Shown: in pieces, positions 1 through 39,540 of the stretch
How the letters are laid out: every line of letters begins with the position of its first letter
Numbering within the stretch: the stretch's first letter is position 1
DNA from: Pseudomonadota bacterium
GTDB lineage: Bacteria > Pseudomonadota > Gammaproteobacteria > Steroidobacterales > Steroidobacteraceae
NCBI GenBank assembly: GCA_018261655.1
Contig: JAGTSG010000011.1
Coordinates: forward strand, 1-39,540
Reading direction: 5' to 3'
DNA: 39,540 nt
The notes under the pieces: generated by a model
Database searches by the model: none
What the model saw: the letters and a program-made list of their open reading frames with translations, nothing else
Told to the model about the DNA's origin: nothing
Program-made: the position numbers and the translations under genes

Positions 1-1
1 C

Positions 2-1108
2 GAGATCTACAGCGCCTACACCCCGTACCAGGCCGAGGCCAGCCAGGGGACGCTGCAGTCCATCTACGAATACCAGACGATGATGGCCAGCCTCACCGGG
101 ATGGAGGTGTCGAACGCCTCGCTCTACGACGGCGCCTCCGCCCTGGCCGAGGCCTGCCTGATGGCGGTGCGCGCCAACCGGCGCTCGAAGTCGTCCCGTA
201 TCCTGGTGCCGCGCAGCGTCAACCCGACCTACCGGCGCTGCACCGAGGCGATCGCCGGCGCACAGGGGCTAATGCTGGTGGACCTGCCCTACGACCCGCG
301 GACCGGCTGCGCGGTGCTCGATGCCCTGAGGGCGCACGAGGGGGAGGACATCACGGCCGTGGTGCTGCAGCAGCCGAACTTCTTCGGCCAGCTGGAGGAC
401 GTCGATGCGGTCACCGACTGGGCGCACGCGCAGGGTGCCCACGTGATCGCGGTCGTCAACCCGATGTCGCTCGCACTGCTCAGGCCGCCCGGCGAATGGG
501 GCGCGGGCGGCGTGGACATCGCCTGCGGCGAGGGCCAGCCCCTGGGCGTCCCGCTGTCCTCGGGCGGCCCGTACTTCGGCTTCCTGACGACGCGCATGGA
601 GCACGTGCGGCAGATGCCCGGCCGCATCGTCGGCCGGACCGTGGACCTCGACGGGCGCAGCGGCTTCACCCTGACGCTGCAGGCCCGCGAGCAGCACATC
701 CGGCGCGGCAAGGCGACGTCGAACATCTGCACCAACCAGGGGCTGCTGATGACGGCGGCGACCATCTACATGGCGCTGCTCGGCCCGGCAGGCCTGGAGC
801 GGGTCGCGGGCGCGTGCATCGCCCGCACCGCCGAGCTCGTGGACGCGCTCACAAGAATCGCCGGCCTGCGCCGCGCCTTCGACGGCCCGCGCTTCCACGA
901 GGCCGTCATCCAGCTCGACCGCCCGGTGCAGCCGGTGCTCGCCGCGCTCGCGGCGCAGGGCATCGTCGGCGGCCTCGACCTCGGCCGCGACTATCCCGAG
1001 CTCGGCAACGCCATGCTCGTGTGCGCGACCGAGACCCGCACGAGCCAGGACATCGAGCGTTACGCCTCCGCGCTGGCCGGGATCCTCGGCCGCGCGGCTG
1101 CCGCCTGA
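2..1108 (+). CDS. gcvPA: Glycine dehydrogenase (decarboxylating) subunit 1, 5' truncated
   Basis: This is the N-terminal-half subunit of the P protein of the glycine cleavage system. With GcvPB and PLP it decarboxylates glycine and passes the aminomethyl group to lipoyl GcvH. The frame is already open at base 2, so the true start lies outside the window and the first internal Met is not the start. About 368 residues remain of a usual ~440-450. Visible family signatures include the early [13 protein letters not shown] stretch, [11 protein letters not shown], and the Gly-rich [17 protein letters not shown] region. The C-terminal part has the conserved [14 protein letters not shown] segment. The PLP-binding lysine is in the partner subunit, not here. 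gcvPB follows after a 9-base gap, so the two are almost certainly cotranscribed, and gcvT/gcvH may lie upstream. Identity is secure. Confidence 0.95.
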
Positions 1109-1117
1109 GGAGTTGCC

Positions 1118-2581
1118 ATGCAGAACCGCGAACCCGTGATCTTCGAGCTGTCCCGGCCGGGCCGCGCCGCCACCTCGCAGCAGCCGCCCGCGGCCAGCGC
1201 CGACGTGCCCGCGAAGTTCCGGCGCCGCTCGCGTCCGCTGCTGCCGGAGGTCTCCGAGCTGCAGGCCGTGCGCCACTACACGCGCCTGTCGCAGCTGAAC
1301 TTCAGCATCGACACGAACTTCTACCCGCTCGGCTCGTGCACGATGAAGTACAACCCGAAGGCCTGCAATACCTACGCCATGCTGCCCGAGTTCCTCGGCC
1401 GGCATCCGCTGGCGCCGGAGAGCACCGGGCAGGGCTTCCTCGAGTGCATGTTCGAGCTGCAGGAGATGCTCAAGGAAGTGACCGGCATGAAGGCCGTGTC
1501 GCTGACGCCGATGGCGGGCGCCCAGGGCGAGTTTGCCGGTGTCGCCATGATCCGCGCCTATCACCGCGCGCGCGGCGACCTCGCGCGCGACGAGATCATC
1601 GTGCCCCAGGCGGCCCACGGCACCAATCCGGCGACCGCGACCATGTGCGGCATGAAGGTCCGCGAGATCCCCTGCGGCCCGGACGGCGACGTCGACATCG
1701 AGGCGCTCAGGGCCGCGGTCGGCCCGAACACGGCCGGCATCATGCTCACCAACCCGAGCACGCTCGGCGTGTTCGAGCGACGGATCATGGAGATCAAGCG
1801 CATCGTCGATTCGGCCGGCGGCCTGCTCTATTACGACGGCGCCAACCTGAACGCCATCCTGGGCAAGGTGCGCCCCGGCGACATGGGCTTCGACGTCATC
1901 CACATGAACCTGCACAAGACCTTCTCGACGCCTCACGGTGGCGGCGGGCCGGGCTCTGGCGCGGTGGGCGTCAACGACCGCCTGAAGCCGTTCATGCCGA
2001 TCCCGGTGGTCGGCCGCGAGGGGGACCGGTTCCGCTGGCTGGACGAGCGGGACCTGCCGCAGTCCATCGGCAGGCTGTCCGGCTTCATGGGCAACGCGGG
2101 CGTGCTGCTGCGCGCCTACGTGTACATGCGCATCCTCGGCCGGGAAGGCATGCGGCGCGTGGCCGAGTACTCTGCGCTCAACGCCAACTACCTGCTGGCA
2201 CGGCTGAAGGCCGCGGGCTTCGATGCCGCCTATCCGGACCGCCGCGCGAGCCACGAGTTCATCCTCACCATGAAGCGGCAGGCGAAGGAGCAGGGTGTGA
2301 TCGCCATGGATTTCGCCAAGCGCCTGCTCGACTACGGCTACCATGCGCCGACCACCTACTTCCCGCTGCTCGTCCCCGAGTGCCTGCTCATCGAGCCGAC
2401 GGAGACGGAGGCCAGGGAGGAACTGGACGGCTTCGTCGCCGCCATGATCGCGATCCAGAAGGAGGCCGACACCGATCCCGAGAAGGTCCGTGGCGCGCCC
2501 TACACGACCCCGGTCCGGCGTCTCGATGACGTCCGCGCGGCCAAGCAACTCGACCTGACCTGGAAGCCTGCCGCCGCATGA
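1118..2581 (+). CDS. gcvPB: Glycine dehydrogenase (decarboxylating) subunit 2
   Basis: This is the catalytic, PLP-carrying half of the two-subunit glycine decarboxylase: 487 residues, full length for the family. The PLP Schiff-base lysine is Lys267 in the motif [18 protein letters not shown] (261-278), followed by the glycine-rich loop. Upstream are the typical [13 protein letters not shown] (69-81) and [15 protein letters not shown] (165-179) blocks. A good ribosome site (GAGGAG) lies just before ATG 1118 and overlaps the gcvPA stop region. The stop codon overlaps the dgkA start (ATGA), which implies translational coupling. Many gammaproteobacteria carry a fused single-chain GcvP of about 950 residues, so the split form is a lineage marker. 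Very confident. Confidence 0.96.
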
Positions 2582-2946
2582 GAACCGGCCGCGTGAAGCC
2601 GACGGGCCTGATGCGGCTGCTCAACGCGTTCGGCAATACCTGGCGCGGACTGGTCGGCGCGTGGCGCGAGGAGGCCGCCTTCCGGCAGGAGTGCGCGCTG
2701 GCCGCCGTGCTGGTGCCGCTGGCGTTCTGGCTCGCGGACGGGCCCATCGAGCTGGCGCTGCTGCTCGGCCCGGTCGTCGTCGTCCTCATCGTGGAGCTGC
2801 TGAACAGCGCCATCGAGGCGGCCATCGACCGCATCGGCGAGGAGCGCCACGCGCTGTCGGGCCTCGCCAAGGACCTGGGGTCCGCGGCGGTGTTCGGCTC
2901 GTTCGTGCTGCTCGCCCTGAACTGGGCGGCGGTGCTGGCCGGCTGA
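2578..2946 (+). CDS. dgkA: Diacylglycerol kinase, small integral membrane type
   Basis: This is a 122-residue inner-membrane kinase that phosphorylates diacylglycerol with ATP. In Gram-negatives this recycles the diacylglycerol left by periplasmic glucan or LPS modification. The protein has an amphipathic N-terminus and three membrane segments (about 38-54, 57-75 and 103-120). The active-site region [17 protein letters not shown] (71-87) is nearly identical to that of E. coli DgkA. Glu73, Asn76 and Glu80 match the catalytic and metal residues Glu69, Asn72 and Glu76 of that enzyme. [15 protein letters not shown] (91-105) is the second family signature. The start overlaps the gcvPB stop by four bases, so translation is coupled, although a link in function with glycine cleavage is not evident. 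Confidence 0.95.
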
Positions 2947-2951
2947 CGACG

Positions 2952-2968
2952 GCGGCGACCGTCGCCGC
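2952..2968 (+). terminator. GC-rich hairpin after dgkA, possible terminator
   Basis: A perfect 7-bp stem (GCGGCGA / TCGCCGC) with a 3-base loop starts six bases after the dgkA stop. There is no T-tract behind it, so it is not a classic intrinsic terminator. It could stabilise a 3' end or reduce read-through into the kinase gene. Weak evidence. Confidence 0.35.
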
Positions 2969-3062
2969 AGGCCGGTGACGGTCGTTCCCTCCCGCTTCCA
3001 CTGTGGCCAGCCGACCTGCGGACGGGTAAGGTGCGCGGGTCCGGCATGACAAAGGTTGCACG

Positions 3063-4001
3063 ATGACGGCGCTGATCTGCGGGTCCCTCGCCTACGACAC
3101 GGTCATGGTGTTTCCTGGCCGCTTCAAGGACCACATCCTGCCGGACCGGATCCACATGCTGAACGTCGCCTTCCTGGCGCCGACCCTGACGCGCTACTTC
3201 GGCGGCTGCGCCGGCAACATCGCTTACAACCTGAAGCTGCTCGGCAGCGAGGGCTATCCCTGCGGCGCGGTGGGCCACGACTTCGGGCCCTATTCGCGCT
3301 GGCTGGCCGAGAACGGCCTCTCCGAGCGGTTCGTGAAGGTCCTTGCAGACCACTACACCGCGCAGGCCTACATCACGACCGACCTCGACGACAACCAGAT
3401 CACCGCCTTCCACCCTGGCGCCATGGACCGGTCATTCACCATCCCGGTCCCCGCCGACGCCGGCATCACGATCGGCATCCTGGCCCCCGACGGGCGCGAG
3501 GGGATGATCACCCACGCCGAACAGTTCGTGACGGCCGGCATCCCGTTCGTCTTCGACCCCGGCCAGGCGATGCCGCTGTTCAGCCAGCAGGACTTCGATC
3601 GCTTCATCGACCAGGCGACCTGGATCACGGTGAACGACTACGAGGGCCAGCTGCTGCAGGAGCGCACCGGGCTGTCGGCCGCGGAGATCGCCGCGCGCGT
3701 CGAGGCGTATGTCGTGACGCGCGGCGGGGAAGGGTCGATCATCTACCTCCCCGGCGGGCGGCAGGTGGCGATCCCGCCGGTCGTCGCCGAGCGGGTCGTC
3801 GACCCGACCGGCTGTGGCGATGCCTATCGCGCCGGCCTGCTGCACGGCCTGATGCACGACATGGACTGGGAGACCACCGGCCGGGTCGCCTCGCTCATGG
3901 GCGCGATCAAGATCGCGCAGCTCGGGACGCAGCATCACCGCTTCACGCCACAGGAGTTCCGCGACCGGTTCCATGCGGCCTTCGGCTACAGGATCGGCTG
4001 A
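3063..4001 (+). CDS. PfkB-family carbohydrate/nucleoside kinase (adenosine kinase-like)
   Basis: This is a ribokinase-fold kinase of 312 residues. PfkB signature 1 is around FGGCAGNIAYNLKLLG (46-61). Signature 2 is DPTGCGDAYRAGLLHG (247-262), with Asp253 as the catalytic base and GCGD as the anion hole. This subfamily, with the N-terminal CGSLAYDTVMVFPGRF stretch, resembles bacterial proteins annotated as adenosine kinase or generic carbohydrate kinase. Adenosine is therefore the most likely substrate, but this is inferred from resemblance only. The start ATG 3063 has AAAGG seven bases upstream. The gene ends one base before the start of the tandem HtrA gene, so the two probably form an operon. 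An adenosine deaminase gene lies 14 kb away in the same window, which fits purine salvage but does not prove it. Confidence 0.85.
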   Translation: MTALICGSLAYDTVMVFPGRFKDHILPDRIHMLNVAFLAPTLTRYFGGCAGNIAYNLKLLGSEGYPCGAVGHDFGPYSRWLAENGLSERFVKVLADHYTAQAYITTDLDDNQITAFHPGAMDRSFTIPVPADAGITIGILAPDGREGMITHAEQFVTAGIPFVFDPGQAMPLFSQQDFDRFIDQATWITVNDYEGQLLQERTGLSAAEIAARVEAYVVTRGGEGSIIYLPGGRQVAIPPVVAERVVDPTGCGDAYRAGLLHGLMHDMDWETTGRVASLMGAIKIAQLGTQHHRFTPQEFRDRFHAAFGYRIG

Positions 4002-4002
4002 C

Positions 4003-6734
4003 ATGACCCCCCGCGCCCTGCTCCTGATCGCCGTCGCGTTGCTGTCGCCCGCGGTCGCAGCCGAGACCGGCAGCGGCGGCTGGCCCGCGACGCTCGAGCG
4101 CATCGCGACCGGCGTGGTCACGATCCAGATCGATTCCACCCGCGCCTTCGACACCGAGTGGAACGCCTCGTCGCAGGCGACAGGCTTCGTCGTGGACGCC
4201 GAGCGCGGCCTGATCCTGACCAACCGCCACGTCGTCACGCCCGGCCCGGTGACGGCGCAGGCGGTCTTCCTGAACCGCGAGGAGGTCGAGCTCAAGGCGG
4301 TTTACCGCGACCCCGTGCACGATTTCGGCTTTTACCGTTACGACCCCTCGAAGCTGCGCTTCATCCGCCCGGCGGAGCTGCCGCTCTACCCGCAGGGCGC
4401 CCAGGTCGGAACCGAGATCCGCGTCGTCGGCAATGACGCCGGCGAGCAGCTGTCCATCCTCGCCGGCACGCTCGCGCGGCTCGACCGCGAGGCGCCGAGC
4501 TACGGCGTCGGCAAATACAACGACTTCAACACCTTCTACTTCCAGGCCGCCTCCGGGACCTCGGGAGGTTCCTCGGGCTCGCCGGTGCTCGACATCGCCG
4601 GGCGGGTCGTCGCCCTGAACGCGGGCGGGTCCACCGGGGCGGCGTCCAGCTTCTACCTCCCGCTGGACCGCATCGTCCGCGCGCTGGACCTGATACGCCG
4701 CGGACTGCCGGTGCCCCGTGGCACCCTGCAGACCGTCTTCGAGTACACGCCTTACGACGAGCTGCGCCGCCTCGGCCTGCGGCCGGAGACGGAGGCGAGC
4801 GCGCGACGCGCGGCGCCGGTTCGCACCGGGATGCTGGTCGTCGCCGAGGTGCAGCCGGGTTCGGCGGCTGACGGCCGCATCGCCGTCGGCGACATCCTCG
4901 TCGCGGTCGAGGGCAAAGGGGTGACCGACTTCACGACGCTGGCGGAGCTGCTGGACGGCTCGGTCGGTCGCGAGGTCACGCTCGACCTCGAGCGCGGCGG
5001 GCGACCCGTCAGAGAACGCCTGCGGGTGGACGACCTGCGCTCGATCACGCCGGACCGGTACCTCGAAATCGGCGACAGCGTGCTGCACACGCTGTCGTGG
5101 CAGATGGCGCGGCACATGAACGTTCCCGTCAGCGGTGCGTTCGTCGCGAATCCGGGCTACGTATTCGGACCAGCCGGCATCCCACGGGGCGCCGTGGTCA
5201 TCGAGCTGGGCGGCCAGCCCGTCGCCTCGGTGGAGGACGCGACACGGATCCTGGGCGCGCTGCCCGACGGCACGTTCGCGCCGGTGAAGTACTTCACGCT
5301 GGAGGACACGCGCTCGCCCCAGCTCAGGCCGCTGCGCGTCGACCGCCGCTGGTTCCCCGCGCGCATTTGCCGCCGCGACGACACGCAGGGCCTGTGGCCC
5401 TGCGAGGCGCTGCCGGAACCGCCGGAGGCGCCGGCACCGGCTTCCGCCAGCACGCTGTTCGCGCGCTCGGGAGACGAGGTCGTGGACGCCCTCGCGCCCT
5501 CGCTGGTGCTGGTCAGCTTCAACATGCCGTTCTCGGTCGGAGGCGGGACCGCAACACCGTCCCGGTCGCGCTCGGCGACGTGCACATCACCTTCGCCGGA
5601 ACCCTGGAAGTCCCGGGCAGGGTCGCCTGGGTCCATCCGCTGCACAACCTGGCGCTGGTCTCCTACGATCCGGCGGCGATCAACGGCACGCCGGTTCGCG
5701 CGGCGACGCTCGCGGAACGGCAAGTCCGGCCGGGGGAGGAGGTCGTCGTCGCCGGGCTCAAGGCGGACGGCCGGCTGGTCGCGCAGGGCTCGCGCGTGGC
5801 GTCGATCGATCCCGTCAGTTTCCCGCTGTCACGCACGCTGCAGTTCCGCGAGTCCAACCTCGCCACCATCCGCCTGATCAGTGGCCCGACGGACTTCGAC
5901 GGCGTGATCGCCGACGCGCGGGGACGCGTGCTGGCCTTGTGGTCGAGCTTCGCGTTCGAGAACGGCCGGCAGATGCAGCAGGACAACCAGGGCGTTCCGG
6001 TGGAGCTGGTGAGCGAGATGCTGTCCCGCGCCCGCGACGGGCTTCCGCTCTACTCGCTGGAGGCCGAGCTCGCCCCGAGGTCGCTGGCCGAGGCACGCCG
6101 CCTCGGGCTCAGCGACGACTGGGCGCACCGCATCGCGGAGCACAGCCCGGCGCGCCGCGAGGTGATGTCGGTCACCCGCCTCGTCGCCGGCGCGCCTGCG
6201 GCGCGGATCCTGAAGCCGGGCGACCTCCTGCTGGCGATCGACGGCCGCGTGGTCAACAGCTTCCGCGAGGTCGAGCGCGCGATGCACGCCGGCATCGTCA
6301 GGGTCACGCTGTGGCGCGACGGCGCGGAGCAGGTGGCCGAAGTTCCCGGCGCCGCGCTGGACGGCCGCGACATCGACCGCGTGCTGGTCTGGGCCGGCGC
6401 CACCCTGCACGCGCCGCACCGCGCGATGTCGGCCCAGCGCGCCATCCCGCCGGAGGGACTCTTCGTGGCGTTCTTCATGTACGGCTCGCCTGCCAGCCGC
6501 TACCAGCTCTGGGCGGGGCGGCGCATCACCGAGGTCGACGGCGAGCCGACTCCCGACCTCGACAGCTTCATCCGCGCCGTGTCCGGGCGGCCGGACCGTT
6601 CCTCGCTGCGGCTCAAGACCGTGAACTGGAACGGCTCCGTGGACGTCCTCACCCTCAAGCTCGACGAGCACTACTTTCCCGCCTGGGAGCTGCACCGCGA
6701 GGGCGATGCCTGGCTGCGGCGGGAGCTGGACTGA
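4003..6734 (+). pseudogene. Tandem HtrA-type serine protease (Nma111/DEG7-like), frame broken near 5540
   Basis: An exported serine protease with a duplicated protease-PDZ-PDZ layout. The N-terminus is a signal peptide (1-20, cleavage after AVA). Protease domain 1 has a complete triad: His76 in LTNRHVV, Asp107 in VHDFGF, Ser191 in GGSSGSPVLD. PDZ-like regions follow (about 245-350 and 365-450). After NMPFSVGG (about codon 512, base 5540) the meaningful frame shifts by one. The second, degenerate protease domain then continues from RDRNTVPVALGDV in the other frame, followed by two more PDZ-like regions up to 6734. The VDRNTVPVALGDV...HPLHNLALVSYDP pattern is what eukaryotic DEG7/Nma111 second domains show. 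The second domain also lacks its expected first beta-hairpin, so more than one base appears to be missing. Read literally, the upstream frame stops at 5877 (624 residues), which would still give an active first protease. Either a real lesion or an assembly error. Confidence 0.8.
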
Positions 6735-6748
6735 GCGGCGGCGCGGCT

Positions 6749-6764
6749 GTCGCCAATTGGCGAC
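6749..6764. terminator. Perfect 16-bp palindrome after the protease gene
   Basis: GTCGCCAATTGGCGAC is a perfect dyad 15 bases after the HtrA stop. As RNA it forms a 6-bp stem with an AATT loop, followed by a moderately T-rich run, so it may be a weak terminator. Its symmetry and position upstream of the PA2779-like gene would equally suit a repressor operator. Confidence 0.4.
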
Positions 6765-6849
6765 GCGGTTCTCGTTTCATCGCTTCGATCACGGCTAAAG
6801 TGCCGCCGTGCCGCATCTCGCGGCCGGGGTTCCGTGCATGGAGGTCATC

Positions 6850-7236
6850 ATGGTCATTGAACACCTGCGTCGTTGCCTGGTGGCGGTGACGTGCATCAGC
6901 CTGGTGGGCGCCGCGATGCCGATGCCCGCGCAGGCGGCGATCGTCTCGACGGATCGCGCCATCAGCCTCGAGCAGCGCGCCGGCTACATCAGTGCCGTCA
7001 CGGCCGGGCTGGCCCGCGAGGACCTGCAGGCGCGCTTCGTCGCGCTTGGCGTCGATCCCGCCCAGGTCCAGGCACGGCTCGCGGGGCTGACGGACAGCGA
7101 GCTCGCGGCGCTGGCCGGGCGCATCGACGAGTTGCCGGCGGGCGGCGATGCGCTGGCCATCATCGGCATCGTGTTCCTGGTCCTGCTGCTGCTCGAGTTC
7201 ACCGGCACCATCGACATCTTCAAGAAGGTGCCTTGA
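6850..7236 (+). CDS. PA2779-family small membrane protein
   Basis: A 128-residue protein with an N-terminal signal peptide (about 1-30, ending AQAA), a helical middle rich in Ala, Arg and Asp, and a single C-terminal membrane segment (IIGIVFLVLLLLEF, 104-117). A short FKKV-type tail ends the protein. The layout matches the uncharacterised PA2779 family. ATG 6850 is preferred because GGAGGT lies four bases upstream; in-frame starts at 6808 and 6838 lack a comparable site. The stop codon overlaps the probable TTG start of the next gene, a PA2778-like peptidase, as is usual for this pair. The function is unknown. The central part is predicted to be extracytoplasmic and could be a substrate or partner of that peptidase, which is inference. 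Confidence 0.8.
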   Translation: MVIEHLRRCLVAVTCISLVGAAMPMPAQAAIVSTDRAISLEQRAGYISAVTAGLAREDLQARFVALGVDPAQVQARLAGLTDSELAALAGRIDELPAGGDALAIIGIVFLVLLLLEFTGTIDIFKKVP

Positions 7237-8303
7237 TCCGCGACCTGCGTGCGCCCCGTACCCGGGGCGCACGCGCACGGTCCGGCCGTGCCCTGGCGTC
7301 CCTGTTGCTCCCGTGGATGGCGGCCTGCTCCACGGTGGCGCCGCTCGATGCGTCGCTGCCGGGCGATGCGCCGCGTCGCATCGAGCTGACCGCGACGCCA
7401 TTCTTCCCGCAGGAGGACCACCAGTGCGGCCCGGCTGCGCTCGCGACCGTGCTCGCGGCGAGCGGCGTGCCGGTCGTGCCTGCCGACCTGGTCGCCGGGT
7501 CGTACCTGCCGGGCCGGGAGGGCAGCCTGCAGGCCGAGCTGGTCGCCGCGGCGAGGCGGCACGGCCGGCTCGCCTACGTGCTGCCGGGTGATCCGGGTTC
7601 GCTCGTCGCGGAACTCGCCGCCGGCAGGCCGCTCCTCGTGCTGCAGAACCTGGGCGTCGACGCGTATCCGCGGTGGCACTACGCCGTGCTCGTCGGGCTC
7701 GACGCCGGGCGCGACGAGGTGATCCTGCGATCCGGGCGCCGGCAACGCGAGGTCATGTCCTGGGCGCGTTTCGACGACAGCTGGCGGCGTGGCGGCCGCT
7801 GGGCCGTCGTGCTGCTCGAGCCCGGCGCGCTGCCGGAGAATCCCGAACCGCTGCGCTTCCTCGAGGCGATTGCCGGCCTCGAGGCCGCCGGACGGCTTGG
7901 GGACGCGGCGGCCTCCTACGCTGCGGCCGCGGCGCGCTGGCCGGAGCACGCGTTGGCGCAGCTGGGCCTCGGCAACAACGCCTACGCGCGGGGCGACCTG
8001 GCAGCGGCGGTCGCCTCCTATCAGCGCGGCGTGGCCCTCGCACCCGGCAACGCCGTATTGCACAACAACCTCGCGCAGGCCCTCCTGGACGCCGGCTGCC
8101 CGCGGCAAGCCGAGGCCGAGGCGCGGACGGCCGCGTTGCTGGCAGCCGGTACGCCGCTCGAGGGAGACGTGAGGGACACGCTGGAGGCGATCGAGGCCGG
8201 GCCACGTCAGGAGGGCCGCTGCGCCGTCGAGGCTGGCGGCAGCGCGACGGGCCAGCCGCTATCATCACGCGATGACTTGGAGGCCCGAGCCGCAGATCGA
8301 TGA
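7233..8303 (+). CDS. PA2778-family C39-like cysteine peptidase, TPR lipoprotein
   Basis: A 356-residue predicted lipoprotein. The signal sequence ends in a lipobox-like WMAAC with Cys32 as the acylated residue. A papain-like C39-type domain follows, with the Cys nucleophile at Cys65 (DHQCGPAALATVL) and the partner His149 (RWHYAVLVG). The C-terminal half (about 205-320) holds TPR-like repeats such as HALAQLGLGNNAYARGD and NAVLHNNLAQALLDAG. The start is taken as TTG 7233, which overlaps the PA2779 stop (TTGA) and follows an AAGGTG site; the first in-frame ATG lies inside the signal sequence. C39 peptidases usually cleave double-glycine leaders inside ABC exporters, but this one stands alone and faces the periplasm. 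It shares 32 bases with the next gene, suggesting coupled expression. Confidence 0.82.
   Translation: MIRDLRAPRTRGARARSGRALASLLLPWMAACSTVAPLDASLPGDAPRRIELTATPFFPQEDHQCGPAALATVLAASGVPVVPADLVAGSYLPGREGSLQAELVAAARRHGRLAYVLPGDPGSLVAELAAGRPLLVLQNLGVDAYPRWHYAVLVGLDAGRDEVILRSGRRQREVMSWARFDDSWRRGGRWAVVLLEPGALPENPEPLRFLEAIAGLEAAGRLGDAAASYAAAAARWPEHALAQLGLGNNAYARGDLAAAVASYQRGVALAPGNAVLHNNLAQALLDAGCPRQAEAEARTAALLAAGTPLEGDVRDTLEAIEAGPRQEGRCAVEAGGSATGQPLSSRDDLEARAADR
8260..8265 (+). promoter_or_regulatory. Candidate -10 element just upstream of tsaC (leaderless?)
   Basis: TATCAT matches the sigma-70 -10 consensus at five of six positions. It sits six bases before ATG 8272, which would put transcription start at the start codon. 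No good -35 is visible, and the site lies within the 3' end of the PA2778-like gene. Confidence 0.3.
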
Positions 8304-9249
8304 AGCCGTTCGCCTGTTGCGCGCGGGCGGGCTGGTGGCGTTCCCGACCGAGACCGTGTATGGGCTCGGCGCTGACGCCTCGAACCCGGCGGCCGTCGCG
8401 CGCATCTTCGCGGCGAAGGAGCGCCCGGCCGACCACCCGCTGATCGTGCACCTCGCCTCGGCGTCGCAGGTCGAGGGATGGGTGAGCGCATTTCCCGGCA
8501 AGGCGCGCGACCTCGCCGCGGCATTCTGGCCGGGGCCGCTGACGCTGGTGCTGCCGCGCGCGCCGGGCGTGCTGAATGCGGTGACCGGGGGACAGGAGAC
8601 GGTCGCGCTGCGCGTGCCCTCGCACCCCGTGGCGCAGCGGCTCCTGTGCCGCTTCGGTGGCGGCGTCGCCGCGCCGTCCGCCAACCGCCATGGCCGGGTC
8701 AGCCCCACTCTCGCGCGCCACGTGCGCGAGGAACTCGGCGACCGCGTGGACCTCATACTCGACGGCGGCGCCTGCGAGATCGGCCTCGAGTCGACGATCG
8801 TGGGCGTCACCGGGGAAGCCATCACGCTGTTGCGGCCCGGCCGGATCGCGCGTGCCGAGATCGAGGCCGTCGCGGGCCCCGTGTCGGGTCCCGGCGCGGC
8901 CGCGCCGCGGGTCCCCGGCTCCCTGCGCGCGCACTACGCACCGACGACGGCGCTCGAACTGGTCGACGCCGCGACCCTCGACCGGCGCTGCGCCGCCGCC
9001 GGGGAAGCCGGACGCGTGGCCGTGCTTGCGCGCCGCCCGGCGGCCGCAGGCTGCCGTGCGCTGGCGTGGCACCAGGCCGCGGCGGATGCGCCCGGCTATG
9101 GACACGACCTCTATGCGTCGTTGCGCGAGCTGGATGGGCTCGGCGTGTCGCGCATCCTCGTGGAGGAGGTGCCGGCCGGCGAGGAGTGGGCGGCGATCCG
9201 GGACCGCCTGGCCCGGGCGGCGCGCCGGGACCCGCCCGACGCGCCGTGA
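8272..9249 (+). CDS. tsaC: L-threonylcarbamoyladenylate synthase (Sua5 type)
   Basis: This enzyme makes threonylcarbamoyl-AMP from threonine, bicarbonate and ATP, the first step of t6A37 tRNA modification. It has 325 residues: a YrdC domain (about 10-195) plus a C-terminal Sua5 domain (about 205-325), so it is the longer Sua5 form, not the ~190-residue TsaC form. Signatures are GLVAFPTETVYGLGADA (20-36), the KERPADHPLIVHL nucleotide/anion-binding motif (49-61), and PSANRHGRVSPT. The start ATG 8272 begins the conserved N-terminus but lies inside the upstream reading frame, with no clear ribosome site. The gene ends 16 bases from the convergent tolC. TrmO, which methylates t6A, is encoded 13 kb downstream. 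Identity is secure. Confidence 0.93.
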   Translation: MTWRPEPQIDEAVRLLRAGGLVAFPTETVYGLGADASNPAAVARIFAAKERPADHPLIVHLASASQVEGWVSAFPGKARDLAAAFWPGPLTLVLPRAPGVLNAVTGGQETVALRVPSHPVAQRLLCRFGGGVAAPSANRHGRVSPTLARHVREELGDRVDLILDGGACEIGLESTIVGVTGEAITLLRPGRIARAEIEAVAGPVSGPGAAAPRVPGSLRAHYAPTTALELVDAATLDRRCAAAGEAGRVAVLARRPAAAGCRALAWHQAAADAPGYGHDLYASLRELDGLGVSRILVEEVPAGEEWAAIRDRLARAARRDPPDAP

Positions 9250-9265
9250 CGGGGCCCGCCGCGAC

Positions 9266-10690
9266 TCAGCGCAGCTTGACGGTCTCGTTCAGCGCCGCGT
9301 TGATCCTCGCGACGTGGGTCGGATCGAGCGTGCCCGAGGCCAGCCTCAGCTTCACGACGTTGATCAGGTAGTCGTAGCGGCTGCGCGCGAAGAGGGTCTC
9401 GGCCTCGAACAGCCGGCGGCGCGCCTCGAGCACGTCCACGGTCGTCCGCGTGCCCACCTCGTAGCCGGCCTCGGTCGCCTGCAGCGCGACCTTCGCGGAC
9501 TCGACCGCCTGCTCGAGCGCCTGGACCCGTGACATCTCCGACATGACGCCGAGGTAGGAGTCGCGCGTGTCGCGCTCGGTCTCGCGCGCCGTGCGCTCGA
9601 GCCGCTCACGGGCGGCGCGGTGGCGGTACTCGGCCTGCCGCACCCGCGACGAGGTGGCGCCGCCGGAGTAGATCGGCAACGTCAGCTGCAGGCCGACGAA
9701 CGTGTCGTCGGTGTTGCTGTCGAGCGGGCTGATCGTGGCGACGGGCTCGCCGGTGATCGGGTCCTCGAAGGAGAATGTGCGGTCGCCCGACACCTCCTGG
9801 TTGCCGCGCGACAGGACCAGGTCGACGCTCGGATAGTGGCCGCCGCGCTGGAAGCTGATGTCGTCGCGGGTGATCTCCGCGGCCAGCCGGCTCGACGCCA
9901 GGCGGAGGTTCTGGTCCATGGCCATCTTCACCCAGTCCTCCTCGTTGGCCGGGTCCGGCGCGACGAGGGGCAGTTTCGGGCCGGGCTTGGCCAGCGTGTC
10001 GAAGGAATCGCCGGTCAGCTCCCGCAGGAACTCCTGCTGGGTCGCGAGGTTCCGCTTCGCCTGGATGACGGCCGCGGTCGCGGAGTCGTAGGCGGACCTG
10101 GAGTCCTGCACGTCAGTGATCGCGATCAGGCCGACCTCGAAGCGCTTCTCGGCCTGCTCGAGCTGGCGGCCCAGTGCCTCGTAGGTGGCTTCCGCAGCGG
10201 TCAGCGTGTCCTTCGCCGCCAGGACGTTGAAGTAGCGCTCGGCCGTGCGCAGGATCAGGTCCTGCTGGGCCGCCTGGTAATCGACTTCCGCCTGTGCCAC
10301 CTCGCGGTCCGCGCGCCGCAGCGTCACCCAGTTCTCCCAGCGGAAGATGCTCTGGCGCAGTGTCACGTCCCAGCTGGTCGTGTCGGACTCGGTGTCCGAC
10401 CTGCCGACGAGGCTCACGATGTCGCCGTCGGCGTTGAACCCGGTGAACGGCGCCTCGCCGTCGGCCTCGCGCGCGTCATAGCCGGCCCCTGCGCTCAGCT
10501 GCGGCAGCAGGGCGGACAGGGCCTGCGGTTTCGATTCGAGGGTCGCGAGCCGGTTGGCCTCCGCCTCACGGATCAGCGGATCGTTCTGCAGCGCCCGCGC
10601 ATAGACCTCGGCGAGGTCCGACGCCTGGGCGGGCAGCGCGGCGAGGCCGGCGATGCCGAAGAGGGGGAGGACGAACTTTCGAATATTCAT
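9266..10690 (-). CDS. tolC: TolC-family outer membrane efflux protein
   Basis: This is the trimeric outer-membrane channel of tripartite efflux pumps and type I secretion. The protein has 474 residues with a signal peptide (1-23, cleavage near AQASDLAEVYARAL). Two outer-membrane-efflux repeats form the alpha-barrel. Typical features are QNDPLIREAEANR near the N-terminus, the central DVQDSRSAYDSA, and the second-repeat YEVGTRTTVDVLEARRRLF. It lies downstream of the rhodanese and Pcm-like genes, the usual gammaproteobacterial order. A candidate promoter of its own lies in the 111-base gap. An AGAAGG site precedes ATG 10690. No inner-membrane pump or adaptor gene is in the window, so it probably serves several unlinked pumps. 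Confidence 0.93.
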   Translation of the reverse strand: MNIRKFVLPLFGIAGLAALPAQASDLAEVYARALQNDPLIREAEANRLATLESKPQALSALLPQLSAGAGYDAREADGEAPFTGFNADGDIVSLVGRSDTESDTTSWDVTLRQSIFRWENWVTLRRADREVAQAEVDYQAAQQDLILRTAERYFNVLAAKDTLTAAEATYEALGRQLEQAEKRFEVGLIAITDVQDSRSAYDSATAAVIQAKRNLATQQEFLRELTGDSFDTLAKPGPKLPLVAPDPANEEDWVKMAMDQNLRLASSRLAAEITRDDISFQRGGHYPSVDLVLSRGNQEVSGDRTFSFEDPITGEPVATISPLDSNTDDTFVGLQLTLPIYSGGATSSRVRQAEYRHRAARERLERTARETERDTRDSYLGVMSEMSRVQALEQAVESAKVALQATEAGYEVGTRTTVDVLEARRRLFEAETLFARSRYDYLINVVKLRLASGTLDPTHVARINAALNETVKLR

Positions 10691-10737
10691 GCGCCTTCTC
10701 TAGGGGCTCGGCCCCAGGGGAATACTGGTGTTGTAGT

Positions 10738-10766
10738 ATGGTATATCACCAACTAACCTGTTTCAA
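10738..10766 (-). promoter_or_regulatory. Candidate sigma-70 promoter of tolC
   Basis: On the minus strand TTGAAA (-35, 10761-10766) is followed after 17 bases by TACCAT (-10, 10738-10743). Optimal spacing, a five-of-six -35 and an AT-rich stretch in GC-rich DNA support it. Transcription would start near 10731, giving a ~40-base leader. That leader contains a 5-bp GGGGC/GCCCC hairpin (10703-10715). A TGGT-N5-ACCA dyad overlaps the -10 and could be an operator. Confidence 0.5.
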
Positions 10767-10801
10767 CTCCCCGGCCGGCAGGTCGCGGCCGGGCGGGGGC
10801 G

Positions 10802-11122
10802 TCAGTATAAGGGCACGGAGGGGTCAACCTCGCGACTCCACCGGGTGATGCCGCCCATGAGGTTGGACACCCGCGGGTAGCCCTGGTGCCGGAGGAAGCC
10901 GGCGACCGCCTGGCTGCGTCCCCCGGAGTGGCACATCACCACGATGTGCCGCTCCCGGTCCAGTTCCGACAGCCGCGCGGGCACCTGGGCCATCGGGATG
11001 TGCACGGCGCCGGCGACCGACGCGACGGCCAGCTCGCGCGGCTCGCGGACGTCGAGAAGCACGAAGTCCTCGCCGGCCGCGCGGCGTTCGGCGAAGTCGG
11101 CAGGGGTCATCTGGTCGATCAT
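10802..11122 (-). CDS. Single-domain rhodanese-like sulfurtransferase
   Basis: A 106-residue cytoplasmic protein made of one rhodanese domain. The active-site loop is CHSGGRS (64-70) with catalytic Cys64, so the protein should be able to carry a persulfide. LLDVREPREL (22-31) and the C-terminal GGITRWSREVDPSVPLY are typical of small GlpE/PspE-like members. The gene follows the Pcm-like gene by three bases and precedes tolC, a conserved order in gammaproteobacteria, although a link between sulfur transfer and efflux is not established. The physiological sulfur donor and acceptor cannot be read from the sequence. Confidence 0.9.
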   Translation of the reverse strand: MIDQMTPADFAERRAAGEDFVLLDVREPRELAVASVAGAVHIPMAQVPARLSELDRERHIVVMCHSGGRSQAVAGFLRHQGYPRVSNLMGGITRWSREVDPSVPLY

Positions 11123-11125
11123 GTC

Positions 11126-11782
11126 TCAGAACCTGAAGGCATCCGGTTGCAGCGCGTTGATCATCGGCGGGATCACCGTCTCGAACAACGTCTCGCTGAC
11201 CCACTGGTCGTCCGCGACGCGGGTGACGAGCCGCGCCTCCATGACGGGCGCGCGTCCCACCACGACGAACAGGCGGCCGCCCGGCCTGAGCGCGCGTTCG
11301 AAGCGCGGGTCGTACACCGGCAACGAAGCGGTCAGGGCGATGGCGTCGTAGAGCCCGCTCTCGTCGAGCCTGCTGGCGTCGGCGGTCTCGACCGTGACGT
11401 TGGTAACCGAAAGCGCCGACAGCGCGCGGCTCGCGTCCTGGGACAGGCCGGGGAAGATCTCGAGCGTCCGCACGTGGCGCGAGAGCCTGGCCAGGCAGGC
11501 CGCGAAGAAGCCGCTGCCGGTGCCGATCTCGAGCACCTCGTCCGAGCGGCCGAGCGCAAGGGCCTGGAGGATCCTGCCCTCGACCTTCGGGGCGAGCATG
11601 CTCTGCCCGTGCCCGAGCGGGATCGCGGTGTCCGCAAAGGCGACGTCGCGGTAGGCCTCCGGCACGAAGCGTTCGCGTGGCACTTCGGCCAGGATCCCGA
11701 GCACGCGGTCGTCGAGCACGTCCCAGGCGCGAACCTGCTGGTCGATCATCTGGCGGCGGGCGGATTCGACGTTCGCTTTCAT
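11126..11782 (-). CDS. Protein-L-isoaspartate O-methyltransferase family protein
   Basis: A SAM-dependent methyltransferase of 218 residues in the Pcm family, which repairs isoaspartyl residues in aged proteins. The SAM-binding motif I is EIGTGSGFFAACLARL. The upstream substrate loop reads IPLGHGQSMLAPKVEGRILQAL in place of the canonical TISQP-type sequence. This variant occurs in proteobacterial Pcm-like proteins that sit next to tolC, and their repair activity is less certain than that of true Pcm. The N-terminus ESARRQMIDQQVRAWDVLD is conserved in that group. The gene is first in the pcm-like - rhodanese - tolC run. The start ATG 11782 is followed at once by the conserved N-terminus. Confidence 0.85.
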   Translation of the reverse strand: MKANVESARRQMIDQQVRAWDVLDDRVLGILAEVPRERFVPEAYRDVAFADTAIPLGHGQSMLAPKVEGRILQALALGRSDEVLEIGTGSGFFAACLARLSRHVRTLEIFPGLSQDASRALSALSVTNVTVETADASRLDESGLYDAIALTASLPVYDPRFERALRPGGRLFVVVGRAPVMEARLVTRVADDQWVSETLFETVIPPMINALQPDAFRF

Positions 11783-11985
11783 CGGCGGGCTCGGTTCGGG
11801 CGCGGGTTCGGGCCCGGAAGGTTAAGGTTTCCACCCGGGACCGACAAGCGCGCTGCGGGCGATCATTATGGTGAATCGCAGCGGGTCGCTCCAGCACCTT
11901 ACGATATGCTCCGAAATGTCGTGGGCGCAGAACAAGACGGGTCCCGCCGGGCCGCCTGAGGGGCGGCGGTGGAGACCCGAAGGGG
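11783..11985. promoter_or_regulatory. Divergent intergenic region between the Pcm-like and GGDEF-EAL genes
   Basis: This 203-base gap must hold promoters for both directions. On the minus strand CATAAT (11865-11870) is the best -10-like hexamer, about 83 bases before the Pcm-like start, with no clear -35. On the plus strand TTACGATATG around 11899-11908 is a vague -10-like stretch. No riboswitch-like or repeated structure was seen. Confidence 0.3.
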
Positions 11986-14274
11986 ATGCACGACGAGATG
12001 ACCGGGCTCGAGATCGTCAGTGGTGGGCTGGCGCTGCTTGCCGCCATCCTGCTGGCGGTGGTGGCGCGGCAGCGTCGTGAACTCGGCCGGGCGCTCGAGG
12101 TTGCCGACGCCGTGGCCGCGGCCGCGTCTTCGCGCGGCGGCGAGCTGCCGGAAGCGGAGGGCGGCGACGAGTCCCCGGCGGCGCGATTCGCCGCGGCGGC
12201 ACGGGAGCTGGCGATGCGCGGTGCCGGGGATACGGACCGCGCCCTGCTGCGCACCCTGGTGGCGTCGTCCAACGAACCGGTCCTGGTGCATCGCGAGCGG
12301 ATCGAGGCGGTCAATGCGGCCCTGTGCGCGCTCGTCGGGCTCGAGCCCGATGCGATCGTCGGGCGCAGGCTTCCCGAGCTCGTGTCCCCCGAGTACGCCG
12401 GGCTCGTCGAGGCCAACCTGGCGCGGCGACTCGCGGGCGAGGAAGCGCCGGCCCTGACCGAGGTCGAGATCGCGGACTCCCACGGGCAGGTCACCCGGCT
12501 CGAGCTGAAGGCCACGACGCTCGAGGTCGGCGGCGCGCGGCGGGTGCTGTTTTCCGCCACCGAGATGGCGCCCGTCGCCAGCGGCGAGGCGCTGCAGCGC
12601 ACCGATGGGCGCGCCCAGCTGACGCTCGATTCCCTCGGCGAAGGCGTGGTGACGACTGACGTGCACGGCCGGGTCGAGTTCATGAACCGCCTGGCCGAGG
12701 AGCTGTGCGGGATGTCGGGCACCGAGGCGGCGGGACGGCCGTTCACCGAGATCGTCTCCTTCGTGGACGAGCACGACCGGCGTCCGTTGCCGGACGCGGT
12801 TCGCCAGTGCATCGCCACCGCCAGCCGGGTCACGCTCGGCCGGCGGGCGCTGATGCTGACCCGTTCCACCGGCGCTGAGCGCAGCATCGAGCTGTCTGCC
12901 GCGCCGCTCAAGGCGCAGCGCGGCGAGATCACGGGCGCGGCCCTGCTGCTGCACGACGTGACCGAGCTGCGCGGGCTCGCCCGGCAGATGTCCTACCAGG
13001 CGAGCCACGACGCCCTGACCGGGCTCGTGAACCGTCGCGAGTTCGAGCGGCGGCTCACGGAGTCCATCGAGTCGGCCCGGGCCGGGCTGCATTCGCACAT
13101 CATGTGCTACCTGGACCTCGACCGGTTCAAGGCCGTGAACGACACCTGCGGGCACCTCGCCGGCGACAACCTGCTGCGCGAGGTCGCGGGCCTGCTGAAG
13201 GAGAAGGTCCGCGACTCCGACACGGTCGCGCGGCTCGGCGGCGACGAGTTCGGCATCCTGCTGGTCGGCTGCCCGCTCGAGAAGGCGCGCCAGATCGCCG
13301 GCGACGTGTGCCGCGCGGTCAGCGACTACCGCTTCGTGTGGAAGGACCGGATCTTCAGCATCGGCGTCAGCGTCGGCCTCGTCGAGGTGGGCCGCGAGAG
13401 CGGCGGGCTCGACGACGTGATGAGCGCGGCGGACTCGGCCTGCTACGTCGCCAAGCAGTCGGACGGCAGCCACGTGCACGTCTATTCCTCGCACGACGAG
13501 GCGGTCGCGCGGCACAGCGGCGAGATCCAGTGGCTGCAGCGCCTGCAGGCCGCGCTGCGGGACGGCCTGTTCGAGCTCTACGCCCAGCCCATCATCGCGG
13601 CACGCGAGGGCAGGCAGGACGGTCCCAGCCTCGAGGTCCTGCTGCGCCTGGCCGACGAGTCCGGGAGGCGCGCCTCTCCCGCGGAGTTCATGCAGGCAGC
13701 CGAGCGCTACCGCCTGATGTCGCTGGTCGACCGCTGGGTCGTGCAGACCGCGCTCGCCGCGATCGCCAGCGGCGCCATCCGGCTCCTGGACGGCAAGAGC
13801 CTCGCCATCAACCTGTCGGGCCAGACGCTCGGTGACCCATCCTTCCTCGAGTTCGTCGTCGAGACGCTGGACCGGACCGGCGTGCCGCCGTCGCAGGTCT
13901 GCTTCGAGGTCACCGAGAACTCCGTGATCGGCAACCTCGAGCTGGCGCGGAGGTTCATCGGCGTGCTGCATGGCATGGGTTGCCAGTTCGCGCTGGACGA
14001 CTTCGGCACCGACCTCGGCGCCTTTGCCAACCTCAAGAACCTCTCGATGGACTACATCAAGATCGACGGCGCGTTCACCCGCGACCTGGCGCACGACGCG
14101 GTCAACCAGGCCATGGTCGCCGCGATCGTCAGGCTGGCCCGGACGCTGAACTTCCGGCTGATTGCCGAGCAGGTCGAGGACTCGGCCTCGCTCGAGACGG
14201 CCCGCGGCATGGGCATCGACTTCGCCCAGGGCTACGTCATCGGCCGGCCGGAGCCGCTGCGTTCCGCGGCCTAG
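11986..14274 (+). CDS. PAS-GGDEF-EAL cyclic-di-GMP turnover protein
   Basis: A 762-residue signalling protein. One N-terminal membrane segment (about 10-27) is followed by two PAS-like regions (about 85-195 and 205-325). The GGDEF domain (about 335-500) has an intact GGDEF motif (418-422) and an RDSD inhibitory site (409-412) exactly five residues before it, so it looks like an active, product-inhibited diguanylate cyclase. The EAL domain (about 515-760) reads EVL instead of EAL (550-552). It still keeps the likely catalytic set: Glu550, Asn609, Glu644, Asp681/682 (DDFG), Lys692 and Glu728 (AEQVE), so phosphodiesterase activity is also plausible. The net output cannot be predicted. The start could be ATG 11986 or ATG 11998; neither has an ideally spaced ribosome site. 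Confidence 0.9.
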   Translation: MHDEMTGLEIVSGGLALLAAILLAVVARQRRELGRALEVADAVAAAASSRGGELPEAEGGDESPAARFAAAARELAMRGAGDTDRALLRTLVASSNEPVLVHRERIEAVNAALCALVGLEPDAIVGRRLPELVSPEYAGLVEANLARRLAGEEAPALTEVEIADSHGQVTRLELKATTLEVGGARRVLFSATEMAPVASGEALQRTDGRAQLTLDSLGEGVVTTDVHGRVEFMNRLAEELCGMSGTEAAGRPFTEIVSFVDEHDRRPLPDAVRQCIATASRVTLGRRALMLTRSTGAERSIELSAAPLKAQRGEITGAALLLHDVTELRGLARQMSYQASHDALTGLVNRREFERRLTESIESARAGLHSHIMCYLDLDRFKAVNDTCGHLAGDNLLREVAGLLKEKVRDSDTVARLGGDEFGILLVGCPLEKARQIAGDVCRAVSDYRFVWKDRIFSIGVSVGLVEVGRESGGLDDVMSAADSACYVAKQSDGSHVHVYSSHDEAVARHSGEIQWLQRLQAALRDGLFELYAQPIIAAREGRQDGPSLEVLLRLADESGRRASPAEFMQAAERYRLMSLVDRWVVQTALAAIASGAIRLLDGKSLAINLSGQTLGDPSFLEFVVETLDRTGVPPSQVCFEVTENSVIGNLELARRFIGVLHGMGCQFALDDFGTDLGAFANLKNLSMDYIKIDGAFTRDLAHDAVNQAMVAAIVRLARTLNFRLIAEQVEDSASLETARGMGIDFAQGYVIGRPEPLRSAA

Positions 14275-14370
14275 GCCGGCCCCCGCGCTGCAGGCGCGCC
14301 GGGACTCTGGTATCGTCCGGGCGCCGGCAGGCCGCGCACGGCGGCCATGCCAGGTCCGGGGGGCACACGC

Positions 14371-15684
14371 TTGAATAACCTGCTCGACAGCCGGAAGGGC
14401 CGCATTGCGACCTTCGGCATCCTGTACGTGTCGGAGGGCATCCCCCTCGGGTTCGCCGCGGTGGCGATGGCCGCCTACATGCGACGGCAGGGACTCGACG
14501 TCGCGCAGATCGGCGCATTCGTCGGCTCGTTCTACCTGCCGTGGGCGTTCAAGTGGGCCTGGGCGCCGCTCGTCGACCTGGTCAAGTTCCGGCGCTTCGG
14601 CGGGCGCAAGGCCTGGATCATCCTGTGCCAGGCGCTGATGCTCCTCACGCTCTTCGCCATCGCGCAGATCGACTACACCAGGAACTTCGACCTCCTGATC
14701 ACCCTGGTGCTGGTGCACAACTTCTTCTCCGCCACGCAGGACGTGGCGATCGACTCGCTCGCGATCAACACGCTGCGCGAGGACGAGCGCGCGACGGCCA
14801 ACGGCTTCATGTTCGGCGGCGCCTACATCGGCCAGGGCCTGGGCGGCGGCGGCGCGATGTTCGTCGCCGGCCAGTGGGGCTTCGACGCGTCCTTCGTCTA
14901 CGTCAGCCTGCTGCTGGCCACGATCTTCGCCTTCGTGTTCGTCTTCGTCCGCGACCCGTCAGTCACCAGCGCCGCCGCCCAGCGGGCGGCCGACGTGTGG
15001 GCCGCGCTGGTCGAGAACGTCCGCAGCTTCCTGCGCGAGCTGCGGGTCGGGTTTTTCGGCTCCGGGGCCGGCCCCATCGTCGGGGTCGCCTTCGCCCTGC
15101 TGCCGATGGGCGCCATGGCGCTCAGCACCAGCGTCGCCAGCGCCATGCAGGTCGACCTCGGCATGTCCGACGGGCAGATCGCCGAGCTCAACGTCTACAG
15201 CACGGTGCTGTCGGGCATCGGCTGCGTCATCGGCGGCTGGCTGGCCGATCGTTTCGGGCAGCGGAAGATGCTCGTGCTGTGGTACCTCGCGACCACGCTC
15301 CCGACGCTCTACCTGGCGGTGGCGCTCGCCACATCGGAGGGAGTGCAGGGGATCACCGTCGCGCAGTTCTTCGGCGCGTCGCTGGTGTTCAGCTTCTGCA
15401 TGGGGCTGCACTACGGCACCAGCGCCGCGATCTTCATGGGGCTCACCAATCCGCTGGTCGCTGCCACGCAGTTCACGGGCTACATGGCGCTCAAGAACCT
15501 GACCATCTCCTATACGAACTTCTGGCAGGGCGCGGTCTCCGACGCGCAGGGCTACGCCTTCGTGATGTTCCTGGACGCTGCGCTGGTGCTGCTGCCGGTG
15601 CTGATCATCCCGTTCCTGCGGCCGGCGTCGCGGCTGGCGCAGGAGCCCCCGTCGAAGGGAGCGCCGTTGCCGGAGGCCGGCTGA
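14371..15684 (+). CDS. AmpG-like MFS transporter
   Basis: A membrane transporter of about 437 residues with roughly 12 predicted helices. The N-terminus (RIATFGILYVSEGIPLGF) and the early helix-2 loop (LPWAFKWAWAPLVDLV) resemble AmpG-type permeases, which import anhydro-muropeptides. AVSDAQGYAFVMFLDA near the end is also in keeping. TTG 14371 is chosen because a GGGGGG run lies seven bases upstream. An in-frame ATG at 14347 exists but lacks a ribosome site and would add eight residues. True AmpG function is not proven, since related MFS proteins carry siderophores, acetyl-CoA or folate-like compounds, and no recycling gene lies next to it. It starts 96 bases after the GGDEF-EAL gene on the same strand. 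Confidence 0.82.
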   Translation: MNNLLDSRKGRIATFGILYVSEGIPLGFAAVAMAAYMRRQGLDVAQIGAFVGSFYLPWAFKWAWAPLVDLVKFRRFGGRKAWIILCQALMLLTLFAIAQIDYTRNFDLLITLVLVHNFFSATQDVAIDSLAINTLREDERATANGFMFGGAYIGQGLGGGGAMFVAGQWGFDASFVYVSLLLATIFAFVFVFVRDPSVTSAAAQRAADVWAALVENVRSFLRELRVGFFGSGAGPIVGVAFALLPMGAMALSTSVASAMQVDLGMSDGQIAELNVYSTVLSGIGCVIGGWLADRFGQRKMLVLWYLATTLPTLYLAVALATSEGVQGITVAQFFGASLVFSFCMGLHYGTSAAIFMGLTNPLVAATQFTGYMALKNLTISYTNFWQGAVSDAQGYAFVMFLDAALVLLPVLIIPFLRPASRLAQEPPSKGAPLPEAG

Positions 15685-15725
15685 CCCGCGCCGGCACGCG
15701 CGGCCGGCCACACGCCACATGACAT

Positions 15726-15741
15726 AACGCCGGCGTTTTTT
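15726..15741 (+). terminator. Palindrome with T-tract after the MFS gene
   Basis: The 12-base palindrome AACGCCGGCGTT runs into six T residues. As RNA it gives only a 4-bp stem plus a U-run, so it is a weak intrinsic terminator for the transporter gene. The AT-rich 40 bases that follow probably carry the promoter of the kinase gene, but I could not choose a convincing -35/-10 pair. Confidence 0.4.
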
Positions 15742-15934
15742 CGCGGGATATTACATAGTTACCGAGATTCGGCCGTCGCGCCGCGCGGCGCAGCGCTAAC
15801 CTTATGCCAAGAGCGGCCACAGGCCGCAGACCTGCAGGGCCGGCGACGTACCGGCCGGGGATGGCACGAGGACCGCGCGACCACTCCGCCTGCGCCGTGG
15901 GGCGGGCCGTGTCGCGCCACGGGACGGATTCCGG

Positions 15935-17581
15935 ATGGCGGTCGAGTCGAAATACCTGCTGCACGACCTTTCGCGACCCGCGGTGGCCGTCACCGGCGAC
16001 GACGAGCCGACGCAGGACCTCGCTGAACAGCTGTCCGCCAACGACGACCCGACCGAGGACGTCCCGGTCGGCGAGGGCGGGCACGCGTCGCCGGCCGTGA
16101 CCGGTTCCCCCGGTGACGACCCGTTCAAGCCCGGCACGACGCTGTGCGGCCGCTACCTGCTCGACCGCGTCGTTGGCCGCGGCGGCTTCTCCCAGGTCCT
16201 GCGCGCGCTCGACCTCGATCGGCAGGCCGCGGGCGACGCCGAACCCTGGGTCGCCATCAAGGCATTGCGTCCGGAGCACCGCGGTTCCCTGGCAGCGGCC
16301 CGGCGGCTGGCGGACGAGTACGAAGTGCTGCGCCGGCTCACGCATCCGGGCGTGGTGCGCGTGTTCGGCCTGGCCGCCGAGGGTGACCACGTCTTCGAGG
16401 TCATGGAGCTGCTGGACGGGTCGTCGCTGGCCACGCGGCTCGCGCAGGGCGACGGCCCGATGTCCCGCGACGAGGCCAGGCGCGTGCTGCGTTCGTGTGC
16501 TGCGGCACTCGACTGGGTCCACCAGCGGGGGTTCGTCCACGGTGACGTCAAGCCCGGCAACATCTTCGTGACCTCCGCGGGCGATGCCCGGCTGCTGGAT
16601 TTCGGAGGGACGCCGTCAGGGCCGGAGACCGGCGTGGCCGTGGGACCGGATGAGTCGCTGTTTGCGACGCCGGCCTACGCGAGCCCGCAGGTGCTGTCCG
16701 GCCTGCCGCCGGGCGCGGCCGACGACCTCTACAGCTTCGCCTGCGTCGCCTTCCAGCTGCTCGCCGGCGCGCACCCTTTCGGCAGGACCAACGCCCGCGA
16801 GGCCCAGGAGCGTGGCCTGCAGCCCGTCAGTCCGGCGGCGCTCGGTGACGCGACCGCGGCCGCGCTCGCGCGCGGGCTGGCATTCCAGCGGGAGGACCGG
16901 CCCGCCAGCGCCAGTGCGCTGCTCGACGGCGTATTCGATGCGCGCCCGGTTCCGCGGGCCGAACCGTCGAGGGCTGCCTCGTCAGCGACGCGATGGCGCG
17001 GACCCGCCGCGCTCGCCGCGCTGGCGGCGCTGGTCATCGCCGTGGCGTGGAACGCGTGGCCGCGCGACCCGGCGCGGACGAACACGGCACCAGTCGTCAT
17101 CCCCGCGCAGCCGGCAGCGACTGCGCACGGCGCCGACGATCCGTCGTCCGCGCCGGCCGACGGAAAACGCCTTGGCGACACCGGGGCACCGCCCGCGCTC
17201 ACGAGGCTGGCGCCCGCCCGCACCGATCGGCCTGCCGGCCAGCAGGTGGCCTTCGGAAACGGCAGCCTCGTGGCGAGCCGCAAGGCGATCGCGGCGGCAG
17301 TCCCCATTCGCCGGAGGGGCGAGCCGGAAGGCATCCTCCGGGTCAGGTGGCGGATCGAGGAGGGCTCAGCTCGGGCCGGGCAGGACTTCAGCGGCCCGCT
17401 GTCCGGCACGGTCGTGCTCGCAGTCGGCCAGCGGGCCAGCACCCTGTTCGTCCCGCTGGTTCCGGGCGCAGGATCCGCGGGCGATGCGGGCTTCGTGGTG
17501 GTCCTCGAGGGCATCGACGGCCCGGCGCGCGCCGGGGACGTGACGCGGGTCAACGTGACCCTGCGCGACTTCCGCGCCTGA
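15935..17581 (+). CDS. Eukaryotic-like Ser/Thr protein kinase with Calx-beta-like extracytoplasmic tail
   Basis: A 548-residue membrane-anchored kinase. After an acidic N-terminal tail (1-65) comes a Hanks-type kinase domain (about 73-335). It has the glycine loop GRGGFSQV (81-88), the ATP lysine Lys109 in VAIK, the catalytic loop HGDVKPGN (202-209, Asp204; HGD replaces HRD) and DFG (222-224). One membrane helix follows (about 357-372). The outside part is a Pro/Ala-rich linker and a C-terminal beta-rich segment (about 450-548). That segment contains DFSGPLSGTVVLAVGQRAST and a VVLEG...VNVTL ending, the pattern of a Calx-beta domain. The design of cytoplasmic kinase, one helix and outside sensor resembles PknB-type receptors, but with no PASTA repeats. 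HGD in place of HRD suggests a kinase not controlled by activation-loop phosphorylation. ATG 15935 was chosen as the first start after the 250-base gap. Confidence 0.88.
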   Translation: MAVESKYLLHDLSRPAVAVTGDDEPTQDLAEQLSANDDPTEDVPVGEGGHASPAVTGSPGDDPFKPGTTLCGRYLLDRVVGRGGFSQVLRALDLDRQAAGDAEPWVAIKALRPEHRGSLAAARRLADEYEVLRRLTHPGVVRVFGLAAEGDHVFEVMELLDGSSLATRLAQGDGPMSRDEARRVLRSCAAALDWVHQRGFVHGDVKPGNIFVTSAGDARLLDFGGTPSGPETGVAVGPDESLFATPAYASPQVLSGLPPGAADDLYSFACVAFQLLAGAHPFGRTNAREAQERGLQPVSPAALGDATAAALARGLAFQREDRPASASALLDGVFDARPVPRAEPSRAASSATRWRGPAALAALAALVIAVAWNAWPRDPARTNTAPVVIPAQPAATAHGADDPSSAPADGKRLGDTGAPPALTRLAPARTDRPAGQQVAFGNGSLVASRKAIAAAVPIRRRGEPEGILRVRWRIEEGSARAGQDFSGPLSGTVVLAVGQRASTLFVPLVPGAGSAGDAGFVVVLEGIDGPARAGDVTRVNVTLRDFRA

Positions 17582-17588
17582 GGACCCC

Positions 17589-17614
17589 GCGCGACGCGTC
17601 CTGTGGCGTCGCGC
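17589..17614. terminator. Hairpin between convergent genes, likely bidirectional terminator
   Basis: A perfect 9-bp inverted repeat (GCGCGACGC / GCGTCGCGC) with an 8-base loop lies in the 52-base gap between the convergent kinase and adenosine deaminase genes. It starts eight bases after the kinase stop. It has no T-tract on either strand, so efficiency is uncertain, but position and symmetry support a shared 3' end. Confidence 0.5.
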
Positions 17615-17633
17615 CGCTGCGTGCGGCCGCCCG

Positions 17634-18869
17634 CTACGAGGTCGGGTTGAGACGCCGCTCCACGGCCTCGTAGTGATCGATGACCTGGCGGACGTACTGC
17701 CGCTTTCGCTGGTAGCTGCCGGCGAAGAAGCTGCGCTTGAAGCCGTAGATGATCACCGACTTCAGGTCGTGCCGGTCGAGCCCGAGGTGAGTGCAGGCGA
17801 GCAGCAGCTCGTCGGTCACCGTGGTGTTGCTCATCAGCCGGTTGTCCGTGCAGAGGGTGGTGGACAGCCGCTGCGCGCGCAGCTTGCGGAAGGTGTGTTC
17901 CTCGAGGCTCCCGAGGTGCGGGTTCGTCTGCAGGTTGCTGGTCAGGCAGACCTCGAGCGTGATGCGTCGGTCGGCAATGTAGTTGCCGAGCCGGTCCACG
18001 TAGTGCTCACGGTCGGCGATGTCCTCGTCGCGGATGGCGTCGGGCTCGAGCAGGTAGGTGCCGTGGCCGATGCGGTCCGCGTGCAGGTCGGTGATGGCCT
18101 GGAAGATCGACTCCGGCCCATAGGCCTCGCCCGCATGCACGGTCTTCTTGAGGAAGTGGCGGTGGGCATAGTCGTAGGCCTGTTTGTGGTCGCCCGCCGG
18201 GTAGCCCGCTTCCTCGCCCGCCAGGTCGAAGCCGACCACCTGCAGGCCGTGCAGGTCGCGGGCCGTGACCGCGGCGCGCGCCAGCTCGACGGAGGCCATC
18301 GCGTACAGTTCCTTGGGGCGGGCGTAGGGATGCGCCGCGAACAGCGTGGCGTAGTACTGGCTGAAGCCCGCGGTGAACATGCGCATCGCGCAGCAGATGA
18401 TCCCGTACTCGAACGGCGGCTCGGTGCCCGCGACGATGGCGGGGCGCCGGTTGAAATCGTCGCGGGCGCGCCGGAGGCCGCGGTCCACCGCCGCAATCGC
18501 CTGCACCGCGTCGAGCCCCGGATGCACGTGAAGCTGCGGCGCGAAGCGCACTTCGAGGTAGCGGACGCCCTCGCGCTGGTTGTCCTCCGCGAGTTCTGCG
18601 GCGGCGCGCTCGAGCGCTTCGGTCGTCTGCAGGGCGGCCACGGTGTACTGGAATCCCTTCAGGTACTCCCCGAGGCTGGCATAGCGGTCCTTGAACACGG
18701 TCTCGCGCAGCCCGCCTTCGGTGTAGCTCGGCATCTCCACGCGATGCTCGCGCGCGAGCTCGATCAGCGTGGACAGGCGCAGGGAACCGTCGAGGTGCAC
18801 GTGCAGGTCGGTCTTGGGCAGTTCGGCGATGAATTCGCGCGTGATCGGCGCAGTGTCCACGTGGGGCAT
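17634..18869 (-). CDS. Adenosine deaminase family protein
   Basis: A 411-residue zinc amidohydrolase that should convert adenosine (or deoxyadenosine) to inosine. Metal and catalytic motifs are present: HVHLDGS (23-29) with two zinc histidines, FDLAGEEAGY, VHAGE (zinc His and catalytic Glu), IGHGTYLLE, and CTDNRLMSN. In the last of these the usual TDDP reads TDN, so the first Asp (zinc) is kept and the second is Asn. TDN variants are known in actinobacterial adenosine deaminases, but the substrate could also be a modified adenosine. ATG 18869 has AGGAAG five bases upstream. The length exceeds the ~330-350 of classic enzymes. Its neighbour is a divergent S41 peptidase. A PfkB kinase that may phosphorylate adenosine is elsewhere in the window. 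Confidence 0.88.
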   Translation of the reverse strand: MPHVDTAPITREFIAELPKTDLHVHLDGSLRLSTLIELAREHRVEMPSYTEGGLRETVFKDRYASLGEYLKGFQYTVAALQTTEALERAAAELAEDNQREGVRYLEVRFAPQLHVHPGLDAVQAIAAVDRGLRRARDDFNRRPAIVAGTEPPFEYGIICCAMRMFTAGFSQYYATLFAAHPYARPKELYAMASVELARAAVTARDLHGLQVVGFDLAGEEAGYPAGDHKQAYDYAHRHFLKKTVHAGEAYGPESIFQAITDLHADRIGHGTYLLEPDAIRDEDIADREHYVDRLGNYIADRRITLEVCLTSNLQTNPHLGSLEEHTFRKLRAQRLSTTLCTDNRLMSNTTVTDELLLACTHLGLDRHDLKSVIIYGFKRSFFAGSYQRKRQYVRQVIDHYEAVERRLNPTS

Positions 18870-18932
18870 CCGGGCTTCCTGGGAGGTTGCGCAGGATAAC
18901 CCGGGCGGCCGGTGGCCGTGCAGCCGACGGGC

Positions 18933-18938
18933 TATCAT
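18933..18938 (+). promoter_or_regulatory. Candidate -10 element of the S41 peptidase gene
   Basis: TATCAT (five of six) lies 33 bases before TTG 18972 in the 102-base divergent gap. No good -35 is seen 17 bases upstream, so this is a tentative assignment. Confidence 0.3.
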
Positions 18939-18971
18939 TTCAGGCCCCGACCCTGCCCAGGGAGTACAGCC

Positions 18972-20162
18972 TTGCCGAGGTGGATCCTGCGCGGCCTCGC
19001 CACGCTGCTGGCCGCAGCCGGCCTGGCGCTGGCCTGGGACGTGGCCACCTACGACGCGGCGGCGTGGCGGGCCGATTACGTCCATCTCCGGACAGAGCTG
19101 GCCCAGGGCTATGCCAACCTCGACTGGATGGTCGAGCGCCGCGGGCTCGATCCGGTGGCGCTCGACGCCGCGACCGACCGGGCGATCGCCGACGCGCATT
19201 CGCGCCTCCGCGCGATGCTGGCCCTGCGCGACTTCGTCGCGGCCTTCGACGACCCGCATCTCAGGCTGGTCGGACGGGACGGCCGCGAGATCGCGGCGCG
19301 GCCGGATCCTGGCCCGCCTGTGCCTCGCCTGCCGGTGGCGTCCTGCGCGGAGGCCGGTTATGAGGAGCAAGGGCGCGACTTCTCGCCCGCGGTGCAGCGC
19401 CTGCCGGGATGGACGCTGCTCGGCGGCGGGGAGTTTCCGAACGGGCTGGCGGGCGACCTCGGGACCTTGCGCATTGCGAGTTTCGGCGAGGACCGGTATC
19501 TCGGGTCCTGCCGCGCGGTGTTTCGCCCGGGCATGGACGAGCGGGCGCTGCAACTCGCCGTCCGCGCCCGGCTGCAACAGTCGCTGACCAGTACGATTTC
19601 CGACCTGCAGGCGCGCGGCGCCCGCCGCCTGCTGGTGGACGTGACCGGCAACGGCGGCGGGACCGAGTGGGTGGGGGAGGTGATTGCGCTGTTCACGGAT
19701 CGCGCGCTGTCACGGGCCTCTTCGCGAATCGTGGCACCGGCCTGCGACCGGTCCGGGATCTGGCGCGGAGAAGCGGTGTGTCCGGTCTTCGCCGGCGCCG
19801 GCGAGACCGCGACGATGCAGGGCACCGGTGCGTGGACCGGCCCGTTGTGGATCCTGATGGATCGCAGGACGGGCTCGGCGACCGAGGATTTCGTCGTCTG
19901 GCTGCAGCAGAACGGAGTCGCGAGGACGCTCGGCGAGCGCACGGCAGGCGCCGGCTGTGGCTACGTCGGCGGCGGCGGGCGCATCCGCCTGCAGGCTGCG
20001 CCCTTCGACGTGATGGCGCCGAACTGCGCGCGCTTCCTGCGGGACGGCACCAACGAGGTCGAAGGGATCGCGCCCGACATCGGCATTTCGCTGTCCGGGG
20101 GCGGCGCTGCGCAGCAGGCCGCGGCGCTGTGGGCGGCCATCGGCGCTGCGCCGGCGCGCTAG
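18972..20162 (+). CDS. S41-family (tail-specific protease-like) peptidase, membrane-anchored or secreted
   Basis: A 396-residue protein with an N-terminal hydrophobic segment (about 4-22) that is either a signal peptide or an anchor. The N-terminal helical part has FDDPHLRLV, recalling the DGH(L/T) stretch of S41 proteins. The protease core contains RRLLVDVTGNGGGTEW and the probable Ser nucleophile Ser302 in DRRTGSATEDFVVWLQ, followed by TLGERTAGAGCGY and a closing EVEGIAPDI. No PDZ domain is evident, unlike Prc/CtpA. TTG 18972 is preferred because AGGGAG lies upstream at good spacing; an in-frame GTG at 18912 would add an implausible hydrophilic leader. The stop overlaps the stop of the convergent OPT gene. 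The substrate is unknown. Confidence 0.82.
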   Translation: MPRWILRGLATLLAAAGLALAWDVATYDAAAWRADYVHLRTELAQGYANLDWMVERRGLDPVALDAATDRAIADAHSRLRAMLALRDFVAAFDDPHLRLVGRDGREIAARPDPGPPVPRLPVASCAEAGYEEQGRDFSPAVQRLPGWTLLGGGEFPNGLAGDLGTLRIASFGEDRYLGSCRAVFRPGMDERALQLAVRARLQQSLTSTISDLQARGARRLLVDVTGNGGGTEWVGEVIALFTDRALSRASSRIVAPACDRSGIWRGEAVCPVFAGAGETATMQGTGAWTGPLWILMDRRTGSATEDFVVWLQQNGVARTLGERTAGAGCGYVGGGGRIRLQAAPFDVMAPNCARFLRDGTNEVEGIAPDIGISLSGGGAAQQAAALWAAIGAAPAR

Positions 20163-22078
20163 GCCGGTCCGGGGCCCCGGGTCCGGCGCGTGAACCAGGC
20201 GACCAGCAGCGCAAAGGCCGCGGCTCCGAGCAGCCAGGCGCCGGTCTCGCCTGCCCAGTCGTGTCCGAGCCCGTCCGGCCTGCGGCCCAGGACGAACGCC
20301 GCGCCGGCCAGGCCCACGCCGAGCAGTCCCTCGCCGCCGACGAATCCGGAGCCCAGCAGGACGCCGCGGTCTGTCCGGGCGCCGGCTTCCGCGGCATCCC
20401 GGTCGCGCGTCAGGATCCAGCGCAGCAACCCGCCGAGGAAGATCGGCGTCATGGTGGACAACGGCAGGTACACGCCGACCGCGAACGGCAGCGAGGGAAC
20501 ACGCAGCACTTCGGCGACGAGCGCGATCCCGGCGCCGATGCCGACCAGCCCCCAGGGCAGCGACCGGTCGATCACGCCGTCGATGACGAGCTTCATCAGC
20601 GTAGCCTGCGGCGCCGGCAGGTCCCTGCCGCCGAAGCCGAAGGTCTCGGCCAGCAGCAGCACGGACAGGCAGACGAAGGTGGCCGACGTCAGCACGCCGG
20701 CCAGCTGTGCGAGCTGCTGGTGGCGCGGCGTTGCGCCGAGCAGGTAGCCGGTCTTCAGGTCCTGCGCCATGTCGCCCGAGATCGAGGCCGCAATGGCCAC
20801 GACGCAGCCCACCATCAGTGCCGCGGCCTTGCCGGTGGCATCGGTCCAGCCGATGGCGAGGAAGACCGTGGCCGTGCCGAGCAGCGCGGCGATCGTCATC
20901 CCCGAGGTCGGATTGCTGGTCACGCCAACCAGGCCGACGATGCGGGCCGCGACCGTGACGAAGAAGAAGGCGAAGACGACGACGCAGAGCGCGGCCGCGA
21001 GCTGGTGGGGCAGGCCGTCGATGACGCTGAACACCTGCGGGACCAGCGCCATCACCAGGGTGATCACGATCACTCCGGCACCAAGGAAGGCGTAGGGCAG
21101 GTCGAGCTCGGTGCGCAGCGGCTGCGCGTCATCCTTGCCGCGGGAACGGCCAAAGCGCGCGGCCCCGGCCCGGAAGCTGGCGATCATCACCGGCAGCGAG
21201 CGGACCAGCGTGATGATGCCCGCGGTCGCGACCGCACCCGCGCCGATGTAGCGAACGTAACGGTTCCAGATCTCGGCGGTGGACATGGTGGCGATCGTCT
21301 TGACCGTCTCCGGGAACAGCGGGTCGACGCGGCCCGCGCCCCACCAGGCGATATACGGGATGATCACCAGCGCGGACAGCAGGCCACCGCCCACCATGAT
21401 CGTCGCCACGCGCGGCCCGAGGATGTAGCCGACGCCGAACAGGGCGGCCGAGAGGTCCATGCTGACCTCGGCCTTCCTGGGCCAGGGCAGGGCCAGCGAC
21501 AGGCTGTCCGGGACGACCTTGAGCCAGGAGGTCAGCGCCTTGAAGGCGGCGCCGAGCCCGAGTCCGAGGAACACGTGGCCGGCCTGGGTGCCGCCGCCCT
21601 GGCTCGCCTTCAGCACCTCGGCGCAGGCCGTGCCCTCCGGGTAAGGCAGGCGGCCATGCTCCTGGACGATCAGGTACTCGCGCAACGGGATCATGAACAG
21701 CACGCCGAGCACGCCGCCGCACAGTGCGAGCAACACCATCTGCAGCAGGTCGGGCGGCATGCCCCACATGAAGAGCGCCGGCAGCGTGAAGATCACGCCG
21801 GAGGCCAGCGAGCTCGAGGCCGAGCCGGCGGTCTGCGACAGGTTGGCCTCGAGGATGGTGCCCTCGCGGCCGGAGCGTCGCAGCAGGCGGAACATCGCCA
21901 CCGTCATGACCGCCACGGGAATCGACGTGCTGACGGTGAGGCCGGCGCGCAGGCCGAGATAGGCGTTCGCCGCGCCGAAGACGATGCCGAAGAGGATGCC
22001 GAGGCCGATGGCCTTTACCGTCAGCTCGGGAACGGCGCGGTCCGCCGGCACGTAGGGGCGAGGAGCGTCAGGCGACAT
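20159..22078 (-). CDS. OPT-family oligopeptide transporter
   Basis: An inner-membrane transporter of 639 residues with about 15-16 predicted helices. Its family imports oligopeptides in symport with protons; some members carry metal chelates. Prokaryotic OPT signatures are GLRAGLTVSTSIPVAVM near residues 47-63, NPTSGMTIAALLG, and SGDMAQDLKTGYLLGATPRH. ATG 22078 begins the conserved N-terminus (RPYVPADRAVPELTVKAI) and overlaps the end of trmO by 11 bases, so it may be coupled to that gene. It is the last gene in a minus-strand run of peptidases, which supports a peptide substrate: imported peptides could be cut by the M20, S9 or Tld enzymes. Metal-chelate transport remains possible. Confidence 0.9.
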   Translation of the reverse strand: MSPDAPRPYVPADRAVPELTVKAIGLGILFGIVFGAANAYLGLRAGLTVSTSIPVAVMTVAMFRLLRRSGREGTILEANLSQTAGSASSSLASGVIFTLPALFMWGMPPDLLQMVLLALCGGVLGVLFMIPLREYLIVQEHGRLPYPEGTACAEVLKASQGGGTQAGHVFLGLGLGAAFKALTSWLKVVPDSLSLALPWPRKAEVSMDLSAALFGVGYILGPRVATIMVGGGLLSALVIIPYIAWWGAGRVDPLFPETVKTIATMSTAEIWNRYVRYIGAGAVATAGIITLVRSLPVMIASFRAGAARFGRSRGKDDAQPLRTELDLPYAFLGAGVIVITLVMALVPQVFSVIDGLPHQLAAALCVVVFAFFFVTVAARIVGLVGVTSNPTSGMTIAALLGTATVFLAIGWTDATGKAAALMVGCVVAIAASISGDMAQDLKTGYLLGATPRHQQLAQLAGVLTSATFVCLSVLLLAETFGFGGRDLPAPQATLMKLVIDGVIDRSLPWGLVGIGAGIALVAEVLRVPSLPFAVGVYLPLSTMTPIFLGGLLRWILTRDRDAAEAGARTDRGVLLGSGFVGGEGLLGVGLAGAAFVLGRRPDGLGHDWAGETGAWLLGAAAFALLVAWFTRRTRGPGPA

Positions 22079-22946
22079 GCGTCGGCCCGTCTTCAACAGC
22101 CGCAGCCGGTCCGGTGGACTCCCGCCACGCGGCGACGTACTCACGGTGCGTGGCGAGCGCCGGCTCGCCGGCCGCGTCGCGGCGTGCCAGCTGGGCCGGG
22201 CGATAGCCCGATTCGATGGCAGTCACCTGTGCCTCGCTTCCCTGCACCTCGAAGAGGATCCGCCAGTCCTTCACCGCGAGCCGGAATCCGCCGGCCTCGC
22301 GCTTGATGCGGCGGTAGGGATGCGGCTGCGGCCCGAGACCCAGCGTCGCGATGATCCGCTCGCGGATCGCGAGGCCGGTCCGCGCCTCGATCCACGCGGC
22401 CTGCCGCGCGGCGAGGGGCGAGAACGCGACGGCAAACCGCGCCACCGGGTCCGCGGGGATCGTTTCGCCCTGTGCGGCACCCGCCTCGTCGAGCCAGCCG
22501 CTCCTCGCGGCCGGGTGCGCGTCGGCATAGGCGACGTAGGGCTTGATGTCGAGCACCGGCGTGCCGTCGACCATGTCGAGGTCGCGGACGTGGAGCACCA
22601 GGCCGTCCACGCGCTCGAGTCGCACCGCCGACAGGCCGATCGGATTGGGGCGGTGCGGCGAGCGCGTGGCGAACACGCCCTTGCGGCCGGACGTGCTGCG
22701 CGGCGGCAGCACCTTGGGCCGCCACGAAGGGTTGAGGTGGAACCAGTAGATCACCCAGAGGTAGTCCCAGCCCTCCAGGTCCTCGAGCGCGTGCTCGAAA
22801 TTCCGGCCGGGAAACAGCTCGATGGTGCCGCGCGTGCCGGCCGCGGCACGCGGCTGCCGGGCGGCCTCGACCTTCGAGACCAGCGGGCCGTGCACGATGC
22901 CGATCGGGTCGATGGTCAATGGCCCTGTCTGCCGTGTCCCGGTCAT
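22068..22946 (-). CDS. trmO: tRNA (N6-threonylcarbamoyladenosine(37)-N6)-methyltransferase
   Basis: A SAM-dependent enzyme that methylates t6A37 to m6t6A37 in a tRNA-Thr, formerly TsaA/YaeB/UPF0066. It has 292 residues, somewhat longer than the ~235 of E. coli TrmO. The beta-barrel catalytic domain (about 8-150) carries the family block TRSPHRPNPIGLSAVRL (94-110) and the DYLWVIYWFHLN strand. The C-terminal region with KDWRILFEVQGSEAQVTAI fits the TrmO C-terminal domain. ATG 22946 is the first start before the conserved GPLTIDPIGIVHGPL. It has no ribosome site but has a TACAAT hexamer six bases upstream. The window also encodes TsaC, which supplies the t6A substrate. The 3' end overlaps the OPT start by 11 bases. 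Confidence 0.9.
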   Translation of the reverse strand: MTGTRQTGPLTIDPIGIVHGPLVSKVEAARQPRAAAGTRGTIELFPGRNFEHALEDLEGWDYLWVIYWFHLNPSWRPKVLPPRSTSGRKGVFATRSPHRPNPIGLSAVRLERVDGLVLHVRDLDMVDGTPVLDIKPYVAYADAHPAARSGWLDEAGAAQGETIPADPVARFAVAFSPLAARQAAWIEARTGLAIRERIIATLGLGPQPHPYRRIKREAGGFRLAVKDWRILFEVQGSEAQVTAIESGYRPAQLARRDAAGEPALATHREYVAAWRESTGPAAAVEDGPTHVA

Positions 22947-22952
22947 GGGGCC

Positions 22953-22958
22953 ATTGTA
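22953..22958 (-). promoter_or_regulatory. Candidate -10 element just upstream of trmO (leaderless?)
   Basis: TACAAT on the minus strand (five of six) lies six bases from ATG 22946, so the transcript would begin at about the start codon. No ribosome site or convincing -35 is visible. Spacing is the same as at tsaC. Confidence 0.35.
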
Positions 22959-23007
22959 CGGGACGGCCCGCAGCGGACGGGGCGGTGCTGACGGCCGCGG
23001 CCCGCGC

Positions 23008-24171
23008 TCAGGCGTTGCCGAGGCAGTGCTCGACCAGCCGCACCCAGTAGGACGCGCCGAGCGCCAGGATGTCGTCGTTGAAGTCGTAGTGCGGGTTGTG
23101 GAGCATGCAGCCGCCCTCGCCGGGCCCGTTGCCGATGAAGACGTAGCAGCCCGGCCGTGCCTGCAGCATGAAGGCGAAGTCCTCGCCGCCCATGGTGGGC
23201 TCGCATCCCCAGTGCACATTGCCCGCGCCGACGAGCGACTCCAGCACCTCGCGGGCGATCCGTGACTGCGGCTCGCTGTTGACGAGGGCAGGGTAGCGGC
23301 GCTCGTAGCGCACCGACACCCCGCAGCCGTGGGCCGCCGCAATGCCGCTGCTGAGTCGCCGCAGGCCGTCTTCCAGCAGGTCCTGCACGGCGGGGGTGAA
23401 GGCGCGGGTGGTACCGCGGATCACGACCTCGGAAGGGATGACGTTCCAGGTGTCTCCCGCATGGAACTGGGTGACGCTCACCACGCCGGAGTCGAGCGGG
23501 CCCACGTTGCGGCTCGTGAGCGTCTGCAGGGCCTGCACCAGCGCGCTGCCGGCGACCACGGGGTCGATGCCCTGGTGCGGCATGGCCGCGTGGGCGCCGC
23601 GTCCCGTGACCAGGATCTCGAACAGGTTGAAGCCGGCCATCATGGGTCCCGGCCGCAACCCGAACTGTCCCGCCGGCATCCCGGGCCAGTTGTGCATGCC
23701 GTAGACCGCCTCGACGGGAAAGCGGTCGAACAGGCCCTCGCGCACCATCACCTGCCCGCCGCCCTCGTTTTCCTCGGCTGGCTGGAAGATGAAGTGCACC
23801 GTCCCGTCGAAGCGGCGCGTCTCGGCGAGGTAACGCGCGGCGCCGAGCAGCATCGTCGCGTGCCCGTCGTGCCCGCAGGCGTGCATCCGGCCGGCGTGGC
23901 GCGAGCGGTGGTCGAAGCCGTTGCGCTCCTCGATCGGCAGCGCGTCCATGTCGGCACGCAGGCCGATGGCGCGCGTGCCGGAGCCCGCGCGCAGGGTCCC
24001 GACCACGCCGGTCCGGGCGAGCCCGCGATCCACGTCGATGCCGAGCCGCTCGAGTTCCGCTGCGATGCGCCCCGCGGTGCGGTGCTCCTCGAAGGCGACT
24101 TCAGGGTGCGCGTGCAGGTCGCGGCGGAACGCCGCGAGCTCGTTCCCGAAGGCGCCGATGGCGCCGATCAC
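23008..24171 (-). CDS. M20 family amidohydrolase (hippurate hydrolase-like)
   Basis: A 387-residue metal-dependent amidohydrolase of the M20D group, which cleaves N-acyl amino acids or small peptide-like amides. Metal-site motifs are LRADMDALPIEE, MHACGHDGHATMLLGAARYL, FQPAEENEGGG and the late GGEDFAFML. The lid/dimerisation domain contains GRGAHAAMPHQGIDPV. No signal peptide is present, so it should be cytoplasmic. GTG 24171 is the first common start before the conserved FRRDLHAHPEVAFEEHRTAG. It lacks a ribosome site; a CTG at 24201, 30 bases upstream with AGAGGGAA before it, is possible. It follows the TldE/PmbA gene by only 38 bases and so is probably in the same operon. Confidence 0.88.
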   Translation of the reverse strand: MIGAIGAFGNELAAFRRDLHAHPEVAFEEHRTAGRIAAELERLGIDVDRGLARTGVVGTLRAGSGTRAIGLRADMDALPIEERNGFDHRSRHAGRMHACGHDGHATMLLGAARYLAETRRFDGTVHFIFQPAEENEGGGQVMVREGLFDRFPVEAVYGMHNWPGMPAGQFGLRPGPMMAGFNLFEILVTGRGAHAAMPHQGIDPVVAGSALVQALQTLTSRNVGPLDSGVVSVTQFHAGDTWNVIPSEVVIRGTTRAFTPAVQDLLEDGLRRLSSGIAAAHGCGVSVRYERRYPALVNSEPQSRIAREVLESLVGAGNVHWGCEPTMGGEDFAFMLQARPGCYVFIGNGPGEGGCMLHNPHYDFNDDILALGASYWVRLVEHCLGNA

Positions 24172-24209
24172 CCCCGCGTGCCTGGCGGCGTCCAGTCTCG
24201 TCTTCCCTC

Positions 24210-25526
24210 TCAGGCGCCCGAGAAATCCACGCCCGAGAACACCAGCGACGGCGCCAGGGTGGTCGAGTACGGGTACGGGTCGTTGCCGACGAGCTCGAGG
24301 CGGCTGAACAGGCTGCGCAGGTTCCCGGTGACGTTCATCTCGCCCACGGGACGGCCGATGCGCCCGTTCTCGATGACGTGGCCGCGCAGGCCGAGCGAAA
24401 AGTCGCCGGTCGTGCCGTCCGTATTGCCGCCGAGCCAGGAGGTAACGTAGATGCCGTTGCCGACCTCGGCCAGCAGCTGCTCGAGAGAGTGCCGGCCGGT
24501 CTGCACGCGCAGGTTGGACCGCGAGCCGGTCGTCGGCGCGAGGCCGGCCTTGCGGCCGTAGTAAGTGTCCACGTAGAGGTTGCGGACGACGCCGGCCTCG
24601 ATGATGGGCAGGACCTTCGCCGAGATGCCCTCGCTGTCGTAGTGACGCGATCCGAGCCCGCGCGGGATCAGCGGGTCGTCGATGAGCGTCAGCTTGTCGC
24701 TGAAGGCCTTCTGGCCGGTCAGCCCGGCCCAGAATGACCGGCCCTGCTGGATGCTCTGGGCGTTGGCGGGGCCGAGCAGGCGCCCGACCAGCGACGCCGC
24801 CGCGCGCGCGTCGACGACCATGGCGGTCCTGGAGGTAGGGCCCTTCTCTGAATCGAGCCTGGCAAGCGCGCGGTCGAGCGCGACCTGGGCCACCTTGCCC
24901 GGCTGGGGCAGGGCCTCGAGGTGCGTCCCACCCGCATAGAAGCCGTCCTCGGCGCGGCGGTCGCCCCGGTCTTTCAGCGTGACGCTGGCGCCGTACCAGC
25001 AGTACGTGGACTCCTGCATCCCGAGGAAGCCGTTGCTGCTGGCAGAAGCGGACTGGCTCGACCCGTCTTCGACGGCGCCGGTAGCCGAAATGACCCGCTC
25101 ATGCGCAGCTGCGACTTCGTCGATCGCCCTGCACCACGCGACCCGCTGGTCGCGGTCGATCTGCTGCACCCGCGCGTCGACCAGGTCGAGCGGCTGGCCG
25201 GGCCGGTCGCGGAACAGCTCAGGCGGGGTGATCTGCCGGCTCGGGTCGGGCTCCAGGGCGCGCGTGATCGCCACCGCCTCGGCGAGGAAGCCCTTCATCC
25301 GTTCCGGCTCGAGGTCCGTCGTCTGGTGGCTCGAATAGCGGCCGTTCGCGTAGACCTGCACGGCCAGCGCGCGCGAAGTCGTGTCCTGCACCTTCTCGAG
25401 CGCGCCCTTGCGGTATTCGAACTGGACGCTGCGCTGCTGGACGGCGGTGGCCCAGACGTCATCCGCGCCCGCCTTGCGGGCGAGCTCGACGGCCTCGGCG
25501 GCCCGATTGCTGAGTTCAGCCGACAT
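24210..25526 (-). CDS. TldE/PmbA-like metallopeptidase regulatory subunit
   Basis: A 438-residue member of the TldD/PmbA family without the HExxxH zinc motif, hence the TldE (PmbA) type. In E. coli, TldD and TldE form a heterodimer that degrades unfolded peptides, trims microcin B17 precursor and degrades CcdA. Family features are the N-terminal EYRKGALEKVQDTTSRAL, SSSNGFLGMQESTYCWYGAS-like central sequence, ISAKVLPIIEAGVVRNLYVD, and GEMNVTGNLRSLFSRLELVG close to the C-terminus. A strong ribosome site (GGGAGG) precedes ATG 25526, which overlaps the end of tldD by 11 bases. That supports coupled synthesis of the pair. There is no signal peptide, although its partner has a Tat-type one. Confidence 0.9.
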   Translation of the reverse strand: MSAELSNRAAEAVELARKAGADDVWATAVQQRSVQFEYRKGALEKVQDTTSRALAVQVYANGRYSSHQTTDLEPERMKGFLAEAVAITRALEPDPSRQITPPELFRDRPGQPLDLVDARVQQIDRDQRVAWCRAIDEVAAAHERVISATGAVEDGSSQSASASSNGFLGMQESTYCWYGASVTLKDRGDRRAEDGFYAGGTHLEALPQPGKVAQVALDRALARLDSEKGPTSRTAMVVDARAAASLVGRLLGPANAQSIQQGRSFWAGLTGQKAFSDKLTLIDDPLIPRGLGSRHYDSEGISAKVLPIIEAGVVRNLYVDTYYGRKAGLAPTTGSRSNLRVQTGRHSLEQLLAEVGNGIYVTSWLGGNTDGTTGDFSLGLRGHVIENGRIGRPVGEMNVTGNLRSLFSRLELVGNDPYPYSTTLAPSLVFSGVDFSGA

Positions 25527-27057
25527 TTTCGCCTCCCACCGTCATCCGCGACACGAGCACCGTCGGGATGCCCTGCGAGACCGGCACGCCCTGGCCGTTC
25601 TTGCCGCAGGTCCAACCGCCGGTGTCGAGCCGCGCGTCATTTGCGACCATCGTGATCCGCTTCAGCGATTCCGGTCCGTTGCCGATGATGTTCACGTCCT
25701 TGATCGGCGCGGTCAGCTTGCCGTCCTCGATCATCCAGCCGTTCTTGACGTAGAAGGTGTAGTCGCCGGCGCCGATCTGCACCTGGCCATTGGTGAAGGT
25801 CTCGGCCAGGATCCCGCGGTCCACCGAGGCGATGATCTCCTCCCGCGTGTGCGGGCCGGCCTCCATGAAGGTGCAGCTCATGCGCGGCATCGGCGCGTGC
25901 TTGTAGGACTCGCGCCGCCCTGATCCTGTCGGCTTCAAGCCGTACTGCCGCGCGCTGATGCGGTCGTGCAGGTAGGACTTCAGGATGCCGTTCTCGACCA
26001 GGACCGTCCTGCCGGCCGGGTTGCCTTCGTCGTCGTAGTTCAGCGCGCCGCGTTCGCCCGGGATCGTGGCCTGGTCCACGATCGTGATGAACGGCTCCGC
26101 GACCTGCTTGCCGATCATGTCGGAGTAGATGCTGGTGCCCTTGCGGTTGAAGTCGGCCTCCATGCCGTGGCCGATCGCCTCGTGCAGCAGGATGCCGCTC
26201 GAGCCGGACGCGAGGACCACCGGCATCTCGCCCGCCGGCGGGCGCTTCGCGTCGAACAGGACGACCGTCCGGTCGACCGCTTCGCGCGCCATGGCGGTCA
26301 GGCGCTCCTCGGTGTACCAGTCGAATTCCTGGCGGGCGGCGATATTCGAATAGCCCGTCTGCACCTCGTCGCCCTTGCGTGCGGTCACGACCGTGTACAT
26401 CGTGGCCATGGGCCGGTGGTCCATGACGAGGCTGCCGTCTAGCGTCGCGATCATCACGCGCTCGTCCACGTCGGTCCAGTAGACCGAGACCTTCTCGACG
26501 GCGGGGTCGAACGACTTCGCCTTCGACTCGACGAACTTCAGGATCGGCAGCTTGCGGTCGATGCCCACCTCGGACCACGGCACGCTGACGGTATAAAGCC
26601 CGCCGAGGTCCCGGGGTGCGAAGGCCTGCGGTGCGGCGACCCGGCCGCCGGCGGCGATCGCCGCAGCAGTGCGCGCGGCGGACAGCATGGACGCGAGGGT
26701 CAGGTCCTCCGTGAATGCGTACCCGGTCTGTTCACCGATCACGACACGCAGGCCGACGCCCTGGTCGATGCCGGAGAAGGCCCGGGACACGATGCCGTCC
26801 TCGAGCGTCAGGGTATTGCGGCGGCTGTGCTGGAAGTACAGGTCCGCCGCATCCGCGCCATTGGCCGTCATCTCCGACATCACGCGCGCGACCGTCGCCT
26901 GGTCGACGCCGAACCACTCCATGAACGGGTTCTCCGGCAGCTTGTCGGCGACGCTGACGGCGCGCTGCACCCCGCAGGCGCCGAGGAAGGCCGGCATGGT
27001 CAGCGCTGCGCTGCCCGCGGCCATCGTTCCCAGGAATTCCCTTCTGGTCCGGTTCAT
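25516..27057 (-). CDS. TldD-like zinc metallopeptidase with Tat-lipoprotein signal
   Basis: This is the catalytic partner of TldE: 513 residues. The zinc site is HEAIGHGMEADF (292-303), an HExxxH motif with His292, Glu293 and His297. The family's C-terminal GGWTCGKNGQGVPVSQG offers the cysteine that is the third ligand in TldD. The N-terminus is unusual. TRREFLG is a twin-arginine motif, followed by a hydrophobic stretch and a lipobox LGAC (25-28), so the protein is predicted to be exported folded by Tat and possibly lipidated. E. coli TldD is cytosolic. ATG 27057 is supported by GGGGAG upstream and starts exactly at the Tat signal. It shares 11 bases with the TldE gene. A 183-base gap lies upstream. 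Confidence 0.9.
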   Translation of the reverse strand: MNRTRREFLGTMAAGSAALTMPAFLGACGVQRAVSVADKLPENPFMEWFGVDQATVARVMSEMTANGADAADLYFQHSRRNTLTLEDGIVSRAFSGIDQGVGLRVVIGEQTGYAFTEDLTLASMLSAARTAAAIAAGGRVAAPQAFAPRDLGGLYTVSVPWSEVGIDRKLPILKFVESKAKSFDPAVEKVSVYWTDVDERVMIATLDGSLVMDHRPMATMYTVVTARKGDEVQTGYSNIAARQEFDWYTEERLTAMAREAVDRTVVLFDAKRPPAGEMPVVLASGSSGILLHEAIGHGMEADFNRKGTSIYSDMIGKQVAEPFITIVDQATIPGERGALNYDDEGNPAGRTVLVENGILKSYLHDRISARQYGLKPTGSGRRESYKHAPMPRMSCTFMEAGPHTREEIIASVDRGILAETFTNGQVQIGAGDYTFYVKNGWMIEDGKLTAPIKDVNIIGNGPESLKRITMVANDARLDTGGWTCGKNGQGVPVSQGIPTVLVSRMTVGGENVG

Positions 27058-27240
27058 GGCATCTCCCCTCGTTGTCTCCCGTGCCCGCCCCCCATGGAGC
27101 GCCGACGGGCCCACCGGTTCCCTGCCACCGGGCGGGCCCTTACCTATGATGCGGCAGGACGCCGGATGGTTGCATGTGCGCGGCGCTTTCGTCGCCCGAC
27201 CGATGCTGCAGCGCAGCGACGGTCGCAGCGCCGACCTGCC

Positions 27241-29931
27241 CTAGTCCTTGCCCCGGACGATGGACAGGGCGAACCGATCGCCGTCGAGGTAGCGATGGGC
27301 CACCTCGCGCAGTTCCCCGATCGTGACCTGGCCGGCCGCCTCGGCGGTCTGCCGGGTGAAGTCGAGCGGCAGCCCGGAGAACCAGTTCTGCGCCAGGTCG
27401 GCCGACTGCGCCGCATTGGTCTGCAGGGCGATCCGCGTCGACCCGGCGAAGTACTTCTGCGCCAGGGCCAGGTCCTCGGCGCTGAACCCGTCCTCGTCGA
27501 GCCGCCGGATTTCCGCCAGCAGCGCCTCACGCGCCTCGGTCTCCTTGCTGGCGTCGGTGGCGATGTAGGCGATGAATGCGCCGGCCCGCGCATTCGGCGC
27601 ATCGGTGGCGAACACCGTGTAGGCCAGCGAGCGACGGCCGCGCAGCTCCGCGAAAAACGTTCCCGCCAGTCCGGAGGTCACATAGCGCACGAGGCGCAGG
27701 CGCGGCCAGTCGGGGTGGGACCGCTGGATGGCCGGAAAAGCATAGACCAGCGCCGATTGCTGGCGGTCGCGGTATTCGATGACGTCGACCCGGGCCGGCA
27801 GCGCCGGCGGCGCGGCCAGTGGTGCCATCACGCCAGTCCGCCCCGGCAGGCCGGCCACGGCCTTCTCGACTGCCGCGCGCGCGGCCTCCGCCGAGATGTC
27901 ACCGACCACCACCACGACCGCACCGTCCGCGGCGACCTGCGCCGACCACCAGTCCCGGACCTCGGATGAGCCGAGGGTCGCGAGCGATGACTCGTACCCG
28001 TCCGCCGGCAGGCCGTAGGGGTGGCTGCGGTAGAGCGCCTCCATGGCCAGCTGCAAGGGCCGCTGGGTGGAGGAATCGTAGGCCCGCTTGATCGCGGCCA
28101 GCTGCAGCCGCCGTTCGTCGCCGACGCCGCTCTCGGGGAAGACGGGATTCGCCAGCATGTCCGCCAGCAGTTCGAGCCCCGCCCCGAAGTTCTTCGACGG
28201 TACGGCGAGGCTCAGGCCGAAGTAGTCGGCCGCGACCTCTACGCCGAGGCTGGTGCCCAGGTACTCGATCGCCCGGTCGATCTCGGCGCCGGACCTGCTG
28301 CGGGTGCCTTTCTGCAGCGAGCGCACCATCAACCGCGTGATGCCGGCGTTGCGGCTGCTCTCGGCCGTCCGCCCGCCCGGAAAGAAGACGGCGGTCGAGA
28401 CGATCGGCGCTCCGGGTTGCGGCTTGACGATCAGGGTCATGCCGTTGCCGAGCCGGATCTCGGTGGCCGCGGCCGCGGCGGCAGCCGGCTGCACGGGCCG
28501 GGACGGCGGGCCAGCCGGCACCGCGGGCAGCGCCGCCGGCACCGGCGTAGCCGCTTCGCGCACGGCCGCCAGCGCCGTCGCCCGGTCCGGCAGGCGGGTT
28601 CCGGTCGGCGCGTAGTGGTAGAGGGTCAGCTGCCCGAGCCCGAGGTAGCGGCGCGCCACCCGCGTGATGTCCTCCGCCGTCAGCGCATTGAGTCTCCGCA
28701 GCCGGTCGGGCAGCGCCTCGTAGCCATAATGGGCCTCGGAACTGGCCAGCGTCGTCGCCTGGCCCAGCGCGTCCTCGAGGGCGAAGGCCAATGCCGCCTC
28801 CACGCCGTTCCTGGCGCGCTGCAGCTCGTAGGCGGTCGGTCCGTGGGCCTTGAGTCGCTCGACTTCGGCGACGACCCGGCGGTCGGCCTCGACCCGGTTC
28901 CCTTCGTCGAAGGAACTCTGCACGAACAGGACCCCGACGTCGTCGAAGGCATAGTGGGCAGCGGACGAGGTCGCCGCGGCGCCCTGGCCCACGACGTTGA
29001 CGAACAGGCGTGACGAACGGCCCTCGCCCAGGATGCTGGCCAGCACGTCGAGGGCGATCTCGTCCGGATGGCCGACGCCCACGGTCTGCCAGCCGAGCAC
29101 CGAATAGCCCTGCGACATGTCGGCCGTCGAATGGCCGTACCGGAACTCCTCCTGCGGCGGCTCGGCCGGGCCGCGATCCTTCACCAGCTGGCCGCGCGGC
29201 ATCGTCCCGAAGGTCTCGTGCGCGATCGCGGCGGCCTCCTCGTGGGTCACGTCGCCGGCGATGGACAGGATGATGTTCCCGGGCCGGTACAGGGTCTCGA
29301 AGAAAGCGACCAGGTCGTCACGGTTGATGTTGCGCAGCACCTCGTTCGAGCCGATGCGCCAGCGCCGCATGCGATGCTGGGTGAACTGGGTCGCGAACAT
29401 CCGCTCGAGCGCCACTGCGGGCGCGTTGTCGAGCTTCCGGTTCGACTCCTCGATGACGACCTCGGCCTCCTTCCCGAGCTCGCCGGGATCGAACAGGGGG
29501 TTCATCACCGCATCTGCCTGGATCTCGACCGCGCGCCGGAAGCCTTCCTTCGGCACGACGATGTAGTAGTTGGTCGAGTCGTAGATGGTTCCCGCGTTGG
29601 TCTGCCCGCCGAGGGCGGAAATCTCGCGGGCGATCTGCTCCGAGCCGGGGAAGCGCTTCGACCCCTTGAAGAACATGTGCTCGAACAGGTGCGCCATCCC
29701 TGCCACTTCGTCGGGCTCGTTGAAATAACCGGCCTTGATCCAGGTATTGATGGCCACCACGCCCGAGCCGGGGCTTTCGCGCGTGATCAGCGTCAGGCCG
29801 TTCGGAAGGACCTGCTTGCGCACGTCCTGCAGGAAGGCGTCGAGCAGCGAACCTTCGCCTCCGGCCGCAGCGCGGGCGACGGCCGTGAAGCCGAGCAGGG
29901 CCAGGGTGGCGAACGTACGGATCCACGGCAC
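27241..29931 (-). CDS. M16-family zinc metalloprotease, exported
   Basis: An 896-residue pitrilysin-type protease. A signal peptide (about 1-22) precedes two M16 modules. The inverted zinc motif HLFEHMFF has ligands His81 and His85 with catalytic Glu84. The third ligand is Glu161 or Glu162 in EVVIEESNRKLDN, about 77 residues later as in the family. The second half (about 485-896) lacks the zinc motif and corresponds to the inactive module (IRLGNGMTLIVKPQPGAPIV...). Such two-module periplasmic enzymes degrade oligopeptides. The start is GTG 29931, supported by GGAAG seven bases upstream. The gene follows the S9 peptidase by 33 bases on the same strand, so the two are probably cotranscribed. 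Confidence 0.92.
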   Translation of the reverse strand: MPWIRTFATLALLGFTAVARAAAGGEGSLLDAFLQDVRKQVLPNGLTLITRESPGSGVVAINTWIKAGYFNEPDEVAGMAHLFEHMFFKGSKRFPGSEQIAREISALGGQTNAGTIYDSTNYYIVVPKEGFRRAVEIQADAVMNPLFDPGELGKEAEVVIEESNRKLDNAPAVALERMFATQFTQHRMRRWRIGSNEVLRNINRDDLVAFFETLYRPGNIILSIAGDVTHEEAAAIAHETFGTMPRGQLVKDRGPAEPPQEEFRYGHSTADMSQGYSVLGWQTVGVGHPDEIALDVLASILGEGRSSRLFVNVVGQGAAATSSAAHYAFDDVGVLFVQSSFDEGNRVEADRRVVAEVERLKAHGPTAYELQRARNGVEAALAFALEDALGQATTLASSEAHYGYEALPDRLRRLNALTAEDITRVARRYLGLGQLTLYHYAPTGTRLPDRATALAAVREAATPVPAALPAVPAGPPSRPVQPAAAAAAATEIRLGNGMTLIVKPQPGAPIVSTAVFFPGGRTAESSRNAGITRLMVRSLQKGTRSRSGAEIDRAIEYLGTSLGVEVAADYFGLSLAVPSKNFGAGLELLADMLANPVFPESGVGDERRLQLAAIKRAYDSSTQRPLQLAMEALYRSHPYGLPADGYESSLATLGSSEVRDWWSAQVAADGAVVVVVGDISAEAARAAVEKAVAGLPGRTGVMAPLAAPPALPARVDVIEYRDRQQSALVYAFPAIQRSHPDWPRLRLVRYVTSGLAGTFFAELRGRRSLAYTVFATDAPNARAGAFIAYIATDASKETEAREALLAEIRRLDEDGFSAEDLALAQKYFAGSTRIALQTNAAQSADLAQNWFSGLPLDFTRQTAEAAGQVTIGELREVAHRYLDGDRFALSIVRGKD

Positions 29932-29964
29932 GGGAGGGCTTCCGCAGTCAGCAGCGAGTGCGTG

Positions 29965-32157
29965 TCATTCGGCCGCCGCGCCGGGCTGGAAGCCCGGGTA
30001 CCCCATCTGCCAGAGCAGGAAGGCGTAGACGTCGGCGGACTCGCCGAGCTGCTGCGACACCGTCGAGCCGATGCCGTGGCCGGCCTTGTCGTCGAGCCGC
30101 AGCAGGACGGGACGACCGCTCGAGCTCGCCGCCTGGAAGCGCGCGCCGGTCTTCAGCGTGTGCCAGATGTCCACGCGCGGGTCGTTGATGCCGTGGACGA
30201 AGATCACCGCCGGGTAGGGCACGCCTTCACGGATGCTCTGGTAGGTGCTCATCTCCAGCAGGCTGCGGAACTGCTGCGGGTCCGCCACGGTGCCGAACTC
30301 GGAGATGTTGGTGATGCCGTTGGCGCTGAACTCGGCCCGCGTCGTGTCGGTGGAGCCGACGTGAATCACCCCGGCGCGGAACAGGTCGGGCCGCTCGGTG
30401 ACCGCCCGGCCGGCGAAGATTCCGCCGGCGCTGCCGCCACGGACGGCCAGGCGCCCGGGCGACGTATAGCCGTTCTTCACCAGGTACTCGGCGCAGGCAA
30501 TGCCGTCCTTCCAGGTGTTGGGCTTGTTCGCGCCGGTGCCGGCCAGCCGCCACTCGCTGCCCAGCTCGCCGCCGCCGCGGACGCCGGCGATCGCATAGAC
30601 GCCCCCCTGTTCGAGCCAGGCGTAGACGGTCGTGCTGAAGTTCGGGTCGCTGCTGATCCCGTAGCTGCCGTAGCCGTAGACGATCGCCGGGCGCTGGCCG
30701 TCGCGCTCGACGCCGCGCTTCGAGAGGATGGTCAGCGGCACTTTCACGCCGTCGTGGCTCGGGACCATCACGCGCTCGACCACGACGTCGGGCAGGGAGC
30801 TGATGTCGCCGGCCTCGGCGAGGCCCGAGGGCGTGCCCTTGCCGGTCTTCGCGTCCCAGACCAGGACCTGGGGCGCGTCGGTCCATGACGTCGCATAGAC
30901 GAAGACGCCGTCGCGCAGCTGGGCGCGGTCGCCGTACACCGACACCAGGCCCTCGATCGGCAGCCTGATCGTCTCGAGCCTGGCGCCGCCGTAGGGCTGG
31001 CGGGCGAGGCCGACGCCAAAGGGATTGCGCAGGGACACGTAGATCGCGTCGTGTCCGAGTGAGAATCCGGCGATCACGCCCTCCTGCTGCGGGACGACTT
31101 CGGTCATCGTCGACAGCTCGGGCTTGCGCAGGTCGAGCCGCGTGATGCGGAAGCGCGGCGCGCCCGCATGGGTGTACAGGTACAGGTCGTTGCCGCGCAG
31201 CGCGACGTCGGCAATGCCGTCGGCCGTGCTCGCGATGCGCCGCCAGGGCGCGTTCTTCGTGCCCAGCTGGTCGAGCGGCAGCACGAACAGGTTGTCGTCG
31301 CGCTCAGTCGTGTCGTTGGTGCTGGCGACCACCCACGGGCTGCCCGGCTGGAAGATGAGGGTCGCGTTGTCGAGCCGGCGCAGGCCGATCGCGGGCAACA
31401 GCTCACGCCCGAAAACCGCGGTGGCGGTGGCCTCCGGCTTGCCAGGCTCGAGCATGTAGACGACCGGGTCGAGGTATCGCTCGGTCGCCGGCATGCCGGG
31501 CTTCATTTCCTGCAGGCGATTGAAGACGACGTAGCGGTTGTCCGGCGTCCACGAGACGCCGCCGTCCGGTGCGCGCGTGACCGGCTCGCCGACCTGCCTG
31601 CCGGTCGCCACGTCCATGACGTAGAGCGACGCGTCCTCGGAACCGCCGGCCGAGATGCCGTAGGCGAGGTACTTGCCGTCCCAGGAGGGCACGAAGTAGT
31701 TCACCGCGTGCGGGATGCCGGTCGCGGCCTGCAGGGCCTCCGGGTCGACCAGCAGGCGCTCCTCGCCGCCGAGCCCTTCGCGCAGGTAGACCTTGAACAC
31801 GTTCTGCCCCAGCCCGCGCTTGGAATAGAACAGCCGGCCGCCGGGCGTCTCGACGATGTCCGAGACGGTGGCCGCGCGGCGGCCCTGCAGTGCGACCAGG
31901 CGCTCCAGCAACTTGTCGCGGCCGGGGATGGCATCCAGCGTCGCGCGGGCATGGGCGCCCTGTGCCTTCATCCACTCCTGAACGACGGGATCCGCCACGT
32001 CTTCCATGTAGCGGTAGGGGTCGGTGATCTTCGTGCCGAAGAAATCCTCGGTCACAGGCTTGACCGGGGCGGCAGACGGCGAAGCCTGCGCGGCGGTGAG
32101 CAGCAGCGAGGAGGACACGGCGGCCAGGCACAGGGCCCGGAGGGTGGCTAAGGACAT
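29965..32157 (-). CDS. Prolyl oligopeptidase family serine peptidase (S9A), exported
   Basis: A 730-residue enzyme that cuts after proline in short peptides. The predicted signal peptide covers about 1-26 (AQAS cleavage region). The mature N-terminus KITDPYRYMEDVADPVVQEW is the family hallmark. A beta-propeller (about 100-450) gates the alpha/beta-hydrolase domain. The catalytic Ser is in VRGGSAGGIFAGRA, Asp in GINDPRVDI and His in DKAGHGIG; YGYGSYGIS contributes the oxyanion region. ATG 32157 is chosen because GGAG lies six bases before it; an in-frame ATG at 32169 is possible. It is the first gene of the long minus-strand run and probably shares a transcript with the M16 gene. Secreted prolyl oligopeptidases are typical of peptide-scavenging gammaproteobacteria. 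Confidence 0.93.
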   Translation of the reverse strand: MSLATLRALCLAAVSSSLLLTAAQASPSAAPVKPVTEDFFGTKITDPYRYMEDVADPVVQEWMKAQGAHARATLDAIPGRDKLLERLVALQGRRAATVSDIVETPGGRLFYSKRGLGQNVFKVYLREGLGGEERLLVDPEALQAATGIPHAVNYFVPSWDGKYLAYGISAGGSEDASLYVMDVATGRQVGEPVTRAPDGGVSWTPDNRYVVFNRLQEMKPGMPATERYLDPVVYMLEPGKPEATATAVFGRELLPAIGLRRLDNATLIFQPGSPWVVASTNDTTERDDNLFVLPLDQLGTKNAPWRRIASTADGIADVALRGNDLYLYTHAGAPRFRITRLDLRKPELSTMTEVVPQQEGVIAGFSLGHDAIYVSLRNPFGVGLARQPYGGARLETIRLPIEGLVSVYGDRAQLRDGVFVYATSWTDAPQVLVWDAKTGKGTPSGLAEAGDISSLPDVVVERVMVPSHDGVKVPLTILSKRGVERDGQRPAIVYGYGSYGISSDPNFSTTVYAWLEQGGVYAIAGVRGGGELGSEWRLAGTGANKPNTWKDGIACAEYLVKNGYTSPGRLAVRGGSAGGIFAGRAVTERPDLFRAGVIHVGSTDTTRAEFSANGITNISEFGTVADPQQFRSLLEMSTYQSIREGVPYPAVIFVHGINDPRVDIWHTLKTGARFQAASSSGRPVLLRLDDKAGHGIGSTVSQQLGESADVYAFLLWQMGYPGFQPGAAAE

Positions 32158-32216
32158 GGCGGACTCCATACATGGGGCCCGGCCCGCGGGGGCCGGGGCA
32201 GTTGCGCAGGGGCGGG

Positions 32217-32222
32217 ATTTTA
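32217..32222 (-). promoter_or_regulatory. Candidate -10 element for the S9-M16 transcript
   Basis: TAAAAT on the minus strand (five of six to consensus) lies 59 bases upstream of ATG 32157 in the divergent gap. The surrounding sequence is locally AT-rich, but the -35 region is GC-only, so an activator may be required. Tentative. Confidence 0.35.
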
Positions 32223-32284
32223 CCGAAATTGGCTGGCCGGCGCGCGCGGGCCGGTGGTTCATGCCACGCGGCGGAAACACGATC

Positions 32285-32313
32285 TTGGTTCGCCACGCGG
32301 GGGCTGTTACTGT
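32285..32313 (+). promoter_or_regulatory. Candidate promoter of the GT9 gene
   Basis: TTGGTT (32285-32290) and TACTGT (32308-32313) are separated by 17 bases, about 50 bases before TTG 32364. The hexamers match the consensus only moderately. Confidence 0.3.
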
Positions 32314-32363
32314 CCGCGCAGGCGGGGCTCCACGACCCTGCCGGGCATCGCAGGTAAGGTCGC

Positions 32364-33443
32364 TTGGACGCGGGCACTCCGCCGGAGACGCAGTCACTGT
32401 GCATCCTGCGCCTCTCGGCGCTGGGGGACGTCACGCACGTCCTTCCGGTGGTCAACCGGATTCGTGCCGAGCGGCCCGGCTGGACGATCACCTGGATCAC
32501 GGGCAAGGCGGAGCGCAGGTTGCTCGACGGCGTGGCGGGCGTCGAGTTCGCCGTCTACGACAAGCGCGGCGGCGGCCGGGCGCTCGCGGACCTTCGCCAT
32601 GCGCTGCGTGGGCGCCGCTTCGACGTGCTGCTGCAGATGCAGCTGGCGCTGCGCGCCAACCTGCTCTCGGCGCTGGTGTCCGCCAGGCGCCGGATCGGCT
32701 ACGACCGCGGGCGCAGCAAGGAAGGGCACGGCCTGTTCGTCAACGAGCGGATCGAGCCCGCCGGCCATCACGTCCTCGACGTGTTCCGGCAGTTCCTCGT
32801 GCCGCTGGGGATCGAGCCCGGGCCGGTCTCCTGGGGAATCCCGGTGCCGCCGGATGCCGCGGACTGGGCCCGGGCACAGTGGCCCGGCGACCGCCCGACG
32901 ATGGTCATCTCCGCGTGTTCCAGCCATCCCCTGCGCAACTGGCACGCCGCGGGCTACGCGGCGCTCGCCAGCCATGCGATGGCGAAGGGCTGGCGCGTCG
33001 TGCTGAGCGGCGGCCGGAGCGCGCTCGAGCGCGAGGTCGGGAACGCGATCATCGCGCGCTGTGACCCGCCGCCCCTCGACCTGATCGGCAAGGACACGCT
33101 CAAGCAGATGGTTGCGCTGCTCGCGCGTGCGGATCTGGTCGTGAGCCCGGACTCCGGGCCGGCGCATGTCGCCAATGCCGTGGGGACGCCGGTCCTCGGC
33201 CTCCATGCCTGCACGGACGCGGAGCGGTCGGGACCGTATTCGGACCGGCGCTGGACGGTCAACCGCTATGCGGAGGCGGCCGAGAGGTTCATGCGGCGCC
33301 CGCCGGACCGGCTGCGCTGGGGCCAGCGTGTCGAGAAGCCGGGCGTGATGGACCTGATCACGATCGACGACGTGATCGGCCGGTTCGACGCCTATTGCGC
33401 GCAGGCCGGCCGCGCGCCCGCGGCTCAGGCCGGCGAGCCGTAG
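32364..33443 (+). CDS. Glycosyltransferase family 9 (heptosyltransferase-like)
   Basis: A 359-residue GT-B glycosyltransferase of the ADP-heptose:LPS heptosyltransferase family. These enzymes add heptoses to the inner core of lipopolysaccharide at the cytoplasmic face. The first Rossmann domain begins CILRLSALGDVTHVLPVVNR. The C-terminal domain has the nucleotide-sugar site SPDSGPAHVANAVGTPVLGL followed by ERSGPY. MISACSSHPLRNWHAAGYAAL is the linker typical of the family. The start is TTG 32364 with AAGG a few bases upstream. No ATG lies before the conserved N-terminus. The acceptor cannot be predicted, so WaaC/WaaF/WaaQ are not assigned. It is convergent with, and overlaps by 19 bases, a DUF6165 gene, and it lies next to a YejM-like gene that fits LPS work. 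Confidence 0.88.
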   Translation: MDAGTPPETQSLCILRLSALGDVTHVLPVVNRIRAERPGWTITWITGKAERRLLDGVAGVEFAVYDKRGGGRALADLRHALRGRRFDVLLQMQLALRANLLSALVSARRRIGYDRGRSKEGHGLFVNERIEPAGHHVLDVFRQFLVPLGIEPGPVSWGIPVPPDAADWARAQWPGDRPTMVISACSSHPLRNWHAAGYAALASHAMAKGWRVVLSGGRSALEREVGNAIIARCDPPPLDLIGKDTLKQMVALLARADLVVSPDSGPAHVANAVGTPVLGLHACTDAERSGPYSDRRWTVNRYAEAAERFMRRPPDRLRWGQRVEKPGVMDLITIDDVIGRFDAYCAQAGRAPAAQAGEP

Positions 33444-33826
33444 TCTGCGTAGGACTTTTCCTCGACGTAGGCGGAGCCGAGACGCAGGTTGATCTCCTTC
33501 TTCACCCGGGCGCGCTCGTCATTGGTCACGTAGACCGCCCGGGCGAGGCGGATGAACTCCTCGTCGAACGCGCGGGCGCGTTCCTTGTCGCGGATGTCGT
33601 CCTCGATGTCCCAGAGCGCCTCGTTCACCCTGCGCAGCGCCGCGACCAGGTCGGCGATGTCCATCCGCGACGCGGGGTGGGCGCCCCAGGTCGCGTTCAG
33701 CGCGTCGAGTTCGCGGCGGACGTTGGCCAGCTTCGCGGGATCCGCGATGCGGTCGGACTTGATCTGCAGGATCGCGATCTTGTCGAGCAGCTCGCCGAAG
33801 GACACGGGCACGAGGATTTCGGACAT
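33425..33826 (-). CDS. DUF6165 family protein
   Basis: A 133-residue, mostly helical, charged cytoplasmic protein with no signal peptide. The N-terminus EILVPVSFGELLDKIAILQI and the middle DIADLVAALRRVNEALWDIE are typical of DUF6165. C-terminal sequence ARVKKEINLRLGSAYVEEKS completes the domain. Its function is unknown. Members are often found among polysaccharide or LPS genes, and here it lies tail-to-tail with a GT9 gene (19-base overlap) and 95 bases downstream of a YejM-like gene on the same strand. The start ATG 33826 begins the conserved domain directly. A role in glycan synthesis is only suggested by neighbours. Confidence 0.8.
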   Translation of the reverse strand: MSEILVPVSFGELLDKIAILQIKSDRIADPAKLANVRRELDALNATWGAHPASRMDIADLVAALRRVNEALWDIEDDIRDKERARAFDEEFIRLARAVYVTNDERARVKKEINLRLGSAYVEEKSYADYGSPA

Positions 33827-33921
33827 CTTGGACCCCAGCGATGAAGATCCCGCCACGGCAGCAGGCCAGGCCGGGATGATGATCCAGGGCCGGGGCGCTG
33901 CCAACCCCGACAAGTACGGCC

Positions 33922-35796
33922 TCAGCCGCCTCCGGCCGCGCGCGTCCGGAACCGGCTGTTCTGCTCGACGGCCTGCGCCATCACTTCGGCCCAGGACTCC
34001 TCCGACTGCATCGGCCTCCAGGTCGGGTCGAGGACTTCGACGCCCGTCTTGCGCACGGCGATGAAGCGGCCGCGCTCCATGACGGCGAAGTCCTGGTAGC
34101 TGCCCATGACCAGTGCATCGCGGCCGCCGGTCTCGAGCAGGTCGTGGCCGACGCTGTAGCGATCGGCTGGCGTCGTGCAGCCGAGGTAGCGCGTCATGAG
34201 GGTCGGCGCCACGTCGAAGTGGCTCGTGCGGTGGTCGTAGGTCCCGGGCTCGATGCCGGGCGCGCGCACCAGCAGCGGGACGCCGGTCTGGAAGCGCGTG
34301 AAGTTGCTGTTGTGGCCCCAGTAGCCCAGGCCGTTCTCGTTGAATTCCTGGCCGTGGTCGCCGGTGACCAGGATCACCGACGTGTCCATCTTGCCCGCTG
34401 TTTCGAGGTCCGCGAAGACCTTGCCGACCAGCGAGTCCACGAACCGCACCGAGTTGAGGTAACGGTTGAACAGCGGCAGCGGGTCGCTGCCGGGGCCGAG
34501 CTCGAGGTAGTTCACGTGCTCCAGGCTCGGCTGGAACGCCAGCGGGAAGTCCTCGGGGATGGCGAAGGCGTGCGGGGCGTCGTAGAACAGGAAGGCGAAG
34601 TAGGGACGCGACGGGTCGCGCTTCGCCAGGAACTCGCGGAAGTCGCTGGTGAGGTCCTCGTCGCGGGCCGCCGTCGTGTCGCCGTCGGACTCGAGGCGCG
34701 GGCTGGCGACGCGGGCGAAGACGGTGTCGTGGAACTCGGGGCTCTTCAGCGAGGGCCCCCTGAAGATCCCGATCTCGTAGCCGCCGTCGACCAGCGCCGA
34801 GACCAGCTCCGGGCCGCGGTGCTGCTGCAGCATGTGGTGCCAGTAGGTCGCGGGGATGCCGTAGAACAGGCTGAAGATGCCGGCGCGGGTCGCGTTGCCG
34901 CCGCTGAAGTGGTCGGTGAAACGGGCCGCATCCTGCCCGAACTTCCAGATGTTGGGCGTCACGTCCGGGCGCAGCGCATCGAAGCGCCAGGCGTCGATGA
35001 CGATCAGCAGGATGTCCGGCCGGGCGGCCGGCGCGGCGCAGCTCACGGGCTCGAGCGGGTACGCGTCGGCCGGGTCGGCGAGGTCGAGGCGCCATTCCTT
35101 GCGGCGCATCTCGAGGCCGAGGCCGTCCAGCGCACCGCGCGCGCGCAGCGGGTAGGCCAGCGGCAACAGCGAAGCGTCGCGTGTCAGCGGCGTGAAGCCG
35201 GCCGCGTCGGCCCAGGCGTGGGCCAGGTGATACGGCACGATCAGGCCGGCCAGCGCCGCCACGACCAGCCGGCCGCGGAGATGCGGGTGATGGACCGTCC
35301 GGACCCGGCGCCAGAGGACGACCGCGATGCCCGCCTGGGTGACGAGCACCGCGAGCACGACGCCGATCGCCTGCAGCCACATCTCCAGCGAGAACACGAA
35401 CGTCTGGGTCGCGGCGCCGCCGACCAGGATCTCGAGCACGCCGGCGTTGAGGTGAAACCGGTACAGCTTGTAGACCTGGCTGTCCACGAGCAGGAACAGG
35501 AGCAGCAGGGCCGAGCACAGCGCGCCGAACGCCACGACCGGCCGCGGCCGTCTCACCAGCAGCGCCACCGCGAGCACCGGCAGCAGCAGCACGGTGACGA
35601 GCGTCGCCAGCTGGCCCGCGACCGTCAGCGCGCGCATCCAGGAGCCGAGCCCCCCGCCGGCAGGGCCCGCGGCCGCCACGTAACGCAGGGCGATGAGGGC
35701 GGTCTCGACCAGGGTCACCAGCGCCAGCCACGCCCACCAGCGGGCGAGATAGCGATGCGGGCGCGGCTCCGGGTTCACGGCCAGGGTCTTCGTCAC
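33922..35796 (-). CDS. YejM/LapC-like membrane sulfatase-fold protein
   Basis: A 624-residue inner-membrane protein. Five predicted helices (about 20-40, 58-80, 86-106, 134-158, 172-190) precede a periplasmic alkaline-phosphatase/sulfatase-fold domain (about 255-610). The stretch LLVDSQVYKLYRFHLNAGVL (101-120) resembles the equivalent part of E. coli YejM (PbgA/LapC), which senses periplasmic LPS and restrains LpxC degradation by LapB-FtsH. The globular domain keeps SGGNATRAGIFSLFYGIPA, where a Thr sits at the nucleophile position, and VTGDHGQEFNENGLGYWGH, which is metal-site-like, so enzyme activity is not excluded. The neighbours DUF6165 and GT9 support an LPS role. It starts 19 bases after the stop of the AI-2E-family permease gene, so the three minus-strand genes may be an operon. 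Confidence 0.85.
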   Translation of the reverse strand: MTKTLAVNPEPRPHRYLARWWAWLALVTLVETALIALRYVAAAGPAGGGLGSWMRALTVAGQLATLVTVLLLPVLAVALLVRRPRPVVAFGALCSALLLLFLLVDSQVYKLYRFHLNAGVLEILVGGAATQTFVFSLEMWLQAIGVVLAVLVTQAGIAVVLWRRVRTVHHPHLRGRLVVAALAGLIVPYHLAHAWADAAGFTPLTRDASLLPLAYPLRARGALDGLGLEMRRKEWRLDLADPADAYPLEPVSCAAPAARPDILLIVIDAWRFDALRPDVTPNIWKFGQDAARFTDHFSGGNATRAGIFSLFYGIPATYWHHMLQQHRGPELVSALVDGGYEIGIFRGPSLKSPEFHDTVFARVASPRLESDGDTTAARDEDLTSDFREFLAKRDPSRPYFAFLFYDAPHAFAIPEDFPLAFQPSLEHVNYLELGPGSDPLPLFNRYLNSVRFVDSLVGKVFADLETAGKMDTSVILVTGDHGQEFNENGLGYWGHNSNFTRFQTGVPLLVRAPGIEPGTYDHRTSHFDVAPTLMTRYLGCTTPADRYSVGHDLLETGGRDALVMGSYQDFAVMERGRFIAVRKTGVEVLDPTWRPMQSEESWAEVMAQAVEQNSRFRTRAAGGG

Positions 35797-35815
35797 GGGC
35801 GGCTCGACGGGTGGG

Positions 35816-36910
35816 TCAGACGCCTGCTTGGACGCCGTCGGGCCGCGCCGGTTCCTGCCGGGCCGTCGGGCCGGACACCCAGTTGTCCAGCAACGTGTAG
35901 GCGACCGCCAGCACGACCGGTCCGATGAAGATGCCCACGATCCCGAACGCGATCATGCCGCCGATGACGCCGGCGAAGATCAGGAGTAGTGGCAGGTCGG
36001 CGCCGCGACGAATGAGCACCGGGCGCACGAAGTTGTCCATCAGCCCCACGACCAGGGACCAGACCAGCAGGAAGGTGCCCCAGCCGGCACCCAGGCTGTA
36101 GTAGGCCCAGGCCGTCGCGCCCAGCAGCACGAGGATCGGCCCGAGCTGGGCGATGCAGAGCGCGAACATCACCGCCGTCAGGACGCCGGCGAAAGGGACG
36201 CCCGCGATGGCGAGCCCGATGCCGCCAAGCGCCGACTGGAGCAGGGCGGTGACGACCACGCCGAGCGCGACGCCGCGGATGGCCTGACCGGCCAGGACGA
36301 CCATGCGGCTGCCTTGCTCATCCGCCAGGCGCTCGCCGAACCGTCGCACCCATGCCGCCCAGGACTCGCCGCCGGCGTAGAGGACCCCGGACAGGGCGAC
36401 GATCAGCACGAACTGCACCACGACGAGGGCGAAGCTTCCTGCATGCGACGTCAGCCAGGTGGCGACGATCCGGGCGTACGGCTCGGCGCGCTCCGCAAGG
36501 CCGGCCATTCCTTCGCTGGCGACTTCGTTCCAGGCGGCCGTCGCCCGCCCGCCCACCAGGGGCACCTTGCCGAGCCACGCCGGCGCCGCGGGAAGCGCCG
36601 TTTCCGGCAACTTCGAGACGAGCGCCGCGACGTCGCCGGTATGCGCAAAGATCGCGTCGAGCGCGACGCCGAGGGGCACGATCAGGACGGCCAGGAGTCC
36701 GAGGCACATGACCGCCACGGCCGGCGCGCGCCGCCCGCCAAACGCCGCCTCGAGACGGCGCATGACCGGCCAGGTGGCGACCACGATCATCGTCGCCCAG
36801 ATCAGGGCAGCCAGGAAGGGCCGCAGGATCCACAGCGAGCCGACGATCAGGCCGCCGATGAACAGGACCGACAGCGTGATGCGGGCCAGATCCTGGCGCG
36901 GATTGATCAT
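35816..36910 (-). CDS. AI-2E family transporter (YdiK-like permease)
   Basis: A 364-residue inner-membrane protein with about 7-8 helices. The family layout is recognisable: an N-terminal hairpin (LSVLFIGGLIVGSLWILRPF, 13-32), a second pair before residue 90, an amphipathic central domain, and a C-terminal cluster containing GVPFAGVLTAVMFALCIAQL and the signature MDNFVRPVLIRRGADLPLLL. The family was named after TqsA and AI-2 export, but most members have other or unknown cargo, including Na+/H+ exchange, so AI-2 transport should not be assumed. It lies just upstream of the YejM-like gene on the same strand with a 19-base gap. The start ATG 36910 leads directly into the first helix. Confidence 0.87.
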   Translation of the reverse strand: MINPRQDLARITLSVLFIGGLIVGSLWILRPFLAALIWATMIVVATWPVMRRLEAAFGGRRAPAVAVMCLGLLAVLIVPLGVALDAIFAHTGDVAALVSKLPETALPAAPAWLGKVPLVGGRATAAWNEVASEGMAGLAERAEPYARIVATWLTSHAGSFALVVVQFVLIVALSGVLYAGGESWAAWVRRFGERLADEQGSRMVVLAGQAIRGVALGVVVTALLQSALGGIGLAIAGVPFAGVLTAVMFALCIAQLGPILVLLGATAWAYYSLGAGWGTFLLVWSLVVGLMDNFVRPVLIRRGADLPLLLIFAGVIGGMIAFGIVGIFIGPVVLAVAYTLLDNWVSGPTARQEPARPDGVQAGV

Positions 36911-37055
36911 GTGGGGTCACCGGTGACGCGGGCGCAGGGAGCCGATTCTAATGCAAGGCGGCCGGGCCCGGGCCGATGTTGGAGGCCTTTCCGGCAGCGG
37001 ACTCCCGCCGGCGGCAGGCCCGGATTTCGCTGCCGGACGCCGGCGGCCGCACAGG

Positions 37056-37682
37056 TCAGGGGCTCAGGCGGATGTCGCTCGCGTTCCCGGGGCGGCGGCC
37101 GCGCTTGTCGGCGTAAAACGCCCGGATGCGGGCGAGGTCCTGTTCCTTGTTCCCGGTGAGGCTGAGGTAGGTGTCGATGCCCACGGTGCGGGTGGCATAG
37201 TCGATGTAGCCCAGTCCGACGGGCAGGTTGCCGGCCACGGCGATCCGGTAGAAACCGGACTTCCAGTGGTCGGCGCGGGAGCGCGTGCCCTCCGGCGCCA
37301 CCGCGAGCCACATCCACTCGTGCCGGTCGAATTCCGCGAGCAGGGTGCCAACCAGCCCCGACCGTTCGCGACGATTGATGGGGATGCCTCCGAGGCGCAG
37401 GAACAGGCGGCGCAACGGCCACCGGAAGAGGGTGTCCTTGCCCATCCAGCGGGCGGGCAGCCCCGCGCCGACCTTGTACAGCACGCCGATGATGAAGTCC
37501 CAGTTCGACGTGTGCGGATAGACGACGATGATGCCCTTCGACGCGGACGGCCACACCAGGACGCTGCGCCAGCCAAAGGTCCGCAGGAGTCCACGCGCGC
37601 AGCGCTGTACGAGGGTGCCGCGTCGCGACGCGCCTTCGGGGATTCGACCCACCATGGGAGCATGGTTGCACAATCGCGCCAT
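37056..37682 (-). CDS. PlsC-like lysophospholipid acyltransferase family protein
   Basis: A 208-residue acyltransferase. The catalytic HX4D motif is HTSNWD (57-62), the second motif is around GIPINR (99-104), and the acceptor-binding EGTR is at 131-134 (APEGTRSRADHWKSGFY). This fits proteins that acylate lysophosphatidate or related lipids, but the HTSNWD form with the short length and no clear membrane helix belongs to a subgroup distinct from true PlsC. Glycerol-3-phosphate derivatives or ornithine-type lipids are both possible substrates. The start is ATG 37682, or an in-frame ATG at 37655; neither has a good ribosome site. It is divergent from the DgcZ-like gene and 145 bases upstream of the AI-2E-type permease gene. 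Confidence 0.83.
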   Translation of the reverse strand: MARLCNHAPMVGRIPEGASRRGTLVQRCARGLLRTFGWRSVLVWPSASKGIIVVYPHTSNWDFIIGVLYKVGAGLPARWMGKDTLFRWPLRRLFLRLGGIPINRRERSGLVGTLLAEFDRHEWMWLAVAPEGTRSRADHWKSGFYRIAVAGNLPVGLGYIDYATRTVGIDTYLSLTGNKEQDLARIRAFYADKRGRRPGNASDIRLSP

Positions 37683-37798
37683 TGACTGCCCGCCGCGCCG
37701 GAATGTCCGAATGGCAGGCCCCGTCCGGCGGTGCTACTGGTGACGAGTGGGGCGATGGCAAGTGCCGATCGCGATGTCCATCGGCCAGGATGGTCAGG

Positions 37799-38734
<936 letters not shown>

Positions 38735-38806
38735 GTGCCCGGCAGCGGTCTCGTCACCGCCAGGCAGACCGTTTGCAGCGTCCTGTCCACGCTCGCCGGG
38801 CACGCC

Positions 38807-38812
38807 TACAAT
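38807..38812 (+). promoter_or_regulatory. Candidate -10 element just upstream of the DUF2157 gene (leaderless?)
   Basis: TACAAT (five of six) ends seven bases before ATG 38820, putting the start of transcription at or next to the start codon. No ribosome site is visible. The -35 region (TGTCCA at 38784) is poor. Confidence 0.35.
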
Positions 38813-38819
38813 TCATGCC

Positions 38820-39540
38820 ATGACCATCTTGCCGAACAGCGTTTCCCGGGCGATCGAGCGCTGGCTCGAAGCCGGCCTCATCGACGCCGCCACTGCCGGA
38901 CGGCTGCGCGCGGCGGAGGACGCCCGCAGGCCGGCCCAGACCGGAAGGCTCGCCGTCGTCGCCTTCGGCTTCGGCGGCCTGCTGCTCGCGGCAGGCGTGT
39001 TCCTGTTCGTCGCGGCGAACTGGCAGGACCTTTCGTCGTGGTCGCGGTTCGCGATCCTGGTCGCGATGGTGGCCGCGCTGCACCTCGGCGCGGCGTTCGG
39101 CAGCCGGTTCAGCCCCGCGCTCGGCACATCGCTGCATGCCGTCGGCACCGCAGCGCTCGGCGCCGGCATCTTCCTGTCGGGCCAGATCTTCAACCTCCAG
39201 GCGCAATGGCCCGAGGGCTTCATGCTCTGGGCCCTTGGCGCGGCCGTGGCCGCCTGGCTGCTGCGCGACTGGCCGCAGGTGCTATGGGTGGCGTTCCTCG
39301 GGCCCGCCTGGCTCGTCGCCGAGTGGGCCTCGATCTTCCCCTGGTACCGGGCCCTCTCCGGGGAGATGGTCGAGTCGGTCGTCCCCTTCGGTCTCGCGGT
39401 ATTGAGTGCCGCCTACGTATCGGCAACGACGCACGATCGCAACGAGCCCTGGCGGCACGCGCTGGCACGGCTTGGTGCAGTGGCCCTGCTCTTTGCGGCG
39501 GGTGGACTGGCCAGCGAGGGCGCGGAGTTCATGGCCGGGA
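38820..39540 (+). CDS. DUF2157 domain membrane protein, 3' truncated
   Basis: An open frame that runs off the window, giving 240 residues. The N-terminal 35 residues (VSRAIERWLEAGLIDAAT) form the helical head seen in DUF2157 proteins. Hydrophobic helices follow, beginning with VVAFGFGGLLLAAGVFLFVA. The motif FVAANWQDLSSWSRFAI (about residues 64-80), with an N-W pair after helix 1, is characteristic of the family. TAALGAGIFLSGQIFNLQAQ continues the pattern. The function is unknown. In many bacteria it is followed by a GDYXXLXY or DUF4401 protein, which would lie outside the window. ATG 38820 has no ribosome site but a -10-like hexamer directly upstream. Confidence 0.85.
   Translation, partial: MTILPNSVSRAIERWLEAGLIDAATAGRLRAAEDARRPAQTGRLAVVAFGFGGLLLAAGVFLFVAANWQDLSSWSRFAILVAMVAALHLGAAFGSRFSPALGTSLHAVGTAALGAGIFLSGQIFNLQAQWPEGFMLWALGAAVAAWLLRDWPQVLWVAFLGPAWLVAEWASIFPWYRALSGEMVESVVPFGLAVLSAAYVSATTHDRNEPWRHALARLGAVALLFAAGGLASEGAEFMAG

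Follow-up and report, generated by a model that had tools for sequence, protein, structure and literature searches.

An additional pair of TldD/TldE paralogs, with a Tat lipoprotein signal on TldD only and probably exported jointly to the cell envelope

The window analyzed in this study, a stretch of 39,540 nucleotides of contig JAGTSG010000011.1 from a member of the Steroidobacteraceae (GCA_018261655.1), carries on its minus strand a tldD-like gene (25516..27057, 513 aa) followed by a tldE-like gene (24210..25526, 438 aa). Open reading frames, Pfam matches and fold models identify the first product as the catalytic subunit, a putative Tat lipoprotein, and the second as its signal-less partner. 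The genes overlap by 11 bases (25516..25526, minus strand), the tldE ATG lying inside the last 11 bases of tldD. All three PmbA_TldD domains score above the Pfam cut-off in both proteins. In Foldseek comparisons, the predicted model of TldD matches E. coli TldD (5njc) with TM scores of 0.84/0.90, and that of TldE matches E. coli TldE structures with 0.94-0.95. By alignment, TldD holds the zinc motif HEAIGH at residues 292-297 (26167..26184, minus strand) and, as the counterpart of E. coli TldD Cys454, the third metal ligand Cys484 (25606..25608, minus strand). The HExxxH motif is absent from the window TldE, as from all 67 partner TldEs inspected (the window's and 66 from orthologous loci).

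The N-terminus of TldD reads MNRTRREFLGTMAAGSAALTMPAFLGACG (MNRTRREFLG...FLGACG). On the grounds of its motif and of conservation among orthologues, residues 1-27 (26977..27057, minus strand) are assigned as a Tat lipoprotein signal peptide with the twin arginines at residues 5-6. It ends in a lipobox, L25-G26-A27-C28, whose Cys28 (26974..26976, minus strand) is the predicted lipidation site, with Gly at position +2. In contrast, the TldE model is folded from residue 2, where the first helix starts, leaving no space for a signal. These results bear out the initial annotation, which had claimed a Tat signal and an LGAC lipobox on TldD, a TldE without signal and an 11-base gene overlap.

The E. 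coli TldD/TldE (PmbA) pair is regarded as cytosolic. Its structures (PDB 5NJ5 and relatives; MEROPS M103) share with the window pair the domains, the predicted fold, the HExxxH motif with a remote Cys, the Glu/Asp/Lys residues holding the clamp and a TldE devoid of HExxxH. On the other hand, identity to the E. coli proteins is about 40% for TldD and 28% for TldE, and the window pair differs in its Tat lipoprotein signal, its overlapping genes and its scores below the NCBIfam cut-offs for the canonical equivalogs (TldD, 411.7 bits against 513 for NF008006; TldE, 166.3 bits against 438 for NF008268). In our trees, window-type TldD and TldE each form a clade separate from the canonical proteins, the TldD clade being distinct from 29 canonical TldDs. 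A canonical TldD and a canonical TldE are located elsewhere in the same genome; hence, the window pair is an extra, paralogous pair. The suggestion that it represents a different use of the TldD/TldE machine is thus sustained in the sense of a separate paralogous clade standing beside the canonical pair. The genome also codes for Tat machinery, namely TatC and two TatA/B genes, on contig C18. Five other genomes of the genus (66-96% complete) hold no intact window-type pair, and in one same-genus genome tldD and most of tldE appear to have been lost jointly. The lack of an intact pair in these genomes raised the question whether contig C17 was mis-binned; an M16 orthologue (76%) together with what is left of a tldE gene in the same-genus genome G005 argues that C17 belongs.

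Conservation of the signal was assessed in the best 80 of at least 499 confirmed matches, out of at least 586 candidate stretches. Candidates were retrieved with two peptide patterns derived from an alignment of window-like sequences, and the 80-locus sample leans to sequences of this type; three loci (L002, L004 and L114) were left out of the sequence sets. The Tat motif was scored as RRx[FLMIVWY] at most 60 residues ahead of the domain, and a strict test, built on motif and hydrophobicity rather than on a signal-peptide predictor, further required a short uncharged hydrophobic stretch. We found the RR motif in 74 of the 79 orthologues with a readable N-terminus, and 72 of the 79 were positive in the strict test (best 80 of at least 499). 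None of 29 canonical TldDs was positive, nor was any of the 67 partner TldEs (the window's and 66 of 68, L054 and L066 being excluded as too short). In the related genome G055, 10 of the 332 non-membrane ORFs examined have an N-terminus of this kind. The counts in orthologues, compared with those in canonical TldDs and in TldEs, indicate that the motif in the window is beyond chance.

The details of the signal are also maintained. R5 and R6 are invariant across 35 Tat orthologues hand-picked for diversity. Among the best 80 of at least 499, RRx is followed by F in 65/75 sequences and the next residue is L in 65/75, while a lipobox Cys follows the hydrophobic stretch in 64/74 Tat-bearing orthologues (63 recognized by script and one, L095, by eye). 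In the same sample, H292, E293 and H297 are kept in 75/75 TldDs and C484 in 72/75, the remaining three ending at contig edges. The orthologues spread over Pseudomonadota, Myxococcota and Planctomycetota, and Parabacteroides, from a fourth phylum, has a sister pair. The N-terminus might instead be a membrane anchor that is never cleaved, or resemble a Tat signal without working as one, in which case the pair would act in the cytoplasm or on the inner side of the membrane, and the existence of Tat-less members in the same subfamily agrees with this. However, twin arginines conserved over phyla, the F and L preferences behind them, the recurrent Cys and the Tat genes of the genome itself make such a reading very improbable. 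A missing or unconserved Tat-like N-terminus in homologues had been named as evidence against export; the survey did not show this outcome, except for the 5/79 orthologues lacking a Tat signal (best 80 of at least 499), which imply that the pair may also live in the cytoplasm. As for anchoring through the lipobox, the LGAC motif and the conserved Cys argue for it in the window and in most relatives, but it is not general, as 10/74 Tat-bearing orthologues of this sample lack the Cys.

A dedicated partner accompanies the Tat-bearing subunit. Of the 71 informative Tat loci (best 80 of at least 499), 68 have TldE as the next gene downstream, with an overlap of 11 bases in 40 of these 68 and of 8 bases in 25. 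The survey of homologues proposed in the initial annotation thus returned the expected combination of a Tat-bearing TldD with a signal-less TldE. In E. coli, TldD requires TldE for activity, and their heterodimer is about 65 Å across (PMC5810440). Because this heterodimer is obligate and the gene pairing is conserved, we infer that TldE is exported together with TldD: as the signal is on TldD only, both subunits probably exit the cytoplasm jointly, with TldE as a hitchhiker.

Alternatively, TldD might be exported alone and act as an envelope homodimer, with TldE staying inside as a homodimer or as a partner of canonical TldD. This would fit a TldE without any signal, and the account of the E. 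coli proteins in PMC5810440 describes homodimers of TldD and of TldE as possible and quotes a Sulfolobus TldD homodimer as active. Moreover, three lineages (L062, L063 and L071) have a Tat-TldD retaining the zinc ligands without an adjacent TldE, and in two of them TldD still looks constrained: the mature part of the L062/L063 TldD shows a dN/dS of 0.13, compared with 0.09 for canonical TldD and 0.20 for canonical TldE in the same genomes. Relaxed selection following TldE loss, hinted at by the first pairs compared, is not supported for L062/L063 by matched pairs and these same-genome controls. Nevertheless, we regard export of TldD alone as unlikely. The E. coli enzyme is inactive without TldE, the dedicated TldE adjoins TldD in nearly all loci (65 of them with an 8- or 11-base overlap), it forms a clade of its own beside the TldD clade, and the genome already holds a canonical TldE. 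In addition, the TldE-less L071 TldD, the only one of these lineages with faster change, has a dN about three times that between TldE-keeping relatives, with dS saturated.

The composition of the partner TldEs is more export-like than that of canonical TldEs, and they average fewer Cys residues (1.7 vs 4.6). The composition classifier, trained on 332 ORFs of G055, reached a cross-validated AUC of 0.84, with labels from a home-made signal rule that called G055's own Tat-TldD cytosolic (this protein was removed for a rerun). Scores did not differ between 24 partners of Tat-bearing TldDs, drawn from lineages other than Woeseiaceae and Chromatiaceae, and 4 partners of Tat-less TldDs (1.19 vs 1.14, p 0.92); therefore, composition is not independent evidence for co-export. 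Only the Cys counts differed between the same sets (1.25 vs 2.75, p 0.008), but the two TldEs of the genome that contains the window each have 2 Cys in the scored part.

The exported M16 and S9 peptidases encoded nearby had been taken to suggest a periplasmic peptide pathway. When eight neighboring proteins of the window were compared by tblastn with the 80 orthologous loci (best 80 of at least 499; flanks of at most 6 kb, often cut short by contig ends), the single match was to an S9 peptidase, at 1/80 loci (L087, 35% identity), and M16, M20 and OPT matches were found at 0/80. Since the peptidases are not conserved next to the pair, we reject this argument as evidence. Neighbors vary between lineages; in Woeseiaceae, for instance, LemA/DUF2207, rhomboid, LysE and PxpA-like genes were recognized by eye rather than by family search.

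This variability bears on the substrate. Some TldD/E relatives act in lincosamide biosynthesis. Characterized TldD/E proteins mature RiPPs, with several roles supposed (PMC10885120). It is therefore conceivable, if rather doubtful, that the exported pair matures one dedicated peptide or cuts another envelope amide instead of degrading peptides in general, a notion with which the differing neighbors would agree. Against it, the neighboring ORFs of at least 150 aa revealed no precursor gene or biosynthetic cluster conserved next to the pair, within a size limit that a short precursor would escape, and E. coli TldD/E is reported to bind peptides without sequence specificity (PMC5810440). According to the same source, some 60% of bacterial genomes encode TldD/E, whose general role it describes as unclear.

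Altogether, we favor, with a probability of roughly 0.7, that the window pair is a second, paralogous TldD/TldE serving the cell envelope, co-exported via Tat with TldE as the hitchhiker. TldD and TldE would be translated from their overlapping genes, acquire their fold and their metal while still in the cytoplasm, and assemble as the usual hollow heterodimer, which the twin-arginine signal of TldD would carry through the Tat translocase. Lipidation and cleavage of TldD at Cys28 would then leave the chamber attached to one of the envelope membranes by a linker of some 15-25 residues. In E. coli, Gly at position +2 directs lipoproteins to the outer membrane, and by this rule outer-membrane sorting is predicted. 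Where a lineage lacks the lipobox Cys, we would expect a soluble complex beyond the inner membrane. With its conserved HExxxH/Cys site, the exported pair may trim unfolded peptides from their N-termini. The analysis directly documents the signal and its conservation, the gene pairing, the catalytic residues, the predicted folds, the separate clade and the presence of Tat genes, whereas export, co-export, anchoring, activity and substrate are inferred.

Export of an assembled complex by a signal on one subunit has precedents in the hydrogenases HyaA/HybO, formate dehydrogenase and PaoABC, as described in PMC4273604 and PMC10924467. PaoABC, of 135 kDa, is exported via Tat by hitchhiking (PMC4273604), and an earlier proposal concerns a hydrogenase with a Tat lipoprotein subunit whose partner lacks a signal (PMC10924467). 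Whereas these known hitchhikers are redox enzymes, the putative cargo here is a chambered metalloprotease. An open-access literature search returned no paper on exported TldD/E.

Related arrangements are found beyond the window clade. In Parabacteroides distasonis, a TldD beginning MNINRRDFIK...LLGSC (WP_010183233.1) precedes a signal-less TldE (WP_211744342.1), as in the window; this pair is 41% (TldD) and 35% (TldE) identical to ours, is sister to and outside the window clade, and its genes lie 1 base apart instead of overlapping. Among solved structures, the one nearest in sequence to the window TldE is BT3649 of Bacteroides thetaiotaomicron (PDB 1VPB; E 1.6e-77, compared with 5e-43 for E. 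coli TldE), which is very close to the Parabacteroides TldE (E 1.9e-202). A second Tat-TldD clade comprises the order relatives L118, L119 and L123, which start with MERRDFLK or MDRRRFLK, carry HESVGH and are followed by a signal-less TldE-like gene, all read by eye (0/3 Tat signals with the start chosen by script). This clade is distant from the window, with no lipobox seen and about 26% identity to canonical TldD.

These data lead us to a broader proposal, which we hold somewhat less firmly although we still lean toward it: an old TldD/E branch, present in at least four phyla, may form an envelope-tethered proteolytic chamber that Tat exports in one piece, TldE being the hitchhiker, and 1VPB may be the TldE half of such an exported pair. 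If true, a chambered protease would be delivered to the envelope already assembled, Tat hitchhiking would extend past the redox enzymes of the cited papers, and the 2004 Bacteroides structure 1VPB would gain a context. The tractable Bacteroides thetaiotaomicron VPI-5482 encodes a protein closely related to the TldE half. An exported branch beside the cytosolic one would separate the two compartments genetically, and thus an envelope function of TldD/TldE would be addressable by deletion of a single pair.

TldD and TldE are encoded on the minus strand, at 27057-25516 and 25526-24210, respectively, and their genes overlap by 11 bases, as the initial annotation had placed them. The Tat-lipoprotein N-terminus that it had read on TldD (MNRTRREFLGTMAAGSAALTMPAFLGACGVQ) also stood, with the twin arginines at residues 5-6 and the lipobox Cys at residue 28. 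Both proteins comprise three PmbA_TldD domains, and E. coli TldD aligns to the TldD of the window from residue 55 onward (E 1.6e-107). We found four PmbA_TldD matches in this genome, which is 74.6% complete: the window pair and two canonical proteins, a signal-less TldD (contig C65) and a PmbA (contig C26). The window pair is the second TldD/TldE pair of its genome, not the sole one. TatC and two TatA/B genes are located on contig C18 of the same genome.

Orthologues of this TldD are unevenly distributed. A clear orthologue, with 80-82% identity, was found in two of the 58 other relatives (G041 and G055). At E <= 1e-140, orthologues were present in 1/368 other genomes of the class, in 0/397 other genomes of the phylum sample, and in 58/107 genomes of the family of G055 (27/45 among the most complete), which we infer to be Woeseiaceae. 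Scanning genome contigs yielded 499 confirmed loci, and the best 80 span Woeseiaceae, Chromatiaceae, Sedimenticolaceae, Planctomycetota and Myxococcota, including five Nannocystis. Two contigs (L086, L103) are titled Klebsiella pneumoniae; in the tree, their TldD falls among those of environmental bacteria, and these titles are probably wrong.

One of these 80 loci (L114) is cut before the N-terminus, leaving 79 readable orthologues. An RRx[FLMIVWY] motif lies within 60 residues upstream of the domain in 74 of them and is lacking in five (L091, L100, L110, L111, L113). A stricter test, demanding the RR motif plus an uncharged hydrophobic stretch, was passed by 72/79, with L089 and L106 failing it despite their RR motif. 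None of the 29 canonical TldDs, 67 partner TldEs or 43 canonical TldEs passed. Across the 75 signals (those of 74 orthologues and of the window TldD), the residue after RRx is F in 65, and the one after that is L in 65. We judge export of TldD by Tat to be very likely, at a probability of about 0.9. A lipobox Cys was recognized in 64 of the 74 RR-bearing orthologues (63 by script and L095 by eye); the other 10 have none, and their signals, judged by eye, terminate in small residues of the signal peptidase I type. According to the E. coli sorting rule, a residue other than Asp at position +2 predicts the outer membrane. Since Asp follows the lipobox Cys in 0/64 scored sequences, the lipidated TldDs are predicted to be sorted to the outer membrane, by analogy with E. 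coli. No description of an exported TldD/E appeared in titles or abstracts among the matches listed from the open-access literature.

In a quick tree, a fully supported branch sets the 80 subfamily TldDs, 75 with and five without a Tat signal, apart from the 29 canonical ones. In a smaller tree, a Parabacteroides pair is sister to the subfamily in both proteins, TldD to the subfamily TldDs (92/84) and TldE to the partner TldEs (100/98), although the program warned that the outgroup branch is long and the composition of the Parabacteroides rows unusual. Like the window pair, the Parabacteroides pair combines a TldD beginning MNINRRDFIK...LLGSC with a signal-less TldE. Given this signal in the sister lineage, the Tat-less members would most simply represent losses, although four of the five are placed at the base of the subfamily. 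Tat and Tat-less copies occur within a single assembly in two cases (L076/L091 and L101/L111). Two further families of the order harbour a far more distant Tat-TldD clade with HESVGH (L118, L119, L123), in which a signal-less TldE-like gene adjoins the Tat-TldD.

The initial annotation had proposed TldE as a Tat hitchhiker, and the survey of homologues agrees with such a pairing. After setting aside three loci cut by contig ends, 71 of the Tat loci among the best 80 of 499 were informative. TldE directly follows TldD in 68, overlapping it by 11 bases in 40, by 8 bases in 25 and otherwise in three. PMC4273604 and PMC10924467 provide precedents for Tat hitchhikers. What argues most against an obligate partnership is the absence of TldE from three loci (L062, L063 and L071). 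Short tldE remnants are kept in L062 and L063, and elsewhere in the three genomes the search turned up homologues of 25-30% identity only, the best of which, at 26-27%, are TldE-like. Their TldDs retain the zinc ligands. Mature TldD of L062/L063 looks still constrained from its dN/dS of 0.13, as compared with 0.09 for canonical TldD and 0.20 for canonical TldE of the same two genomes; in L071, dN is roughly threefold the value found between relatives, and dS is saturated. In a same-genus genome (L211, G005:C90, ~659-817), no more than the final ~50 codons of tldE remain directly behind an M16 gene; tldD and most of tldE were apparently deleted together, an assembly join or artefact being the alternative. 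Altogether, we consider it likely that TldE is co-exported with TldD.

We give little weight to amino acid composition as evidence for export. When a classifier was trained on 332 G055 ORFs (AUC 0.84), partner TldEs scored as export-like (mean 1.60, n=67) and canonical TldEs did not (-0.13, n=43); in the genome of the window, the values were 1.47 vs -0.01, with 2 Cys in each. Within the subfamily, partners of Tat and Tat-less TldDs scored alike (1.19 vs 1.14; n=24 and 4; p 0.92), and Cys counts alone differed (1.25 vs 2.75; p 0.008).

The pair is flanked (17634-32151, minus strand) by genes for peptidases of the S9, M16 and M20 families, for an oligopeptide transporter of the OPT type and for a protein resembling adenosine deaminase. 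Their order on the shared strand, with S9, M16, tldD, tldE, M20 and, further on, OPT, suggested at first a peptide pathway, which the initial annotation had linked to the M16 and S9 neighbours. Such a pathway is unsupported: M16, M20 and OPT matches were each found near the pair in 0/80 loci (best 80 of 499), and an S9 peptidase in 1/80, at 35% identity. By eye, a TrmO/TsaA-like ORF lies between the M20 and OPT genes. The window also codes for a trypsin-like protease with PDZ domains of the HtrA/Deg type (3973-5877) and for a protein with DUF3413 and sulfatase domains (33922-35796), which we take to resemble YejM/PbgA.

The residues H292, E293, H297, E300, D302 and R381/R382 are conserved in 75/75 TldDs, and C484 and K486 in 72/75, the other three being truncated. 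AlphaFold models were built from 35 (TldD) and 34 (TldE) sequences. The TldD model (mean pLDDT 79.5, <50 for residues 1-40) matches E. coli TldD with TM 0.84/0.90, and the TldE model (mean pLDDT 96) matches 1VPB with TM 0.95 and E. coli TldE with TM 0.94. According to PMC5810440, the E. coli heterodimer measures ~65 A and encloses the active site, activity requires both TldD and TldE, and the helices belonging to the N-terminal domain are packed against the outside. This last arrangement makes it plausible, by analogy, that the TldD of the window is tethered through its N-terminus. By sequence, the nearest solved relative of the window TldE is 1VPB (E 1.6e-77), followed by E. coli TldE (5e-43). 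1VPB is BT3649 of Bacteroides thetaiotaomicron; it is very closely related to the Parabacteroides TldE and may therefore represent the hitchhiker subunit of a pair that is exported.
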